Below, in pieces: positions 1 through 64,000 of a stretch of 64,000 nt of DNA. Position 1 is the stretch's first letter. Each line of letters opens with the position of its first letter. Under the pieces are notes generated by a model that worked only from the letters and a program-made list of their open reading frames with translations, did no database searches and was not told the origin of the DNA. The DNA is from Chloroflexota bacterium. GTDB taxonomy: Bacteria > Chloroflexota > Anaerolineae > Anaerolineales > Villigracilaceae. The stretch covers positions 1 to 64,000 of the forward strand of contig JACRLC010000067.1 of the NCBI GenBank assembly GCA_016235425.1, in the 5' to 3' direction. A program made the translations under genes and the position numbers.

Positions 1-91
1 CTACTGTAAACGAGAATTTCTATACGCTATCTTTGTCGTTTCAACCGACACGAATGTCAGGACTTACGTGGCGGTACTTTTCCAATTTTTG

Positions 92-319
92 TCAGGATTT
101 AGCTGTCGGTAAAATGTCAGCTATGTACTGTCGGTTCGGAACAAATGGTTTTCGTTTCGGGACATTGATAATGTGTTTGCCGAGCGTAAACACGGCATGA
201 CTCGTGCCATCCTGCCGTTTCTTGAAACCGAGTCGTAGCAGGACTCTTTCAATTTCTTCAAAGCGAACATGCTTTGGATTTTGCCTGAGTTTGGCCAACG
301 CCTTTTCTTTTTTGCTCAT
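92..319 (-). CDS. hicA: HicA-like mRNA interferase toxin
   Basis: A 75-residue basic protein resembling HicA toxins, small RNA-binding proteins that cleave mRNA and are normally neutralised by HicB. Visible are the N-terminal helix, the LLRLGF segment, and the DGTSHAVF stretch whose His41 corresponds to the catalytic His of HicA, followed by a basic strand (INVPKRKP). The ATG is preceded by GGGAGG at good spacing. No HicB follows: the ~90 bases left downstream hold only short stop-broken frames, so the toxin is either an orphan or its partner lies outside the window. The family call is by motif; activity is inferred. Confidence 0.62.
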   Translation of the reverse strand: MSKKEKALAKLRQNPKHVRFEEIERVLLRLGFKKRQDGTSHAVFTLGKHIINVPKRKPFVPNRQYIADILPTAKS

Positions 320-333
320 AAATTACCTCCCGC

Positions 334-362
334 ATAGTACCATATTCGATACTACAAGGCAA
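334..362 (-). promoter_or_regulatory. Promoter of the HicA-like gene
   Basis: On the minus strand, -35 TTGCCT (357-362) and -10 TACTAT (334-339) are separated by 17 bases, directly upstream of the GGGAGG ribosome site. An imperfect inverted repeat (TAGTA...TACTA) spans the spacer and -10 and could be an autoregulatory operator. Confidence 0.5.
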
Positions 363-426
363 GAATTAATTTCCGCTTGCCATTCAAAATCTCAGAGACC
401 ACGCCTTATGAGAAAAGGGATCGGAT

Positions 427-1905
427 TCAGCGGATATGCAGGTCGCAGACCTGGCGGTAGTGATGCCCGAGGATGGCGAAGGTGATCGCCATTGGGAACA
501 AACGCGGGCGGTGAAAGAGCGTCCAGAAGAAAAGCTTCCAATAGTGGAGGCGTTCCCTGCCAACGATTCCCAGGTGGAGAATGGAGCGGAAAAAGGCCAG
601 GAGGTACTCGAAGTCAAAAGGCACACTGATCTTCGGCAGTTTGTACTCGCGCAGAAATGTCTTGACGCGTGCATAATAATTTTTTGGGGAGTAAAGATAC
701 TCAAGGAGCGACCGGTAGCCCTTGTGCAATACATCCAGTCCCATTTTGGGGATGATGTTGGTCATGCCATCCACGTTATCGCCTGAGAACACGCCGAGCA
801 GGCGGCCTTCCCGCGCCAGGCGCTGGTAAAGCTGTGTGCCGAACGGCGCCTGCAACATGCCAACCATGGCGGTCACGATGCCGCTTTTTTGAATGAAGTC
901 AATCTGCCGCTGGAAAATCGAGGGGGTATCGCTGTCGAACCCGACGATGAATCCACCCTGAACTTGCAGTCCGCTGCGCTGGATGCGCTTCACGTCCGCG
1001 ACCAGATCGCGGTTCTTGTTGTGTTTCTTGCCGCATTCCGCCAGACTTTCCTCACTCGGCGTCTCGATGCCGATAAAGACCATGTTGAACCCGGCTTCAA
1101 CCATCAGGTGCATCAACTCTTCGTCATCAGCCAGGTTGATTGAGGCCTCCGTGTGAAAGGTCATGCCAACTTTGTCTTTTCGCCATTCGATCAGGGCAGG
1201 CAGGAGGCTTTCCTTCAAAACCTTTTTGTTTCCGATCAGATTATCGTCCACGAAGAAGACGCTATTCCGCCAGCCCAATTGATAGAGACCGTCCAGTTCG
1301 CGGACGATCTGCCCGGCGCTCTTAAGGCGCGGTTTATGGCCGAGCAATACCGTCACGTTGCAAAAATCGCAATTGTAGGGACAGCCGCGTGAGAATTGGA
1401 TTGCCATCGTGGCGTAGCGTTTCAGATCGGCCAATTTCCACAGCGGGGCGGGGGTTCGGTGGATGTCTGCAAAACCTGAGGCGGTATACACTCGTTTCGC
1501 GCAGCCCTGCTCGAGGTCCGCGAGGAACGGAGGCAGGGTCAACTCGGCTTCGTTCAGGATAAAGTGATCCACATCTTTGAATTCTTCATGTTCAACGACA
1601 AAGAGCGGCCCACCCGCGACTACTTTGAGTCCAGCCGTCTTACAGCGCGCGATCACCGGGTGGACCGAGTCGCGTTGCACAGCCATTGCACTGACAAAAG
1701 CCATGTCGGCCCATTCAAGGTCTCTTTCGGTCAGTTTGCAAACATTCATGTCAACCAGACGCTTCTCCCAATCACCGGGCAACATGGCAGCGACCGTCAG
1801 CAGGCCAAGGGGCGGCAGGGAGGCGCGCTTGCGGATGAACTGCAGGGCGTGTTTGAAACTCCAGAACGTATCCGGGAACTCAGGATAGATCAACAATACT
1901 TTCAT
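427..1905 (-). CDS. B12-binding radical SAM protein
   Basis: A 492-residue radical SAM enzyme with an N-terminal cobalamin-binding-like domain (about residues 1-140) and a radical SAM core holding the CxxxCxxC cluster motif at Cys175, Cys179 and Cys182 (GCPYNCDFC). The C-terminal ~130 residues match the extra domain seen in B12-binding radical SAM proteins of the DUF4070 type. Such enzymes use a 4Fe-4S cluster, SAM and often B12 for radical methylation or rearrangement; the substrate cannot be read here. The B12 domain lacks an obvious DxHxxG motif, so cobalamin may bind base-off without a His ligand. Start is ATG after GGAGGG. It is monocistronic, with about 360 gene-free bases upstream. Confidence 0.8.
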   Translation of the reverse strand: MKVLLIYPEFPDTFWSFKHALQFIRKRASLPPLGLLTVAAMLPGDWEKRLVDMNVCKLTERDLEWADMAFVSAMAVQRDSVHPVIARCKTAGLKVVAGGPLFVVEHEEFKDVDHFILNEAELTLPPFLADLEQGCAKRVYTASGFADIHRTPAPLWKLADLKRYATMAIQFSRGCPYNCDFCNVTVLLGHKPRLKSAGQIVRELDGLYQLGWRNSVFFVDDNLIGNKKVLKESLLPALIEWRKDKVGMTFHTEASINLADDEELMHLMVEAGFNMVFIGIETPSEESLAECGKKHNKNRDLVADVKRIQRSGLQVQGGFIVGFDSDTPSIFQRQIDFIQKSGIVTAMVGMLQAPFGTQLYQRLAREGRLLGVFSGDNVDGMTNIIPKMGLDVLHKGYRSLLEYLYSPKNYYARVKTFLREYKLPKISVPFDFEYLLAFFRSILHLGIVGRERLHYWKLFFWTLFHRPRLFPMAITFAILGHHYRQVCDLHIR

Positions 1906-2124
1906 TTTGCCCTCCGCGGGATTTAATACATGTCAATTGGCGAATGGATACAGGCTCGCCCCCTGCGGTCGGATTCATCGAACAAGCGGATGAAAGCGGC
2001 TGGGCGTTCCGCTGACTGTCGTCAATCGTTATTCGTTTAATTCATTATATGCCAAAGGAGAGTAAAAAACGCAACGACTTATTTCCTCCCCTTGCGCACA
2101 TCGTCCCGATGTCCTTTGGGAGAA

Positions 2125-2178
2125 CGTCCCGAAGGTTTCCTTGAAAAACCTTGTTGAGCCGTTCAAACCTTCGGGACG
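2125..2178. repeat. CGTCCCGAAGG inverted-repeat element, copy 1
   Basis: A ~54-bp element with termini CGTCCCGAAGG and CCTTCGGGACG enclosing a ~32-bp unique interior. Its right flank (GGTGCGTAACATCAG) recurs in inverse orientation next to the copy at 20462. Three more copies lie at 20219, 20462 and 20976. Its size and structure resemble a small non-autonomous palindromic repeat. Confidence 0.75.
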
Positions 2179-2202
2179 GTGCGTAACATCAGTTACTTCA
2201 TC

Positions 2203-2238
2203 AAAAAAACAGCCGCGCGGATTGCAGTCCGCGCGGCT
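2203..2238 (-). terminator. Rho-independent terminator of the Fe-S oxidoreductase gene
   Basis: On the minus strand an 11-bp GC-rich stem (AGCCGCGCGGA / TCCGCGCGGCT) with a 6-nt loop is followed by seven T residues, 25 bases past the stop codon at 2263. Confidence 0.85.
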
Positions 2239-2262
2239 ATTCACTGGAAGATTGGTGACCGA

Positions 2263-4248
2263 TTACTTCATTCTCTCCGCCACCAACTCCGCCACATCCT
2301 TGACCTGGATTTGGCTGCCCTCCGCTTTGGCAGAATCGGTCAACATCGTCAGGCAGAATGGACAGCCCACCGCCACGGTATTTGCGCCTGTGGATTTGGC
2401 CTCTGCGAAGCGCGCGTTGTTGACGCGTTCCGTGCCCGCTTCCTCCTCCTTCCACATCTGCGCGCCGCCCGCGCCACAACAGAAGGACTTGGCCGAATTA
2501 CGCGGCATTTCAATCGTCAACGCGCCGACAGATTGTAGTGTGTTGCGTGGCGCGTCCGCAATCTTGTTGTGCCTTCCCAAATAACATGGGTCATGGAATG
2601 TCACTCGTAACTCGTCGCTCGTCACTTGCAACTGTATTTTCCCCGCGCCCACCAATTCATTGATGAACTGCGTGTGATGGACGACTTCATAGTTTCCACC
2701 GAACGCGGGATACTCATTCTTGATCGTGTGCAAACAATGCGGACAGGTCGTCACGATCCGTTTTGGTTTGAGTTCGTTCAGGATTTCAACGTTTTGCGTC
2801 GCCAGTCCGAAGAAGATATCTTCACGACCTGCGCGGCGTGCCGAATCCCCTGTGCAGGATTCGTTCTTGCCAAGCACCGCGTAATTGACCCCCGCCGCAT
2901 TCAAAATCTTTGCGAAAGCCTGCGCGGTCTTTTGCGCGCGCGCGTCGGTTGCAGGTGCGCATCCGACCCACCACAAAATGTCAGGTTCACCGTTTTGCTC
3001 AATCGTCGGGACGTTGAGTCCATCAGCCCATTTCATTCTGTCCTGCTGGCTGACGTTCCACGGATTCATGTTGCGTTCCATGCCTTTGAACGCAGTCTCA
3101 AGTTGTTTCGGGAAATTGCTTTCCATCATCGAAAGATTGCGGCGAATTTCCAGAATGTCGCGCATCGGTTCGTTGCCGACCGGGCAAATATCCACGCACG
3201 CGCCGCACGATGTACAAGCCCACACCGCCTCTTCCGAAATCAAACTCGTCAATTCAACATCGGTCGCGCCGCCATCGTTCAGGTGATAGCGTTTGTTGAT
3301 TTCCAACGCGGCAGGCGAGAGCAGCTTGCCCGTGTTGTACGCGGGGCAAACCTCCTGACAGCGGAAGCACATGATGCAGGCGTAGCTGTCCATGATCTGC
3401 TCCCAGCCCAAATCCTTCATCTTCGCCGCGCCGAACTGCTCGATCGAAGTGTCGTCGAGATTGATATAACTTAATTGGCCGATGGATTTCCGTTCGGGCT
3501 TTACTGCAAAATTGATCGGGGCAAAGAACAGGTGGATGTGTTTTGAATATGGAAAATAAGGAAGGAACGCAACCACCGCTCCAATGGACAGCCAGAATGT
3601 GATTCTTTCCCCGACGATTAAAGACCCCGCGTCCCACCCCGACCATAAACCTGCCACCGCTGAAATGGTTGGCTGCCAACTGTCAGGGACTCCCGTCCCC
3701 GCCACGAAAAAGGACTCTCCAAACAAACGCGCCGTGTTGTGCGTAAAAATAAATAATGCAACGATTGCCGAATCGCGAGAGATGCCGAACCTTGCTTTCG
3801 GGTGGAGCAATGTTGCTTTACGCGTGGACAGAGTCGCAGGTCGAAGAATGAAGCGGCGGATTTCCATCGCAATGATTCCAACGAGGATCGCCACGTTGGC
3901 AACGTCCGCAAGCAGGCGATAGAAATTGCCAAACCATCCCAAATGATCGAGCAGTTTGAATTCGGTGTACGCGTAAATCAAATCCGCGAGATTGATGAGC
4001 AGGAAGGAGAGAAAACCCCAGCCGATGAGCGCGTGCAAAATGGACGGCCACAAACGGAAACGAAAAACGGGTTGGAAGAGACCGACCTTGACGATGAGTT
4101 CTCCAATCCGTTTCCAGATGAGCGACCAGTTGATTTTGCCCTGTCCGCTGGCGATGTGACTGATGATGCGTTGCGCGCCGCGATACGTGAAGTAGAGCGA
4201 TACGAGTGTGGCAATGACAAAGAGGATTTTTTCAATGGGTGAGAGCAT
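2263..4248 (-). CDS. Membrane Fe-S oxidoreductase, HdrD/DsrK-like fusion
   Basis: A 661-residue redox protein. The N-terminal ~240 residues have about five membrane helices and resemble the NarI/DsrM/HdrE cytochrome b-type domain. Two 4Fe-4S motifs follow (CIMCFRCQEVCP near residue 290, CTSCGACVDICP near 345), then two cysteine-rich CCG-type modules. The second CCG module is canonical (SFCCGAGGAQMW near 590, GCPFC). The first is variant, with a single Cys in SCTGD before TCPHC. The layout suggests membrane quinol/quinone-linked electron transfer to a thiol or flavoprotein partner. The family is firm; the partner is unknown. Start is ATG after GGAGG. It ends at a strong terminator. Confidence 0.85.
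   Translation of the reverse strand: MLSPIEKILFVIATLVSLYFTYRGAQRIISHIASGQGKINWSLIWKRIGELIVKVGLFQPVFRFRLWPSILHALIGWGFLSFLLINLADLIYAYTEFKLLDHLGWFGNFYRLLADVANVAILVGIIAMEIRRFILRPATLSTRKATLLHPKARFGISRDSAIVALFIFTHNTARLFGESFFVAGTGVPDSWQPTISAVAGLWSGWDAGSLIVGERITFWLSIGAVVAFLPYFPYSKHIHLFFAPINFAVKPERKSIGQLSYINLDDTSIEQFGAAKMKDLGWEQIMDSYACIMCFRCQEVCPAYNTGKLLSPAALEINKRYHLNDGGATDVELTSLISEEAVWACTSCGACVDICPVGNEPMRDILEIRRNLSMMESNFPKQLETAFKGMERNMNPWNVSQQDRMKWADGLNVPTIEQNGEPDILWWVGCAPATDARAQKTAQAFAKILNAAGVNYAVLGKNESCTGDSARRAGREDIFFGLATQNVEILNELKPKRIVTTCPHCLHTIKNEYPAFGGNYEVVHHTQFINELVGAGKIQLQVTSDELRVTFHDPCYLGRHNKIADAPRNTLQSVGALTIEMPRNSAKSFCCGAGGAQMWKEEEAGTERVNNARFAEAKSTGANTVAVGCPFCLTMLTDSAKAEGSQIQVKDVAELVAERMK
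2600..2628. repeat. Heptamer-type simple repeat inside the Fe-S gene
   Basis: A run of 7-bp-period repeats (CACTCGT, AACTCGT, CGCTCGT, CACTTG) lies in frame and encodes the short segment TSDELRVT just before the last CCG module. Similar runs occur elsewhere in the window, so this is probably an inserted simple repeat tolerated in a loop. Confidence 0.6.
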
Positions 4249-4268
4249 GAGGGCCTCCTGATGTTTTC

Positions 4269-4391
4269 GTCATTGCGAGCGACTGAAAGGAGCGAAGCAA
4301 TCTCCTGTTAAGCGGACAAATCTTATCGAACAATTCACACCGTTTAATCGGGGGGTTGCTTCGTCGGGGAGAGCACCCTCCTCGCAACGAC
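4269..4391. repeat. GTCATTGCGAG palindromic element, copy 1
   Basis: A ~123-bp element bounded by GTCATTGCGAG and an inverted CTCGCAACGAC, with internal GAAGCAATCTCC and an inverted GGTTGCTTC. Three more copies lie at 5529, 13492 and 36501. It sits in the intergenic gap upstream of the Fe-S gene. Confidence 0.8.
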
Positions 4392-4416
4392 ATTGCGCCA
4401 ATAGTTTAGCACAACT

Positions 4417-5364
4417 TCACACCATTGTAGCAAAATTCACTAAACTGTCCCAAATTTCGGTATTGAGTTTTTCAAATTGAGATTGTGCGAATTCCCAGAA
4501 CAATCCCTGCGCACGGGTGAATGGAAAGTCAATATGGCGCGCCATGTAAATCGTGCGCCGCAGATCAAGTCCGTCTACTTCCACTTTTTTGATTCGCCCC
4601 AAAGCCAGTCCGCGCGCCGCAGCCATTTCAGAGACGAAGGCAATGCCTACGCCGCGTTCCACGGCCATTTCAATCGCTTCTGCGTTGCCAAGTTCGATCA
4701 CAACGTTGAGATTGTCCATCGTAATATTGTGGCGCTTCAAGCCTCCCATTACGGTTTCGCACGTTCCAGACATTTCCTCGCGGGTGACGATGGGCTGGTC
4801 GAGCAGGTCGGCGGGCAGGGCATGTCCGTAATTCGACCAGGGGTGGTTGGAAGGGACGATAAGGATAATCCGATCCTCGAAAAGGGGAACAGGCTCAAGG
4901 TCCCGGTGTTCGAGGCGGCGGCTGGAGATCCCTATCGGCAGGGCGCGGCAAAGAAGCCTGTCCAGCACCGAATCCCGGCTCATGATCTTCACTCGCGGGT
5001 GCACGGCGGGATAATCGCGTTGAAAGTCTGCCAGCAAAATGGGCAGGAGATATTTTCCGGCAGAGGTCGAACAGCCGATCAGAAGTTCTCCGCCGACCTG
5101 GTTGTTCACATCCTGAAGCCCGTCTTCGAGCAGGCGCGCGGCTAGCAAAACCTCACGTACCATCGGAATGATCGTCTGGCCCGCTTCACTTAGCTGCACC
5201 GAGCGTCCGTGGCGGATGAATAATTCCACTTTGTAAGCGCGTTCGAGCGCCTGAATATTCTGGCTGATGGCGGACTGCGACATGTGAAGCCGCCGCGCGG
5301 CCTGGCTGAAATTCTTTTCCTCCGCCGCAACAAGGAACACGCGCAAAGCCGACAACTCGACCAT
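4417..5364 (-). CDS. LysR-family transcriptional regulator
   Basis: A 315-residue LysR-type regulator. The N-terminal winged helix-turn-helix is clear (FSQAARRLHMSQSAISQNIQ), followed by the type 2 periplasmic-binding-like effector domain from about residue 90. The frame is open 20 codons further upstream, but ATG at 5364 has a GGAGAG ribosome site (5369-5374) and starts exactly at the family N-terminus (MVELSALRVFLVAAEE). The target and co-inducer are not evident. The Fe-S gene and the rhodanese gene on the same strand are not divergent partners, so the usual LysR divergent-target rule does not help. Confidence 0.88.
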   Translation of the reverse strand: MVELSALRVFLVAAEEKNFSQAARRLHMSQSAISQNIQALERAYKVELFIRHGRSVQLSEAGQTIIPMVREVLLAARLLEDGLQDVNNQVGGELLIGCSTSAGKYLLPILLADFQRDYPAVHPRVKIMSRDSVLDRLLCRALPIGISSRRLEHRDLEPVPLFEDRIILIVPSNHPWSNYGHALPADLLDQPIVTREEMSGTCETVMGGLKRHNITMDNLNVVIELGNAEAIEMAVERGVGIAFVSEMAAARGLALGRIKKVEVDGLDLRRTIYMARHIDFPFTRAQGLFWEFAQSQFEKLNTEIWDSLVNFATMV

Positions 5365-5368
5365 TTTT

Positions 5369-5374
5369 CTCTCC
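5369..5374 (-). promoter_or_regulatory. Ribosome binding site fixing the LysR start
   Basis: GGAGAG on the minus strand, four bases from the ATG at 5364. No comparable site precedes the longer open frame. Confidence 0.7.
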
Positions 5375-5489
5375 GTGATAAGGAACTCTGATATTTCGCT
5401 GGTATAAGGATAAGGGTTTGTCATGAGCGTGAACAGTGAGAATTGTCAACGCTTGCGTGTGCGGATGTGGGGGAAACACCCCAGAAGCA

Positions 5490-5519
5490 AACTGCCCGCA
5501 AGTTTCCTCGCGGGCAGTT
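5490..5519 (-). terminator. Hairpin terminator after the rhodanese-repeat gene
   Basis: Inverted repeat AACTGCCCGC / GCGGGCAGTT with a 10-nt spacer, about 135 bases past the restored stop codon of the rhodanese gene. There is no long T run, so it is called a terminator only by position and stem strength. Confidence 0.45.
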
Positions 5520-5528
5520 CGTTCTTGT

Positions 5529-5651
5529 GTCATTGCGGGACGGTGTTCGTCCGTCGAAGCAATCTCCTATACAGTGGATTCATCTCTTCGACGATTTTTC
5601 CAAGGTTTTGGGAGATTGCTTCTCTCGCGAAGAACGCTCGTTCGCAATGAC
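5529..5651. repeat. GTCATTGCGAG palindromic element, copy 2
   Basis: A ~123-bp member of the same family as 4269-4391: GTCATTGCGGG at one end, GCAATGAC at the other, with internal GAAGCAATCTCC and an inverted GGAGATTGCTTC. It ends only 2 bases from the restored rhodanese stop codon. Confidence 0.8.
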
Positions 5652-5653
5652 AT

Positions 5654-7365
5654 CTATTTGGCTGTCGGAAGTTCAGCGGCGACCCAGCCGTTCATGCCGC
5701 CAGCCAGGTTGCGGACGTTGGTGTAGCCCAGGAATTGCAGGTACATCATGGTGATGCCGCCGCGATGACCGGACTGCAGTACACCACAATGGGCGCGGCC
5801 TTGTCAGCAGGCAGGGACGCGAGATTGGCGGGCAGGTCGTTGACGAAGACCAGCGTTGAATCCTCGATGTAGCCATCGGCGGTCTTTTCTTCCTCGGAGC
5901 GCAGGTCGAGCATGAAGGGAACCGTACCGCCGGCGATTTCAGTGTTCAGGTCCACTGGTTTGATGGAGCCAAAACCTTCGGGCAGGGCGCTTAGGTAAGC
6001 ATCCAGCGCGGCCAGACGGGTTGTATCCACCTCGGGAGCAGTGCCAGCGACCGGAGCCGCGGGTTCACCGGTCTCAACGGCGAACTGTGCCTTGATCCAG
6101 CCATTCATGCCGCCAGCCAGATTGACCACATCGGCGTAACCGAGCAAGCGCAAAGAGGCGACGGCAAGAGCGCCGCGGTGACCGGACGCGCAGTAGACTA
6201 CGATCTTCTGATCTTGGGTGGGAAGCTTATCCAGGTTCTTGAGCAGGTCGCGGATTGGGATATTGATCGCGCCGGCGATGTAGCCATTTTCTGCGATCTC
6301 AGAGGGTTCGCGCAAATCCACGATGAAGGGGGGATTCTCGACCAGCAGGCCGTTGAGAGCATCGGACTTCACAGTGTAGAAGCCCTGGTCAGCGGGCAGG
6401 GCAGACACGAACTCATCCCAAACAACGGGCCAGTTGACCCAGCCAACGACGGGCATGTTGGCATTTTTCCACGCATTCAAGCCGCCGGCGAGGTTTGTGA
6501 TGTTGCTATAGCCCAGGAGGCGCAGTCCCATCACTACGACAGAGCCGCGATGACCGGAGACGCAATGCACGACAATCGGCGCGTCCTTGGCGGGGAGGTT
6601 ATCCAGGCTGGCGAAAATCTCCAGCATGGGCACGTTGACCGCGCCTTCGATGTAGCCGTCTTTCGCGAATTCTTCGGCGGTGCGGATGTCAATGACAACA
6701 GGCGGGGTTGAGCCGGTCAGTGCTTCGCCCAGCGCATCGGTCTTGATGGCGTAATAGCCTTCCGGCAGGCCCGCGAAGAAGCTATTGAGCGCATCGAACA
6801 ATGCCTGATCTGCAATGACGGGTGTGCTGATGGCCGCGGCCGCTTCTGGCATGGAGCCGGTGACAATGGCCAGATTGGCTTTCTTCCATCCACTGAATCC
6901 GCCCGCCAGGTTGCGGACGTTGGTGTAACCCAGCAGTTTGAGGGCCGCAAAGACCATGCCAGCGCGATGACCCGACGCGCAGTAGACGACGATCGGTTCG
7001 TCGAGGCCGGGCAGTTTATCCAGGTTGGTGAGGACTTCGCGCACCGGGATATTGACAGCGCCTTCGATGTAACCATCGATTTCCAATTCGGCGGCCTCGC
7101 GAACGTCGAGGATGAAGGTTGCTTTGTCAACAAGCTCTTCGCCCAACACAGCTGGTTTGACTGTGCCGTAGCCTGCATCGGCGGGCAGTTCTGAAACGAG
7201 CGCTGCGAAGAGGGCTTGAATATCCGGCCCGGCCTCGACAACGGGGGCTTCCGTTACGACGGGAGCCTCGGTCACTGCTACGGGTTCGGCGGCGGGCGCG
7301 CAGGCGCTCAGGATCATGCTGAACACGATGAGCAATCCAAACAACATCTGCAATTTCTTCGACAT
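5654..7365 (-). pseudogene. Four-rhodanese-domain lipoprotein, frameshifted in domain 4
   Basis: A secreted lipoprotein (signal peptide ending in the lipobox ILSAC) with four tandem rhodanese domains. Each of the first three has an active-site loop of the form VVYCASGHR, VVHCVSGHR or VVYCASGHR, so a catalytic Cys is present. Rhodaneses move sulfane sulfur to thiols or cyanide. In domain 4 one base is missing next to the active-site codons (about 5773-5778): the frame then reads YCSPVIAAASP and stops at 5746. Restoring one base gives SGHRGGITMMYLQFLGYTN and continues to a stop at 5654, about 570 residues in total. It is either a real truncation or a sequence error. Start is ATG after AAGGAGA; it lies 35 bases downstream of the multiheme cytochrome, so it is probably cotranscribed. 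Confidence 0.85.
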
Positions 7366-7400
7366 GGTGATTCTCCTTAAAGATTATTGTCTCAATCAAG

Positions 7401-8954
7401 CTACTGCTGTAACTTGTGGCAGCCAGAACAGTTATCATCCTTGTATTCGAGATGGTCTTCGGGGCTGATGGGGGCCTCGCGTATGCCTTCCGCGTGACAG
7501 GCTGTGCATGAATTCGACGCGTGCTCGACGTGGTCTACGGGCAAGAGCGGCGCGTTGAGGAACTTTTCCACACTGACAAGCGGCGGGAGCGTTTCGACGA
7601 TGACAGAGGCGTTCGCTTCCAACTCATCGGATTTCACTTTCTCCTCGGTGAGGAAGAGAGTCTCATCTCCGCTGTGGCAGGTCTCGCAGGAGGCATTTTG
7701 CGGTGTGTGCTTTTGAATGTTGTGCGGCGTTGCATACAGCCAGGTTGGAAGCGCATTGAAATTGGTCAGCAAATCCCTGCCGTAGAATTCATAACTATCA
7801 GCCGCGATTGGCACGTGACGCACGGGCACATACTTGTATGGCCTATCTTCTGATGGGTCGGGATTCAATCCGATGAAGAAAGTCTGGTACGTCGCTTCGG
7901 TCTCAAAGAATGGCCTGCCGCTGGTCTCGCTGATAGCTGTGTGACAACCATCGCAGCTTGTGTACGTGATCGAGTGACAGACCTGACAGGACAGCGTATC
8001 GCCGTGTGCCTGGTGCATCGGGTTGTCGTCGCCGCCCGGGGCCGCGGTCTCGTGGCAGTCAGTGCATTTGGGCATCTCGCTTCCCGAATACCGATGGTCA
8101 GGAGCAGGCCTGCCCTGAGTTTGATCGAAGGGTGTCGGGTCCGAAGATGAACCGTGCAATTCTGTCCCCGCGTGGCATTTGATGCAGTTCATGCGCGCCT
8201 CGCGGAAGTGCACGTCGCCCGCGAGGCCTTCATTCTTGCCGAGGAACTCGTTGCCCACGCGGCTTCCGTGACAGGCCGTACACGAGCGCGTCATCGGCGG
8301 AGTCGTTTCGAAAACGTGCCCCGTAAATAAACCGCCGCCCACATTCTTTGGCTGGCTCACGTGGCACTCGCCGCACGTCGTGTGGCAGGTGGCGCAGTGA
8401 TTTCCAAACATCTCTTCGAGTTGTGCGTGATTTTCAGGCACACTGCGCGCCTCGAGCGCGGTCCAATATCCCTGCTGGGTGGAGTGAAGCGCGAACGGGT
8501 ATGTGGTCGTCTGTTCCTCGTGGCATTCGCCGCAATACTTTTCAGGCTGCGCGCTCGGGCTTGCAATCAGGCCCTCGTGCGCGGTCTCTTTATCCGGCGA
8601 TTGCACGCCGCCGTGACAATCAACGCAGGCGATCTCACCGTGATCGGTGGGCAGGAACTTCTCGCCATCCACCAAAACTTTTTGCCAGGGCTCCAACGGA
8701 GCCACATCGCCCCCTCAACCAACGCCTTTGGATTCGCTTTCCGCCGCCACCTCAGGTTTGGCCGTATCAATCAAGCGTTGCTTGTCTGTGTGGCAAATCA
8801 AGCACTCGTCATTGACGGGTGCGGCAGTTGCCTCTGCGGCTTCGATGGCCGGCGTGTCGGTCTTTGCCGGCGCATCGGCGGGGGACTTGGATGCGCATGC
8901 GGATAACGCGAACAGGATGAGGACTAGCAAACTTGCGGTTCTTGTTTTTGACAA
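7401..8954 (-). CDS. 13-heme cytochrome c lipoprotein with in-frame TGA (putative selenocysteine)
   Basis: A multiheme c-type cytochrome read from TTG at 8954 (ribosome site GAGAGG). It has a lipoprotein signal (ALSAC) and 13 CxxCH heme motifs: one (CLICH) before and twelve after an in-frame TGA at 8715-8717, codon 80, context KGVG-TGA-GGDV. The frame is otherwise open to 7401. Without readthrough the twelve-heme part has only an internal GTG and no export signal, so it could not be matured. Seventeen bases after the TGA a perfect 6-bp hairpin (GGCTCC, loop GTT, GGAGCC) has G first in its loop, as in bacterial SECIS elements, and tRNA-Sec is encoded at 54231. Selenocysteine insertion is inferred; a nonsense mutation is the alternative. 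The segment [10 protein letters not shown] comes from a dispersed repeat. The ccm genes nearby would attach the hemes. Confidence 0.75.
8112..8130. repeat. CTGAG-TTGTCGAAG-type dispersed repeat inside the cytochrome gene
   Basis: A variant (CTGAGTTTGATCGAAGGG) of the short CACTGAGCCTGTCGAAGTG palindrome also found at 15828, 20399, 36437 and 63016. Here it is translated in frame as TPFDQTQG between heme motifs. Confidence 0.55.
8684..8717 (-). promoter_or_regulatory. Candidate bacterial SECIS element
   Basis: On the minus strand TGA (8715-8717) is followed by 17 bases and then a 3-nt loop GTT capped by the 6-bp stem GGCTCC/GGAGCC. This matches the general bacterial SECIS description: a small apical loop with G in its first two positions, 16-37 nt from the UGA. 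It has not been tested by folding or SelB binding. Confidence 0.6.
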
Positions 8955-8966
8955 AGCGGCCTCTCA

Positions 8967-9014
8967 AATTTGTGTATATTTTCACAAATTATTTTATTCC
9001 AATCCCTTATGCAA
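8967..9014 (-). promoter_or_regulatory. Promoter with Rex-like operator upstream of the multiheme cytochrome
   Basis: On the minus strand -35 TTGCAT (9009-9014) and -10 TAATTT (8986-8991) are spaced by 17 bases. Overlapping the -10 is an 8-bp perfect inverted repeat with core TTGTG-N8-CACAA (8970-8987), which fits the known operator of Rex, the NADH/NAD+-sensing repressor of respiratory genes. No rex gene is in the window, so the regulator is inferred. Confidence 0.55.
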
Positions 9015-9192
9015 ACAAGTGATTTACATAACCTGCGCTTATTAGATTTACTTATGCTGATGTATTACTCAAACTGAACGAGATTTTCCAGGCCCCCGCA
9101 CGCTTCCCCCTGGGACCTTCAACCTGCTGCCGTTAAAAGAGATTGCCGCCCGCAAACTAAAACTGTGCTATTCTATGGATAGGAGCAATAAC

Positions 9193-9411
9193 ATGGAAAC
9201 CATCATACTTCCAAAGGGATACGTAATATTGCCTCTGGAGATTTGCCGCAGATTGGGAATTGAAGCGGGTACGCGGCTGGAAGTTGACTATGATACACAG
9301 ACCGGCTGTATTCGTTTACGGCCTGTCAATCACAGGTATGCAGTTGATGTTCGAGTGGGGGAAAAGGTAAAACAAAAGGCGCGCGAAAAGAAACAAAGAA
9401 CTACTGGCTGA
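9193..9411 (+). CDS. AbrB/MazE-like swapped-hairpin DNA-binding protein
   Basis: A 72-residue protein whose N-terminal half (ILPKGYVILPLEICRRLGIE, then GTRLEVDYD) fits the SpoVT/AbrB/MazE swapped-hairpin DNA-binding fold, usually an antitoxin or transition regulator. The C-terminal ~25 residues are strongly basic. The ATG at 9193 follows AGGAG at 7-8 bases; an earlier in-frame ATG at 9175 overlaps that site and was not chosen. No PIN or MazF toxin follows on this strand: the gene runs 11 bases into the 3' end of the convergent transglycosylase-like gene. It is therefore an orphan antitoxin-like or regulatory protein. Confidence 0.65.
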   Translation: METIILPKGYVILPLEICRRLGIEAGTRLEVDYDTQTGCIRLRPVNHRYAVDVRVGEKVKQKAREKKQRTTG

Positions 9412-11017
9412 TGTCGTTTACGTAATCGATTGACAATGAGCAGGCAGGGGGAAGGTAGGGTGAAATATTTTCCCACGTAAGTTCGAGGCTGTTGAATTGC
9501 GCGCCTGAGATCGCATCTGCCAGACAGCCGGGCCCGGCGTTGTAATTGACCAGCGTAAACTTCCACAGGTTTTCGTACGATACGCTTTGCCCCGGCGCGC
9601 CGCCTGTGAAGTTACGGACCACCTGTCCCGTTTGCTGACAGTTGGCGATCATTGTGTTGGCGAATACGTTTATCGAGAAATCCGCCTGCGTCAGGTCCAG
9701 TCCCAGCGGACAATCCTGACAGATCGCGTTGACGCTTGCAACGAGTGACTGCCGCAGAAGAAGCTGTTCATCCTGTTTGAGGTGCAGGTACCCTTTGCCG
9801 CATCTTTCCGCCTCGAGTACGAGCGGGCAGAACTGATTATGAAAGGATGGATTCCAAATCAACGTCGTATCGGCGCCATTCTCGGTCAGTTGGCCCAGTC
9901 CCACGTCGCTTGCGGCCTGGTAAATGCCCGGCCAAAACTGGCTTTCGCGTGCGAACAAATTCTTGAGCAAACGGGCCGGGACGCCGGTCTCTTCTGCGGT
10001 GGTCAGGATCAACGTGTCGAATCGGTTTTGCCATTCAATCACCGCGTCGCGTGCTTTTTCCAACCCGCATTGATTCACGCCGCCGCCGGGGACCAGCCCG
10101 CCATCGGGACAGGCAGAAGCATCCACCACACCCTGCAGGATCAAATTCGCGGCGAGATATGTGTAGGGAATGTCACTGCTGAGTTCTTCGCTTGCCGTGG
10201 GAGTGGTCAGCCAATCAGGCGGGCCGCCAACGGGCGGGAAGGATCCCCATGTGTCGGCGCAGGTGGCTACAGCCGGGCCCTGCCATTGCGAAGAGAGCAC
10301 ATCCACGTACCAGTAGAGTTGGTCCGGGTCGCCCTCGTCGGCTTTCACAACGCGGACCTGGGCGGTGTAAACGAGACTGCTATCCCCGTAGGATGAGTAG
10401 GCCCAGAATTCAACGGTCACGCCTCCTTCGTCTGTTTCCGGTAGTTGGAATTTACAAGTTTCCGAATCCGCGCACACGAAGGGCAGGCCGTCGTATGTTC
10501 CCTCCACGCGGATGATGGTTTCGTTTGGCAGGGGTTCGTGCCCGGTGATGACGAGCGTCGGCATTGTTTCGCAAATATTCGTGGACGTGCTGATCACCGG
10601 TTCGCAATCTTCAATCGAGACGTAGACCGTGGCGGGCGCGAGTTGCATGGCGATCTCTTTTTCCGCGGGCCGGCTGTCAACGTCATAAACGTAGTAACCA
10701 TCGCAGACGTTTTTGTTTCCCACCCCCGTGCAAGGCTTTTGTGAGACCCATTTATCGTAGATTGTTTCTCCGCAATCGCGATAGACTTCTTCCGGGGTTG
10801 GAATACCCTCATGGTCAACCACCAGGGTGCAGACGATTTCTTGTCCCTTCCACGCGGCCATCCACCATTCGAAGGCTGTATATTCAACGGTGATGGTGGT
10901 GAATCGATCGGGGCCGGGAGGCGGATTGGGAGCGGCGGCAGGCTTGAAGTCCCGCGTGAATGCGGTGCCCGTGAGGACCGAAGTTAAAAAAAGGAGTCCA
11001 ATCCAGCGAGTATTCAT
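9401..11017 (-). CDS. Secreted protein with SLT-like lytic transglycosylase domain
   Basis: A 538-residue exported protein with an N-terminal hydrophobic signal (LLFLTSVLTGTAF). The N-terminal 230 residues are rich in Cys and beta-type segments without a recognised family. The C-terminal half (about residues 320-520) looks like a transglycosylase SLT domain: RESQFWPGIYQ carries the expected catalytic Glu, followed by GLGQLTENGAD and the conserved NYNAGPG. SLT enzymes cleave the MurNAc-GlcNAc bond of peptidoglycan. The many Cys residues suggest disulfides outside the membrane. The start at 11017 gives the signal peptide but has only a weak ribosome site. Confidence 0.68.
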   Translation of the reverse strand: MNTRWIGLLFLTSVLTGTAFTRDFKPAAAPNPPPGPDRFTTITVEYTAFEWWMAAWKGQEIVCTLVVDHEGIPTPEEVYRDCGETIYDKWVSQKPCTGVGNKNVCDGYYVYDVDSRPAEKEIAMQLAPATVYVSIEDCEPVISTSTNICETMPTLVITGHEPLPNETIIRVEGTYDGLPFVCADSETCKFQLPETDEGGVTVEFWAYSSYGDSSLVYTAQVRVVKADEGDPDQLYWYVDVLSSQWQGPAVATCADTWGSFPPVGGPPDWLTTPTASEELSSDIPYTYLAANLILQGVVDASACPDGGLVPGGGVNQCGLEKARDAVIEWQNRFDTLILTTAEETGVPARLLKNLFARESQFWPGIYQAASDVGLGQLTENGADTTLIWNPSFHNQFCPLVLEAERCGKGYLHLKQDEQLLLRQSLVASVNAICQDCPLGLDLTQADFSINVFANTMIANCQQTGQVVRNFTGGAPGQSVSYENLWKFTLVNYNAGPGCLADAISGAQFNSLELTWENISPYLPPACSLSIDYVNDISQ

Positions 11018-11111
11018 GGCCCTGATTCACAAAGTCCGCTCGGATTATAGCGGACTCTGATTGCTTTGGCTATTCTCTTTTGGGACTAATTTTTAGAACT
11101 AGTTCCCTTTT

Positions 11112-11291
11112 TCACTTCCGCTTGGCTTTTGACTTATGTTCGTTGTCCATGCTCTCAAGAGTGGACAAATCCTGTTTTAAATTGCGGCTGCGGATGTACA
11201 TGCTGGCAACGTATATGCCCATGGTGACAAAGGCAATAACGTAACCTGCGATCATGTAGCCTGAAGTGTCGGGGATGGTTTCAAGAAACAT
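11112..11291 (-). CDS. ccmD: CcmD-like small membrane protein
   Basis: A 59-residue protein with one membrane helix (YMIAGYVIAFVTMGIYVASMYI) followed by a charged tail, the layout of CcmD, which helps release holo-CcmE from the CcmABC complex. It follows ccmC directly. The frame opens at a TTG at 11303, but ATG at 11291 is preceded by GGAGG at ideal spacing, so 11291 was chosen. The family has little sequence signature; the call relies on size, topology and position. Confidence 0.7.
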   Translation of the reverse strand: MFLETIPDTSGYMIAGYVIAFVTMGIYVASMYIRSRNLKQDLSTLESMDNEHKSKAKRK

Positions 11292-11303
11292 AGGGTCCTC
11301 CAA

Positions 11304-12002
11304 TTACATTGAGACTTTAAGTCTGAGCTGTTCGACCTTATCCTGCAAGTCCCCCAGGCGGATGCGGTGCCAGAACAAATCAACGAAGATGACCGTGAAG
11401 GTGAAGAGCGCGAAGAAGAATGCGACTTTCATATCGCTGGTCATGTCGAAACCGCCCTGCGCCGCGGCGGACTGGTTGCCGATGACGACGGGGTGAATGG
11501 TGCGGAAGAGGCGGATGACCATGAAGGTGATCGGCGCGCTGATGCCACCCAGCAGTGTGTAGACTGCGCCGAAGCGGGCGCGGCGCTCGGGGTCTTCGAT
11601 GCTCTGGCGGAGCATGAAGTAGGCGATGTAGATCAGCTCGGTGATGGCGGCGGTGGTGAGACGCGGGTCCCATGTCCACCAGGTATTCCAGGCAGGGCGC
11701 GCCCAAATGGAGCCGAGCACGATGGTGATGAAGAAGAAGACGAGGCTTACTTCCACCGCGGCCACTTCCACCCGGTCCCATTTGAGGTCTTTGGTGACGA
11801 GGTAGACGATGCCGGTGATGGCCGCGAACAGGAAGCCCAGCAGTCCCACCCACGCCGTGCCGACGTGGAAGTAAAACACGCGCTGGACCTGTCCCATCAC
11901 GGCTTCAGTGGGCGCGAAGAAGAGGGCAAGATAAGCGGAAATGGCAAGGACAATAATGGAAACAACGTCGAGGATTGTGAGGGCGAGAGGTTTGGATTGC
12001 AT
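11304..12002 (-). CDS. ccmC: Heme exporter / cytochrome c biogenesis protein CcmC
   Basis: A 232-residue polytopic membrane protein with about six helices and the tryptophan-rich WWD motif (NTWWTWDPRLTTA) that holds heme in CcmC. Flanking His residues (FHVG in the second helix region, TIHPV near residue 170) suit axial heme ligands. CcmC loads heme onto CcmE. It sits between ccmB and ccmD on the same strand. Confidence 0.92.
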   Translation of the reverse strand: MQSKPLALTILDVVSIIVLAISAYLALFFAPTEAVMGQVQRVFYFHVGTAWVGLLGFLFAAITGIVYLVTKDLKWDRVEVAAVEVSLVFFFITIVLGSIWARPAWNTWWTWDPRLTTAAITELIYIAYFMLRQSIEDPERRARFGAVYTLLGGISAPITFMVIRLFRTIHPVVIGNQSAAAQGGFDMTSDMKVAFFFALFTFTVIFVDLFWHRIRLGDLQDKVEQLRLKVSM

Positions 12003-12016
12003 TTATGCTCCTATAA

Positions 12017-12049
12017 GATTTACGATTTGCGATTGCCGATTTACGATTT
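12017..12049. repeat. Heptamer simple repeat between ccmB and ccmC
   Basis: GATTTAC/GATTTGC/GATTGCC heptamers in tandem, one of about ten such 7-bp-period tracts in the window. It fills most of the 45-bp ccmB-ccmC gap. Confidence 0.7.
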
Positions 12050-12779
12050 ATTCTTCAACCACAAAATCAAACACCATGAACGCGATGGCGATGAAGATGA
12101 CATCGTAGACGATCAGCAGATTCAGTGGTGTGAGGATCTCGGAAAACTCCGCGCCGGAGAGAATGCCGCCGCTGGCCTTGACCGAGGCCAACAGCACGGG
12201 AATGATGATCGGGAAGAGCAGGATCGGCAGAAGGACGTCGCGCGTGCGTGTCTGCACGGTCATGGTGGAGATCAATGTGCCGACGGATGAATAGCCAATC
12301 GAACCCAGCAGGATCACGCCGAGCAAGCCGGGCTGGAACAAATTGACTCCGTATAACACGCCGTACATCGGCAGGACAATCGCTTCCACGATCAGCATAA
12401 AGGCCAGGTTGCTGATGACCTTGCCGAAGTAAATGGCGGCGCGGTCCACCGGCGCGAGCAGGAGACCATCCATACAGCCGCGGTCTTTTTCGATTGCCAT
12501 CGAGCGGTTGAGGCCGAGTGTGCCTGCAAAGGCGAAGGTGGCCCACAGCACACCGGCTGTCACTTTGCGGCGAATATCGGGTTCGAGTTCGAGGGCGAAG
12601 TTGAAAATGAGGATGACCAGCATCGAAAAAACCAGCATGGCCGAGAGCAGTTCACGCGAACGCAATTCCGCGGCCAGGTCCTTTTGCACGACGGCGAACA
12701 TGGCTTTGAAGAAGCTGGGAGTGATTGGCGTGGTGCGTGTTGATGCGGTGCGTGTTGCTTGTTCTGTTGTTGTGGCCAT
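12048..12779 (-). CDS. ccmB: Heme exporter permease CcmB
   Basis: A 243-residue membrane protein with six hydrophobic segments, matching CcmB, the permease partner of the CcmA ATPase. Conserved stretches include LWATFAFAGTLGLNRS and the late DVLLPILLFPIIIPVLLASVKAS. The start could be TTG 12785, overlapping the ccmA stop by four bases, or ATG 12779, immediately after it; ATG was preferred. Translational coupling with ccmA is likely. Confidence 0.9.
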   Translation of the reverse strand: MATTTEQATRTASTRTTPITPSFFKAMFAVVQKDLAAELRSRELLSAMLVFSMLVILIFNFALELEPDIRRKVTAGVLWATFAFAGTLGLNRSMAIEKDRGCMDGLLLAPVDRAAIYFGKVISNLAFMLIVEAIVLPMYGVLYGVNLFQPGLLGVILLGSIGYSSVGTLISTMTVQTRTRDVLLPILLFPIIIPVLLASVKASGGILSGAEFSEILTPLNLLIVYDVIFIAIAFMVFDFVVEE

Positions 12780-12781
12780 GG

Positions 12782-13480
12782 TCAATCTGCCAGCGCTTTC
12801 TTGTAGAAATCGAGTAGGTTTGTTTTCTTCAAGCCGCTTCTCAAAGAGGAGGCCGCGATGACGCCGCGTGACAGGATGTCAAAACGCGTTGCCAAATCCT
12901 CGGCGCGGGCCAGGTCGTGGGAGGTCATCACCACCGTGCGTCCTTCAGCCGCGACGGAACGGAGCACGTCATCGAGCATGGACGAGGCATCCTGGTCGAG
13001 GCCGGTATAGGGTTCATCGAATAGCATTACGTCGGGGTCGTGGATAACGGCGCGCCCGATGGCGAGACGTTGCTGCATCCCGCGCGAAAAGGTGCGGACG
13101 AGGTCCCTGCGGCGGTTTTCCAGCCCCACCATTTCCAAAACTTCGGTAATTCGTAATTCGTAATTGGGGACGTTGTACATGCGCGCGTAGAAGCGCAGGT
13201 TTTCCTCGGCTGTGAGTTCACCATATAGCAGGGGCAAATGGGAGACTACGCCCAGCCGGGCGCGGACCTGTGCGGCTTGGTGGGGGAGTTGATACCCGGC
13301 GATGTTGACCGCTCCCATCGAAGGCCGCGAGAGCGAAGAAAGGATTCGCAGGAAGGTTGTCTTTCCCGCGCCGTTCGGGCCGAGGAGCGCGACGAATTCA
13401 CCGGGCTGGACTTCAAAGTCCACGCCGCGCAGGACGGCTTTCAGGCCAAAGCGTTTGACGAGTTTTTTGACGGTAATCAT
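12782..13480 (-). CDS. ccmA: Heme exporter ATP-binding protein CcmA
   Basis: A 232-residue ABC ATPase: Walker A GPNGAGKTT, signature FSRGMQQRLAIGRA, Walker B VMLFDEPYTGLDQ and the His switch in VMTSHD. With CcmB it powers release of holo-CcmE. The stretch NYELRITEVLE derives from a heptamer simple repeat (13145-13168) inserted in frame. A GTCATTGCGAG element lies just upstream and no good ribosome site is visible before ATG 13480. Confidence 0.92.
   Translation of the reverse strand: MITVKKLVKRFGLKAVLRGVDFEVQPGEFVALLGPNGAGKTTFLRILSSLSRPSMGAVNIAGYQLPHQAAQVRARLGVVSHLPLLYGELTAEENLRFYARMYNVPNYELRITEVLEMVGLENRRRDLVRTFSRGMQQRLAIGRAVIHDPDVMLFDEPYTGLDQDASSMLDDVLRSVAAEGRTVVMTSHDLARAEDLATRFDILSRGVIAASSLRSGLKKTNLLDFYKKALAD
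13145..13168. repeat. Heptamer repeat inside ccmA
   Basis: Tandem TAATTCG heptamers, read on the minus strand as NYELRIT. The repeat is in frame and lies between the Q-loop region and the signature motif of the ATPase. Confidence 0.7.
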
Positions 13481-13491
13481 GGTCGTTGTAT

Positions 13492-13669
13492 GTCATTGCC
13501 CCGCCAACATACGGCGGGATTCCGAGGAGGGTGTTCTTCCCGACAAAGCAATCCCTGATTAAACGGAGGGAACTGTTCGACAAAATTTATCCGTTTAGCG
13601 GGAGATTGCTCACCTGCACTGCACCGAACGCAGTGCGGTGCAAGTGTCGCAGCTTGCGCTCGCAATGAC
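13492..13669. repeat. GTCATTGCGAG palindromic element, copy 3
   Basis: The longest copy (~178 bp). It has GTCATTGC and GCAATGAC ends, internal AAAGCAATCCC / GGAGATTGCT, and an extra internal palindrome around GCACTGCACC. It occupies the whole gap between the cytochrome lipoprotein gene and ccmA. Confidence 0.8.
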
Positions 13670-13672
13670 ATG

Positions 13673-15535
13673 TTAGCTTTCTTCCTTCAACTTCGCCTTC
13701 AATTCATCGCGGCGATTGTGGTAGGCTTCATCGTTCAATTTTCCGGCGCGGTGCAGGTCGTCGAGCGCGATGATGGCATCGAGAACCGATTCGGAATCTT
13801 CGAACTCATCCTCTTCCTCGTCCTTCTCTTCGATGCGGCTGCGGTCGCGCAGGTACATCCACACACCTGCGATGATGAGTACGAGACCGAGCGCGCCCAC
13901 GCCGATCAACAAGGTTTGATTCTGCGTCACGTCGGCTGTGTCGCTTGTGGCTTCGGGTTTGCCGGAAAGCGTGAACGTGATCGTATCGCCGGTATTCAAT
14001 GAGCCGCCATCGTAGACCTGGAAGTTCGTGCCTTGCAGGGCTTGAATGCCGCCGTCGGTGAGATTATCGCCTTTCGCCGTCACGCCTTCGGGCAGAAAGA
14101 TTACGGTGCTCGTAACTGGCAGGCTCATGAGCTGCTTGAATTCAATCTTGCCATCCTTCGGGTAGGACGCGAATGCCACCAAACCGTAAGGCACTTCGCT
14201 GGGTGCAATGGCAAAGCCGCTGTCTGTTGGTGTGAACGACGCGCTGTCCTGTGTGGCTTCGTAGCCGAGTCCCTCCGCGCCTTCGGGGAATGTGATGAAC
14301 GGAATTTCCTGCGCGTCGCCCATGTTCACCAAAACTGTTTTGTCGGTGGTGTTCATGATCGAATACACCGCAAAGGCCTGGATGCTGTCGGCGTTTGCGT
14401 AATCGAAGAAAATTTGCAGGGTATCAACGGTCAAGGTTGAATAATCGTCGGTAGTCGCATGGACCACAATATCCGGAAGGGTCACTTCCACAGCGCCCGT
14501 TTCGACAAGCGCAAAGTCGGATTGATAAGTGATGCCGTCCACTGTGACTTCGGCGACAAAGATGCGCCTCTCGGGAATTTCAACATTTTCGAATTTGAAA
14601 ACACCGTCGGCTTCTGCAACGCCATCAAGCGTGAGCACCTCCTGTGGGCCTGCGTTTGGGTCAGCGCCGTGTTCGAAGCCATGCAAAGTGACTTTTAGAT
14701 CAGACGGCAAAGCCGCGCCCGTTTGGTTATCGATGACGCCGCTGACAGGTCCGACTCCGGCGATGGCAGCCGCTTCAGGCGTGACTTCGGCTTGGGCTGT
14801 GCCTTCGAGATGCGTCGCCTCCGCTGACGGAGTCCCTGCCTCAGGGCTGACGGGAGTCCCGGTAACGGTGGCAGGTTCGGCGGCGAGTTGAGGCGGGGCG
14901 AAGGTCAGAGTCCGCAGATAGGCCGCAACTGCGTAGGCGTCCTCGTCTGAAAGATCGCTTCCGAAAGGCGGGATGTCGCCGCCGCCCGTTTTGATCAGGT
15001 TGACGAGGTCGGTTTCAGACAGCGCGGCCATCTTTTCCGGGTTTGTGAATTTATCGGCGCAATTGGCGCAGTTGGTTTCAAAAATTGTTTTGCCCTTTTC
15101 GATCATTTCGGGCGTGGTGTGAAGCGTGAGCGCGTAAGAGATCACATCCCAGCGCTCTTGGTCGCTAAGCGCTTTAGCAAATGGAGGCATGTACCTTTCC
15201 AGATTTCCCTGTGTAACTATGGTGAACCATTGGGAAGCTGATTTCGGATGAGCGATTTCTGGTAATGCAAAAGCAGGCACGCTGACGCCTTCAAGCTGAA
15301 TACCTTGAGGTCCATCGCCCATGCCTGTTTCACCATGGCATGGTGCACAGTGTTGAGCAAAGAGCACTGCACCGTTTTCAACATTAGGCGCGCTTGAAGG
15401 ATATAGTTGGAGCGTAGGTATTGGAGCCGGAGGAGTGTAATCTGGCGGCGGCGTGACATCGGCCGCGAGGGTGAAGTTGCAGGCGGATAATGCGAGAGTT
15501 GTAATAATAAGCAAAAGAGACAGGCGAAATTTCAT
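13673..15535 (-). CDS. Membrane-anchored cytochrome c lipoprotein, second heme site degenerate
   Basis: A 620-residue lipoprotein (lipobox ALSAC). The first cytochrome c domain (about residues 50-140) has CAPCH and a distal Met in YMPPF. The second (about 145-215) keeps the fold (LSDEDAYAVAAYLRTL) but reads CANCA, with the heme His replaced by Ala, and has IPPF where Met would be. A carboxypeptidase-regulatory-like beta domain follows near 265-340, then a long beta-rich region, a C-terminal membrane helix (near 525-550) and an acidic tail ending in a helical AGKLNDEAYHNRRDELKAKL motif. It sits inside the ccm cluster, so it is probably a respiratory or maturation-linked electron carrier. The functional role is inferred. 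Confidence 0.78.
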   Translation of the reverse strand: MKFRLSLLLIITTLALSACNFTLAADVTPPPDYTPPAPIPTLQLYPSSAPNVENGAVLFAQHCAPCHGETGMGDGPQGIQLEGVSVPAFALPEIAHPKSASQWFTIVTQGNLERYMPPFAKALSDQERWDVISYALTLHTTPEMIEKGKTIFETNCANCADKFTNPEKMAALSETDLVNLIKTGGGDIPPFGSDLSDEDAYAVAAYLRTLTFAPPQLAAEPATVTGTPVSPEAGTPSAEATHLEGTAQAEVTPEAAAIAGVGPVSGVIDNQTGAALPSDLKVTLHGFEHGADPNAGPQEVLTLDGVAEADGVFKFENVEIPERRIFVAEVTVDGITYQSDFALVETGAVEVTLPDIVVHATTDDYSTLTVDTLQIFFDYANADSIQAFAVYSIMNTTDKTVLVNMGDAQEIPFITFPEGAEGLGYEATQDSASFTPTDSGFAIAPSEVPYGLVAFASYPKDGKIEFKQLMSLPVTSTVIFLPEGVTAKGDNLTDGGIQALQGTNFQVYDGGSLNTGDTITFTLSGKPEATSDTADVTQNQTLLIGVGALGLVLIIAGVWMYLRDRSRIEEKDEEEDEFEDSESVLDAIIALDDLHRAGKLNDEAYHNRRDELKAKLKEES

Positions 15536-15552
15536 GAGTTCCTCAATGGAAA

Positions 15553-15585
15553 AGTAATTGGTAATTACCAGTTACCAATCACCAT
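15553..15585. repeat. Heptamer-like repeat with inverted half
   Basis: GTAATTGGTAATTACC followed by its near-inverse AGTTACCAATCACC, filling the gap between the zinc-ribbon gene and the cytochrome lipoprotein gene. Confidence 0.6.
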
Positions 15586-16140
15586 TTACGTCAATGACTT
15601 CCCACACGCTGGGCAAAATCTATCGGATACAAATATGGGTTTGCCGCATTTCGGGCAGAAGCCCGCGGACTTGTCCTTGTGCGCTCTGCGGCGCGCGGCA
15701 AGCATGGATTCGATATCGTCGTCGGTGAGTTGCGGAGTCTCTGCGGATGCATCCGCGCGGCGGGCGGCGACGGCTTTTTCGATGCGGTCTTCCTCCGACC
15801 CCCCTCGCCCTGCGGGAGAGGCGTTGTCCTGAGCTTGTCGAAGGAGGCTGGGGGTGAGGGCAAGGGACAGTTCATCCAACTTCTTCAAAATCTCCGCGCC
15901 TTTTTGCAGGAGCAGGGCGCGTTGAGCCGGGTAATCCTCAGAGGGAATCTTGCCGAGGTTGAAATCGAAATCGAGTTCCTGCAGGGAGTTGATGACGCGG
16001 TCGCGTTCGGCCATGAGCGATGAGACTTCGTGCGATTCGTTGGCCGTTGCGCGGCGTCCGCGTGACATGAACGGGGCATATAAATACATGCCGACCAAAA
16101 TCAGAACAGCCAGGATGAGAAAGATGGCGCCTAGTTCCAT
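15586..16140 (-). CDS. CcmI-like membrane protein with C-terminal zinc ribbon
   Basis: A 184-residue protein: N-terminal membrane helix (IFLILAVLILVGMYLYAPFM), a coiled segment with the ERDRVINSLQELDFDFNLGKI pattern found in CcmI/CycH N-termini, and a C-terminal zinc ribbon with two CxxC pairs (FCPKCGKPIF, FCPACGKSL). It lies 9 bases after ccmG. In frame between them is a stretch (QAQDNASPAGRGG) encoded by two dispersed repeats (15799-15860), a likely insertion. It is probably an accessory of apocytochrome handling; this is inferred from context. Confidence 0.65.
   Translation of the reverse strand: MELGAIFLILAVLILVGMYLYAPFMSRGRRATANESHEVSSLMAERDRVINSLQELDFDFNLGKIPSEDYPAQRALLLQKGAEILKKLDELSLALTPSLLRQAQDNASPAGRGGSEEDRIEKAVAARRADASAETPQLTDDDIESMLAARRRAHKDKSAGFCPKCGKPIFVSDRFCPACGKSLT
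15799..15860. repeat. CCCTCGCCC...GGGTGAGGG repeat with embedded CTGAGCTTGTCGAAG
   Basis: A composite repeat inside the CcmI-like gene: the CTCCC/GGGAG-GGGTGAGGG family (other copies at 19525, 24195, 51521) with the TTGTCGAAG palindrome in its middle. It is read in frame without stops. Confidence 0.65.
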
Positions 16141-16149
16141 GATGTGTCC

Positions 16150-16746
16150 TTATTTGAGTAAGCCATCAATGATGGATTTGATCTCATCCACCGATGAAAA
16201 CGGCCCGACCTTCACATATTGAAGGACGCCGTTTTGATCAATGAAATACGTCTCCGGCACGCCTTTGATGCGGAACATCTGGGAAATTTTTGTGCCCATG
16301 TCCGGGCCGTTGGCAAAGGTGATGCCAAACTTTTTGAGGTACACGCGCGCTTCGGGCTCGGTGTCCACGTAGTCCGCGCCGAGGAACACAACCTTCCCAT
16401 CCGGTTCGTAGAATTGCCAGGCTTCCTGCAATTCGGCGGCTTCCTGTTCGCATGGCTTGCACCACGATGCCCAGAAATTCAGCACCACCACCTTGCCGCG
16501 AAAATCGGAAAGTTTTACTTCGCTCCTGCCCTCGTATTCGTAGCCGCTGAAAAGCGGAAGTGTGAAATCGGGGATTTTGTCGCCGGGCTGTACCGTCCCT
16601 TGTTGTGCGCGGCGCAAGCCTACAAAAACAATCGCAAGCAGAGCAATGAGCAATCCCCAAACAATGATTTGCACCCATGCGGGCACGCCGCGTTTCCCCG
16701 CCGAAGTAGCGCGGGATTCTGGCGCTGTGTTGGTAGTTTCGGTCAT
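16150..16746 (-). CDS. ccmG: Thiol:disulfide interchange protein CcmG/ResA-like
   Basis: A 198-residue membrane-anchored thioredoxin-fold protein: one N-terminal helix (VQIIVWGLLIALLAIVFVGL), then an AhpC/TSA-Redoxin domain with active site WASWCKPCEQE and the late GVPETYFID cis-Pro loop. It reduces the CxxCH thiols of apocytochromes before heme ligation. It lies next to ccmH and the zinc-ribbon gene, with a 117-bp repeat-bearing gap upstream. Confidence 0.9.
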   Translation of the reverse strand: MTETTNTAPESRATSAGKRGVPAWVQIIVWGLLIALLAIVFVGLRRAQQGTVQPGDKIPDFTLPLFSGYEYEGRSEVKLSDFRGKVVVLNFWASWCKPCEQEAAELQEAWQFYEPDGKVVFLGADYVDTEPEARVYLKKFGITFANGPDMGTKISQMFRIKGVPETYFIDQNGVLQYVKVGPFSSVDEIKSIIDGLLK

Positions 16747-16760
16747 TATTTTCTCCCAAA

Positions 16761-16858
16761 AAGACCTGACAGGTTTCCGCGGGGCCTTTGACGGTCAGGC
16801 ACGTTCGTTTTCAGTGAGTCCTCATAATCGGACTTCTTTGAAAACCTGTCAGGTCTGT
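16761..16858. repeat. Inverted ACCTGACAGGT repeat pair
   Basis: AGACCTGACAGGTTT near 16760 and its inverse AAACCTGTCAGGTCT near 16844 bracket the ccmH-ccmG gap. The same ACCTGACAGGT core recurs in a tight hairpin at 19570-19600. Confidence 0.6.
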
Positions 16859-16863
16859 GTGAT

Positions 16864-17382
16864 TCATTTTCGTTTCTTCAATTCTTCTTCGAGACGCGCC
16901 ACGTAATCGTCCTGCGGGGCGACGGGCTTCGCTTCTGACTCACCCGAGCCTGCTGAGGCAACAACGGGCTTTGTCCATGCCCGGAGAGCGCGGAAGAGGA
17001 TGTAGGCTCCGACCAGGATAATCGCGGGGGGAAGCAGGTACACGAGCCAGTTCAGTCCCGTGCGCGGAGGCTCGGCGAGCACGCGCGCGCCGTAGTTATC
17101 CACAAAATATTGCTTGATCTCCGCCTCAGTCCTGCCCTCGGATAACTGGGTGCGGATCAACTCGCGCCACTGGCGGCACGCTTCGGTGGGACACACGTCC
17201 AGCGGCGTGTTTTCGCAAACTGGACAATACAACTGCTTGGCAATCGCATTGACTTCATCGTCGGTGGGTGTGGGACCTTGCGCGAAGGCGGGTTGATAAA
17301 CCAAACTTGCAAAAACAAACGCGAAGGCGAGCAATAAGTAATTAGTAATTTGTAATGATTTGCCGGTTGAAGATGCTTTCAT
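16864..17382 (-). CDS. ccmH: Cytochrome c-type biogenesis protein CcmH
   Basis: A 172-residue protein with a signal-anchor, a CcmH/NrfF domain and a following membrane helix (WLVYLLPPAIILVGAYILF). The thioredox motif is CPVC (YCPVCENTPLDVC) in place of the proteobacterial LRCxxCQ, followed by the family pattern IRTQLSEGRTEAEIKQYFVDNYGARVL. CcmH reduces or presents apocytochrome thiols to CcmF. Heptamer repeats (17336-17358) lie in the signal region. Confidence 0.9.
   Translation of the reverse strand: MKASSTGKSLQITNYLLLAFAFVFASLVYQPAFAQGPTPTDDEVNAIAKQLYCPVCENTPLDVCPTEACRQWRELIRTQLSEGRTEAEIKQYFVDNYGARVLAEPPRTGLNWLVYLLPPAIILVGAYILFRALRAWTKPVVASAGSGESEAKPVAPQDDYVARLEEELKKRK
17336..17358. repeat. 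Heptamer repeat in the 5' part of ccmH
   Basis: AAGTAATTAGTAATTTGTAATG, read in frame within the CcmH signal peptide region (LQITNYLL). Confidence 0.6.
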
Positions 17383-17411
17383 CTTATCTACCTGTGTACT
17401 TGTTTATTTTC

Positions 17412-19511
17412 TCAATCCGCCGCGCTCATTTGACGGGCGCGCTTGTTCACGCGCACAGGTTCCTGCTCCGGGTCTTTATCCGGCCAGGCGGCGATGATCA
17501 CGCCGAACAGGAACAGCAGGCTTCCGATCCACAGCCAGTTGACCAGCGGGTTGACGTAAATCTTGAACGTCGCGCCATTGGCGGAGATGGGCTGCCAGTC
17601 CACGAGAAGGACGTAAAGGTCATCTCGCAGTGTAGAGCGGTTCCCCGGAATGGTCATGTTCTGCTGGGAGTCGTAGTAATAATCCTTGCGCGGATATAAC
17701 TCACCCAGGTAAACTCCACCTTTGAAGATGCTGACTGCCGCGCGTGTATAGTTGACTTGGGGATTACCCCTAACAGGAACATCCCAGTTTGCCAGTTCCT
17801 TGTATTCAACCGTGTAACCGGATATATCGAGAGATTCTCCAACCGCAACCGTTCCCTGGGTTTCGGTCTGGAAGATTTCGATGCCAAGAATACCAATCGC
17901 CATCAGCATCATGCTGATGTGGATGATGTATCCGCCGTAGCGCCTGCGGCTGCGGCCAATGAGGCGCGCCAGCGCGGTGAAGAAGTTTTCATCCTGCGCT
18001 CTCTGGCGGGCACGCGTCGCGCGCCAGAACTCCTGCATAGTCACGAAGAGCACCAGCGCAATGAGGAAGAAAGCTATCAGGGCGATGAGATTCTTTGTGT
18101 AAACGGCGAACAGGACAACGGTCAGGAAGAGAGCCGCAAGCGCGGACTTCCATATCGCGCGTCCGAGAGTGTTGAGCGTCGAGTGTCCCCAGGCTGAGAG
18201 CGGTGCGATGCCCATCAGGAACATCAGCGCGGCGAAGAGCGGCGCGGTGGCGCGTTCATAGAATGGCGGGCCGACGGTCACTTTCGCACCGGTGGCGAGT
18301 TCGGAGATGAGCGGGAAGATCACACCCCAGAAGCACACAACGAGCACACTCATGAAGAGCAGGTTATTCAAAAGAAACAACGCTTCGCGCGAGAGCATGG
18401 ACTTCATCTCGGTCTCGCCGCGTAGTTCGGGCCAGCGCCAGATCAGCAGTGAAATGGACGTGATGAAGGTGATGCCGATGAACGCGAAGAACAACGGACC
18501 GATCGCACTTTGTGCGAAGGCGTGAACCGAGGAGAGCACGCCGGAACGCGTGAGGAACGTCCCAAAGATGACGAGCGCGTAGGTTAGGATGACAAGCACC
18601 ATGTTCCAGTGTTTGAGCAGGCCGCGCTTTTCCTGGATCATCACGGAGTGCAGGAAAGCTGTGCCGGTGAGCCAGGGCATGAAGGCCGCGATCTCAACCG
18701 GGTCCCAGCCCCAGTAGCCGCCCCAGCCGAGCACGTCATAAGCCCAGCGTCCGCCGAGCACGAGGCCGAACGATAGGAACAGCCACGCCCACAGACTCCA
18801 GCGGCGTGTCAGGCGGATCCAGCGGTCATCGGTGCGGCCAGTGACGAGCGCCGCGATGGCGAAGGCGTACGGGATGACAAATGATACAAAGCCAAGATAA
18901 AGCATGGGCGGGTGAATGACCATGCCGGGGTGGCGCAGGAGCGGATTCAAGCCTTGTCCATCGTCAGGGATGAAAGTAGTCGCGCCAATGACCGGGGTAA
19001 ACACACTAGTGAGAAGTTGCCCATCTATCCTGGTGATAAGTTGCCCATTGATATCTTGCCAGTAGCGCGCGAACGGATTCTCGTAGAAGACCACCATGCC
19101 GAGGAAGAATGCCAGCGTGATGGCTGTAACCACGATCACCCACGGCAGGAACTCGCGGTCGCGGTCCCATTTGCGGAGGGTGACCGCGCTCGCGAACGCC
19201 GACAGCAGCCACGACCAAAAGACGAGCGAGCCAGCCTGTCCGCCCCACCAGGCAGTAACTTTGAGGTAGGTGGGCATACTGCGGCTGGTCACTTCATAGA
19301 CGAAGGCTACTTCATAATGGTTGTTGACCAGCAGGTAGATCAGCGTGGCCGCGGATAATGAAATGAGGGGGAAGGTCAATAACATGGCGCGCCGCGCGCT
19401 CTCAATGACCGCATCGGACTTGTTCCTTACGCCAAAAATCGCCGCACCCACACTATAGAGCGCGACGATGAAACTTACCATTAAGACACCGTATCCAAAT
19501 TCAGCGAGCAT
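17412..19511 (-). CDS. ccmF: Cytochrome c heme lyase subunit CcmF
   Basis: A 699-residue polytopic protein with about 14-15 membrane helices. The WWD domain is clear (GGYWGWDPVEIAAFMPW) and conserved His positions flank it (HPGMVIHPPMLYLG). The C-terminal extracytoplasmic part is typical. CcmF with CcmH ligates heme from CcmE to CxxCH sites. It lies 29 bases upstream of ccmH, on the same transcript. Confidence 0.95.
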   Translation of the reverse strand: MLAEFGYGVLMVSFIVALYSVGAAIFGVRNKSDAVIESARRAMLLTFPLISLSAATLIYLLVNNHYEVAFVYEVTSRSMPTYLKVTAWWGGQAGSLVFWSWLLSAFASAVTLRKWDRDREFLPWVIVVTAITLAFFLGMVVFYENPFARYWQDINGQLITRIDGQLLTSVFTPVIGATTFIPDDGQGLNPLLRHPGMVIHPPMLYLGFVSFVIPYAFAIAALVTGRTDDRWIRLTRRWSLWAWLFLSFGLVLGGRWAYDVLGWGGYWGWDPVEIAAFMPWLTGTAFLHSVMIQEKRGLLKHWNMVLVILTYALVIFGTFLTRSGVLSSVHAFAQSAIGPLFFAFIGITFITSISLLIWRWPELRGETEMKSMLSREALFLLNNLLFMSVLVVCFWGVIFPLISELATGAKVTVGPPFYERATAPLFAALMFLMGIAPLSAWGHSTLNTLGRAIWKSALAALFLTVVLFAVYTKNLIALIAFFLIALVLFVTMQEFWRATRARQRAQDENFFTALARLIGRSRRRYGGYIIHISMMLMAIGILGIEIFQTETQGTVAVGESLDISGYTVEYKELANWDVPVRGNPQVNYTRAAVSIFKGGVYLGELYPRKDYYYDSQQNMTIPGNRSTLRDDLYVLLVDWQPISANGATFKIYVNPLVNWLWIGSLLFLFGVIIAAWPDKDPEQEPVRVNKRARQMSAAD

Positions 19512-19524
19512 AAGATTTCCTTAA

Positions 19525-19563
19525 CTCCCCTCTCCCGCAGGGAGAGGGGCGGGGGGTGAGGGG
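19525..19563. repeat. CTCCCC/GGGGTGAGGGG repeat
   Basis: Intergenic copy of the CTCTCCC-GGGAGAG-GGGTGAGGGG family between ccmE and ccmF, forming the hairpin CCCTCTCCC-GCA-GGGAGAGGG. Confidence 0.65.
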
Positions 19564-19569
19564 AAATAA

Positions 19570-19601
19570 AACCTGACAGGTTATAAAACCCTGTCAGGTT
19601 C
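19570..19601. repeat. ACCTGACAGGT hairpin
   Basis: AACCTGACAGGTT and its near repeat/inverse ACCCTGTCAGGTT form a small hairpin just past the ccmE stop. It may act as a transcript-stability element in the ccmE-ccmF gap. Confidence 0.5.
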
Positions 19602-19604
19602 TGT

Positions 19605-20087
19605 TTAGTTGCTTGCGGATTGTTCAGGCACCGCCTCTTCGTAGCGGGTTGGGCATTTGAGCAGGAGTTCGTCGGCGTAGAAGATGCCGTCCTCACCCAT
19701 TTTTCCGGTCATGATGGCTTGCGCTTCGCCGCGGAGCAGGTCCGGCTTCACGCCTTTGTAAATAACTTTGACGCGTTGGCGTGTGGGATCATTTACCGCA
19801 TCGTAAAGAACTTTGGCCAATCCACCTTGCGCTTCGATCTCGTTATTATCGCCAGGGACGTGAGCGACTTCAAAGGTGAGGGTCAGGGTCTGCGGGTCAT
19901 ATTGAATCGTGTCGCCAATCACTGCGCCCGAAAGGCGCAGGCTCTTGCCGACCGCCGCGCTTCCTTCTGCTTTGAGTTCGTCAATGGTCATAAAATATTC
20001 GGCGCTCGCCTGTGTGGATGAAGCGATGAGATACACCACCGCCGCAAGGATCAGCAGGCCGCCGAGCAGGAATTTAGTTCGTTGCAT
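19605..20087 (-). CDS. ccmE: Heme chaperone CcmE, CxxxY type
   Basis: A 160-residue membrane-anchored OB-fold heme chaperone: signal-anchor (LLGGLLILAAVVYLIASS), then the CcmE core with GDTIQYDP, VIYKGVKPDLLRGEAQAIMTGK. At the position of the usual heme-binding HxxxY the sequence is CPTRY (in LLLKCPTRYEE), the Cys variant known in archaea, Desulfovibrio and some other bacteria. ATG at 20087 is preceded by GGAGG, so the longer open frame was trimmed. It is the first gene of the ccm cluster. Confidence 0.9.
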   Translation of the reverse strand: MQRTKFLLGGLLILAAVVYLIASSTQASAEYFMTIDELKAEGSAAVGKSLRLSGAVIGDTIQYDPQTLTLTFEVAHVPGDNNEIEAQGGLAKVLYDAVNDPTRQRVKVIYKGVKPDLLRGEAQAIMTGKMGEDGIFYADELLLKCPTRYEEAVPEQSASN

Positions 20088-20218
20088 AAGGACCTCCAGA
20101 AATAGACGGGTAAACAAGTATGATTTTACATGTTGACATTAATCGGGGCTGAGAATGCGTATAGAAGGATGTCATGAAAAATTCCCGAATTTGTCCCATT
20201 GGAATCAATGCCGGTAAA

Positions 20219-20272
20219 CGTCCCGAAGGTTTTTCTGCAAAATACGATTGAATTTCACCAGCCTTCGGGACG
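20219..20272. repeat. CGTCCCGAAGG inverted-repeat element, copy 2
   Basis: Same ends and size as the copy at 2125: CGTCCCGAAGG ... CCTTCGGGACG with a unique interior of about 32 bp. Confidence 0.75.
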
Positions 20273-20398
20273 GTGCTTGCCGATTTTGGTTTTCAAAATT
20301 CGTTAGGTGAAGTTCCCGTTTTTTTTTTGCGCAGGAATTTTGAACCCCGCACGCTTCGTTTGTTTTGATGGTGCGTGCGGGGTGAACCGCCAAGCCTT

Positions 20399-20418
20399 GC
20401 ACTGAGCCTGTCGAAGTG
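20399..20418. repeat. GCACTGAGCCTGTCGAAGTG dispersed palindrome
   Basis: Intergenic copy of the short repeat also found at 8112, 15828, 36437 and, inverted, at 63016. Confidence 0.6.
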
Positions 20419-20461
20419 ATGCAAAGACCGCAAAGTCCCCTTTTTAACTGATGTTACGCAC

Positions 20462-20515
20462 CGTCCCGAAGGTTTTAGCAGAAGATAAACCCGAATTACG
20501 AGAACCTTCGGGACG
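20462..20515. repeat. CGTCCCGAAGG inverted-repeat element, copy 3
   Basis: The left flank (CTGATGTTACGCAC) is the exact inverse of the right flank of the copy at 2125, showing that the repeat extends beyond the palindromic ends. Confidence 0.75.
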
Positions 20516-20608
20516 TTCTGCGTAAGGTGAGTTTTTAAATCTTCGCGCTCTTTGCGGGCGGTGTCACTGCAATTAAGCGCGGAGCTTTTTTCCAGACTAA
20601 AACCCATC

Positions 20609-20650
20609 CGCGAATTTTCGCTAATCTGCGCGAATTAGCGAAAATTCGCG
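20609..20650. repeat. 17-bp stem hairpin
   Basis: CGCGAATTTTCGCTAAT and its exact inverse, 8-nt loop, followed by a further GAATTCGCG. It has no T run, so it is not a standard terminator. Confidence 0.6.
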
Positions 20651-20975
20651 TGAATTCGCGGACAAAGAGCCTGGCCACGTTAAGTGCAGTCCTACTCTGC
20701 GGGCTTCGCGGTAAAACTTTTTCGGCTTGGCCGAATTTTGCATTTGGACTTGTGTAGAAAAAAACTTCCCGATTTTGAATCGCTGGCTATCCATTGCCCG
20801 TCGGACTAAAGTCCTGCCTCAGTACAGGGAAGTCGGTTGAAACCGACTCGCGGAGGCCAACCCGAAGGGTTTCCAAGTACTGAGAAGGTGGCTTTAGCCC
20901 CGCCGGTTCCGCGGGAAAAGCGGAAGTTATTATTACACGACTCCTTTGGGTATATTTCGTTTCAGTTGAAACAAC

Positions 20976-21028
20976 CGTCCCGAAGGTTTGAAAAACGGCC
21001 AAAATCTCTTGAGAAAGCCTTCGGGACG
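20976..21028. repeat. CGTCCCGAAGG inverted-repeat element, copy 4
   Basis: Fourth copy, 82 bases upstream of the peptidase start, so it may lie within that gene's promoter or leader. Confidence 0.7.
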
Positions 21029-21110
21029 TTCTTCCCTTCAACTCATTTGAAACGCACCCTTTGCATTTAAATCATGATATATTTCCCGCCGTTCCGAGGA
21101 GCAACTCATC

Positions 21111-22484
21111 ATGAAAATAAAAGCAACCCCAAACTTTCTGCTTCTTCTTTTGCTGTTGTTTCAACACAGCCATGTCTCTGCCGCATCGCGCGCGGACGTG
21201 ACGAACGACAAAGTCACATTCAGTTTTCCCGAAACAGCCACATTCTCCGCAACACTTACCTCCAGCGCGGACATCGCCTCCGTGACCCTCGAATACGGCA
21301 ACGCGCAACTCACCTGCGGCGAAGTGATCGCCAAAGCCTTTCCCGAATTCACTCCGTCAACATCTGTTAATGTAGAGTGGACTTGGGATATGCGCCAGAG
21401 CGGCTCGCTTCCTCCCGGCGCGTCCCTGTGGTGGCGCTGGCGCTACACCGATGCGACCGGTGCCGAATTTGTCAGCGATACACAAACCGCGGCGTGGCTC
21501 GATGATCAGCACAACTGGCAAACCGTCTCCAGCAGTGACATCAACCTGCACTGGTATTCCGGCGATCAGGTCTTCGCCCAGGATTTGCTCAACGCGGCAG
21601 TCGGCGGCCTTGAATTCAACAAGACCGAATCCGGCCTCGAACCGGAAAGCCCGATCAACGTCTACGTCTATGCCGATACGACTGACATGAAAGACGCCAT
21701 CCTCTACGAACCCTCGTGGACGGGCGGCATGGCGTTTCCTGAACACGATGTCGTCATCATTGGTATTTCGCAGGCTGAACTCGACTGGGGACGCAATGCG
21801 ATGGTTCACGAATTGACTCACGTGCTGGCCGGCCACCTCACCTTCACTTGCCTTGGCGATGTCCCCACCTGGCTTAACGAAGGTCTTGCCGTATATTCCG
21901 AAGGCGAGCTCGAACCGCAGTGGCAAAGCCAGCTCGACCAGGCCATCAAGGAAAACACATTGCTTTCCGTGCGTTCCATCAGCGGCGGCTTCTCCGAGGT
22001 GACCGACAAGGCCCTGCTCTCCTACAGCCAGTCCTACAGCATCGTCAACTTTCTCATCAAAACCTATGGGCAGGAAAAGATGACCTCCCTGCTCGTTGCC
22101 CTGCGCGACGGCAAGACGATTGACCAGTCTCTGCTCGAAGTCTATGGATTCGACATTGACGGGCTTGAGGATTCTTGGAGACAGTCGGTCGGGGCCGCCC
22201 CGCGAACTGCTTCCGTTCAACCGACCGCACAGCCAACCCCGACTCATGTCCCCACCATCATGCCCGTCTCAGGTGCACCGCTGGCAATCACGCCCACACC
22301 CTACGCGATACCAACGTCATCTTTTGGCGATGACCAATCTCCGTCTCCCACACGAAGCGGCCCACCCATCGCGTTGACACTCGCCCTGCTCGGCTTTTGT
22401 TGTGTGCTGCTCGTGATTATCGGAGTCTTCGTGTTGGGCATTATTGTCCGTTCGCAGAATCGAAAGGCAGGGAATAATGAATAA
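21111..22484 (+). CDS. Secreted, membrane-anchored gluzincin (peptidase MA-like) metalloprotease
   Basis: A 457-residue protein with a signal peptide (LLLLLLLFQHSHVSAAS), an extracytoplasmic domain and a C-terminal membrane anchor (near residue 425-450) after a Pro/Thr-rich linker. The zinc site is HELTH (MVHELTHVLAGH, near residue 235) with the downstream Glu in WLNEGLAVY, the gluzincin arrangement of the peptidase MA superfamily. Its substrate is unknown. ATG follows GAGGAG. Its last eight bases overlap the next gene (ATGAATAA), implying coupled translation with the peptide-binding protein. Confidence 0.8.
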   Translation: MKIKATPNFLLLLLLLFQHSHVSAASRADVTNDKVTFSFPETATFSATLTSSADIASVTLEYGNAQLTCGEVIAKAFPEFTPSTSVNVEWTWDMRQSGSLPPGASLWWRWRYTDATGAEFVSDTQTAAWLDDQHNWQTVSSSDINLHWYSGDQVFAQDLLNAAVGGLEFNKTESGLEPESPINVYVYADTTDMKDAILYEPSWTGGMAFPEHDVVIIGISQAELDWGRNAMVHELTHVLAGHLTFTCLGDVPTWLNEGLAVYSEGELEPQWQSQLDQAIKENTLLSVRSISGGFSEVTDKALLSYSQSYSIVNFLIKTYGQEKMTSLLVALRDGKTIDQSLLEVYGFDIDGLEDSWRQSVGAAPRTASVQPTAQPTPTHVPTIMPVSGAPLAITPTPYAIPTSSFGDDQSPSPTRSGPPIALTLALLGFCCVLLVIIGVFVLGIIVRSQNRKAGNNE

Positions 22485-24192
22485 GAAAAATATATTCGTC
22501 CTGCCTGCACCTGAAGTGCAGGCACAGGTGAGCGGATGGTCGAGTAGGGGCTGGGTCATCCAGCCCTGTATCGAGACCCGTACTCGAAGGACAGGTTTGC
22601 ATAAGGTCTTCGTCAGTCTGTTGGCAATCGCCTTGCTCCTTTCCATCCTCACCACTGCCAGCACGCGTCCTGCATCAGCGTGGCAAAGTGACATTCCGCT
22701 GAATCAGGCCCTCGTCCTCGAAGGAGGCGAGACAACCAACCCGCGCGAATATGACCCGGCCACCACGCATGGTTCGGGCGATAAACTCGTCTACAGCGGA
22801 CTCGTCTCGTTCGACCCGAATCTGAATCTTATCCCCGACCTTGCCGAAACCTGGGAAGTGAGCGGCGACGGAACTGTGTACACCTTCCACTTGCGTCAGA
22901 ATGCAAAATTCCACGATGGCCGCGCTGTCACTGCGCAGGATTTCATTTACTCGTGGGAGCGCGCCGCCGACCCCGCGACTGCCTCGGACACCGCGCTGAC
23001 TTATCTCGGCGACATCGTCGGTGTGGCGGAAATGGCTTCGGGGCAGGCCGATTTCATCACCGGCTTAAAAGCGATTGATGACCACATATTGCAAGTCACG
23101 ATTGACGCGCCCAAGCCTTACTTCCTTTTGAAGCTCACCTACCCAACCGCGTTCGTCGTTGACAAAAATAACGTGGAGCGCGGCGGCGAATGGTTCCGCC
23201 AGCCGAATGGCACGGGGCCGTACAAACTCGTCGAATGGACGAGTCATGAGCGCATCGTATACGAAGCAAACAAGGATTTCTATCTCGGCGCGCCGTCCAT
23301 TCCGTATGTGGTTGTGCAGTTATACGCGGGCGATGGTGTCCGTTTGTACGAGACAGGCGAGATTGACATCACGGGCGTCGGCTCGTATAACGCCGAGCGA
23401 TTCCTTGATCCCACCGAGCCGCTTCACAGCGAATTATTGCAGGGTGTAAATCTTTGCACGGGTTATGTTGTCTTCGATACCACGCAGCCGCCCTTCGACG
23501 ATGTCAACGTCCGCAAGGCATTCAGTATGGCCTTCGACCGCCAGAAATATATTGACGTAGTTTTGCGCGGCCGGGCGCTTTCTGCGGTTGGCCCATACCC
23601 GCCTGGCTTGCCCGGTTTCAGTTACGATTTGCAGGGCCTGCCCTACGATCCTGAACAGGCGCGCGAACTGCTCAAACAATCCAAGTATGGCGGCGCGGAG
23701 GGGTTGCCTCCCATCGTGTACACCGACGCGGGCATCGGCAGTTATGTCTCTCCCGATGTGGCGGCGATGGCAGAGATGTGGCAGCAGAATCTCGGCGTGA
23801 CCATCACGGTGGAAAACCTGGAATACAACTTCTTCCTCGACCAAATCTATTCCGGCAATCACGGTCAGATCTTTGGCGGCGGCTGGTGCGCGGATTATCC
23901 CGACCCCGAAAACTTCGCGGACGTTTTGTTCCATACCGGCTCGCAACAAAACAGCGGCGGTTATTCCAATCCCCAACTCGATGCACTTCTCGAACAAGCC
24001 CGCGTCGAACAGGATGTGACCAAACGTATTGCGTTGTATCAGCAGGCTGAGCAATTAATCGTCAACGATGCCCCCGTGCTTTTCACCACGCACTCGCTTT
24101 CCTATCAACTGGTGAAGCCCTACGTCAAGGGCTACGTTCCCACGCCGATTGATATTTCGATTGAAAGATATATGTGGCTGGATGGGAAGTAA
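22477..24192 (+). CDS. Peptide/oligopeptide ABC transporter substrate-binding protein
   Basis: A 571-residue extracytoplasmic solute-binding protein of family 5 (DppA/OppA type): DPATTHGSGDKLVYSGLVSFD, GDGTVYTFHLRQNAKFHDG and a C-terminal lobe ending KGYVPTPIDIS. A membrane/signal helix follows an unusual ~35-residue N-terminal leader. Part of that leader is encoded by a dispersed 38-bp repeat (22498-22535). The ATG at 22477 has AGGCAGGG upstream and overlaps the preceding stop; TTG 22444 is a weaker alternative. No permease or ATPase genes follow, so it is an orphan binding protein, perhaps paired with the upstream peptidase. Confidence 0.85.
   Translation: MNKKNIFVLPAPEVQAQVSGWSSRGWVIQPCIETRTRRTGLHKVFVSLLAIALLLSILTTASTRPASAWQSDIPLNQALVLEGGETTNPREYDPATTHGSGDKLVYSGLVSFDPNLNLIPDLAETWEVSGDGTVYTFHLRQNAKFHDGRAVTAQDFIYSWERAADPATASDTALTYLGDIVGVAEMASGQADFITGLKAIDDHILQVTIDAPKPYFLLKLTYPTAFVVDKNNVERGGEWFRQPNGTGPYKLVEWTSHERIVYEANKDFYLGAPSIPYVVVQLYAGDGVRLYETGEIDITGVGSYNAERFLDPTEPLHSELLQGVNLCTGYVVFDTTQPPFDDVNVRKAFSMAFDRQKYIDVVLRGRALSAVGPYPPGLPGFSYDLQGLPYDPEQARELLKQSKYGGAEGLPPIVYTDAGIGSYVSPDVAAMAEMWQQNLGVTITVENLEYNFFLDQIYSGNHGQIFGGGWCADYPDPENFADVLFHTGSQQNSGGYSNPQLDALLEQARVEQDVTKRIALYQQAEQLIVNDAPVLFTTHSLSYQLVKPYVKGYVPTPIDISIERYMWLDGK
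22498..22535. repeat. 38-bp GC-rich hairpin repeat in the 5' end of the binding-protein gene
   Basis: CCTGCCTGCACCTG...CAGGCACAGGTGAGCGG. An inverted copy differing by one base is at 28006-28043, and a shorter relative at 48183-48212. Here it is translated as PAPEVQAQVSG. Confidence 0.75.
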
Positions 24193-24194
24193 TT

Positions 24195-24278
24195 CTCCCC
24201 TCATCCCCAGCCCTTCCCCCGTAGGGGGAAGGGAGTCAGTCAATCCCCTCTCCCTTTGGGAGAGGGTTAGGGTGAGGG
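24195..24278. repeat. Double CTTCCCCC/CTCTCCC hairpin repeat
   Basis: Two adjoining hairpins (CCCTTCCCCC-GGGGGAAGGG and CCCCTCTCCC-GGGAGAGGG) followed by GGGTGAGGG, filling the gap between convergent genes, where it could end both transcripts. A near-inverse copy is at 51521. Confidence 0.7.
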
Positions 24279-24280
24279 TA

Positions 24281-25213
24281 TTACGGCCTAGCCTCGACTA
24301 CAAACTCCACCGCTTCAATCGCGGACCCGAGGCTTGCCACCGTTAAATAAAATGTGACGCTCGTCCCAGGCTGGATCGCTCCGCCCTCCCAGCGTTTGAC
24401 CCCGACGACGCGTCCATCTTCATCGTATGCCACTGCCGCGACCCATACCTGGGCCGCGGCGGTTGATTCCGCGGGCAGGGATATTTGTCCGCTTGCTTGC
24501 GCGGTCAGGCCGTCGCGGTCAACTTCCACGAATGTGTCGTGAATTGTGGCGGGCAGATAGCGCGGGTCGTTGATTGGGATTTGAATCGCGGTTAAGATTT
24601 GCACGTTCGCTTTTGCGTTCGCGGGGATTTCCGGCGGGAAGAAAACAAATAATGGCAAGGATGTATTCGGCGGCAAAATGTTCAATGGCAGTAACGCGGA
24701 CTGGCTGGCGATAACCGCGCCGTCTGAATCAATCAGCGTCACCTGCGCGCTGACGTTTTCCATGATTTCGGGAGAATCATTTCGGACGAGCGCGAAGCAC
24801 CATAAGCCGCGGTCAGCCGTCGGGTAGCATTCGATTTGTTTAACGGGAGCAGGCACAGGGGTCGGGGTGGAAGCGTTGCCTGGGTTGGCGGGATTGCTTG
24901 GGATCAGGAGAGTCTGTCCCACAGACATGCTGTTCGGAGAGACATTCGGATTCGCGGCCATCAAGTCATCGAGCGAGACGTGATATTTTTCGGCAATCTC
25001 GCTGAGCGTGTCGCCGGTTTGGATGGTATAGGTGAACGGGGTGGGGCTGGGGATGGGCGATTCGATTGCGATGACCATGCCTTCGGGCGCTTCGAGGGTT
25101 GCGCTGGGCGTGGCGGTTGAGAAGGGAGAAAGCGCTGGGGTTGAAGCTGGTTGCGTTGCTTGTGGTGAGCAGGCAATGAGAAAGAGGCATGCTGCGAATA
25201 CTGCTTGTTTCAT
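24281..25213 (-). CDS. LysM-domain lipoprotein
   Basis: A 310-residue lipoprotein (lipobox FLIAC near residue 15) with a Ser/Thr/Pro-rich linker, one LysM domain (YTIQTGDTLSEIAEKYHVSL ... MSVGQTLLIP, about residues 60-105) that binds peptidoglycan or chitin-type glycans, and a C-terminal beta-rich domain of about 180 residues resembling FxLYD-like extracytoplasmic modules. ATG 25213 gives the shortest signal peptide; ATG 25231 adds six residues. No good ribosome site is seen for either. Confidence 0.75.
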   Translation of the reverse strand: MKQAVFAACLFLIACSPQATQPASTPALSPFSTATPSATLEAPEGMVIAIESPIPSPTPFTYTIQTGDTLSEIAEKYHVSLDDLMAANPNVSPNSMSVGQTLLIPSNPANPGNASTPTPVPAPVKQIECYPTADRGLWCFALVRNDSPEIMENVSAQVTLIDSDGAVIASQSALLPLNILPPNTSLPLFVFFPPEIPANAKANVQILTAIQIPINDPRYLPATIHDTFVEVDRDGLTAQASGQISLPAESTAAAQVWVAAVAYDEDGRVVGVKRWEGGAIQPGTSVTFYLTVASLGSAIEAVEFVVEARP

Positions 25214-25243
25214 GGCGAGGAATTCTAACATGGTGCGTAACTA

Positions 25244-25343
25244 CAGCCATGGGTGCGTCGCACCTGCCCTTTGGGATGAAGCCATTAAACGGGATTGGTT
25301 TTCGCTTGAAACATTCCCATTAAACATGGTGCGACGCATGGCT
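25244..25343. repeat. Inverted repeat AGCCATG-TGCGTCGCACC
   Basis: AGCCATGGGTGCGTCGCACC and an inverse GGTGCGACGCATGGCT about 65 bases apart, with an inner direct repeat CATTAAAC. It is a possible small mobile repeat between divergent genes. Confidence 0.55.
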
Positions 25344-25402
25344 TGAGCAATGATGTGGGGCGTTATAATCAATTTCATGCCATTTAGATTAGAGGAGACA
25401 AT

Positions 25403-26386
25403 ATGAACTATCGTCATTTGGGACGCTCAGGGATTCAAGTGAGCGAACTTTCATTCGGCTCGTGGGTCACGTTCAGCAACCAGGCAGACGTGAAAGCCGC
25501 GGCGGACATGATGTCTGCCGCGTATGACGCAGGCGTGAATTTCTTCGATAATGCCGAAGTATATGCGGGCGGCAAGTCGGAGGAAGTAATGGGCGCGGCC
25601 TTGAAAAAGCTCGGCTGGCGGCGGAGTAGTTATCTGGTTTCCACCAAATTTTTCTGGGGTTTGCACGAAGGCGTGAACGAACAGAATACGCTGAATCGCA
25701 AGCGGCTCATCGAAGGCATTCACGGTTCACTCGAAAGACTCCAACTCGATTACGTGGATTTGATCTATTGTCACCGTCCCGACCCAACGACTCCCATCGA
25801 AGAGACCGTTTGGGCGATGCACAACATCATCGAATGGGGAAAAGCCTTGTATTGGGGAACTTCGGAATGGGCGGCTTCCGAGATCGTGCAGGCGATTGAA
25901 TTTGCCGAGCGGCATCACTTGCACAAGCCTGTGATGGAACAGCCGCAATATAACCTGTTCGAGCGGGATCGTTTTTCCGGCGATTATGTGCGTTTTTATA
26001 AGGATTATGGCTACGGTTCCACCACGTGGAGTCCGCTGGCCTCCGGCCTGTTGACTGGAAAATACAAAGGCGGCATCCCGAAAGACAGCCGCGCCGCGCT
26101 GAAAGGTTATGATTGGCTTCATAAACGAATGACCGATCAGAATAGACTTGCGAAGGTCAATGCGTTGGAGTCAGTCGCGAAGGAACTCGATTGCACGCTC
26201 TCACAACTCGCCATTGCATGGTGTTTGAAGAATCCATTTGTCAGCACGGTCATCACCGGCGCGAGCCGCGTGGAACAGGTGCATGAGAATATGAAAGCCG
26301 CGCAAGTTGCGCCGAAGATCACGCCCGAAATTTTGGAACGAATTGATTCGATATTTGGGATCGAGAAAGAAGAAGAAGAGGAATAG
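25403..26386 (+). CDS. Aldo/keto reductase (Kv-beta-like family)
   Basis: A 327-residue NADPH-dependent TIM-barrel oxidoreductase. The catalytic tetrad is visible: Asp and Tyr in [11 protein letters not shown], Lys in STKFFW, His in IYCHRP. The C-terminal [14 protein letters not shown] is the cofactor phosphate loop. The sequence resembles the voltage-gated potassium channel beta subunit / YghZ branch. ATG follows GAGGAGA. Its substrate is not deducible. It is convergent with thyX, with a shared terminator. Confidence 0.9.
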
Positions 26387-26390
26387 TAGA

Positions 26391-26421
26391 GAACTCCGAG
26401 TTTTTCAAAAACTCGGAGTTC
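26391..26421. terminator. Bidirectional terminator between the aldo/keto reductase and thyX genes
   Basis: Perfect palindrome GAACTCCGAGTTTTT / AAAAACTCGGAGTTC with A and T tracts in the stem, lying between two convergent stop codons. Confidence 0.75.
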
Positions 26422-26426
26422 TGCTT

Positions 26427-27839
26427 TTACTTCACAAAATATTTTTCTTCCACGTTTTGCCACGGTTCATCGGGGAGTTTCATGTACTTCGTCAACAGCG
26501 GATGCGCGCACGCCATCTCTTCGTACATTTTTTGCGCCACGCGGCGAATTGAATAATGCGCGTTGGCCGCGCTCCGCAATTGACAGAACGCGTACGCCTC
26601 GCGCAAATTGAATTGGGCCAGCACGCGGCGGTTGAATCCGTTGGGGACAACGTACTGTGCGACTTGCGGATTGAAGGCATACAGCTTCTCGAACATCTCT
26701 TCGGCAGATTTCATCGCCGCTTCATACTTTGACCCGAAACCTGCCTCCGTTATCAGACGCGGGGTCGCGTACCCCAGCCGCGTCGTGAGCAGTTGCGGCG
26801 TCTGTGTCATCATGCGGTGACGTTTGAACTCGGCATACGCGCCCTGATCCATGACCAGGTCAAAGGTATACGCCGCGTATTCCAACTCGCGAAGGGGGAC
26901 ATCGTAACGGCCCAGCCGCCCAAGCAGGGACTCGGCTAGTTGGGTGAGTTCCGCTTCCTTGAGCGAGATGATGTAATCGAGCGCCTCTGCGTATGTCATC
27001 TCGCCGAAGCGATACAATGCCGCGGCCAGTACTTTCTTTTCACCATCCTTGTCGAAATCCATCAGCGTACACCATTCCGATTTGCGATTTACGATTTGCG
27101 ATTTGCGATTGGCGAATTCCAAGGTTGTTTCGATGAGATACGGAACCGCATCCGCATATTTGACCAATGTGGGCACTTCGCTTTTGGCGGTGGCTTTTAC
27201 CTGTTCCCCAATTTCACGGACTTCCGCCAGCGGGTGAGATAACATCTTGCGAATGGCATTTTCCAAAACGCGCGCGTTGGCGGTCATGCCCACGTTGGCA
27301 TTGGCGGCGGCAGGCAGGATGAAACGGCACGTGTCCACGTATTGCGAGCGGATGCGGCGGTCATAGCCCTCGTCGCTTTCGTTTTCGCGGCGCGGGGAGC
27401 GCTGTAGGACGAGATTCTTTACAGGGTCCAGCGACTCGGCATAAGTCCTGAAAAGGAAACGGATGGTTTTGATGTATTCATCGCGGAGCGGATGTCCCGC
27501 TTCGCGCAATTCGGGCGGGATGGTGAAGTCATCGGGTCCCCATTTTTGATAACGGGTTGATTTTTCCGTGTACGACGCCAGGCGGTTGCCTTCGATGCTT
27601 TCAATCGCGATGCGCGAGACGTTCTCGAAAGCGATGTGCAAAACTGCGTGTTCCGCGACGGATGCATGTCCGTATCCCACCACCCATTTCTCGTGAAATT
27701 TTGCGGACTTTTCATCGCTTAGTTCTGCGGCGATCTCGCGAAAGGATTCGGGCGCGCGTGATGTCTTTGCGAAGGCAACGGCGATGGTTTCAGGGCTGAG
27801 GGCGCGCGGGGAAAGTAAATAGATGTCGCGGTTGGGCAT
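26427..27839 (-). CDS. thyX: Two-module ThyX-family flavin-dependent thymidylate synthase
   Basis: A 470-residue protein, about twice the size of a standard ThyX. Both halves look ThyX-like: the first has FENVSRIAIESIEGNRLASYTEKSTRYQ, the second FKRHRMMTQTPQLLTTRL, corresponding to the RHRxxSxxxxSxR motif with the first Ser as Thr. ThyX methylates dUMP to dTMP using FAD, NADPH and methylenetetrahydrofolate. Long forms of this type exist in Chloroflexota and some other phyla. A heptamer repeat (27077-27112) encodes NRKSQIVNRKSE between the modules. ATG follows GGAGA. Confidence 0.8.
   Translation of the reverse strand: MPNRDIYLLSPRALSPETIAVAFAKTSRAPESFREIAAELSDEKSAKFHEKWVVGYGHASVAEHAVLHIAFENVSRIAIESIEGNRLASYTEKSTRYQKWGPDDFTIPPELREAGHPLRDEYIKTIRFLFRTYAESLDPVKNLVLQRSPRRENESDEGYDRRIRSQYVDTCRFILPAAANANVGMTANARVLENAIRKMLSHPLAEVREIGEQVKATAKSEVPTLVKYADAVPYLIETTLEFANRKSQIVNRKSEWCTLMDFDKDGEKKVLAAALYRFGEMTYAEALDYIISLKEAELTQLAESLLGRLGRYDVPLRELEYAAYTFDLVMDQGAYAEFKRHRMMTQTPQLLTTRLGYATPRLITEAGFGSKYEAAMKSAEEMFEKLYAFNPQVAQYVVPNGFNRRVLAQFNLREAYAFCQLRSAANAHYSIRRVAQKMYEEMACAHPLLTKYMKLPDEPWQNVEEKYFVK
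27077..27112. repeat. Heptamer repeat inside thyX
   Basis: Tandem GATTTGC/GATTTAC heptamers, read on the minus strand as NRKSQIVNRKSE. Same family as 12017 and 36455. Confidence 0.7.
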
Positions 27840-28005
27840 GGGAATCTCCAGTAATTATTTCGCGCTGCGAAGTCCCAGTGTTCTTCTGGGGAGCGGAGAG
27901 AGACGGTGTTCTTCCGTCGAACGCAGTCGAAGCGCAGGTGACATGCGAATTTAGATTTTACTTGAGACACATCCTTCGACTTCCGCTTCGACTTACACTC
28001 AGCGT

Positions 28006-28043
28006 CCGCTCACCTGTGCCTGCGCTTCAGGTGCAGGCAGGAC
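28006..28043. repeat. 38-bp hairpin repeat, second copy
   Basis: Inverse of the repeat at 22498 with a single base difference. It lies just downstream of the HIT gene stop. Confidence 0.75.
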
Positions 28044-28052
28044 GAAGTTTAT

Positions 28053-28397
28053 CTATCCCATCGGATGCCTCATGTAGCCGCCGCCGAGCAGGTGAAGGTG
28101 CAGGTGGAAAATCATCTGCCCGGCGTTGGGGCCGGTATTGACGATGAGACGGTATCCGCCTTCGGCGATCTCTTCCTGCGCGGCGAGTTGGCTCGCAACG
28201 CTGAACAGATGACCGGCCAGCGCTTCATCCTCGACCTCGAGGCTGTTGACCGATTCGATATGCTTGTTCGGCACAATGAGGATGTGCGTCGGTGCGGCGG
28301 GGTGGATATCGCGAAAAGCGGTTACTTGTTCATCGCGGTAGACGATGGTGGCATTGGCTTCGTTGTTGACGATCTTGCAAAAGATACAGTTGGACAT
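28053..28397 (-). CDS. HIT-family nucleotide hydrolase
   Basis: A 114-residue HIT protein with the zinc-finger-like start CIFCKIV and the histidine triad HLHLHLL (QMIFHLHLHLLGG). These proteins hydrolyse AMP-lysine, AMP-NH2 or related nucleotide conjugates. The frame opens further upstream into the neighbouring gene, but homology starts at MSNCIF (28397). It follows the deacetylase-like gene by 37 bases. Confidence 0.92.
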   Translation of the reverse strand: MSNCIFCKIVNNEANATIVYRDEQVTAFRDIHPAAPTHILIVPNKHIESVNSLEVEDEALAGHLFSVASQLAAQEEIAEGGYRLIVNTGPNAGQMIFHLHLHLLGGGYMRHPMG

Positions 28398-28434
28398 GTT
28401 GTAATACACCCTGAGAAGCAATGTGATGAGTCGT

Positions 28435-29574
28435 CTAAGGAACGCCGGCAGGAATTGGACCATACGTCGGCGCGCAGACGATATCGTAGTAATCCATCTC
28501 GATGGCTTTATGTTCTTGGGCATAGGCTTCGGCTTCTTTTCCGGTGATGCGGACGATGTCCAGCGCGTCGATTACCTGATGCGGCCAGTAGCGCGGCAGG
28601 GTCAACAGCGGATCGTTGATCTCTCCTTCCGGCCTGTAGGCAGGGCGGCCCGGGTCTTCCTTGTTGGCAAGAGGAATCCAGTTGAACATCACCGGTCCGC
28701 GCGAGTTCATGGTGAATCCAAGCCTGTAGCCCAGGTCGCGTGCCATTTCGACCGGTCTCATGCCAAATCCGCCGCCGGGCCAAACGATGGCTATGGGCGT
28801 TTTGTTGTATCTCTCCTCGAACGCGGTGATGGAACCCTGCAGTTCGCGTGTGACCACAGCCTTGGGCGACTCGTCGCTCAAGTATGAGCCGACCATCACG
28901 CCTTGTGATTGATGATCCACCCAGCCTTCATTTTCGAGCGCGATGTTTTCCTGCCAGGCGGCCTCGAGGGTATCCGGCTGGCTTGTCCAGCCATTGACTA
29001 CGGGCCAGCCCCAATCCTCCCAGTATTGACGGAAATTTTTATCGAAGTTTTCACCGCTCTGGCGGTCATCCTGAACGATGACCACTGACCGCGCAGGGAT
29101 CATTGCATTCGTCTCCAGAAAATCGGCGAGTTGCTTTGTGTTGATGGCTTCAAAGCCCTGGTCTTTCAGGTGCTGCATGATGCGGTTGAAATCGATCACG
29201 TTCACCCCATCCGGGGCTTCGGGTTTTCCCTTGAAGATGCCGTGGAACATGACGATTATTACAATCGTTCCGGGGGCGGCGTTGTTTGGGTCCCATTTGG
29301 CTTTGATGTACTGGCACGAGTCCCGGATGTATGTGTGGGGAGTATCAAATACATTCAAGGAAGCCGATTGAAATAAGCGCGGCAGTGCCGGCGGGGTGCG
29401 CTGTGCCTGCTCTGTCAGGGCAGGCGATTGCGCGGACGTCAGTTCATTGGTTGGATTAACGGTCCCAGCGATGGGGGAGGGTGCAAGTGGTTGGCAGGAT
29501 GCCAGGAAAACGCCAAGTAAACAGGCGGAGATGATTCGATGTAGGAGCTGTGTAGATTTGGTTTGTCGTAACAT
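28435..29574 (-). CDS. Polysaccharide deacetylase-like lipoprotein, metal ligands lost
   Basis: A ~379-residue lipoprotein (FLASC lipobox) with the NodB-type carbohydrate esterase fold, paralogous to the next gene (shared blocks MFHGI, FEAINTKQLADFLETNA, EDWGWPVVNGW, IAIVWPGGGFGMRPVEMARDLGYRLGFT). Where the paralogue has TYDDRH and HGVIH, this protein has VQDDRQ and QGVMV, so both His metal ligands are missing. It is probably a catalytically inactive, glycan-binding paralogue. Start chosen at ATG 29574 to fit the signal peptide; ATG 29583 is an alternative. Confidence 0.75.
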   Translation of the reverse strand: MLRQTKSTQLLHRIISACLLGVFLASCQPLAPSPIAGTVNPTNELTSAQSPALTEQAQRTPPALPRLFQSASLNVFDTPHTYIRDSCQYIKAKWDPNNAAPGTIVIIVMFHGIFKGKPEAPDGVNVIDFNRIMQHLKDQGFEAINTKQLADFLETNAMIPARSVVIVQDDRQSGENFDKNFRQYWEDWGWPVVNGWTSQPDTLEAAWQENIALENEGWVDHQSQGVMVGSYLSDESPKAVVTRELQGSITAFEERYNKTPIAIVWPGGGFGMRPVEMARDLGYRLGFTMNSRGPVMFNWIPLANKEDPGRPAYRPEGEINDPLLTLPRYWPHQVIDALDIVRITGKEAEAYAQEHKAIEMDYYDIVCAPTYGPIPAGVP

Positions 29575-29668
29575 GATATACATTGTATCTAAAAAACAGT
29601 CTTGCAGATTAATTGTTTGTAATGACAGATGACAGTCACTTTGTTTCAGAGATGATATGTGTAACAAA

Positions 29669-29695
29669 ACAGGGTGACATGACCCGTCACCCTGT
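29669..29695 (-). terminator. Terminator after the second deacetylase gene
   Basis: Stem ACAGGGTGAC / GTCACCCTGT with a 7-nt loop, followed on the minus strand by TTTTG, 23 bases past the stop at 29718. Confidence 0.7.
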
Positions 29696-29717
29696 GGGGT
29701 TGAAAAATTCGGTTATG

Positions 29718-30869
29718 CTACGGCGCGGCTGGCAGCGTTCCATAAGCCGGCGCGCAAACGATGTCATAGTATTCGAGTTCGACGGCTTTGTTCTGTTCAG
29801 CGTATGCCGCGGCTTCATTGCCAACGGTGCGGATCGCATCCAATTCCGAGAGAGCTTGTGCCGGCCAGTAGCGCGGCAGAGTGAGACGCGGATCATTGGA
29901 CGGGCCTTCGGGAATCCAGGTGGGGCGTCTCGGATCTTCGGTATCTGCAAGCGGGACCCAATTGAACATGATCGGCCCGCGCGGGTTGACGGTGAATCCC
30001 ACGCGGTAACCGACCGAGCGCGCCACTTCGACCCCGCGCGGGGTGAAGCCGCCGCCGGGCCAGACGTAGGCGATGGGAGTCTTTCCGAAATATTTCTGGA
30101 TATTATCAATCGATCCTTGAAGTTCGCCGTAGATGAAATCATCCGTCGAACCGGGAACGATGTTGATGTTGTGGATGACGCCATGCGCTTCGTAGTCCAC
30201 CCAGCCTTCGGCAGAGAGATTGACGTTTTCCTGGAGGAACTGGTCATCGCCGCCAAATGCGCTGATCCAGCCATTGATCACGGGCCAGCCCCACTCTTCG
30301 TAATAGGGGCGGAAGTGCTCAAAGGCTTCGGCGGTATGACGGTCGTCGTAGGTGAGCACAACCGAGCGTTGCGGGATGCGTGCGTTGGCGTCCAAAAAGT
30401 CCGCAAGCTGGGTGGCGTTGATCGCTTCGAAGCCAAGCTCCTTGAGGCTGTTCATCAATTTTTCGAAATCCTGGACGGTGATGTCGTTCACGTCATCAGC
30501 CGCGCCTTTGTTGATGCCATGAAACATGATGACCATGACAATGGTCCCCGGCGCGGCGTTGTTTGGATCCCATTTGGCTTTGAGGTACTGGCACGAATCC
30601 GAAATATAAGTGTGAGGCGTATCTGGCGATTGTAGATAAGCTGTTTGATACGCGGCGGGAAGCGCGGGCGGTGTGCGCGGCGCGGCGGCTGTGGGGATGG
30701 GAGTATCCGTCGGCGCGGGTGTTTGGGTGGGCAGGCTGACCTGGGCGAAGGCGGTCTCGAAGGCCGCGGTCATTGCGATGTCGGGGGAAACGGTAACAGG
30801 CTTGGGCTGGCAGGATGCCAATAAAATGGCGGGCAGGATCGAGGTCAGAATGAAGCGGGTTTTAATCAT
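29718..30869 (-). CDS. Polysaccharide deacetylase family lipoprotein
   Basis: A 383-residue lipoprotein (LLASC lipobox, signal from residue 1) with a NodB-like domain: IMFHGIN, VVLTYDDRH (catalytic and metal Asp) and HGVIHN (HxxxH metal ligands), then VWPGGGFTPRGVEVARSVGYR. NodB enzymes remove acetyl groups from N-acetylglucosamine polymers at the cell surface. It appears to be the active member of the tandem pair. Two stretches differ from classical NodB proteins, so the substrate is open. Confidence 0.8.
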   Translation of the reverse strand: MIKTRFILTSILPAILLASCQPKPVTVSPDIAMTAAFETAFAQVSLPTQTPAPTDTPIPTAAAPRTPPALPAAYQTAYLQSPDTPHTYISDSCQYLKAKWDPNNAAPGTIVMVIMFHGINKGAADDVNDITVQDFEKLMNSLKELGFEAINATQLADFLDANARIPQRSVVLTYDDRHTAEAFEHFRPYYEEWGWPVINGWISAFGGDDQFLQENVNLSAEGWVDYEAHGVIHNINIVPGSTDDFIYGELQGSIDNIQKYFGKTPIAYVWPGGGFTPRGVEVARSVGYRVGFTVNPRGPIMFNWVPLADTEDPRRPTWIPEGPSNDPRLTLPRYWPAQALSELDAIRTVGNEAAAYAEQNKAVELEYYDIVCAPAYGTLPAAP

Positions 30870-30890
30870 GCGCTGTATTCTACCTGAAAA

Positions 30891-30923
30891 ACGTGACAGT
30901 CACCTTCAAGGTGACTGTCACGT
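30891..30923 (-). terminator. Terminator of the inositol-phosphate synthase gene
   Basis: 16-bp perfect stem ACGTGACAGTCACCTT with its inverse, followed on the minus strand by TTTTT, 3 bases beyond the ino1 stop. Confidence 0.85.
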
Positions 30924-30926
30924 CGC

Positions 30927-32012
30927 TTACTCATTTGATTTGCCTGCAATGAAGTCCTCCACTTTTTCGCGGCAGACGCTGTCGCGGAATTGTTTGGGAG
31001 GCGTCTTGAAGAAGTAGGAGGACGGGCCGACGATCGGGCCGCTGAGTTTTCTGTCGAGGGCGATCTTGGCGCAACGGATGGCGTCTATCATCACACCCGC
31101 GGAGTTGGGACTATCCCATACTTCGAGTTTGACTTCGGCATTGAGCGGCACGTTCCCAAAGGTGGTTCCTTCCATGCGAATGTAGCACCACTTGCGGTCG
31201 GTGAGCCAGGGGACGTGATCGCTGGGGCCGACGTGGACGTTGTCCGCGCCGAGGTCGTAGGGGATCATGCTGGTGACAGCGTTGGTCTTGGAGATCTTTT
31301 TGGATTCAAGACGCTCGCGTTCGAGCATGTTGAGGAAGTCGGTATTGCCGCCGAAGTTGAGCTGGTAGGTGCGGTCAATGCGGACGCCGCGATCCACGAA
31401 GAGGGTGGTGAGGACGCGGTGCAGGATCGTCGCGCCGACCTGTGACTTGATGTCGTCGCCGAGGATGGGCAGGCCGGCGTCTCTGAAGCGCTTGCCCCAA
31501 TATTCGGAGGAGGCGATGAAAACCGGGATGCCGTTGACGAAGGCGCATCCGGCTTCGAGGCATTGTTCCACGTACCATTTGGTCGCCATCTCGGAACCGA
31601 CCGGCAGGAAGTTGACGACCACGTCGGTCTTGGTTTCCTTGAGCAGTTTGACGATGTCCGCGGTGGGGCCGGGGGCCTTTTTGATCATGCCGCTGAGGTA
31701 TTTGCCGAGGCCGTCGTGGGTCATGCCGCGTACGACGGGAACGTTGAGTTTGGGAACGTCTGCAAATTTGTAGGTGTTATTCGGTTCGGCGAAGATTGCT
31801 TCCGAGAGGTCCTTGCCCACCTTGGTCACGTTGATATCGATGCCGAGGGTGAATTCGATGTCGCGGATGTGATAACCGCCCACGCGAGGGTGCATCACGC
31901 CGGGGACGACGGCGTCGTCGGCTGTGTTCTTGTAGAATTGGATGCCCTGCACGAGCGAGGACGCGCAATTTCCCACGCCGATGATGGCGACGCGTACTTT
32001 TTTAGCTGCCAT
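30927..32012 (-). CDS. ino1: myo-Inositol-1-phosphate synthase
   Basis: A 361-residue INO1-type enzyme converting glucose 6-phosphate to inositol 3-phosphate with NAD+ as internal redox cofactor. The N-terminal NAD-binding loop is [44 protein letters not shown] and [12 protein letters not shown]-type blocks are present. Length and pattern match the prokaryotic (actinobacterial and Chloroflexota) branch. It would feed inositol phospholipids or compatible solutes. It is followed by its own terminator. Confidence 0.93.
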
Positions 32013-32131
32013 GAAGTCTGTCTCCTTGATCTGGGTTTACAGTTTTGATTTTAATTTTTGTATGCAATTGATATTCTTCAAGCCCAAGTCCTGACAGGCC
32101 TGTGAAGTATAATCTTACCGCAGGGTTAACT

Positions 32132-33382
32132 ATGGCCTCCGACCGCATTAATCGTCTTCTTGAAGTCTCACGTGGTTTGAGCGCCGCGGGGGACATGGAA
32201 AAATATCTGCAATCCATTCTTTCAGCCGCCACCGAATTGACCGGCAGTGAGACCGCGTCCATTTTGGAATTCGACGAGGCGGCCAGGGAATTGCGATTTT
32301 CCGTCGTGCCGTGGTTTCACCGCGATGCGATCCAGGGCGTAAAGGTTCCGCTGGATGGAAGCGCCGCTGGCTGGGTGTTTATGCAGGGCAAACCGGTAAT
32401 CATCAATGACGTGGGCGTGGACGCGCGTCATTTTCGCACGATTGATCTTTTGAGCAAATTCACGACGAAGTCTCTTTTGGGCGTACCCATGCTTTTGCAC
32501 GGGACGCCCATCGGTGTGTTCGAAGCGCTCAATAAGGCAAACAGCGCACATTATACCGAGGAAGATGTCACAATTCTAGAGACGCTTGCTTCGCTGGCAT
32601 CTGCGGCTTTGCAGGCCGACCGCCTCGAAAGAAGGCTTCAAGGCTCCGCGAGCGAGATCACGGAGTTGGATCGTCTAAAGAGCGAATTCATTGCCATCAC
32701 TTCGCACGAACTTCGCACGCCGCTGGGATTGATCCTCGGCCACGCCACGTTCCTGCGCGAAATGCTGGGCAAGGATTACCACGAGCAGTTGGACGCCATC
32801 ATCCGTAACGCCGCGCGGCTGAAAGAGATCATCGAAAGCCTTTCGAGCGTGGATAACTACCAGAGCGGCGTGGCGCGCTTGCGGCAACGGAAGGTCTCGA
32901 TGGCGCGCATTGTGGAAGATGTGCTGGCATCGTTCCAGTCAATGGCGGATGAAAAGGGTGTGAAGCTCAAAATGGATTTGAGCAAGCACGACCTGCTCGT
33001 GGATGCGGACGGGAGCAAGATCGCGATTGCATTGAGCAACCTCATCAAGAATGCCATCATGTTCACAGATAAGGGCGGGCAGGTGCTGGTCAAGGCCGAG
33101 CTTTCTCCGGGCTATGTCAAGGTTTCGGTGATCGATAACGGCCTCGGCATCCCGGCGCATGACCTGCCGCGTGTCTTCGAGCGATTCTTCCAGGTCGAGT
33201 CGCATCTCACGCGGCGGCATGGCGGCATGGGGCTGGGACTCTCGGTTGCCAAGGTGATGATCGAAATGCACGGCGGGCGCATCTGGGTTGAAAGCGTGGA
33301 AGGCAAGGGCAGTAACTTCACCTTCCTTTTGCCGGTCGATTTGCAATCTGCCGCGCAGGCTGAACAGCCATTCCATTTTTGA
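32132..33382 (+). CDS. GAF-domain sensor histidine kinase
   Basis: A ~416-residue soluble kinase: GAF domain (about residues 15-165), a HisKA dimerisation helix with the phospho-acceptor in SHELRTPLG (His near residue 191) and a HATPase domain with N box (NLIKNAIMF), G1 (DNGLGIP) and G2 (GGMGLGLSVAK). No membrane segment and no adjacent response regulator. The frame is open from GTG 32102, but a TATAAT hexamer at 32108 suggests that transcription starts after it, so ATG 32132 was preferred. Confidence 0.87.
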   Translation: MASDRINRLLEVSRGLSAAGDMEKYLQSILSAATELTGSETASILEFDEAARELRFSVVPWFHRDAIQGVKVPLDGSAAGWVFMQGKPVIINDVGVDARHFRTIDLLSKFTTKSLLGVPMLLHGTPIGVFEALNKANSAHYTEEDVTILETLASLASAALQADRLERRLQGSASEITELDRLKSEFIAITSHELRTPLGLILGHATFLREMLGKDYHEQLDAIIRNAARLKEIIESLSSVDNYQSGVARLRQRKVSMARIVEDVLASFQSMADEKGVKLKMDLSKHDLLVDADGSKIAIALSNLIKNAIMFTDKGGQVLVKAELSPGYVKVSVIDNGLGIPAHDLPRVFERFFQVESHLTRRHGGMGLGLSVAKVMIEMHGGRIWVESVEGKGSNFTFLLPVDLQSAAQAEQPFHF

Positions 33383-33424
33383 GCCGGGATCATCCCGCAG
33401 TTCGACTGCCGGATTAAGATTTAG

Positions 33425-34426
33425 ATGAAACCCACCTTCGTTATTGCCGGAAAATTAAATCGCGAATATCTCCTGCCTCCCAGTGGACAGCCCGTGCTTG
33501 ATTCACCGGGCGGCAGTTTGTTGTATGCCGTGGGAGGGCTGGCCGTTTGGGATTCGGGTGCGGGGTTGCTGGCGCGTGTGGGCAGGGATTATCCGGGCGC
33601 GTGGATTGATAATTTTCAAGAACGCGGTTTCGACGTGCACGGCATTCGTATCCAAGATGATGCTGCGGACATGCGTTCGTTCATCGCATACACCGACAAG
33701 CACGAGCGCAGTCAGAGCAGTCCCGTTTCGCACTTTGCCCGCCGCGGTCTCACCTTCCCCAAGTCCCTGCTCGGATACCAGCCTCCCGACCCGCGCGAAG
33801 ACCCGCGCAAAATGGACCCGCTCGCGCCGTCCGCGCTCGACGTTCCAAAGGAATATCGGGACGCTCCTGCCGTGCACATCTGCCCTTTGGACTTTACCAG
33901 CCAAAGCCAGTTGATCAACGTCTTCAAAGGCGGTTCAAACCTGACCATCAGCCTGGACCCCGCTCCGAATTACATGACCCCCACCTTTTGGCGTGACCTG
34001 CGGATCGTCCTGCAGGGAGTCACTTGCTTCCAGCCCTCAGAGGATGAACTGCGCGCCCTCTTCTGGGGCGAGACTCACGACCTGTGGGACATGGCACAGA
34101 AGGTCAGCGAATTTGGCCCGCGCTTCGTCGTGATCAAACGCGGCTTGAACGGACAGTATCTTTACGACGCCGCGGGGAAACATCGCTACGAGATTCCCGC
34201 GTACCCCTCACGCTTTGCCGATCCCACCGGCGCAGGTGACGCGTTTGCAGGTGGTTTCCTCGCAGGCTACAACAAAACCAACGATCCATTGCAAGCCGCG
34301 CTGTATGGAAGCGTCTCCGCTTCGTTGAAGGTGGAGGGAAGCGGCCCATTCTATCCGCTCGATGTCATGCCCGGCCTGGCAGATGCGCGATTGCGCGCGT
34401 TGAAGGAGTTGTCGCGCGAGGTGTGA
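33425..34426 (+). CDS. PfkB-family sugar/nucleoside kinase
   Basis: A 333-residue ribokinase-like protein with the C-terminal PfkB signature and catalytic Asp in DPTGAGDAFAGGFLAGY. The N-terminal part starts FVIAGKLNREYLLP and has the family glycine pair. It phosphorylates a sugar or nucleoside of unknown identity. It lies just downstream of the histidine kinase and upstream of the M20 peptidase. Confidence 0.85.
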   Translation: MKPTFVIAGKLNREYLLPPSGQPVLDSPGGSLLYAVGGLAVWDSGAGLLARVGRDYPGAWIDNFQERGFDVHGIRIQDDAADMRSFIAYTDKHERSQSSPVSHFARRGLTFPKSLLGYQPPDPREDPRKMDPLAPSALDVPKEYRDAPAVHICPLDFTSQSQLINVFKGGSNLTISLDPAPNYMTPTFWRDLRIVLQGVTCFQPSEDELRALFWGETHDLWDMAQKVSEFGPRFVVIKRGLNGQYLYDAAGKHRYEIPAYPSRFADPTGAGDAFAGGFLAGYNKTNDPLQAALYGSVSASLKVEGSGPFYPLDVMPGLADARLRALKELSREV

Positions 34427-34493
34427 TGCGCGTTGAGTGTTTCGTTTGCCTGCGTGTTTACTTGTGTGCCTGTTTCCCTGTATACTTCATTCT

Positions 34494-35627
34494 ATGACCG
34501 ATCTCCCCTCCCGTCTCACTGACCTTGCCATCCAAATCCAGCAAATCGCCGCGCCCACGTTTGCAGAAGGTCCGCGCGGCGAATTCGTGCGCGGACTCTT
34601 TCAACAGGAAGGTTTGAAAGATGTCTCGATGGATTCGATTGGAAATGTGTACGCGCGCTTGCCTTCTTCCAACAGTTCAATGGCTGGAAGATTAAGAACG
34701 AGGAAGAACACGCCTCTGATCGTCTCTGCCCACCTGGATACTGTCTTTCCTGAAAAGATCAGCTTACAGGTCAGGAAAGAAGCGGGGAAAATTTATGGGG
34801 CCGGGATCGGGGATAACTCGCTGGGAGTTGCCGCGTTGTTCGGGATTGTCTGGTCGCTTCGTCAACAAAAGATCGAATTGAAACATGATTTGTGGCTCGT
34901 CGCAAATGTGGGCGAGGAGGGATTGGGCGATTTGCGCGGGATGCGCGGCGTGGTCGAGCGTTTTGGAAAAGACGTGATCGGTTATCTCATCCTCGAAGGA
35001 CTCGCGCTGGGACATATCTATCATCGCGCGGTTGGAGTGCGCCGTTATCGCATCCGTGTGCAGACAGAGGGCGGACACTCGTGGTCCGATTATGGGCGGC
35101 CCTCCGCGGTGCATGAACTTGCCGCGCTTGTCACGCAATTGAGCGCCATGCGCCTGCCGCGCGAACCGCGCACCACGATGAACGTGGGAACCATCAGCGG
35201 CGGGACGGGCATCAATGTGCTTGCCTCCGAAGCGATCTGCGAATTGGACATGCGCTCGGAAGACCCGTCCGTGCTGGCGAAGGTGGTCGCGCAGGCTGAG
35301 GATTTGATCCATGCGGTTAACTGCGAAGAAGTAAAAGTTACCGCGGAGGTCATCGGCCAGCGCCCCGCGGGCGAGATTCCTGTAGACCATCCGCTGGTGC
35401 AACTCGGCACGAAATGTATTAGCGAACAGGGCGTGACCCCTGTGCTTACCTCCGGTTCCACTGACGCGAACGCGCCTCTCAGCAAAGGCATTCCGGCGGT
35501 CGTGCTGGGCATCACCACCGGCGGCGGCGCGCATACCACGCACGAGTATATTGACGTCGAACCTGTGGGGAAGGGGATGGAGTCGGTTGTGATGTTTGTG
35601 GGGGAAGTGGTGAACAGTAATCAGTAA
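34494..35627 (+). CDS. M20-family metallopeptidase
   Basis: A 377-residue dizinc hydrolase: HLDTVF (metal ligand and Asp), GDNSLGVAAL, EEGLGDLRGM (catalytic Glu pair) and the C-terminal His in GGAHTTHEYID. A dimerisation domain spans the middle. The longer open frame was trimmed to ATG 34494, where homology begins. It is likely a cytosolic di- or tripeptidase. Its 3' end runs into a heptamer repeat (35609-35633). Confidence 0.88.
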   Translation: MTDLPSRLTDLAIQIQQIAAPTFAEGPRGEFVRGLFQQEGLKDVSMDSIGNVYARLPSSNSSMAGRLRTRKNTPLIVSAHLDTVFPEKISLQVRKEAGKIYGAGIGDNSLGVAALFGIVWSLRQQKIELKHDLWLVANVGEEGLGDLRGMRGVVERFGKDVIGYLILEGLALGHIYHRAVGVRRYRIRVQTEGGHSWSDYGRPSAVHELAALVTQLSAMRLPREPRTTMNVGTISGGTGINVLASEAICELDMRSEDPSVLAKVVAQAEDLIHAVNCEEVKVTAEVIGQRPAGEIPVDHPLVQLGTKCISEQGVTPVLTSGSTDANAPLSKGIPAVVLGITTGGGAHTTHEYIDVEPVGKGMESVVMFVGEVVNSNQ

Positions 35628-35638
35628 TTAGTGCAGAA

Positions 35639-35678
35639 GTTTCGGATTCTATCTTAGAGTTCCGAAACACGATATAAT
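35639..35678 (+). promoter_or_regulatory. Promoter/operator of the toxin-antitoxin pair
   Basis: Inverted repeat GTTTCGGA...TCCGAAAC (35639-35668) directly followed by a consensus -10 TATAAT (35673-35678), 42 bases before the antitoxin ATG. The repeat would cover the -35 region, as in autoregulated toxin-antitoxin promoters. Confidence 0.55.
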
Positions 35679-35719
35679 GATTTTGACGTTTTTACAAGTT
35701 TGCGAAAGGAAAGTTGCTC

Positions 35720-35962
35720 ATGATTTACCCCACTCTGCGTGCCACAGTTCGCAAAGGAAAAATCCAGCTACTGGACGAAATGCAGTTGCCTGAAAATGCA
35801 TTGATTCTGGTCACAGTCATGGATGAAACGGTCATGCAATCGTTGACGCTGGGGGAAAGGTTGGCGGCGGGATTGCAGGACATTCTGCTTGACCGCATCA
35901 TTGAAGTGAATACATCAGAGGAAATGGCCTCGCATTTGGACGAGATTCTGGGCGAGGCGTAG
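35720..35962 (+). CDS. Antitoxin-like protein upstream of a RelE-type toxin
   Basis: An 80-residue protein (MIYPTLRATVRKGKIQLLDE...) with a beta-rich start reminiscent of AbrB-type or DUF2281-like antitoxin N-termini and an acidic helical tail. ATG 35720 follows AAGGAAAG; the frame also opens at TTG 35714. One base separates its stop from the GTG of the toxin frame, the usual antitoxin-first arrangement. No close family could be named from sequence alone. Confidence 0.6.
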   Translation: MIYPTLRATVRKGKIQLLDEMQLPENALILVTVMDETVMQSLTLGERLAAGLQDILLDRIIEVNTSEEMASHLDEILGEA

Positions 35963-35963
35963 T

Positions 35964-36303
35964 GTGGCTTATCGTTTCATTTTTACAGCCTGGTTTGATC
36001 GGGACTTGAAATCGCTTCGCAGGCATGACCCCCAATCTGCGCGGCGATTTTGAGTCTTTTTTGCAGGCATTCGATGCGGAAGCGAATCCCATCATTCCAC
36101 ACACGGGCGGGGCGCGCAAAGCCCGTATGCAAGCCAAAGGACGCGGCAAGCGCGGAGGATATCGCGTGGTTTACTATTTGGTTCAGGGAAATACAGTTTG
36201 GCTTATCACGATGTATGACAAAGTCCAAAAAGAAAACCTGTCCCCCGAAGGGGAAAAAGTCATCCAGCAGTTGATCCGAAAAATACGGGAAGGCATGGCT
36301 TGA
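35964..36303 (+). pseudogene. RelE/HigB-like toxin, frame broken at a C run
   Basis: A toxin of the RelE superfamily. The GTG at 35964 starts VAYRFIFTAWFDRDLKSLRRH, which stops at 36053. The rest (RGDFESFLQAFDAE ... GYRVVYYLVQGNTVWLITMYDK) is in the +1 frame from 36025. Removing one C from the CCCCC run at 36029-36033 joins both into one ~112-residue protein with the RelE pattern KxRxxxxGRGKRGGYRVVYY. Either the toxin is inactivated by a 1-base insertion, the run was miscalled, or the ATG at 36025 makes a short form. Confidence 0.75.
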
Positions 36304-36436
36304 ATCAAAAACAGCAGAGACGCTGTCTCCGCCGCCAGTTGGGGAATGTCCATGCCTCTATTCCCTGCTCACTCACTGCTTACCGATCACTGCCAATTCA
36401 TTTCCCATCACTCGCAAATCGTCAATCCAAAACCTG

Positions 36437-36485
36437 TACTGAGTTTGTCGAAGTATCGTCAATCGTCAATCGTAAATCGTAAATT
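36437..36485. repeat. TTGTCGAAG palindrome plus heptamer tract
   Basis: TACTGAGTTTGTCGAAGTA followed by tandem CGTCAAT/CGTAAAT heptamers. Confidence 0.6.
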
Positions 36486-36500
36486 CTCTACCGTACATCC

Positions 36501-36597
36501 GTCATTGCGAGCCGCCGCTCTTGCACTTTGGCGGCGAAGCAATCTCCCCGTCGGCGGGGATTGCTTCGGGCAAGAACAAGAACGCCCTCGCAATGAC
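36501..36597. repeat. GTCATTGCGAG palindromic element, copy 4
   Basis: Shortest copy (~97 bp): GTCATTGCGAG ... CTCGCAATGAC ends with inner GAAGCAATCTCCCCG / CGGGGATTGCTTC, so nearly the whole element can fold on itself. Confidence 0.85.
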
Positions 36598-36640
36598 GAA
36601 ATTACTCGGTTTTGTACAGTAGAGAAATCGTAAATCGCAA

Positions 36641-38350
36641 TCACTTCAACCCCAACACCTCATACACATCAATCGGATGGGTCTTGCCTTTGACGCTCAA
36701 GGGCATATAGGCCTTTACCTCCACCTCATTCTTGACGCGTTCGTAGGCTTCCTTGCTGAGCAAAATCTGGTTGCGCGCGGCGTTCTCCTGGATGCGCTTG
36801 GTGGTGTTGACCGCATCGCTGATGGCGGTGTATTCGAGGCGTCTCTCGGTGCCGATCAATCCCAGGATCGCCTCGCCGTAATGGATGCCCACGCCGAAAT
36901 CCAATTGCGCGGCGGCGGGCAGTTTCTCGTGCAATTTTTGGATCGCGCCGCGCAAGGCAATGGCGGCGCGCACGGCGCGCAGGGTGTGATCCTTTTGCGG
37001 GATGGGGGCATTGAACCACGCCATCACCGCGTCACCGAGGAACTTGTCAATCGTCCCTTCCTCGGCCAGCACCGCTTCGGCGGCCGCGGCCAAATGCTGG
37101 TTCAACACCGAGACGAGTTCCTCCGGCGATTGCTTCTCGCTGAACGACGTAAAGCCGCGAATATCCGCGAACAGCACGGTGATGTCGGCGCGCTTGCCGC
37201 CGAGCTGCAGGCTGTTTGGGTCGAGTTGATTGATGACCGCCGGGGAGACCATGCGCTCAAAGAGTCTGCGCTGCGCTTCGAGTTTTTTGCGCTCGGTCAA
37301 ATCGTCCAGCACGATGGCAATACCCTGTGTGTATTGTTGTGCGTCTTTGAGCGGCGAGAGATTCAGGCGCCAGTCCACCACGCCGCGTTCGGGCAGGGTG
37401 TGGCTGATCTCGAGGTCCACGATGGGTTTGTCTGTTTGGCGGACTTCTGCCAGGTGCGGCTGGATCTCTTTTGAAAGGGTGGCAAGCACTTCGTCCAGGT
37501 AGTGACCGACGATGTCCATTGATTTGTGCCCAAGGATGGATTCGGCGGCGCGGTTGCAGAGGGTGATCTGATCCTGTATGTCCGCGGTAATGACGCCGCT
37601 GGCAATGGAAGCGAAGACGTTGTCCATCAGATTCTTGAGGCCGGTGACTTCTGCGAGAGTCTGCTTGAGCGAGGAGAATAGACGGGCGTTCTCAATCGCC
37701 ACCGCGGCCTGGTTTGCAAAAGCAACCAACAGGTCCCGCTCTGATTCGGCAAAGATGCCGGCGCGGATGCGGTTATCGGCATAGATCACGCCGATCAGGT
37801 CATCCTTCACTTTCAACGGTACGCACAGGATGGAGCGCAGGTTGAAAGCCACGATGCTTTCCTGCCCCAGGAAACGCTGGTCCTCCTGCGCGTTGGTGGT
37901 GAGGATGGGTTCACCCGAATCGATCACGCGTTGGATGATCGTGCGGCTGATGGTGATGTCGGATGAGTTGATGGATTCCTTTTCCCAGTTGCGTGCCACG
38001 CTCGCGCCCATCTGTCCTTTTTCGTCGCGCAGCATGAGCAGGCCGCGTTCGGCGCGCGTCAGGCGCACGATGTTGTCCATCACGATGCGGAGCACATCAT
38101 CGAGTTCGAGCGACGAGTTCACCACCTGTCCCACGTTGGCGAGGGCGATCAGGTTGCTATGCTCGGTCTCGAAGGCTTCTATTTTTTCGCTGATGCGCGC
38201 AAGCGACGTTTCAAGATTCTCCAGGTTATCCAGCAAACCGGACGGCAGTTTGAATTTGCCTGCCTTGAGATCGGTGCGAATTTTTCCGGCCTGTAAGCCA
38301 AGCGATTGAATCTGGTTGTGAACGGTGGTGGGGCGGGTGTTATCGGCCAT
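36641..38350 (-). CDS. GAF-PAS adenylate/guanylate cyclase (class III)
   Basis: A 569-residue signalling enzyme: coiled N-terminus, GAF domain (about 65-220), PAS domain (about 235-350) and a class III nucleotide cyclase domain (about 385-565) with LFADIRGFTSFSE (metal Asp), LGDAVMAWFNAP (second metal Asp) and EYTAISDAVNTTKRIQENA. It would make cAMP or cGMP in the cytoplasm in response to a GAF/PAS ligand. It lies 18 bases after the transglutaminase gene and probably shares its transcript. Confidence 0.9.
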   Translation of the reverse strand: MADNTRPTTVHNQIQSLGLQAGKIRTDLKAGKFKLPSGLLDNLENLETSLARISEKIEAFETEHSNLIALANVGQVVNSSLELDDVLRIVMDNIVRLTRAERGLLMLRDEKGQMGASVARNWEKESINSSDITISRTIIQRVIDSGEPILTTNAQEDQRFLGQESIVAFNLRSILCVPLKVKDDLIGVIYADNRIRAGIFAESERDLLVAFANQAAVAIENARLFSSLKQTLAEVTGLKNLMDNVFASIASGVITADIQDQITLCNRAAESILGHKSMDIVGHYLDEVLATLSKEIQPHLAEVRQTDKPIVDLEISHTLPERGVVDWRLNLSPLKDAQQYTQGIAIVLDDLTERKKLEAQRRLFERMVSPAVINQLDPNSLQLGGKRADITVLFADIRGFTSFSEKQSPEELVSVLNQHLAAAAEAVLAEEGTIDKFLGDAVMAWFNAPIPQKDHTLRAVRAAIALRGAIQKLHEKLPAAAQLDFGVGIHYGEAILGLIGTERRLEYTAISDAVNTTKRIQENAARNQILLSKEAYERVKNEVEVKAYMPLSVKGKTHPIDVYEVLGLK

Positions 38351-38368
38351 AGTGTTTGTTGGTTTGGG

Positions 38369-40684
38369 TCAAGGGAGATCGTCTTCCAAAGGAATACCCA
38401 GTATGCGGACGCGCCAAGTTTCCAAAACAACCCTTAAAGCGGCGCGGCGTGCGCGGGCGGAATTACCGTATCGCGATGTGAACAAGTTTGTTTGATGTTC
38501 ATCTGCAAGTATATCAATGAAGCTGGAAACGGTCGGCAGGAGATCGCGCAGTCTGGCGGCGCGTTCGGCAGGGGTAACGTGCATGGCTTGCGGATGTCCC
38601 AGCGTTCGCAGGCTCCAGTTGACAGCCTCAAATGATCTTTCGATGGAAGTCAGGTTTGCCCAGTGTGCCCAACGGGTAAGCCAGCGCGGCGGCTGGTTTC
38701 CATTTTTTGCATACCTGCCTGCCAAGTATACCGGTAAACGTTCCGCCAGTGAGTAACGGCGGGTGAGGAAAACGCCAGCGGCGAACATTCCAATGATGAG
38801 CGCGCCATACAGGATGTTGAGCAACAACCTGTTGATGGCGCGGTCAGGATTCAAGTCTGTGGAAGGAGGCGTATTTAGTTTTTCCAGTCCGGCAGGCGGC
38901 AGGTTGTCGCCCAGTTCAGGGATCGGAGTTCCAACGGGCTGGTTGGGCCGTGATTCTTCCTCCACCGGGCGCGCAAGCGGAGCCTGGTTGGCTGTCGGTT
39001 CGAATTCCACCCAGCCAATGCCGGGGAAGTACACTTCCGGCCAGGCGTGCGCGTCTGTTCGTATCACGGTGTAAGTTTGTTCGGCCTCATCGTACTGGCC
39101 TTCCGCAAAACCCACCGCGAGCCGCGCAGGGATGCCAAGCGACCGGAGCATCATCACTTCCGCGCTGGCGTAGTACATGCAGAATCCCTTTTTGTAATCG
39201 AACAACACCCACAACAGCGGATCGCGGTCGCGCGGCAGTTCGGTGAGCGCCGTGCTGTACTCGATTTCCCTTCGCAGATAGGCAGTGATGGCCGTTGCCT
39301 GATCGTAGGGATTATCCATGCCTGCGGTCACTTGCGCGGCGAGCTCGCCGATCTGTGTTGCAATCTCTTGCGGGACTTGCAGATATTGCCCGCTGACCCA
39401 GGCCGGATAATCCTGACCCGCCGCGCGCAAATCTTCAATGGATGGGTTGGCGATCAAGGCGCGGACCTGGTAACTGCTTCCCGTTGTAAGGGCAGGATCA
39501 GCCAGCCAGGCCGTCACGTCCATGCTTTGATCGGGAAGCCTGACCGCTTCCACACTGCCGCTGCGGCTGACCCAAAACGGTTCGGACGGCACATAAAGCA
39601 GGGTCTGTTCTTTCAATCGCATCGTAACGGTGAAGCTGACTTCCCTGCGCGTGTCCGTGTCTGCCAGGTCGAGGCGATCATCCGCCGCATTGAAATTGCT
39701 GACACTGGTTGACTCGCTCGTCCATTTGCCGTTAACGTAATGATCGTACACGCGTCCGCGCCAGTAATAGCGCGGCGGCTCTTCCCTGAGGACTCCCTCC
39801 ACTGTCACAAACAATATCGGCGCGGTTCCCTGCGCGGCCACCCTGCCCAGCGAAAGCTGGTCTCCATAAAAGTTGGTGCTTTCCTTCGAGCCATATGGAG
39901 ATTCCAGCGCGCTGACGGCATTGGAGAAACGTTCGCGGAACGGGCGGACAAATCGATTCCATTTTGCCGCGGCGGAATTCCATTCGGAGATGGAAACCGG
40001 GATCGTCCACGTAATGAATACGGCAATGACTGCCAGCAAAAGAAATTGACGATTGATGTCCTGCGCTGAATCGGGCGAGAGGAACACGCGCCGGAGATTC
40101 CAGCCTTCCTTCTCGCGCACGAAGTGTATCCGTCCCAACATTAACAAGGCTATAAAACTGAAACCCGCCATGAGCCATAAGCGGCTTGGGAAAAACGAGT
40201 CGTAGGCCTGTATGATCAAGGTCGCCAGCCCCGCGAGCGCGAGCGCAGCCAACACATTTCCCTGCCGCGTCAGCCAATAGCCGGAGGTAAGGGCAAGCAT
40301 CCAAAACGCGATGGAGATCAAAGCCACAAAGAACAGCGGATCATCCACGGGTTTCTGGACAATGAATTGATCCAGCGAGAAAAACAGCCGCCCGATGACG
40401 ATGCTGAGTTTCTCCAATAGGGGAGCTTCAATCTCGACCGCACCGATCAATTGCAGGGGAATCACTGCCAGGCTGTAGGCAGCCCCCAGCCAAAAAGCAC
40501 TGCGCGATTGAAAGCGGCTGACGCCGAGCGCAAGCCCGATGACGGCTCCAAAAAATGCCAGGGTTTGTGAGAAGTAAAGGTAAACCGTCCAATCCGTGAT
40601 CACCAGTCTCAGCGCCGGAATTTGGATCAGCAATAAAAGAAGCGCGGCGGTGGGAGCATCCCAGAACCGTGATGATTTTTCCAT
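38369..40684 (-). CDS. TgpA-like membrane protein with transglutaminase domain
   Basis: A 771-residue protein with about seven N-terminal membrane helices, a large outer domain with a transglutaminase-like core (catalytic Cys in KGFCMYYASAEVMMLRSLGIPARLAVGF, His in TDAHAWPEVYFPG, third residue as Glu in WVEFEPT) and a further C-terminal membrane helix before a cytoplasmic tail. This is the TgpA / DUF3488-type layout, usually acting on cell-surface proteins and often next to a DUF58/MoxR pair, absent here. ATG 40684 was chosen because the longer frame crosses into the divergent gene. Confidence 0.87.
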   Translation of the reverse strand: MEKSSRFWDAPTAALLLLLIQIPALRLVITDWTVYLYFSQTLAFFGAVIGLALGVSRFQSRSAFWLGAAYSLAVIPLQLIGAVEIEAPLLEKLSIVIGRLFFSLDQFIVQKPVDDPLFFVALISIAFWMLALTSGYWLTRQGNVLAALALAGLATLIIQAYDSFFPSRLWLMAGFSFIALLMLGRIHFVREKEGWNLRRVFLSPDSAQDINRQFLLLAVIAVFITWTIPVSISEWNSAAAKWNRFVRPFRERFSNAVSALESPYGSKESTNFYGDQLSLGRVAAQGTAPILFVTVEGVLREEPPRYYWRGRVYDHYVNGKWTSESTSVSNFNAADDRLDLADTDTRREVSFTVTMRLKEQTLLYVPSEPFWVSRSGSVEAVRLPDQSMDVTAWLADPALTTGSSYQVRALIANPSIEDLRAAGQDYPAWVSGQYLQVPQEIATQIGELAAQVTAGMDNPYDQATAITAYLRREIEYSTALTELPRDRDPLLWVLFDYKKGFCMYYASAEVMMLRSLGIPARLAVGFAEGQYDEAEQTYTVIRTDAHAWPEVYFPGIGWVEFEPTANQAPLARPVEEESRPNQPVGTPIPELGDNLPPAGLEKLNTPPSTDLNPDRAINRLLLNILYGALIIGMFAAGVFLTRRYSLAERLPVYLAGRYAKNGNQPPRWLTRWAHWANLTSIERSFEAVNWSLRTLGHPQAMHVTPAERAARLRDLLPTVSSFIDILADEHQTNLFTSRYGNSARARRAALRVVLETWRVRILGIPLEDDLP

Positions 40685-40798
40685 ATCTTGAGTGTACAAT
40701 GAAGGAAACGGGTCGTCAATTGCCAGCGCATATCCCATCCTTTGCAAAAGTGAGAAGGTTTCGCTTTTGTTTTTGTGTAAAATGACAAGGAGGCACTC

Positions 40799-41794
40799 AT
40801 GGACATTTTGATCGCGAACGGCATCAACTGGATCATTGCAATTCAAGGAATGGGCGCATGGCTTCAAGCGCCCATGCAATTTTTCACGTCGCTTGGCTAC
40901 GAGGATTTTTACCTGCTCCTTCTTCCGATATTGTATTGGTGTGTCGATTCCCGGCTCGGCCTGCGCGTGGGATTGATCCTCATCGCCAGCAGTGGCTTGA
41001 ACAACCTGTTCAAGCTGGCGTTTACAGGGCCGCGCCCATATTGGGTGAGCACGCAGGTGCAGCCATATTCGGCGGAGTCATCGTTTGGCATTCCATCGGG
41101 GCACGCGCAGAATGCCGTCAGTGTGTGGGGCATGATGGCCGCGTATATCCGCAAGCCCTGGGCATGGATCACCGCAATCGCATTGATGTTCCTGATCGGT
41201 TTTTCGCGCCTGTATCTCGGCGTGCATTTTCCGCATGACGTGTTCGCGGGCTGGCTGATCGGCGCGGTCATTCTCACGCTCTTCATCAATTTGTGGAATT
41301 CACTTTCAGCGCGCATTCAAAAGATGACCCTGGGCGGTCAAATTCTATTGGCCTTCGCGGTTTCGATGACCTTCGTCTTGATCGGCGGCCTCCTCGCAAA
41401 CGGGTTGCGCGGCTTTGTGCTTCCCGCGGAATGGATGGAAAATGCGCTTCGCGCGGGGCCCGAACCTGATCCCGTTTCATTGGACGGAATCCTCACCTCG
41501 GCAGGGACGCTCTTCGGGCTGTCAGTCGGCGCGGCGTGGATCATGTCAATGGGCGGGTTCCAGGCCGAGGGTCCGGTTTGGAAGCGTGCCCTTCGTTACG
41601 TCGTCGGCCTGGTTGGCGTAGTCATCTTTTGGATGGGGCTGGGCGCGGTCTTTCCTCGCCAGGAGGAACTGATTTCATACATCCTGCGTTTTCTTCGTTA
41701 TACGCTGGTGGGATTTTGGGTGACGGGCGGCGCGCCCTGGTTGTTCTTTCGTTTCAATTTGGCGTCCCCCGCTGCCCGTGGGGATGCTATCTGA
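40799..41794 (+). CDS. PAP2-family membrane phosphatase
   Basis: A 331-residue membrane protein with all three phosphatidic acid phosphatase motifs: KLAFTGPRP (KxxxxxxRP), PSGHAQ (PSGH) and SRLYLGVHFPHDV (SRxxxxxHxxxD). It probably dephosphorylates a lipid phosphate or undecaprenyl pyrophosphate at the outer face. ATG follows an AAGGAGG-like site (ACAAGGAGGCACTCATG). It is divergent from the transglutaminase gene. Confidence 0.92.
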   Translation: MDILIANGINWIIAIQGMGAWLQAPMQFFTSLGYEDFYLLLLPILYWCVDSRLGLRVGLILIASSGLNNLFKLAFTGPRPYWVSTQVQPYSAESSFGIPSGHAQNAVSVWGMMAAYIRKPWAWITAIALMFLIGFSRLYLGVHFPHDVFAGWLIGAVILTLFINLWNSLSARIQKMTLGGQILLAFAVSMTFVLIGGLLANGLRGFVLPAEWMENALRAGPEPDPVSLDGILTSAGTLFGLSVGAAWIMSMGGFQAEGPVWKRALRYVVGLVGVVIFWMGLGAVFPRQEELISYILRFLRYTLVGFWVTGGAPWLFFRFNLASPAARGDAI

Positions 41795-41800
41795 TATAAT
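41795..41800 (+). promoter_or_regulatory. Candidate -10 of the first Ser/Thr kinase
   Basis: TATAAT 34 bases before the kinase ATG. No convincing -35 at 17-18 bases, so this is only a partial promoter call. Confidence 0.35.
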
Positions 41801-41833
41801 CGCCACCACTACGGCAAAAAAGTTGGGATTCGG

Positions 41834-44047
41834 ATGACCCTCGAACGAGACACTCTTCTTCATAAACGGTATCGCATTGTCGAGATTCTGGGACAGGGCG
41901 GCATGGGATCTGTCTATCGCGCGGTGGATGAGAACCTTGGTGTCGATGTTGCCGTCAAGGAAAACCTCTTTACCACAGATGAATATGCGCGCCAGTTCCG
42001 CCTTGAGGCGGTGATCCTCGCGAACCTGCGGCACCCAAACCTGCCGCGCGTTTCCGACCACTTTGTGGTCGGCGACCAGGGGCAGTATCTTGTCATGGAT
42101 TTTATCGAAGGCGAAGACCTGCGCCAGCGCATGGAACGCCTGGGAACCATCAACGAAGACGACGCCATTCAAATCGGCGCGGCCATCTGCGACGCGTTGG
42201 ATTACCTGCACACACGCAAGCCCTCGATCCTGCATCGCGATATAAAACCCGGCAACGTGAAGATCACGCCGGATGGTCACATCTTCCTGGTGGATTTCGG
42301 CCTTGCCAAAGTGGTGCAGGGCACGCAGGCCACCACCACCGGCGCGCGCGCAATGACGCCGGGCTATTCCCCGCCTGAACAATACGGCACCGCGCGCACC
42401 GATCCGCGCACGGACGTTTATTCATTGGGCGCGACGCTGTATGCTTCGTTATGCGGTGTGATCCCCGAAGACGGGCTTGCGCGCGCGATGGACAACGCGC
42501 AGTTGACGCCTCTTCGCAAACGCAACCCGAAAATTTCTCGCCGGTTTGCCGCGGCGATTGAAAAAGCAATGGCCGTTGATCCTTCGGACCGTTTCCAAAC
42601 GGCGGATGATTTCAAGAAGGCCCTGTTGGGAAGCAAATCCAAGACCCAGCAGTTGACTGGAAATTATACAATTGCGCCGCCTCCGCCTGAGGCATTCTCT
42701 CCGAAGGAAATCATTGAAAATGAAACGAATTTGGATGCGCGCCAGAATGTTGGTTCCGCGCGTTCACCCTCTCCCACGCCTCCTGTGCGCCGCGATGAGG
42801 AACAGCCTTTTGTCTCACCGCTGAAGAAACACAAGGAACGCGAGCGCAAGCGCCAGGCGGCCCTTTTGCGATTCCTGCTGGTGCTGGTTTTACTGGCGGC
42901 GATTGGCGTTCCCATTCTTGCGCCGGCGCTCCTGCCGGATGGTGTGCGCGGTCTCCTTCCCTTCCTGGCCCCGACCAATACTCCCACGGCCACGATCACA
43001 CCGTCCGCTTTGCCTACGGCGACGGAAACTGCAACAGAAACTGTAACTGTGACCGCAACTGATGTGCCTCCCACCGCCACAAATACGCCAACGGAAGGCC
43101 CGCTTCCCATTCTGACCGAGACCCTGATCGCCACACTGATAGAGACTCCCACCCCCACCCTGGCCCCGGCCAATACACCCACGATCGGCGCCACGCCGAT
43201 GGGCGGCGGCTTCGGCCAGGTGGCTTTTGCGTCCATCAAGGATGAGGTCGCTCAGATTTACATGATGGATATAACCGGCACTGAACCTGTGCAGATCACG
43301 AATATGCCCAATGGAGCGTGCCAGCCTTCCTGGTCGCCGGATGGAATGAAACTGGTGTTTGTTTCGCCATGCAGGGGCATGGAAGATATTTACTATAGCG
43401 CCGGCCTTTACATAACCAACGCAGATGGAAGCGGATTAACTCCCATATCAACCGTCCCGGGCGGCGACTTTGAACCGGCCTGGTCGCCGGATGGCACACA
43501 GATCGCCTTCACCTCCCTGCGCGGCAACAAGATGGAAATCTACGTTTACAACGTGGCCGATCAATCTGTTGCGCAATTGACCAAACGCGCAACCGGCGAA
43601 ACTTCACGCCAGGCGTCATGGTCGCCGGACAGCACGCAGATCGTGTATGCCGTCCAGCGCTTTGGCGTCAACCAGATCTGGCTCATGTCCGCGAACGGAG
43701 AAGACCAGCGTCAACTCGTTCGCAGTGGAACCGCGCTCACCGATTATCTCCCAACCTGGTCGCGTGATGGAACGATGATCGTGTTCAACCAGCGCCGCGC
43801 AGACACATTCTCCCTGCCGTATCTCATGAGCATTCAAGCGGTTGATCCTCCAGATGAACAGGGAACGCGTTTGGAATTGAAGGCATTGCCAATAGAAGAC
43901 GCGCAATATTCACAGGACGGATTCTGGATGGTTTACGAAGGCGATAACCGCGACATCCTGTACGTGACTGCCAACGGAGCGAGCCGTACGGTCATCGAGA
44001 CCGGCAAAGGCCCGGCCTTTGATCCTGCCTGGCGGCCTCTAAGGTAG
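41834..44047 (+). CDS. Transmembrane Ser/Thr kinase with TolB-like propeller
   Basis: A 737-residue Hanks-type kinase: glycine loop GQGGMGSVYRA, Lys in DVAVKEN, catalytic loop HRDIKPGNVKI, DFGLAK, APE-like SPPEQYG (about residues 10-270), then a basic juxtamembrane part, one membrane helix (near 345-365), a Pro/Thr linker, and an extracytoplasmic WD40/PD40-type propeller with repeated WSPDG motifs (about 450-735). The propeller probably senses a surface ligand. It lies upstream of a close paralogue. Confidence 0.92.
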   Translation: MTLERDTLLHKRYRIVEILGQGGMGSVYRAVDENLGVDVAVKENLFTTDEYARQFRLEAVILANLRHPNLPRVSDHFVVGDQGQYLVMDFIEGEDLRQRMERLGTINEDDAIQIGAAICDALDYLHTRKPSILHRDIKPGNVKITPDGHIFLVDFGLAKVVQGTQATTTGARAMTPGYSPPEQYGTARTDPRTDVYSLGATLYASLCGVIPEDGLARAMDNAQLTPLRKRNPKISRRFAAAIEKAMAVDPSDRFQTADDFKKALLGSKSKTQQLTGNYTIAPPPPEAFSPKEIIENETNLDARQNVGSARSPSPTPPVRRDEEQPFVSPLKKHKERERKRQAALLRFLLVLVLLAAIGVPILAPALLPDGVRGLLPFLAPTNTPTATITPSALPTATETATETVTVTATDVPPTATNTPTEGPLPILTETLIATLIETPTPTLAPANTPTIGATPMGGGFGQVAFASIKDEVAQIYMMDITGTEPVQITNMPNGACQPSWSPDGMKLVFVSPCRGMEDIYYSAGLYITNADGSGLTPISTVPGGDFEPAWSPDGTQIAFTSLRGNKMEIYVYNVADQSVAQLTKRATGETSRQASWSPDSTQIVYAVQRFGVNQIWLMSANGEDQRQLVRSGTALTDYLPTWSRDGTMIVFNQRRADTFSLPYLMSIQAVDPPDEQGTRLELKALPIEDAQYSQDGFWMVYEGDNRDILYVTANGASRTVIETGKGPAFDPAWRPLR

Positions 44048-44064
44048 AGAAAACATGGCCTGAG

Positions 44065-44097
44065 AACTTCCCCATCCCGCTCATGGATGGGGAAGTT
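44065..44097 (+). terminator. Terminator after the first Ser/Thr kinase
   Basis: 13-bp stem AACTTCCCCATCC / GGATGGGGAAGTT with a 7-nt loop, then TTG; 18 bases after the stop. Confidence 0.7.
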
Positions 44098-44219
44098 TTG
44101 ATTCCCAACTAAATTGAAAGTAAATCGAAACGAACTGCGGGAAAATGTGAAGTAGAATACACCCGTTCCAATAACCAAACCAAAGCTCACGGGCAACAAA
44201 ACCTGCAACATACCTGCCG

Positions 44220-46310
44220 ATGGCTCTCGAACGCGACTCGTTACTTCACAAACGCTATCGAATTATCGAAAATCTCGGACAGGGGGGAATGGGATCTGTT
44301 TACCGCGCCATTGATGAAAACCTTGGCGTGGAAGTGGCGGTTAAAGAGAACCTGTTCACCACCGAAGAATATGCCCGCCAGTTCCGCCTCGAAGCGGTGA
44401 TCCTGGCGAACTTGCGGCATCCCAACCTGCCGCGTGTTTCGAATCATTTTATTATTTCTGAGCAGGGGCAATACCTTGTGATGGATTTCGTCCGCGGCGA
44501 AGACCTGCGGCAGCGCACGGAACGCGTGGGGCCGCTCATGGAGGATGACGTTATCCAAATCGGCGCGGCGATCTGCGATGCGCTCAGTTACCTGCATTCC
44601 CGCAGGCCGCCCATTTTGCACCGCGACATAAAACCGGGCAACGTCAAGATCACACCGGATGGACATATCATCCTCGTGGATTTCGGTCTTGCCAAGGTCA
44701 TTCAGGGAAACCAGGTCACAACCATCGGCGCGCGGGCAATGACTCCCGGCTATTCACCGCCCGAACAATATGGGACGGCGCGCACAGATCATCGCACGGA
44801 TATCTATGCTTTGGGTGCGACGCTTTACGTGGCTCTTACCGGCGTCATCCCGGAGGATGGCCTGGCGCGGGCAATGGATACTGCCCAGCTCACTCCCCTG
44901 CGTAAACGGAATACGCGCATCTCGCGCCGCCTGGCAGGCACCATTGAAAAGGCCATGTCGGTCGATTCCATGGATCGCTTCCAAACGGCAGACGAGTTCA
45001 AGCGCGCGCTTCTCGAATCAAAATCGAGGACCCAGCAGTTGGTCGGCACTTATACCGTCGCCCCGCCGCCTCATGATATGCCCGCGCCCAGGACGGTGAC
45101 ACTCCAGTCCATTCAACTGACGCATTCCACTTCACCTGATACCGATCAGCCGTTTGTTTCGCCCCGCAAAAAACAACTGATGCGCGAGAGCCGCATCCGG
45201 CGGATCATCATCGGAGTATTGCTGGCAGTGCTGGCTTCCGGCTTTATTTTTGTCAACTATTTCTTTCCGGGGCTTTTATCCGTCAGGGCGCAGAACTTAT
45301 TTGCAATGTCTTCCGGCACAAACGACCCGATCACGATCATTCCCGTTACACCCACTGACGCGCTCGAATTGCCCCCATCGCCGCCGCCGGAAGAAGAGCC
45401 TACCCCGGACGTTTCCCTTTCCACTCCAACTCAATTCTACGTGCCAACACCGATCGGCGCCGAGTCTTTGGAAATCGCATTTGCGTCCACGCGCTCCGGC
45501 ATTTCCCAAATCTATATCACCGACCTGCTCGGCAGTAAATTACGGCAATTGACAACAATGCCCGAAGGCGCATGCCAGCCCTCGTGGTCGCCGGATGGGA
45601 CCAGACTGGTCTTTACTTCCCCGTGCAGATATAAGAACGATTCCTACAACGATTCCAGCTTGTACATCATCAATGCAGATGGAAGCGGAGTGCAAAATCT
45701 GCCATCTGTTCCGGGAGGAGATTTTGACCCGGTCTGGTCGCCCGACGGCAGGGAGATCGCCTTCACCTCGAGCCGGTCCGGTCACATGCAGATTTATGTC
45801 TATGACTTGGAGGAGAAATCCCTCCTGCGGTTGACCCGCACGCCTTTGGGAACATCCGCTCACCAGCCCGCCTGGTCGCCGGATGGGGGACGAATTGCGT
45901 ATGCATACAGCCGCAACGATGATGTCTATCAGATCTGGTTGATGTCGGATATTGGCAATAACCAGCATCAGTTCGTCCGAAGCGGCGACCAGTTTTCGGA
46001 TAACCTTCCCACCTGGTCACCGGATGGGAAACTCGTCCTGTTCCACCAAAGACCTACCGGTAAATTCGCTTTTCCCGACCTGATGATGATTTCCTTCGAG
46101 CCGGATGCAACCTCCGTAAAATTGAACCTGGGCATCCTTTCTTTGGACGATGTGGATTATTCTCCTGAGGGATTTTGGCTGGCCTTTGAAGGCAGTGGCG
46201 TGCGCGGCGCGGATATCTTCTTCATGACCGTGACAGGCGCAAACCAGACCAAGCTAACCGATGACCCCAGCGACGATTTTGATCCAGACTGGCGTCCGGT
46301 AATAAAATAG
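44220..46310 (+). CDS. Transmembrane Ser/Thr kinase with TolB-like propeller, paralogue
   Basis: A 696-residue paralogue with the same order of parts: kinase (GQGGMGSVYRA, EVAVKEN, HRDIKPGNVKI, DFGLAKV), membrane helix near 330-350, shorter linker, and a propeller with repeated WSPDG blades. The kinase domains are far more alike than the linkers, fitting a tandem duplication followed by divergence of the sensor part. No PP2C phosphatase or FHA gene is adjacent. Confidence 0.92.
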   Translation: MALERDSLLHKRYRIIENLGQGGMGSVYRAIDENLGVEVAVKENLFTTEEYARQFRLEAVILANLRHPNLPRVSNHFIISEQGQYLVMDFVRGEDLRQRTERVGPLMEDDVIQIGAAICDALSYLHSRRPPILHRDIKPGNVKITPDGHIILVDFGLAKVIQGNQVTTIGARAMTPGYSPPEQYGTARTDHRTDIYALGATLYVALTGVIPEDGLARAMDTAQLTPLRKRNTRISRRLAGTIEKAMSVDSMDRFQTADEFKRALLESKSRTQQLVGTYTVAPPPHDMPAPRTVTLQSIQLTHSTSPDTDQPFVSPRKKQLMRESRIRRIIIGVLLAVLASGFIFVNYFFPGLLSVRAQNLFAMSSGTNDPITIIPVTPTDALELPPSPPPEEEPTPDVSLSTPTQFYVPTPIGAESLEIAFASTRSGISQIYITDLLGSKLRQLTTMPEGACQPSWSPDGTRLVFTSPCRYKNDSYNDSSLYIINADGSGVQNLPSVPGGDFDPVWSPDGREIAFTSSRSGHMQIYVYDLEEKSLLRLTRTPLGTSAHQPAWSPDGGRIAYAYSRNDDVYQIWLMSDIGNNQHQFVRSGDQFSDNLPTWSPDGKLVLFHQRPTGKFAFPDLMMISFEPDATSVKLNLGILSLDDVDYSPEGFWLAFEGSGVRGADIFFMTVTGANQTKLTDDPSDDFDPDWRPVIK

Positions 46311-46351
46311 GCACACTATTCCTCTATTGCCAAAAATTAACACTCTTCTTA

Positions 46352-46380
46352 TTGACTTCCATCTTTCCCACTGTTATCAT
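46352..46380 (+). promoter_or_regulatory. Heat-shock operon promoter
   Basis: -35 TTGACT (46352-46357), 17-base spacer, -10 TATCAT (46375-46380). The start of transcription would fall just before the CIRCE element. Confidence 0.75.
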
Positions 46381-46393
46381 TATTCCACACTCA

Positions 46394-46420
46394 ATAGCAC
46401 TCTCGCTTCGAGAGTGCTAA
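46394..46420 (+). promoter_or_regulatory. CIRCE operator
   Basis: ATAGCACTC-N9-GAGTGCTAA, one mismatch to the HrcA-binding consensus TTAGCACTC-N9-GAGTGCTAA, 11 bases before the hrcA start. It supports autorepression of hrcA-grpE-dnaK-dnaJ by HrcA. Confidence 0.95.
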
Positions 46421-46431
46421 CCTTGTAAATC

Positions 46432-47469
46432 ATGACCGACCTCTCCGAACGCCAGAAGACCCTTCTTCTACTTATCATACGCGACTACATCGACTCCGCT
46501 CAGCCGGTTGGCTCGAAGCGGCTGGCCGAGCATTACCATCTCGATCTCTCCTCGGCCACCATCCGCAACGAGATGGCCGCTCTCACGGAGATGGGCTACC
46601 TGCATCAGCCGCACACTTCGGCGGGGCGCGTTCCCTCGGAAGAAGGTTATCGTTATTTTGTCAGCGAGATGATGCACAATGCCGAACTGCCCGAGGCCGT
46701 GCAACATACCATCTCGCACCAGTTCTACCAGGCCCGTCCAGACATTGACCAGTGGATGACCCTCGCCGCCTCCATCCTCGCGCACCAATCGCAGGGTGTG
46801 TCCGTCATCACTGCGCCGCACGCGGAGCAGTCGCGCTACAAACACGTCGAATTGATCTCAACCCAGGGACGGCAGGTCTTAATGGTTTTAGTGATGGCTG
46901 GAGGGGAGGTCTCACAGCAGATTCTGACTTTGGCAGAACCTGTCTCCCAGGAGCGACTCAGCCAAACCGCCTCGCGTCTCAACGCCCTGTTGGCTGGCCT
47001 CGCCATGGACGGAATCTCCGCCCTTCCAACCCGTCCCGACGCGCTCGACCAGGACATCCTGACCCTCATCACTGCCGACATGCGCCGCGCCACGGAGCGC
47101 GGCTCCGGCGAAATTTATACGGATGGGCTGACCAACGTCTTGTCCGAACCCGAATTCGCCGAATCAGACGATGCCCGCCGCGCGTTGAAAATCTTCGAAG
47201 AACGTTCCACTTTGCAGGATTTACTCGCCCGTTCCACTATCAACAGCAATGTCGGCGGTCTCCAGGTCCTGATCGGCGGGGAAGGCGGGTGGGAGGAACT
47301 GCGTCAGTGCTCGATGGTGATTGCGCGCTACGGAGTCCCTGGCATGGCGACAGGCACGTTGGGCGTGCTTGGCCCAATGCGAATGTCGTATGCAAGAACA
47401 ATCCCGATGGTCAGGTTTGTCGCAGGATTGCTCAGTGATCTGGTCAACGATACGATTGCTGGCGAATAA
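46432..47469 (+). CDS. hrcA: Heat-inducible transcription repressor HrcA
   Basis: A 345-residue HrcA: N-terminal winged helix (LLLIIRDYIDSAQPVGSKRL, LSSATIRNEMAALTEMGYL) and the GAF-like C-terminal domain (MVIARYGVPGMATGTLGVLGPMRMSYAR). It represses chaperone genes at CIRCE and is kept folded by chaperonin. ATG 46432 immediately follows the operator; no strong ribosome site is seen. Confidence 0.97.
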   Translation: MTDLSERQKTLLLLIIRDYIDSAQPVGSKRLAEHYHLDLSSATIRNEMAALTEMGYLHQPHTSAGRVPSEEGYRYFVSEMMHNAELPEAVQHTISHQFYQARPDIDQWMTLAASILAHQSQGVSVITAPHAEQSRYKHVELISTQGRQVLMVLVMAGGEVSQQILTLAEPVSQERLSQTASRLNALLAGLAMDGISALPTRPDALDQDILTLITADMRRATERGSGEIYTDGLTNVLSEPEFAESDDARRALKIFEERSTLQDLLARSTINSNVGGLQVLIGGEGGWEELRQCSMVIARYGVPGMATGTLGVLGPMRMSYARTIPMVRFVAGLLSDLVNDTIAGE

Positions 47470-47592
47470 TGCGGCATTCATGTCGCACAACAGGCAGGCG
47501 ACATAAATGTCGCGGCACGAAATAACAATCTCGAAGTCAACCCTTCGGGGTTTTGTAATAAAACTAACTTTTGTAAAATTGGTGGCTGAAAA

Positions 47593-48153
47593 ATGACTGA
47601 TAAGAAGAAACACAAGGAAACCCAACCTGAGGAAGTTAATGAGACTCCGGTCGAAGTGACAGAGTCGCCTGAAAACGGCGAGCAACTCAAGGTCCAGGTG
47701 GAGGCGTTGCAGAGTCAGTTGGCGGAGGCGGAATCCAAAGCGTCTGAATATAAAGATGGCTGGATGCGCTCGCAGGCGGAGTTTCAAAATTACAAGAAAC
47801 GCATCGAGCGCGATAACGAGATGATGTATGCAGCGATGAAAAGCGACATCATCAGGAAAGTCCTGCCTGTGCTCGATGACCTGGAACGCGCCCTGCAAAA
47901 CCGTCCAACCGATTCGGGCGCGTGGATCAGCGGGATCGAGTTGATCCAGAAGAAATTGGCATCCATTTTGGAGGCCGAGGGTGTGAAGAAAATCGAAGCC
48001 CAGGGCGCGGTCTTTGACCCGAACTTCCACGAAGCGATTTCGCACGAAGCCGCCGATGGTTTTGAGAGCGGGCATGTGATCGCGGTGGTGCAGAATGGAT
48101 ATATGCTTGGTGATCGTGTGATACGGCCTGCCCTTGTGAGGGTGGCTCAATAA
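47593..48153 (+). CDS. grpE: Nucleotide exchange factor GrpE
   Basis: A 186-residue GrpE: acidic disordered N-terminus, long coiled-coil helix (QLKVQVEALQSQLAEAESKASEYKDGWMRSQAEFQNYKKR) and the C-terminal beta wing (GDRVIRPALVRVA). It releases ADP from DnaK. Between hrcA and grpE is a 123-base gap with a small GACATAAATGTC palindrome. Confidence 0.96.
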   Translation: MTDKKKHKETQPEEVNETPVEVTESPENGEQLKVQVEALQSQLAEAESKASEYKDGWMRSQAEFQNYKKRIERDNEMMYAAMKSDIIRKVLPVLDDLERALQNRPTDSGAWISGIELIQKKLASILEAEGVKKIEAQGAVFDPNFHEAISHEAADGFESGHVIAVVQNGYMLGDRVIRPALVRVAQ

Positions 48154-48182
48154 TTATTGAAGGGGCAGGGCTTGCCCCTGCC

Positions 48183-48212
48183 CACCTGTGCCTGCGCACG
48201 GTGCAGGCAGGG
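48183..48212. repeat. Short relative of the 38-bp hairpin repeat
   Basis: CACCTGTGCCTGCGC and TGCAGGCAGG flank a truncated centre, between grpE and dnaK. A further GGGCGACC...GGTCGCCC inverted pair follows. Confidence 0.55.
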
Positions 48213-48255
48213 CGACCACAAGGGTCGCCCCTACGAATAAATCAAAGGAATAATC

Positions 48256-50139
48256 ATGGCAAAAATTATCGGCATTGACTTGGGCACGACCAACTCTGTC
48301 GCGGCGGTGATGAGCGGCGGCGAACCTGTCGTCATTCCATCGGCGGAGGGCGAGCGGCTCGTTCCGTCTGTGGTGGCGGTGAATAAGAATCACGAGCGTT
48401 TGGTTGGACGCGTGGCGCGCAATCAGGCGATTACCAATCCGCAGAACACGATTTTTTCGGTGAAGCGTTTTATGGGACGCAAGTCCGACGACCCCGAAGT
48501 GGAGCGCACGAAAAAGCGCGTGCCTTACGCAGTGAACGGCGCGGCGAATGGCGACGTGCGCGTGACGCTCGACGAAAAAGAATACAGCGCGCCCGAAGTT
48601 TCCGCGATGATTCTCGCGAAGATCAAGGCCGATGCTGAAGCATATCTCGGCGAGACGATTACGCAGGCCGTGATTACCGTCCCTGCCTATTTCAACGACG
48701 CGCAGCGCAACGCCACCAAAGACGCGGGCAAGATTGCGGGGCTTGAAGTGCTTCGCATCATCAACGAGCCGACCGCATCGTCGCTGGCGTATGGGTTGGA
48801 TAAAAAGAAAAATGAAATTATCGCGGTCTATGATCTGGGCGGCGGTACGTTTGACATTTCCATCCTCGATGTGGGCGACGGCGTGTTCCAGGTTCGCTCC
48901 ACGAGCGGCGATACCTTCCTCGGCGGCGATGATTTCGATTTGCGAATCATGGATTATCTGACCGAGCAGTTCAAGAAGGATAACGGCATTGACCTGCACA
49001 ACGACCGCCAGGCTTTGCAGAGATTGAAGGAAGCCGCCGAAAAAGCGAAGATCGAGCTTTCGACCACGATGCAGACCGAGATCAACCTGCCGTACATCAC
49101 GGCGGATGCGAGCGGCCCGAAACATCTGGTCATGACAATGACACGCTCCAAACTGGAACAACTCACCGCTGACCTCGTTGACCGTACGATTGCGCCGCTC
49201 AAGCAGGCCATTGCGGATGCAAACCTGACTGCGGGTGACATCAACGAGGTGGTGATGGTCGGCGGCATGACGCGCATGCCTGCCGTGCAGGATAGAGTCC
49301 GCGCCTTCTTTGGCAGGGAACCGCACAAGGGCGTCAACCCCGATGAAGTCGTTGCGATTGGCGCGGCGATTCAGGCGGGTGTTCTGGGCGGGGAAGTGAA
49401 AGATATTCTCCTTCTCGACGTAACTCCCCTCACGCTCTCCATCGAGACTTTGGGCGGGGTTGCCACGCCACAGATCGAACGCAACACGACGATTCCAACC
49501 CGCCGCAGTCAAGTCTTCTCCACTGCGAGTGACAGCCAGACCCAGGTTGAGATCCACGTTTTGCAGGGCGAACGCCCGATGGCGAATGATAACAAGTCGC
49601 TTGGCAAATTTATCCTCGACGGAATTCCGCCCTCACCGCGCGGCGTCCCGCAAATCGAAGTGACGTTTGATATTGATGCGAATGGCATTCTCAAAGTCAC
49701 CGCGAAGGACAAGGCCACAGGCCGCATGCAGCACATTACGATTACCGCGTCTTCGGGTCTGTCTGAGACCGAAGTCGAGAAGATGCGCAAGGATGCCGAA
49801 GCCCACGCGGACGAAGACCGCAAGCGCAAGGACTTGATCGAAGCTCGCAACAACGCTGATAACACTGCCTACGCCGCCGATAAAGCGTTGAAGGAATTTG
49901 GCGATAAAGTGCCTGCCGAGATTCGCAGTGAAATCGAAACCAAGACGGCTGAAGTCAAGAAAGCCGCCGAAGGTGAAAACGTGGATGCCATCCGAGCCGC
50001 GACAGAAGCGCTGGGACAGGTCATTCAGAAGATCGGCGCGAGTGTCTACCAGCAGGGGCCAGCCGCGGGTGGGGAAGCAGGCCCGACAGGTCAGGCAGAT
50101 GCGGGTCCCGATGTGGTGGAAGGCGAAGTAAAAGAATAG
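48256..50139 (+). CDS. dnaK: Chaperone DnaK (Hsp70)
   Basis: A 627-residue Hsp70: [15 protein letters not shown], the [20 protein letters not shown] block, [29 protein letters not shown] and [13 protein letters not shown], then the substrate-binding domain and helical lid. The C-terminal tail ends [12 protein letters not shown] follows AAAGGA. Complete and standard length. Confidence 0.98.
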
Positions 50140-50145
50140 AGATTG

Positions 50146-50190
50146 GAGAATTAGAGATTGGTTGTCGAGTCGTCCCAATCTCTAATTCTC
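50146..50190 (+). other. Hairpin between dnaK and dnaJ
   Basis: A perfect 16-bp stem GAGAATTAGAGATTGG / CCAATCTCTAATTCTC with a 13-nt loop lies between the dnaK stop and the dnaJ start. It has no T run. It may stabilise the dnaK message end or set a lower dnaJ level; its sequence is made of heptamer-type repeats. Confidence 0.6.
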
Positions 50191-50214
50191 AAGTTCTCTA
50201 ATCTTACATGCATT

Positions 50215-51333
50215 ATGAGCAATAGAGATTACTACGAGATATTAGGCGTTGGCCGAAACGCGAGCGATGATGAGATCAAAGGCGCGTTTCGTAAACTTGC
50301 GCGCCAGTATCACCCCGACGTAAACAAGGAACACGACGCCGAAGAGAAGTTCAAGGAAATCAATGAGGCGTATGGAGTCCTGTCCGATTCCGATAAACGC
50401 GCCCGCTATGACCGCTTTGGCAAGGAAGGCCTCGGCAACATGGGCGGCGGCTTCCACGATTACAGCGCGGACTTTGGCGATATCTTCGAAGATTTGCTGA
50501 GCGGATTTGGATTCTCGACAGGCCGCCGCTCGCGCAAATCCCCGCGCCGCGGGCGTGACTTGCAGATGCAGGTCACTTTGAATTTTGAAGAGGCCGTCTT
50601 TGGCGTGGAAAAGGATATCGAATTCCAGCGCGAGGAAACCTGTTCGCGTTGCAACGGCTCCGGTGCGGAACCTGGGACTTCACCGACAAGATGCTCCACG
50701 TGCAACGGTCAAGGCGAAGTGCGGCAGGTGAGACAAACCTTCCTCGGTTCGATGGTGCAGACAGCGACCTGTCCCGCGTGTAATGGCCGCGGGGAGATCA
50801 TTTCGTCGCCTTGCCACACATGCCGCGGGGGCGGCCTGGAGCGGAAGGTCATCAAGAAGAAAGTGCAAATCCCTGCGGGCGTGGACGTCGGAACGCAGAT
50901 CCGCTTGAATGGGGAGGGCGGGCCCGGCGTGTTTGGCGGGCCGAGCGGAAGCCTGTTTCTTGTGCTGGATGTCAGGCCGCACAAGTTCTTCAAACGCCGT
51001 GATAATGACGTCTTGCTCAATCTCGATATCAATATCGCGCAGGCGGTATTGGGCGCGGAAGTGCAGGTCCCGACGCTGGATGGCGATGAGAAGTTGAAAA
51101 TCCCTGCCGGGACTCAGCCTGGCAAAGTCTTCCACATCAGAGGCAAGGGTGTGCCGCACCTGCGAAGAAACGGGCGCGGCGACCAGTTGGTGCTGATCAA
51201 TGTCGAAATTCCCGCCAAGTTGACGAAGGAACAGAAAGACCTATTCGAGAAACTTGCCGAGAGTTTGGGGACTTCGGTCAAGCCGCAGGAGAAGGGATTC
51301 CTGGATTGGTTGAATGAGAGGCTGGGGGGATAG
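50215..51333 (+). CDS. dnaJ: Chaperone DnaJ (Hsp40)
   Basis: A 372-residue type I DnaJ: J domain with HPD ([10 protein letters not shown]), Gly/Phe-like linker, four CxxCxGxG zinc motifs ([32 protein letters not shown]) and the C-terminal substrate domain. It stimulates DnaK ATPase. The frame opens at 50158, inside the hairpin; ATG 50215 is the family start ([12 protein letters not shown]). Confidence 0.97.
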
Positions 51334-51374
51334 ATAGGGACGGAGACGTTAGCCGCCGCTTCCTATGATCTGTC

Positions 51375-51527
51375 TTAGTGGCCACACCCCGTGCAATTGC
51401 CGCCACTGCACGAGCCGCAGTCACAACTATTCGACATGCCCGAAACGGCATGGCCTCCGCTCATGGCATGGATCACGGCCAGTTTTCGCTTGACGTGCTC
51501 GCCGCCGCACTTCTCACAATCCCTCAC
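51375..51527 (-). pseudogene. FmdB-like zinc-ribbon remnant
   Basis: The frame encodes about 50 residues (CEKCGGEHVKRKLAVIHAMS ... CDCGSCSGGNCTGCGH) resembling the second half of FmdB-type zinc-ribbon proteins. The first CxxC half expected upstream is absent, and the frame instead runs into a CTCTCCC/GGGTGAGGG repeat (51521-51594), which may have replaced it. A GTG at 51527 could start a 50-residue peptide using GGAGAGGG from the repeat. It is either a truncated gene or a very small Cys-rich protein. Confidence 0.5.
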
Positions 51528-51594
51528 CCTAACCCTCTCCCAAAGGGAGAGGGGACTCCCTTCCCCCTTTCGGGGGAAGGGCTGAGGATGAGGG
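51521..51594. repeat. Double CTCTCCC/CTTCCCCC hairpin repeat, inverse copy
   Basis: CCCTCACCC followed by CCCTCTCCC-AAA-GGGAGAGGGG and CCCTTCCCCC-GGGGGAAGGG, the inverse of the composite at 24195-24278. Confidence 0.7.
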
Positions 51595-51598
51595 CAAA

Positions 51599-52972
51599 TT
51601 ACTCGTTTAATTCCCTCGCCGTATCCTGCATCTGTTGCAGGACTTTTGCAACCTGTCCGCTGGTCAAATCAGTGCGGCGGAACATGTCGCTGAAACCGTC
51701 GCCGATCATGATCTTCACCGTGCGCCACGAAGCAAGTTGCGGCTGCAATTCGCCGTCCGGCAAAAGTTTAACGGCCTCAGCCCATTGCGGATGAGAACCC
51801 TGATAAGCGGCCAGCAGTTCCAGGGTCGAGGTGCGAAGCGGGAAGAGGTGGGTGGCCTGTACGAGCCGCGCGTCCTGTTCCGGGTCCAGCATCCAGCGGA
51901 TAAAAAGCCATGCGGCCAATTGTTCCTCGGGCGAAGAGTCCAATATCACATACGAAGAACCATACACAGCAAAGGCGCGTGAGTTTTTGCCGGGGTACGC
52001 GAGTACGGTCCAATCGTCGGTGTTGTTCGCGGCGGCAAACGCGCGCGTGACGGCGGGCAGGTCTTCGAGACTCGCCGAAATGAACAAGGCCTGGCGCATC
52101 GCAAACTCCGCGAATGGATCGCCATCCGCGGATTGCCACGCGCAGGTTTCCTCAACTAATTTTTTCAAGTATTCAAAAGCGCTGATGTTGTTGGGCGTGA
52201 GAAAACGATAATTATTGCCCTCGAGCACACCGCCCTCAAATGCCAGCAGCCACGCATACGCCGTCATCGGATCGGTATCCAAAAGCCAGCCGCCCATGCC
52301 GTCGTTGTTGGGCGATTCATCGGAAACCATTGTTTGATGCGAGCGGCAAGCCTGCTGGCGAAAACCCGCAGGCGAATCGGGATGCGAATCAAAACCGAGT
52401 TCACCGGCCCAGCTTTCATTCCAAAGCAGGAGGCGCGCCGTGCGTTGCGCGGGCATGGCGACGCGCCGCTCACTCAATTTATCCTGTTCCCAAAAAACCG
52501 TAGGAAAATCCGAACGGTCAATTCCATATGCCGGATCGTCTGTGTAAGGCGTCAGATCCACCGCTTCACCTTCGGCGTCCCATTCGAGCGCGTGTTCCGG
52601 CAAGGCAATCGCCAGGTCGGGACGATTCTCCATCGGCAACGAAGCCGTGACGTTTTCGTATAAATTGCTGAAATTTCCCTGCCCGCTCACATTGATTTTG
52701 ATGCCCCATTCATTCGCCCCGTTGAAATCTGCGACCATTGCCTCGAACAGACTCGCCTCGACGCCAAACCACGGATACCAGACTGCGATCTCCAACCCCT
52801 TCAACGCTTCTTCCTTGACCTCAAGCCTGCTCGCCGTTTCGACAGTTGATTCAGGCTTTGAAGTTTTCTCCGCCGACTTCGCCGCGGCTGGAGTCTTCGG
52901 CGTATCGGTCGGCGCGGCACATGCAGAAATTAAGATGAGCAGGATGAATGTGATGGTCGCGATTTTTTTCAT
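51599..52972 (-). CDS. Extracellular solute-binding lipoprotein (sugar ABC type)
   Basis: A 457-residue lipoprotein (LILISAC lipobox) of solute-binding family 1 (UgpB/MalE-like): VWYPWFGVEASLFEAMVADFN, PDLAIALPEHALEWDAEGEAVDLTPY and WLFIRWMLDPEQDARL. No permease or ATPase gene is nearby. It overlaps the M50 protease gene by four bases (ATGA), so the two are translationally coupled. Confidence 0.85.
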   Translation of the reverse strand: MKKIATITFILLILISACAAPTDTPKTPAAAKSAEKTSKPESTVETASRLEVKEEALKGLEIAVWYPWFGVEASLFEAMVADFNGANEWGIKINVSGQGNFSNLYENVTASLPMENRPDLAIALPEHALEWDAEGEAVDLTPYTDDPAYGIDRSDFPTVFWEQDKLSERRVAMPAQRTARLLLWNESWAGELGFDSHPDSPAGFRQQACRSHQTMVSDESPNNDGMGGWLLDTDPMTAYAWLLAFEGGVLEGNNYRFLTPNNISAFEYLKKLVEETCAWQSADGDPFAEFAMRQALFISASLEDLPAVTRAFAAANNTDDWTVLAYPGKNSRAFAVYGSSYVILDSSPEEQLAAWLFIRWMLDPEQDARLVQATHLFPLRTSTLELLAAYQGSHPQWAEAVKLLPDGELQPQLASWRTVKIMIGDGFSDMFRRTDLTSGQVAKVLQQMQDTARELNE

Positions 52973-54147
52973 TGTGCCAGGGTCATAAATGGAACAGGCA
53001 TGAACACAAGAAGGAAGATGACGATGACAAGTGCGGCAACTCCCCGGCGCGCCGGATCGAGCGTGGTGATCTGGTCAAGCGGCTCGGCATTGACACGTCC
53101 CAGCCAGAACAGCAGAACAGCCCACAGCCACCAGCCGCTCCAGAAAAATCCGAGCGCCACCAGCAGGGCAACGATGAATGGAAAAGCTTTCTTCGCCTTG
53201 TCGCCAAATAACGAGTAGATCACGTGCCCGCCATCCAGTGTCCCTGCCGGGATGAGGTTCAGCGCGGTGACGAGAATCCCCGCCCAGCCCGCGAACGCCA
53301 CCGGATGAATGAACACGTCCGTGCCGCCGAAGGGGACAGGTTGCCCGGTAAAGAAATATTGGACCCAATACAAAAATCCCTGCGGCGCGGCGGGCGACGG
53401 GAGCAATTGCCCAAAGACGACAAACTTCGCAAAGAGATAAAGGAGCGAATTGCCCTCGATGAAACCATTTGGGTTTGGCTCAACTGTGCCGAGCGAAGAA
53501 AGGTAAAGACCGAGGAACAATACGGGAACCGCAACGACCATTCCAGCCAATGGTCCGGCCACACCGATGTCGAACAAAATCCGCTTGTTTTTCGGGATGC
53601 TCCGCATGATGATTGCCGCGCCCATCGTACCAAGCGGGCTGAATGGAAACGGGATGAAATACGGCAAAGTGGCGGGCGTTTTGTGATAGCGGCTCATCAG
53701 GTAATGGCCGAATTCGTGCGCCAGCAAAATGCCAAGCAGGCTCAACGCGAACGGCCAGCCTGTGAAAATGTTCTTCACGAGGATCAGCATCTGCCCCAAA
53801 AGATCGGAGGGGATGGGACCTTTCACTTCCGCGCCCGCCAGCATCACACTGAAGACGGTCAACACAAACAGAACCACATTCGTTAAAGCATTGCTTTCCT
53901 TGGGTTCCGGCCTGCTGGGTGTGAGGTAGATCACCTGCCTGCCCTGCTCGATGCGAAACAGGGGCGTGATGTTGTACTGCTTGAGTGTATCCGCCAGCCG
54001 GTCATAAGCGGCGGCAGAATCTTCATCCAGCAGCTGTCCGCGATACCGCACGATGGTCCCCTTTTGGGGTTCGCCGAGAGTTACATCTTCGACGCGAAAG
54101 ACACGTGAAACGATATTTGTCAGAATTTCAGTTTCGGGGAAAGTCAT
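52969..54147 (-). CDS. M50-family site-2-type membrane protease
   Basis: A ~392-residue membrane metalloprotease: N-terminal soluble domain (MTFPETEILTNIVSRVFRVED), about six membrane helices, zinc motif HEFGH (LAHEFGHYLMSRYH) and the second motif NLIPAGTLDGGHV supplying the Asp ligand. It may cut membrane-bound regulators or clear signal peptides. ATG 54147 was chosen; the frame stays open through a repeat towards tRNA-Sec. Confidence 0.88.
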   Translation of the reverse strand: MTFPETEILTNIVSRVFRVEDVTLGEPQKGTIVRYRGQLLDEDSAAAYDRLADTLKQYNITPLFRIEQGRQVIYLTPSRPEPKESNALTNVVLFVLTVFSVMLAGAEVKGPIPSDLLGQMLILVKNIFTGWPFALSLLGILLAHEFGHYLMSRYHKTPATLPYFIPFPFSPLGTMGAAIIMRSIPKNKRILFDIGVAGPLAGMVVAVPVLFLGLYLSSLGTVEPNPNGFIEGNSLLYLFAKFVVFGQLLPSPAAPQGFLYWVQYFFTGQPVPFGGTDVFIHPVAFAGWAGILVTALNLIPAGTLDGGHVIYSLFGDKAKKAFPFIVALLVALGFFWSGWWLWAVLLFWLGRVNAEPLDQITTLDPARRGVAALVIVIFLLVFMPVPFMTLAQ

Positions 54148-54161
54148 TATGGCACCATTTT

Positions 54162-54220
54162 GACCACAGACCACAAATAACCGACGACGGACGGTGGTCT
54201 GTGGTCTATCGTCCGTCGTC
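54162..54220. repeat. Interleaved inverted repeats (pseudoknot topology)
   Basis: Arms in the order A-B-A'-B': GACCACAGACCAC (54162-54174), GACGACGGACG (54183-54193), GTGGTCTGTGGTC (54194-54206), CGTCCGTCGTC (54210-54220). Both pairs are perfect (13 and 11 bp). On the minus strand this directly follows tRNA-Sec. It is built of heptamer units (GTGGTCT, GTCCGTC). Confidence 0.7.
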
Positions 54221-54230
54221 CAGATATAGG

Positions 54231-54324
54231 CGGGAGTGGATGGGAGTCGAACCCACCGCGGCCCGCAACGCGGCCCGCCACAGGTTTTGAAGACCAGGAG
54301 ACCCACCGGGACCTAACCACTCCC
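54231..54324 (-). tRNA. selC: tRNA-Sec (anticodon UCA)
   Basis: A 94-nt tRNA on the minus strand with an 8-bp acceptor stem (GGGAGTGG / CCACTCCC), a long variable arm (GGCGGGCCGC / GCGGGCCGC region), the T-loop GGTTCGACTCC and the anticodon loop CTTCAAA, giving UCA (54288-54290), which decodes UGA. Long arm, 8-bp acceptor and UCA identify tRNA-Sec rather than tRNA-Ser. CCA is not encoded. It implies a selenocysteine pathway in this genome; selA, selB and selD are not in the window. Confidence 0.95.
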
Positions 54325-54364
54325 GTCCGCAAGGATACACGAGAGGGTGAGGATTGGCAAGTAA

Positions 54365-54721
54365 TCAAACTTGATAATTATCGAAAATGGGGGGCAAATG
54401 AATGGAACCGGGATTCCAAACGAAAAGCGATGCAAACAGGATAACGATGCACAACAGGGAAAACAGGGTGAACCCGCCGATGAAAATCCCCGTCCATGCC
54501 ATCGGGCGTCCGCTCTCACCCCGTCTGCGGATTTGATTCAAGGACACCGTCCCAAATATCAATGCCATGAGGCCGGCCATGATGCTCGCAGGGAAACAAA
54601 TAAAACCTGTAAATGGAATTGGAACCATCCCCGCGCAAAATGTGAGAATGGTCAGAATCCCAAAGATGAGGCTGAGAATGGATTGTGTGTTCGTCGGGGA
54701 ATAGGGAGGCGATTCGGTCAT
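54365..54721 (-). CDS. DUF4190-type small membrane protein
   Basis: A 118-residue protein with two hydrophobic regions (ILSLIFGILTILTFCAGMVPIPF; WTGIFIGGFTLFSLLCIVILFASLFVW) around a basic GTVSLNQIRRRGESGRPMA loop, the DUF4190 pattern. Its function is unknown. The ATG at 54721 is preferred to an in-frame TTG at 54733. It lies between two tRNA genes and ends 41 bases upstream of tRNA-Sec on the same strand. Confidence 0.75.
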   Translation of the reverse strand: MTESPPYSPTNTQSILSLIFGILTILTFCAGMVPIPFTGFICFPASIMAGLMALIFGTVSLNQIRRRGESGRPMAWTGIFIGGFTLFSLLCIVILFASLFVWNPGSIHLPPIFDNYQV

Positions 54722-54733
54722 CGGTGTATTCAA

Positions 54734-54768
54734 AAGACCCTAAAGGTTTTGGAAACCTTTAGGGTCTT
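54734..54768. terminator. Strong hairpin between tRNA-Pro and the DUF4190 gene
   Basis: 16-bp perfect stem AAGACCCTAAAGGTTT / AAACCTTTAGGGTCTT with a 3-nt loop. On the minus strand it follows tRNA-Pro and ends in TTTTG, so it probably ends the tRNA transcript. Confidence 0.65.
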
Positions 54769-54775
54769 GGCTCTC

Positions 54776-54853
<78 letters not shown>

Positions 54854-55043
54854 ATTGGCAAGGCAGGATTATAGCCGCGTTTGTATTTTGTGGCAATGGC
54901 ACAGCAAAATATTTTCCAATGTTTTTTCGCCGCGAACCCCGTTACAAAAATTTCCGACTCATGCTTTTCACCACTGGCGAAAATGGCTCCCCTCGATATG
55001 CCGATTTGCGTTTGTGCTAAAATAAGATACTTGGAGTTTCCCA

Positions 55044-55604
55044 ATGGCAGATATGATAGAAGTAACCATAGACAGTGTCCGCGTGCATTTGATGACGCCT
55101 CAGCGCGTGGTTGTGTTAAAACAAATTAATACTGAGCGCTACCTTCCAATCTGGGTCGGACCTTACGAAGCGGAAGCCATTACCGTTGCCTTACAGGAAG
55201 TCGAGATGATCCGCCCGCTTACCCACGACCTGCTCAAGAACGTCTTTGGCGCATTCAACGCGCGCATCAGGCGGGTCGAGATTGTCAAACTGCAGGATGA
55301 CATCTACTACGGCAACATCGTCGCCGACGTGGACGGCACTGAAATCCACATCGATTCACGCCCATCGGATGCCATCGCCATCGCAGTACGCGCGCACGTA
55401 CCCATCCTCGTCCACCCGAACGTGATGGATGCGGCAGGCATCGTCCCTGAAACGGATATGCCCGAAAGCACCACCCCTTCCAGAAAAGACGCGCCCGCCC
55501 CGTTATCTGATGAAGGAAGCGAGAGATTGGACGTCTTCAAAGACTTTATAGATAAACTCGACATAGATAAGCTCGACGATAAAGACAAACCCGATTCACC
55601 CTAA
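55044..55604 (+). CDS. Bifunctional nuclease (DUF151) family protein
   Basis: A 186-residue protein whose first ~130 residues form the BFN/DUF151 domain (YLPIWVGPYEAEAITVAL, RPLTHDLLKNVFGAFNA, IHIDSRPSDAIAIAVR). Members have been described with DNase and RNase activity. The C-terminal ~50 residues are acidic and low-complexity (ISDKLDIDKLDDKDKPD type). It lies 21 bases upstream of dnaB and may be part of that operon. Confidence 0.88.
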   Translation: MADMIEVTIDSVRVHLMTPQRVVVLKQINTERYLPIWVGPYEAEAITVALQEVEMIRPLTHDLLKNVFGAFNARIRRVEIVKLQDDIYYGNIVADVDGTEIHIDSRPSDAIAIAVRAHVPILVHPNVMDAAGIVPETDMPESTTPSRKDAPAPLSDEGSERLDVFKDFIDKLDIDKLDDKDKPDSP

Positions 55605-55625
55605 ACCCAAACCTGCTCCCATCAC

Positions 55626-58286
55626 ATGACCGATTTCCTCCAACCAGAAGAATCCACCGCCCCCGCAGGCCCGAGCATTCCGCACAGCCGAGAAGCCGAA
55701 GAAGCCGTCGTAGGGGCGGTGCTGATTAACCCCGAAGTCTATTACGACGTCGCACAATTCCTAAGCGCGGACGATTTCTACATCCACCGCCACAAGTGGA
55801 TTTGGGAAGCCTTCACGCGTTTACACGAACAACGTATCCCCGTTGACCTGCTGACCCTTTCCGAAGAACTCGATAAGGTGGGACAACTCACCGAACTCGG
55901 CGGCCCTGCATATCTGACCTCGTTGGTCAACCAGGTGCCATCCTCACTGAACGCAGAATCCTACGGGCGCATCGTCGAAGGCCATGCCATTCGCCGCAAA
56001 ATGATCAACGCCGCGAACCAGATCGCCGCCCTCGCCTACAACGAAGAAACCGTCGTTGACTCGGTGATGGACGAAGCCGAGAAAGCCGTCTTCAACGTCA
56101 GCGAACGCAGGCTCAAACACGACCTCCAGCCAATCTCCTCCGTCCTCAGCGATTACTACGACCGCATTGACGATCTTGCCAAGCGCCCCGATGAATTCTT
56201 CGGCGTCCCCACCGGCTTCATTGACCTTGACCGAATGCTCTCAGGCTTGCAGCCCTCAGACTTGCTTATCATCGCAGGCCGCCCCGGTCAGGGTAAGACG
56301 GGTTTCCTGCTTTCCATCGCCAAGAACGCTGCGCTCACGCACAAAAAGAAAGTCGCCATCTTCTCGCTGGAAATGTCCAACGAGCAGGTGGTGCAACGCC
56401 TGATCGCGCAGGAAACAGGCATCGACTCGCAACGTTTGCGCACCGGCAAATTGACCGAGCAGGAATGGCCGCTGTTCACACATTCCATCGAAGTCTTTTC
56501 CGACACGAAAATCTTCCTCGACGACACACCCGCCATCACGCCCCTGCAACTCCGCACCAAATGCCGCCGCCTGCAAATGGAATATGGGATTGACCTCGTC
56601 ATCGTGGATTATCTCCAGCTCATGGGCGGCGACACGCGCAACGACAACCGTGTCCAGGAAGTCTCCTACATCTCGCGTAATCTCAAAATCCTCGCGCGCG
56701 AATTGAATGTACCGGTCCTCACTGCCGCCCAACTCTCCCGCGCCGTCGAACAACGCACCGACAAACGCCCTGTGCTTTCTGATTTGCGCGAGTCTGGTTG
56801 TCTTACAGGGGAAACACTTATTACGTTGGAAAATGGACGGAATATCTCTATCCGTGAATTGGAGGGGAAATCAAATTTCAAGATATTGGCATTAAATCCA
56901 AATTCACTTAAGTTGGAAACCATGCCTGTGACACGCTCATTTTCAACAGGGATCAAACCTGTGTTCAAAATGAAAACGCGGCTTGGCAGGGAGATTCGAG
57001 CAACTGGCAACCATCAATTTCTCACCATCCATGGTTGGAAGCGATTGGACGAATTGCAGATTGGCGATTATTTGGCATTACCCCGTACATTGCCAACTTC
57101 ACAAAAAGAACAGACCATGTCCAATGCTGAGCTGGCTTTGCTAGGGCATTTAATTGGCGATGGCTGTACCTTGCCGCGGCACGTAATCCAATACACCACA
57201 CGCGAGAAAGATTTGGCAGATACAGTAGCCGCACTTGCCGTTGAAGTTTTTGGAGAGGAAGTCAACCCGCGAATCTCACCTGAGAAACAATGGTATCAGG
57301 TATATCTTAGTTCCACACGGCATCACACTCACAATGTTCACAGTGCAGTTACAGAATGGCTGGGGGAATTGCACGCATTTGGGCTTCGGTCTTATGAGAA
57401 GCGAATCCCTGCGCAAGTGTTTGAACAACCTGAAGATGCAATTGGCGTATTCCTTCGCCATCTTTGGGCAACGGACGGGAGTATTCAACTCGTAAAGGGA
57501 AGGAAAATCCGCCCGATTGCATATTACGCAACCAGTAGCGAGTATCTTGCACGAGGCGTGCAGACATTGTTGTTAAGAATGGGAATCAATGCAATCTTGA
57601 AGCGTGTCCCTCAAAATGGAAAAGGGCGCAACCAATATAATGTAATCGTCACCGGCAAGCCTGAGCTGGAAATGTTTTCCCAAAAAATTGGCGCGGTTGG
57701 CGCGTATAAAAAGGGGCGGCTGGTGGAAATCCAAAATCATTTGGAAGAACGCAAAGCCAATACAAACCGCGACGTTATTCCTAATCATGTGTGGCGTTTG
57801 CATGTTGTCCCTGCCATGCAGGAATTGGGAATGACCACCCGCCAAATGCAAGCCGCAATTGACACGCAGTATTGTGGAACAGGTTTGTATAAACAAAATA
57901 TCAGTCGTGGCCGCGCTGCCCGTGTTGCAAATGTGGTGCAATCACAACGTCTCATAGATTTGGCTGAAAGCGATATTTATTGGGATAGCATAATTTGCAT
58001 CGAACCCGATGGCAAAGAAGCCGTTTACGATTTAACCGTGCCAGGTCATCATAACTTTGTCGCAAACAATATCATTGTCCACAACAGCCTCGAGCAGGAC
58101 GCCGACATCGTTATGTTCATCTACCGTCCCGACCAATACGAGAAAGACACGACGAAACAAAACGTGGCAGAGATCATTGTGGCGAAACACCGTAACGGCC
58201 CCGTTGGCAGTGTGGAATTGATCTTCCGCGGCGCACTGGCAAAGTTCGAGAACGCCGCGACGAAGGTGTTCAGACCGAACGAGTGA
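55626..58286 (+). CDS. dnaB: Replicative DNA helicase DnaB with intein
   Basis: An 886-residue precursor. The exteins sum to 457 residues, a normal DnaB: N-terminal DnaG-interacting domain (IPHSREAEEAVVGAVLINPEVY), Walker A GRPGQGKTG near residue 218, Walker B LVIVDYLQLMGG, and RESG / SLEQDADIVMFIYRP around the insertion. An intein (residues 392-820) interrupts the loop after RESG. After protein splicing the hexameric helicase would drive replication forks. It is followed one base later by the DnaD-like gene. Confidence 0.96.
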   Translation: MTDFLQPEESTAPAGPSIPHSREAEEAVVGAVLINPEVYYDVAQFLSADDFYIHRHKWIWEAFTRLHEQRIPVDLLTLSEELDKVGQLTELGGPAYLTSLVNQVPSSLNAESYGRIVEGHAIRRKMINAANQIAALAYNEETVVDSVMDEAEKAVFNVSERRLKHDLQPISSVLSDYYDRIDDLAKRPDEFFGVPTGFIDLDRMLSGLQPSDLLIIAGRPGQGKTGFLLSIAKNAALTHKKKVAIFSLEMSNEQVVQRLIAQETGIDSQRLRTGKLTEQEWPLFTHSIEVFSDTKIFLDDTPAITPLQLRTKCRRLQMEYGIDLVIVDYLQLMGGDTRNDNRVQEVSYISRNLKILARELNVPVLTAAQLSRAVEQRTDKRPVLSDLRESGCLTGETLITLENGRNISIRELEGKSNFKILALNPNSLKLETMPVTRSFSTGIKPVFKMKTRLGREIRATGNHQFLTIHGWKRLDELQIGDYLALPRTLPTSQKEQTMSNAELALLGHLIGDGCTLPRHVIQYTTREKDLADTVAALAVEVFGEEVNPRISPEKQWYQVYLSSTRHHTHNVHSAVTEWLGELHAFGLRSYEKRIPAQVFEQPEDAIGVFLRHLWATDGSIQLVKGRKIRPIAYYATSSEYLARGVQTLLLRMGINAILKRVPQNGKGRNQYNVIVTGKPELEMFSQKIGAVGAYKKGRLVEIQNHLEERKANTNRDVIPNHVWRLHVVPAMQELGMTTRQMQAAIDTQYCGTGLYKQNISRGRAARVANVVQSQRLIDLAESDIYWDSIICIEPDGKEAVYDLTVPGHHNFVANNIIVHNSLEQDADIVMFIYRPDQYEKDTTKQNVAEIIVAKHRNGPVGSVELIFRGALAKFENAATKVFRPNE
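56799..58085 (+). mobile_element. DnaB intein with LAGLIDADG homing endonuclease
   Basis: A 429-residue in-frame intein: N-terminal splice block starts Cys (CLTGETLITLENGR), the B block lies around RATGNHQFLTIHGW, the C-terminal block is VPGHHNFVANNIIVHN, and the +1 extein residue is Ser. Two LAGLIDADG-type helices are visible (LALLGHLIGDG and GVFLRHLWATDG). The insertion point RESG-SxEQDAD is the site also used by the Rhodothermus and Synechocystis DnaB inteins. All splice residues are intact, so splicing is expected. It is AT-richer than the flanking exteins, in line with later acquisition. Confidence 0.95.
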
Positions 58287-58287
58287 A

Positions 58288-58950
58288 ATGTCCAACTTCA
58301 AAGGCTTCACCGACTCGGAAACTTTCACTCAACTCCCCGATTCCTTCTTTCATCGTTTGCTGAATGAGATCGAAGATATTGCGGAGTTGAAGGTGACGTT
58401 ATATTTTCTGTGGCGCGTGGAGCATACGGAAGGACCGTTTCGCGCGTTGTGCGAGACGGATTTCAGCCAAAAGGACGTTGGGCTTTCGGCGGACGAGGTC
58501 AGACGCGGGCTGGAGAAATCTGCCCAGCGCGGGAGCATACTCAGGTCCGAGTATGAGGCGGATGTGTTTTACTTCCTCAACTCTCCGCGGGGACGCGCGG
58601 CGGCTGAAGCGTTCGCGAAAGGTCAATGGCGGGAATCCGCAAGGATATTGTCCGCGCCGCCTCTCGAGCGCCCGAATGTGTTCAAGTTGTACGAGGAAAA
58701 TATCGGTCCGCTGACGCCGTTGATCGCCGACGCGTTGAAGGATGCGGAGGAACTTTACACGGATGAATGGATAGCGGAAGCGATTGAGATTGCGGTAAAA
58801 AATAACAAACGCAACTGGAAATACTGCGAAGCGATTTTAAAAAGGTGGAAGGAAAAAGGGAAAGATGAAAGAAAAGATCAGCAAAACGCTGGCAAAGATT
58901 TCGAGCGATACACCGAAGGCGAGTTCAGCGAATACCTCAAGCACGACTAG
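58288..58950 (+). CDS. DnaD-domain replication protein
   Basis: A 220-residue protein with an N-terminal winged-helix-like region (ELKVTLYFLWRVEH, DVGLSADEVRRGLEKSAQRG) and a C-terminal DnaD/DnaB-type domain (NVFKLYEENIGPLTPLIADAL ... NWKYCEAILKRWKEKG). In Firmicutes such proteins recruit the helicase and loader to origins or stalled forks. It begins one base after the dnaB stop, and its 3' end overlaps the loader gene by 86 bases. Confidence 0.85.
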   Translation: MSNFKGFTDSETFTQLPDSFFHRLLNEIEDIAELKVTLYFLWRVEHTEGPFRALCETDFSQKDVGLSADEVRRGLEKSAQRGSILRSEYEADVFYFLNSPRGRAAAEAFAKGQWRESARILSAPPLERPNVFKLYEENIGPLTPLIADALKDAEELYTDEWIAEAIEIAVKNNKRNWKYCEAILKRWKEKGKDERKDQQNAGKDFERYTEGEFSEYLKHD

Positions 58951-60379
58951 GACGACGCTCGGCGACCCGAACTGTCCGCATTGCGCGGGCGTGGGCTACG
59001 TGCGCTTTGACGTGCCGATGGGCGACCCGAAGTTCGGACGGCTGGAGGCGTGTGTCTGCCGCAGTGCGGACATCGCCGCGGGCGCGCGGGAGCGTCTGTT
59101 CGAGATGAGTCGGCTCGATAGATTGAGCCATTTGACGTTCGATAATTTCGAGGCGCGGGGAAATAAAAATGCCAAGTTCATGACGCCGCAGGACGCGATT
59201 AGTTTGCAAGCCGCGAGAGAAACTTCCGAATATTTTGCGCGCAATCCGCAAGGCTGGCTGTTGATCGAGGGCGGATACGGTTGCGGCAAGACTCACATCG
59301 CCGCGGCCATCGCCAACTTCGCGGTTGCGATGGGCAGGCCGACGCTGTTCATCACCGTGCCAGATTTGCTGGACACACTGCGCTTCGCGTTCAGCGACCC
59401 CGAGACCACGTTCGAGGCGCGCTTCGAGGAAGTCCGCAACGCTGACCTGTTGGTGCTGGACGATTTCGGCACGCAGAACGCCACGGGCTGGGCGCAGGAA
59501 AAATTATTCCAGATCATGAACTACCGTTACATCAACAAACTTCCGACGGTCATCACCACGAACCTGATGTTGGACGAGATCGAGAGCCGCATCCGCTCGC
59601 GCCTGCAGGACGAGGAATTCGTGGCACACGTGCGGATCACCGCGCCCGATTACCGCCGTCCCACCGAGACGAGCAACCCTGGCATTTCGATGTTGTCCCT
59701 GCCCGAGATGAAGGTGATGACCTTCAAGAATTTCGAAACGCGCGAAGACGAACTGGGCAAGGAAGCGGTAACCACCACCACCACCGAGAAACAGGATCGC
59801 TTCGGCAACAAGGTCAAGGACAAGGAGATCACGCGTGTCAAGGTGACGCAGGAGGATCTCAAGACCCTGCGGAAAGCCGTCACTGCCGCCATCGCGTTTG
59901 CGGAGGAACCCGAAGGTTGGTTCGTGCTGTTGGGAAGTTCGTTCAGCGGAAAGACCCACCTCGCGGCGGCCATTGGCAACTATCGCATTGACCTGGGCGG
60001 ACAGGCTCTCCTCGTGGAAGTAGCCGACCTGCTCGACTACATGCGCCAGACCTTCCGCCCCACTTCGGACGTTTCGTTTGATCGCCGTTTCAACGAAATT
60101 AAAACCACCCCCATGCTGATCCTCGACGACCTGAAAGAGAGCGGCACGAGTTCCGTCTGGGCGGAGGACAAACTCTACCAGATCCTCAACCATCGCTACT
60201 ACGCCCACCTGCCAACCGTCATCACGTCCACGCTCAAGCCCGACTCGTTCGCGGTCAATTACCCTGGGCTTTGGAACAAGATCCTCGACGCGACGAAGAG
60301 TCAGATCCACGTGATTGACATGCCGCCGTATCGGAGGATGGGGAAGGGGAAAGGCGCAGGGCATAAGAAGGAAAAGTAG
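58865..60379 (+). CDS. DnaC/DnaI-like helicase loader with two AAA+ modules
   Basis: A 504-residue protein: zinc-ribbon-like start (CPHCAGVGYVRFD ... ACVCR), then two DnaC/IstB-type AAA+ ATPase modules. The first has Walker A GGYGCGKTHIAAA and Walker B LLVLDDFGTQ; the second Walker A GSSFSGKTHLAAA and Walker B MLILDDLKES. Loaders normally have one module of about 300 residues, so this is a tandem duplication. The second lacks the usual G-x-G-K-T Gly spacing but keeps GKT. ATG 58865 has an AAGGAAAAAGGGAAAG stretch upstream and lies inside the DnaD-like gene. Confidence 0.85.
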   Translation: MKEKISKTLAKISSDTPKASSANTSSTTRTTLGDPNCPHCAGVGYVRFDVPMGDPKFGRLEACVCRSADIAAGARERLFEMSRLDRLSHLTFDNFEARGNKNAKFMTPQDAISLQAARETSEYFARNPQGWLLIEGGYGCGKTHIAAAIANFAVAMGRPTLFITVPDLLDTLRFAFSDPETTFEARFEEVRNADLLVLDDFGTQNATGWAQEKLFQIMNYRYINKLPTVITTNLMLDEIESRIRSRLQDEEFVAHVRITAPDYRRPTETSNPGISMLSLPEMKVMTFKNFETREDELGKEAVTTTTTEKQDRFGNKVKDKEITRVKVTQEDLKTLRKAVTAAIAFAEEPEGWFVLLGSSFSGKTHLAAAIGNYRIDLGGQALLVEVADLLDYMRQTFRPTSDVSFDRRFNEIKTTPMLILDDLKESGTSSVWAEDKLYQILNHRYYAHLPTVITSTLKPDSFAVNYPGLWNKILDATKSQIHVIDMPPYRRMGKGKGAGHKKEK

Positions 60380-60429
60380 ATGGAAGGCGGACGAACGCAG
60401 ATTTACGCGGAATTTGGTTAGCGCGATCG

Positions 60430-60458
60430 TTGACTCTGTGGGGAAGTGGGGCTATATT
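60430..60458 (+). promoter_or_regulatory. Promoter of the nuclease-vWA gene
   Basis: -35 TTGACT (60430-60435), 17-base spacer, -10 TATATT (60453-60458). Close to consensus, in contrast to most neighbours, so the gene is likely transcribed on its own. Confidence 0.7.
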
Positions 60459-60516
60459 ACAGATATGTAACATCGAGTTCAGCTGCAATATTTTACTCCT
60501 CGTAAGTGAGGTACAA

Positions 60517-62283
60517 ATGGAACATCCTATTGAAACAGCAGCAGACTTGTATCGTGAATTAAAGAGGCGGGGTCTTCATCTGCGACAAGAGAATGGGCGG
60601 GACAATGCACTTATTGATAATCTAATTTCTAAACTTAATTGTCCCAGCAATCAATTACAGGCCTACCTCGACATCAGCAAATTGTCAGCCGAGGATTTTC
60701 TCAAGGTGTTCCTTGAGATAGTGCATCCATTTGCATTGATGTTTTCTCTAATTTGGGAATTCCTAAGCGAGAACTGTTCCCCAAAAGCACTGGAGACTAT
60801 AGCAGTCCGCTTTGGTTTTCCCAACTCACCCGATAGTTGCACCATAGACTTAGAGCAATTTCGCCGATATGTTGAGATGAGTAGAAGGGTCACTGCTTCA
60901 GTGCCACTACAGATGTGGTCATTCGACGCAATGAATAAGTTGTTTGAAATTGGCAGAATTTTGAAACAACAATCCAGCATCCGTTATGAGTATTACCAGC
61001 CTGGAAAGCCTTACAAACTTCCAAAGCCCATTTTTAAACAACATGAATTTGACAAAGAAATCGAGAAAATTTATGGACTCTTCCAAACAATTATTGATGA
61101 ATTTGCTAGCGAGTCCGCAAAACGAGAATCAAGGCGAAATCTACCAGAACTTGAAAATCTCGATGAGGATGAAGACTTTCGTTCGCTTCGGCGCTCCGCG
61201 TTTTTACTTACGGATCTTCTCCCAAGTTGGGTAAGAATATTTGGTCAATATGAGACTGTTCCAGTTACACAGAAAGAAGAAGCACTAAAATTCTTCAAGA
61301 AAGAAATAAGACCTTTTCTGGAGACACAATCAAAAAACATAGCTGTTCCCGTATCGGAGGCGCTTGACATCCTTGATTTACCTTTCTGGCGTCATAGATG
61401 GCACACTTATGAAGTTTGGGCGACGATACTAATAATGAAGCTACTAGAGGATTATCAACCCGTTTTGAGAATAAAGAGCGGGTATATTCCAATCGATGGA
61501 TATACCGAATCTGTAATTGCAAGTTTAAGTGCAGAAAATTATGATCGAGCCTGCGTTGCGTTGCAAGTCCAGACTCCTTTTGAAAAGAATAAGAGGAAAG
61601 CAATCAAACCCGATCTGCGCATTTGTTTTTCAGGAGAATTTGTTTCTGAAAACACAGCGGTGATTGTGGAGTTCAAACAGTTGTCCAGCCCAAAGAAAAG
61701 CGTTCTGGAAGAAATAGCAAAATCATATTCCGAAGGATCGCCAGATTGCGGGGGTGTTATCATTATTAACTATGATGAAACAAATCTCAATCCGTTATTT
61801 CCAAAAGATTGTTTCTTCGTAGAAGGGGTTGAACCGCAAAATCAAAAAGCTCTTCTGCTATTCGAGAAGTGTCTTAAGAACGCACTTTCTAATGCCAAGT
61901 TACTGCCCATCAGTAGATCTGCGATGGTTCTTTTGGATGTGTCTTCAAGCATGGGAAATGCTTATGAGGCAAGAGACGTTCAATTAGCTTTGCGGAGAAT
62001 ACTTGGATTGGGATGGGTAAAGGTCTTTCGTTTCAATAACGGTCTAGTTCCTGGGGGAGATCTTGATGAAGCTGATTACAGAGATATTCGAACATTTGGA
62101 GACACACAACTTGGTAAAGCAATCCTTCAAATTGAAGAAATATCTGCCTTGCCAACCAAGTTGCTAATAGTAACGGATGGAGGGCATGAACATCCCGTGG
62201 AGATTCTAAAAAGAATGCCAAATGTGAGAGAATGCAACCCTGACGAACTCGAAGAAAACTTCGACTGGCTACTTAGGCCTTGA
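60517..62283 (+). CDS. PD-(D/E)XK-like nuclease and vWA-domain fusion protein
   Basis: A 588-residue protein of no recognised family. An N-terminal alpha-helical half (about 1-290) is followed by a region with PFWRHRWHTYEVWA, then KPDLRI (Asp366) and VIVEFKQ (Glu385, Lys387), the spacing of a PD-(D/E)XK nuclease core. The C-terminal part (about 465-588) is a vWA domain with a complete metal site: DVSSS (474-478), a Thr in GDTQLG and the Asp in VTDGG. The gene is AT-richer than its surroundings, has its own promoter and a GAGG ribosome site, and is followed by a repeat array. Function unknown; defence or stress-related nuclease is a guess from domains and context. Confidence 0.65.
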   Translation: MEHPIETAADLYRELKRRGLHLRQENGRDNALIDNLISKLNCPSNQLQAYLDISKLSAEDFLKVFLEIVHPFALMFSLIWEFLSENCSPKALETIAVRFGFPNSPDSCTIDLEQFRRYVEMSRRVTASVPLQMWSFDAMNKLFEIGRILKQQSSIRYEYYQPGKPYKLPKPIFKQHEFDKEIEKIYGLFQTIIDEFASESAKRESRRNLPELENLDEDEDFRSLRRSAFLLTDLLPSWVRIFGQYETVPVTQKEEALKFFKKEIRPFLETQSKNIAVPVSEALDILDLPFWRHRWHTYEVWATILIMKLLEDYQPVLRIKSGYIPIDGYTESVIASLSAENYDRACVALQVQTPFEKNKRKAIKPDLRICFSGEFVSENTAVIVEFKQLSSPKKSVLEEIAKSYSEGSPDCGGVIIINYDETNLNPLFPKDCFFVEGVEPQNQKALLLFEKCLKNALSNAKLLPISRSAMVLLDVSSSMGNAYEARDVQLALRRILGLGWVKVFRFNNGLVPGGDLDEADYRDIRTFGDTQLGKAILQIEEISALPTKLLIVTDGGHEHPVEILKRMPNVRECNPDELEENFDWLLRP

Positions 62284-62384
62284 ACTTCACCGAAACCGCC
62301 AGCCCGCCCCATCATAAACGTTGGGGCTATTTTACGAAGCGGTGTGCTGAGCTGGTGGGCGAGCCTGTCGAGACCCTGCCGAAG

Positions 62385-63002
62385 TGTCTCATCCGCGCCG
62401 TGTCCAACCGAAACGATTGCGAGGACACGCGTCACGATGATCGGGGTTTTGAGGAGACCTGACATGTCTCATCCGCGCCGTGATTGACCAGAGCCATCGC
62501 GTGGATATGGGTCACGATGATCGGATAAACCGTCCACGAATTTGAACCACGAATAAACGAATACAGGCGCACCAGTTCGAGTATTCGTGTCCTATTCGTG
62601 GACGGTTGACTCCCAAGACCTGCTGAACGTGTCTCATCCGCGCCGTGGTTGGCCAGAGTTTTCGCGCGGACAAAGGCCATAATCGTCAGACTTTCGCGGA
62701 GACATGTCAGGTCTTTCTGGAATCGAGGAGAAAAACTGGATTCGCGGGTTCAGGTGGGAAACCTGCCGAAGGTGTCTCACCCGCACCGTGTCCAACCGAA
62801 ACGATTGCGGGGAGGCGCGTCACGATGATCGGGGTTTTGATGAGACCTGACATGTCTCATCCGCGCCGTGATTGACCAGGGCCATCGCGTGGATATGGGT
62901 CACGATGATCGGACTTTCGCCGGGTGGGAAACCTGCCGAAGGTGTCTCACCCGCGCTGTGTCCAACCGAAACGATTGCGGAGAGGCGCGTCACGATGATC
63001 GG
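62385..63002. repeat. Array of six 60-bp repeats of two alternating subtypes
   Basis: Units at 62385-62444 (A), 62465-62524 (B), 62629-62690 (B-like, diverged), 62772-62832 (A), 62852-62911 (B) and 62942-63002 (A). All start TGTCTCAYCCGC and all but one end GTCACGATGATCGG. Subtype A has TCCAACCGAAACGATTGCG in its middle, subtype B ATTGACCAGRGCCATCGCG. A-B pairs are joined by a conserved 20-base linker (GGTTTTGAGGAGACCTGACA type). The first A unit can form a 7-bp stem CGTGTCC / GGACACG. Confidence 0.85.
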
Positions 63003-63015
63003 GGTTCTGCGGAGA

Positions 63016-63035
63016 CACTTCGACAGGCTCAGTGC
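63016..63035. repeat. CACTTCGACAGGCTCAGTGC dispersed palindrome
   Basis: Inverse copy of the short repeat at 20399, at the end of the repeat array. Confidence 0.6.
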
Positions 63036-63136
63036 AACGCATGTCAGGTCTGCTTGTCGCGAACGCGAATCGAAATAGGGAAATCCACATCCATCCACGT
63101 TCATCCGCGTCCCCAAAATTACATCCCGTCCTAAAT

Positions 63137-63205
63137 CCGTGATGACAAATATTTATCAAAAAAGTGATAAATATCTTGTCACTTCCCCAGCCTGCATGAT
63201 ACAAT
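63137..63205 (+). promoter_or_regulatory. Palindromic operator overlapping the FTR1 promoter
   Basis: An inverted repeat with a perfect core ATATTTATCA-AAAAAG-TGATAAATAT and matching outer GTGA/TCAC segments runs from about 63139 to 63182. Its right end contains the -35 TTGTCA (63176-63181), followed at 18 bases by the -10 TACAAT (63200-63205). A repressor bound there would block transcription of the permease gene. It does not match Fur, IdeR or Rex sites known to me. Confidence 0.6.
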
Positions 63206-63218
63206 TTTCAAGATAAAT

Positions 63219-63241
63219 CAGCCTGAAATAGGCTGGTTTTT
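63219..63241 (+). terminator. Hairpin with T run in the FTR1 leader
   Basis: CAGCC-TGAAATA-GGCTG followed by GTTTTTA, just downstream of the predicted transcription start and about 30 bases before the ATG. It could be a leader attenuator or the end of an upstream transcript. Confidence 0.45.
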
Positions 63242-63268
63242 ATATCCCCAACTTGATACGAGGTGTAA

Positions 63269-64000
63269 ATGCTCCCCTCCTATTTACTTTCCCTCCGCGA
63301 AGGCCTTGAAGCCGCTCTCATTATTGGAATTGCCATTGGCGCACTGCGAAAGATCCGCCGCACGGATCTCGCCCCGGCCCTCTGGCTTGGCACGTTCAGT
63401 GCGGTGGCCGTCAGTATTCTCGCTGCCGTTTTGCTCACCAATTTCGGCATGTCACTCCAGGGGGAGGCGGAGAAAATCTTCGAAGGCTTGACCATGCTCA
63501 TCGCCGCAGGAATCCTTACCTGGATGATCTTCTGGATGAGCAAGCAATCGCGCACGCTCAAGGCTGAACTGGAAGAAGGCGTGAACAAGGCCGCAGTATC
63601 CACCGGCAAACGCGCACTCTTCTGGCTGGCTTTTGTCGCAGTGGTGCGCGAAGGTATCGAGCTGGCGCTGTTCCTCACCGCCGCATTTTTCGTAGGCGAC
63701 CAGAGTCAGATCACCGCCAACACCGCGCAGACCCTGGCAGGCGCGATCCTGGGTCTTGGCACAGCCATTCTGCTCGGCTGGACTCTCTTCGCCACCACTG
63801 TCCGCCTCGACTTGCGCCGCTTCTTCCAGGTGACGGGCGCACTGCTCATCATGTTCGCGGCGGGGTTGGTCGCACATGGCGTGCATGAGTTCAACGAAGT
63901 TGCCTGGATTCCATCCGTCATCGAGCATGTGTGGGATGTGAATGCCTTTGTGGACGAAAACTCACTGCCGGGTCAATTGCTGAAGACGCTCTTTGGTTAC
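63269..64000 (+). CDS. FTR1-family iron permease (cut by window edge)
   Basis: The first 244 codons of an FTR1/EfeU-type high-affinity iron permease. REGLE appears at residues 10-14 (LSLREGLEAALIIGIAIGAL) and again as VVREGIELALFLTA, the two motifs that bind Fe3+. About six membrane helices are visible so far. ATG 63269 follows GAGGTG. The reading frame is open to the last base, so the gene continues outside. Regulation by the upstream palindrome is likely. Confidence 0.9.
   Translation, partial: MLPSYLLSLREGLEAALIIGIAIGALRKIRRTDLAPALWLGTFSAVAVSILAAVLLTNFGMSLQGEAEKIFEGLTMLIAAGILTWMIFWMSKQSRTLKAELEEGVNKAAVSTGKRALFWLAFVAVVREGIELALFLTAAFFVGDQSQITANTAQTLAGAILGLGTAILLGWTLFATTVRLDLRRFFQVTGALLIMFAAGLVAHGVHEFNEVAWIPSVIEHVWDVNAFVDENSLPGQLLKTLFGY

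What the first reader, a model, noticed from the sequence alone, without database searches (positions are those of the whole stretch)
7401..8954. Putative selenocysteine-containing multiheme cytochrome
One in-frame TGA (codon 80) interrupts an otherwise intact lipoprotein cytochrome with 13 CxxCH motifs. The export signal is before the TGA and twelve hemes after it, so termination would leave a useless protein. Directly after the TGA a perfect 6-bp hairpin presents a G-starting loop 17 nt away, as expected for a bacterial SECIS, and the same window encodes tRNA-Sec. The surrounding residues GVG-U-GGDV are not a heme motif, so the selenol would have another role, such as a metal or redox site.
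Basis: partly seen in the sequence, partly recalled or inferred. Interest (0 to 1): 0.86.

Follow-up and report, generated by a model that had tools for sequence, protein, structure and literature searches.

The report
Selenocysteine multiheme cytochrome with rhodanese partner
Many bacteria of the phylum Chloroflexota carry a secreted electron-transfer protein with about eleven hemes and, by all comparative signs, one selenium amino acid encoded by what looks like a stop codon; its gene sits beside one for a sulfur-carrier protein, and it appears to be a new family of selenium protein.

Summary
In detail: TGA is codon 80 of a TTG-start, 517-residue, 13-CxxCH lipoprotein cytochrome (window 8954-7401, minus). 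Selenocysteine is strongly supported. Of 143 distinct homologues that reach the site, 133 have TGA there. The hairpin after it meets the published bacterial SECIS model, covaries, and locks synonymous codons. selA, selB, selD and tRNA-Sec are present. The 10 homologues without TGA have Trp, Leu, Phe, Val or His, never Cys. TGA changes 8 times on the tree; over independent comparisons Tyr163 changes with it in 5.7 of 8 on average, and the neighbouring rhodanese gene in 5 of 6, never the opposite way. With full flanks, 81 of 82 TGA genes have the rhodanese, against 1 of 6 without TGA. One homologue is fused to a rhodanese domain. I propose that Sec80, Tyr163 and perhaps His186 form an active site on an OTR-like cytochrome (Z 9.5) acting on sulfane sulfur carried by the rhodanese. 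Active site and substrate are inferred. It does not match the model of ExtKL, the known Sec cytochrome of Geobacter, but keeps similar gene company.

The parts
7401..8954 (-). Sec-containing multiheme c-type cytochrome, lipoprotein-type signal, 13 CxxCH, 517 residues, TTG start, TAG stop
   Evidence: Pfam Cytochrome_C7
8715..8717 (-). in-frame TGA, codon 80 (Sec80), motif [14 protein letters not shown]
   Evidence: TGA in 133 of 143 homologues
8689..8703 (-). SECIS hairpin GGCTCC-GTT-GGAGCC, 17 nt between TGA and loop
   Evidence: model constraints
8466..8468 (-). codon of Tyr163, kept in 131 of 133 TGA homologues and changed in 8 of 10 without TGA
8397..8399 (-). codon of His186, kept in 131 of 133 TGA homologues; in the 10 without TGA, 5 keep it, 4 have another residue, 1 a gap
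8960..8965 (-). GAGAGG, likely ribosome-binding site of the cytochrome
   Evidence: read directly; not tested
5746..7365 (-). multi-domain rhodanese with lipoprotein-type signal, starts 35 bp after the cytochrome stop; fourth domain broken by a 1-nt frameshift (remnant reads on to about 5654)
   Evidence: Pfam Rhodanese E 2.1e-67, four stretches
4417..5424 (-). LysR-family regulator next to the pair
54232..54324 (-). tRNA-Sec
   Evidence: Rfam 70 bits, gathering score 47

Best explanation
A bacterial selenoprotein. Ribosomes read UGA 80 as selenocysteine with SelB, tRNA-Sec and the SECIS hairpin just downstream (supported by comparison, not measured; my probability 0.97). The product is an exported lipoprotein cytochrome with 11 conserved hemes, 13 in this genome, whose predicted core resembles octaheme tetrathionate reductase. 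Sec80 sits in a glycine-rich loop outside any heme motif and works together with Tyr163, and less certainly His186, as an active site (inferred from joint change; 0.7). Its partner is the multi-domain rhodanese encoded beside it (0.85). Most likely the rhodanese carries sulfane sulfur as a persulfide, the selenol takes it as a selenenyl sulfide, and the hemes, fed from the quinone pool through other cytochromes or an NrfC/NrfD-type module, reduce it to sulfide (inferred; 0.4). The direction could be the reverse.
For: TGA at the site in 47 of 51 site-covering homologues from 249 genomes, in 75 of 80 loci of named genomes (1 of the 5 others is cut off before the site), and in 133 of 143 distinct rows after merging all sets. 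Locked synonymous codons after the TGA in the 75: CCG 75 of 75 Pro, TTG 75 of 75 Leu, GAG 75 of 75 Glu, GCT 73 of 73 Ala. Of 153 conserved columns tested, the three with the strongest codon bias are codons +5, +7 and +6 after the TGA. On 58 of 117 distinct sites, covariation 0.251 against 0.078 in shuffles (0 of 500 as high) and at most 0.034 in slid controls. All six pairs form in 128 of 133 TGA genes and in 2 of 10 without TGA. selB, selA, selD, tRNA-Sec, each over its cut-off. Rhodanese within 3 kb on the same strand: 81 of 82 against 1 of 6, Fisher 9e-7. A rhodanese-cytochrome fusion with a Fer4 protein and NrfD next to it. Tyr163: 131 of 133 against 2 of 10, Fisher 5.5e-10. OTR fold match, Z 9.5 over 266 residues at 4.5 A.
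Against: No protein or selenium measurement. No Cys homologue is in the sample, the usual support for a redox Sec, and 3 of 10 replacements are Trp. Two TGA genes from outside the class lack Tyr163, and one of them also lacks His186 and the rhodanese (L210, L211). Fisher tests ignore relatedness; with only 6 to 8 independent comparisons the tree-based tests are weak (median p 0.03 for Tyr163, range 0.03-0.06; 0.06 for rhodanese; 0.25 for His186). The tree includes the two tested columns, 2 of 354. L125 lost TGA but keeps a full stem. L143 lost TGA but keeps a rhodanese. The rhodanese gene of this genome has a frameshift in one of four domains. Foldseek itself found nothing at E <= 0.001, and Sec80 lies outside the residues aligned to OTR. 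Electron direction was not tested.
Confidence: 0.87

Rival explanations
1. The UGA encodes Sec, but the enzyme reduces selenite, tellurite or related oxyanions, as proposed for the ext cluster of Geobacter, and the rhodanese handles the product.
For: The Geobacter ext cluster joins a Sec cytochrome (ExtKL), a rhodanese-like protein (ExtH) and several cytochromes; loss of ExtI impairs selenite and tellurite reduction (PMC5877670, passages). Of 44 members, 26 match the ExtM profile and 7 the ExtN profile at E <= 0.001.
Against: No ExtKL match. The ExtM match of P0001 is 16.8 bits against a cut-off of 800; other multiheme models match as many members (27 of 44 for decahem_SO), so heme motifs alone may explain it. 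I did not search the loci for porin genes.
Confidence: 0.2
2. Sec80 is an axial ligand or redox tuner of one heme; the protein only transfers electrons.
For: Sec sits in a heme-rich protein; cysteine ligands of hemes are known in other families (recalled). A count of conserved non-motif His gave 10 for 11 hemes in the 44-row alignment.
Against: In the larger alignment 11 non-motif His are conserved for the 11 core hemes, so no ligand is clearly missing; the count depends on the alignment (His314 was 84%). In rows without TGA the core motif His mostly stay (L191 has lost one, L059 is truncated) while Tyr163 and the rhodanese go, which fits loss of catalysis better.
Confidence: 0.15
3. UGA is read as Trp by near-cognate readthrough, not as Sec.
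For: 3 of 10 homologues without TGA have TGG (Trp) at the site.
Against: A hairpin fitting the SECIS model with locked synonymous codons and covariation is not needed for that; the other 7 have Leu, Phe, Val or His as aligned; TGA terminates 5 of 19 window frames checked. TGA to TGG is a single transition.
Confidence: 0.02
4. The UGA is a real stop: either a broken gene or a reinitiation site, for example GTG 8705.
For: A GTG lies 9 nt after the TGA, behind a purine-rich stretch.
Against: The stop and both flanks are conserved in 133 of 143 homologues; the downstream product would lack the export signal that c-type cytochromes need (established knowledge); the codon is GTC, CTG or CCG in several homologues (L039, L040, L042, L053).
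Confidence: 0.01

Closest known systems
ExtKL, Sec-containing multiheme cytochrome of Geobacter (NCBIfam NF040886), in the extHIJKLMNOPQS cluster
   Same: Multiheme cytochrome with one predicted Sec, for which the catalogue gives no Sec motif; a rhodanese-like gene (extH) and other multiheme cytochromes nearby (PMC5877670 passages; PMC13188914 passages).
   Different: ExtKL is predicted as 5-heme; this one has 11 conserved hemes. No NF040886 match in P0001 (E <= 1), in 44 members (E <= 0.001) or in the whole genome.
Octaheme tetrathionate reductase (S. oneidensis, PDB 1sp3; NCBIfam TIGR04315, listed as a selenoprotein family in PMC13188914)
   Same: Predicted fold aligns with Z 9.5, 266 residues, 4.5 A.
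   Different: 11 core hemes instead of 8; TIGR04315 is not among the 13 families matched by any of 44 members at E <= 0.001; the Sec loop lies outside the aligned part. That 1sp3 belongs to TIGR04315 is recalled.
NrfA, cytochrome c nitrite reductase
   Same: NrfA has active-site Tyr218 and His277; Tyr218Phe nearly abolishes nitrite reduction (PMC8840924 passages). Here Tyr163 is replaced in 8 of 10 genes without TGA, 6 times by Phe.
   Different: No CxxCK in the window protein or in any of 133 TGA rows, whereas NrfA has a CxxCK active-site heme; homology not shown; the Tyr correspondence is an analogy only.
Sud rhodanese with polysulfide reductase Psr, Wolinella succinogenes
   Same: Sud is a periplasmic sulfurtransferase that binds polysulfide sulfur (PMC3397948 passage; the delivery to Psr is recalled). 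NrfD occurs in the L085 cluster.
   Different: Psr uses molybdenum (recalled); here a Sec cytochrome would take its place.

Membership tests
Bacterial selenoprotein | In-frame UGA conserved across homologues | tested here: met
   133 of 143 distinct rows; 47 of 51 and 75 of 80 before merging
Bacterial selenoprotein | bSECIS: loop 3-9 nt, stem 4-16 bp, G in the first two loop positions, 16-37 nt spacing, MFE <= -7.5 (PMC13188914 section 5) | tested here: met
   Loop GTT, 6 bp, 17 nt; -13.1 kcal/mol for the 45 nt after the TGA in the window; covariation
Bacterial selenoprotein | selA, selB, selD and tRNA-Sec in the genome | tested here: met
   each over its cut-off
Bacterial selenoprotein | Selenium found in the protein | not testable with these tools
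   needs labelling or mass spectrometry
ExtKL (NF040886) | Match to the curated family model | tested here: not met
   no hit for P0001 at E <= 1, 0 of 44 members at E <= 0.001, 0 in the genome
Octaheme tetrathionate reductase (TIGR04315) | Match to the curated family model | tested here: not met
   no hit for P0001 at E <= 1; not among families matched by any of 44 members at E <= 0.001
Octaheme tetrathionate reductase (TIGR04315) | Overall fold | tested here: inconclusive
   VIA Z 9.5 to 1sp3, but no Foldseek match at E <= 0.001
Octaheme tetrathionate reductase (TIGR04315) | Tetrathionate reduction | not testable with these tools
   needs enzyme assay
Rhodanese (partner, PF00581) | Rhodanese domains with CxSGHR-type active-site loop | tested here: met
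   E 2.1e-67, four stretches; three loops read; the fourth is frameshifted
Polysulfide reductase (Psr/Phs) | Molybdopterin catalytic subunit | not tested
   16 neighbouring or window proteins were scanned with Pfam and none showed it, but the loci were not searched for it

The most novel reading that the evidence does not exclude
A molybdenum-free sulfane-sulfur reductase (or oxidase): a selenol active site with a catalytic Tyr, built onto an 11-heme wire and fed by a dedicated exported rhodanese, so that Chloroflexota respire or detoxify protein-bound sulfane sulfur through a selenenyl-sulfide intermediate.
Probability: 0.35. Interest if true: 0.88.

Novelty: new variant of a known kind. Interest (0 to 1): 0.77.

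Why it matters
It adds a large selenoprotein family in a phylum known mostly from metagenomes, and gene callers that stop at TGA will cut the gene into two pieces that cannot work alone. The joint change of Sec, Tyr163 and the rhodanese gives a concrete, testable active site and partner for a multiheme cytochrome of unknown function. The absence of any Cys version among 143 rows suggests chemistry that needs selenium. Records of two named strains (Thermanaerothrix daxensis GNS-1, Bellilinea caldifistulae GOMI-1) carry it, so the prediction can be tested directly. It also suggests that rhodanese plus Sec cytochrome is a recurring module, seen here and in the Geobacter ext cluster, whose Sec cytochrome is not recognisably of the same family.

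Tried and rejected
Foldseek against PDB gave nothing at E <= 0.001. Sequence search of PDB with the profile gave partial matches, the best 28pb at 1e-6 over about 100 residues, which look like shared heme motifs; 1sp3 was not among the 25 listed. Rfam gave no match at the site beyond two chance-level ones. MFE alone is a weak test: mean z against synonymous shuffles was only -0.74; stem length (7.4 against 4.6) and codon lock are the useful measures. Counting heme ligands does not show an open heme: 11 conserved non-motif His for 11 core hemes in the large alignment, 10 in the small one. Sec in the rhodanese was looked for in the loci: the only in-frame TGA in a matched rhodanese domain (L143) replaces what looks like its conserved Trp, not the active-site Cys. 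Presence of tRNA-Sec does not discriminate: 213 of 249 class genomes exceed the cut-off, and so do 5 of 14 controls. Among 12 genomes given to a selA search (8 with TGA genes but weak tRNA-Sec hits, 4 without TGA), 10 exceed the cut-off, G104 has a fragment and G108 (no TGA at the site) has none.

Rows dropped before the final count: L171 and L060 (contig ends before the site) and L212 (distant, no site); 146 rows became 143. The second allowed structure job and the viral fold library were not used.

Literature: the listings showed no report of a Sec cytochrome in Chloroflexota that I could recognise; the library lacks most subscription journals. NCBIfam release 20 has no model over its cut-off for P0001.

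Papers: PMC13188914 section 5 and passages; PMC5877670, PMC8840924, PMC3397948, PMC3971608, PMC9312934 passages only; all others search listings only.

Full report
WHAT IS THERE. The frame 8954-7401 on the minus strand begins with TTG behind GAGAGG, carries a lipoprotein-type signal (judged by eye), and has exactly one internal stop, TGA at codon 80 (8717-8715), before TAG at codon 518. It encodes 13 CxxCH, one before the TGA. Pfam sees only generic multiheme cytochrome models, and no NCBIfam model reaches its cut-off. None of 2000 base shuffles of the downstream 437 codons stayed open.

HOMOLOGUES. P0001 found matches in 78 of 249 genomes of the class at E <= 0.001. Fifty-two were clear homologues (E <= 2.3e-48); one is truncated before the site. 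Of the other 51, 47 have TGA at the same place in the motif GxGU(G/A)...W, one has TGG, one TTG, and two have a diverged site. Of these, 75 have TGA at the site, 4 do not, and 1 is cut off. They include Thermanaerothrix daxensis GNS-1 (L142) and Bellilinea caldifistulae GOMI-1 (L157). A phylum draw of 301 genomes had hits at E <= 1e-20 in 12, three of them outside the class, one of these without TGA and only partial. A further, overlapping class draw of 396 genomes had hits at E <= 1e-60 in 75. After merging and removing duplicates, 143 rows reach the site and 133 have TGA. Rows from the genome draws give 63 of 69 and those from the pattern-based scan 70 of 74 (a duplicate counts in one set only), so the share is not an artefact of the scan. 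No row has Cys. Phyla other than Chloroflexota were not searched beyond those best 80.

THE HAIRPIN. Downstream of the TGA lies a stem of six pairs closed by a loop that is GTT in 109 of 117 distinct sites. It meets every point of the published bacterial SECIS model (section 5 of PMC13188914). On 58 of the 117 sites (54 distinct windows) the covariation score exceeds all 500 shuffles and all slid controls; pairs with a change on both sides number 3 against 1.6, reached by 6 of 500 shuffles. RNAalifold finds the same stem by itself. Columns 16 and 28 swap CG for GC while the protein swaps Pro-Ala for Ala-Pro around the loop, so protein and RNA change together. Of 153 conserved protein columns, the three with the most extreme synonymous codon bias are codons +5, +7 and +6 after the TGA, and codon +8 is sixth. 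In the second set CCG, TTG and GAG are 75 of 75 each. All six pairs form in 128 of 133 TGA genes and in 2 of 10 genes without TGA. MFE alone is not striking (mean z -0.74 against synonymous shuffles).

THE MACHINERY. The genome has selB, selA, selD, itself with an in-frame TGA, and tRNA-Sec in the window. Of 12 genomes given to a selA search because their tRNA-Sec hit was weak (8) or because they lack TGA at the site (4), 10 have selA over the cut-off. tRNA-Sec matches are nearly universal in the class (213 of 249 over the cut-off, but also 5 of 14 controls), so they do not discriminate. TGA is a normal terminator in the window (5 of 19 frames).

THE PARTNER. Directly downstream lies a multi-domain rhodanese with a lipoprotein-type signal. 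Among loci with at least 2.9 kb on both sides, 81 of 82 TGA genes have a rhodanese match on the same strand within 3 kb, and 1 of 6 genes without TGA (Fisher 9e-7; the first, smaller count with 3 kb flanks was 77 of 77 against 1 of 5). The one TGA exception is L210, a long-branch copy outside the class. In L032/L085 (one genome) a rhodanese domain is fused in front of the cytochrome, followed by a Fer4 protein and NrfD. Another locus adds a cytochrome b561-like protein and further multiheme genes (L048). G533 carries both kinds on one contig: a TGA copy with rhodanese and Tyr163, and a copy with Phe at the site and neither.

WHAT CHANGES WITH SEC. On a tree of 143 rows TGA changes 8 times; in the earlier tree of 124 rows 7 changes were forced by well-supported branches. 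The changes are scattered and TGA is in the great majority, so I read them as losses. Outside the site, 78 columns are at least 95% conserved in TGA genes; only two are replaced in 4 or more of the 10 others: Tyr163 (131 of 133 against 2 of 10) and His186 (131 of 133 against 5 of 10; four replacements and one gap). Over 200 random sets of independent comparisons, Tyr163 goes with TGA in 5.7, against in 0.0 and unchanged in 2.3 of 8 (median p 0.03, range 0.03-0.06); the rhodanese in 5, 0 and 1 of 6 (p 0.06); His186 in 3.5, 0.2 and 4.3 of 8 (median p 0.25). The tree was built with columns 163 and 186 included, 2 of 354. G062 (TGG, 93% identical to a TGA gene) still has the hairpin, Tyr163 and His186 but no rhodanese neighbour. 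Results that do not fit: L210 and L211 have TGA without Tyr163; L143 has no TGA but a rhodanese; L125 has no TGA but a full stem. The pattern as a whole is what one expects if Sec, Tyr163 and the rhodanese serve one reaction and the remaining protein can live on as a plain electron carrier; the core heme motifs stay in 8 of the 10, with one lost in L191 and one not covered in L059.

FOLD. The model (mean pLDDT 81, pTM 0.76) matches octaheme tetrathionate reductase 1sp3 with Z 9.5 over 266 residues at 4.5 A, and HAO and octaheme nitrite reductases at Z 3.4 to 3.9. Foldseek alone found nothing at E <= 0.001. The heme-ligand count leaves no heme clearly open.

MECHANISM. Shown by comparison: UGA conservation, SECIS, partner gene, joint change. 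Inferred: Sec insertion in this organism, the active site, and the substrate. The best guess is transfer of sulfane sulfur from the rhodanese persulfide to the selenol and its reduction by heme electrons. It works like the Sud-Psr pair in outline (Sud passage; the rest recalled), and the Tyr to Phe change recalls NrfA Tyr218Phe (passage).

KNOWN KIND. Sec multiheme cytochromes are known (ExtKL and the TIGR04315 family in the catalogue of PMC13188914). This family matches neither model. Geobacter ExtKL has a rhodanese-like neighbour too, which makes a recurrent functional module plausible although the cytochromes are not recognisably the same family. I rate it a new variant of a known kind.

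Noticed in passing
window 5654-7365 (-): The rhodanese lipoprotein has a 1-nt frameshift in the active-site loop of its fourth domain; the first three domains read through. Sequencing error or recent damage cannot be told apart.
   Followed up: partly
L191 (G533): Two copies of the cytochrome on one contig, one with TGA, Tyr163 and rhodanese, one with Phe at the site and neither.
   Followed up: yes
L143, rhodanese domain at 9576-9837: A TGA stands where the domain's conserved Trp is expected, in the one full-flank locus that lost the cytochrome TGA (to TGG) but keeps a rhodanese; perhaps a decaying gene.
   Followed up: partly
L044, L075, L087, L089: Genes that look like heavy-metal P-type ATPases (Pfam-checked in L075 and L089, by eye in the others) lie near the cytochrome; LysR-like regulators recur too (Pfam-checked only in the window).
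   Followed up: partly
G000:C20:23311-24243: selD of this genome has an in-frame TGA, so the organism probably makes at least one further selenoprotein.
   Followed up: no
window 55626 onward (+): A DnaB-like helicase frame appears to hold an intein (judged by eye from the translation, motif recalled).
   Followed up: no
window 11304-20117 (-): A set that looks like cytochrome c maturation genes lies upstream of the Sec cytochrome (names judged from the translations, mostly not searched).
   Followed up: no
L041, L051: Two TGA genes keep only 2 of the 6 standard stem pairs; their predicted hairpins are shifted, so the SECIS may move while TGA stays.
   Followed up: no
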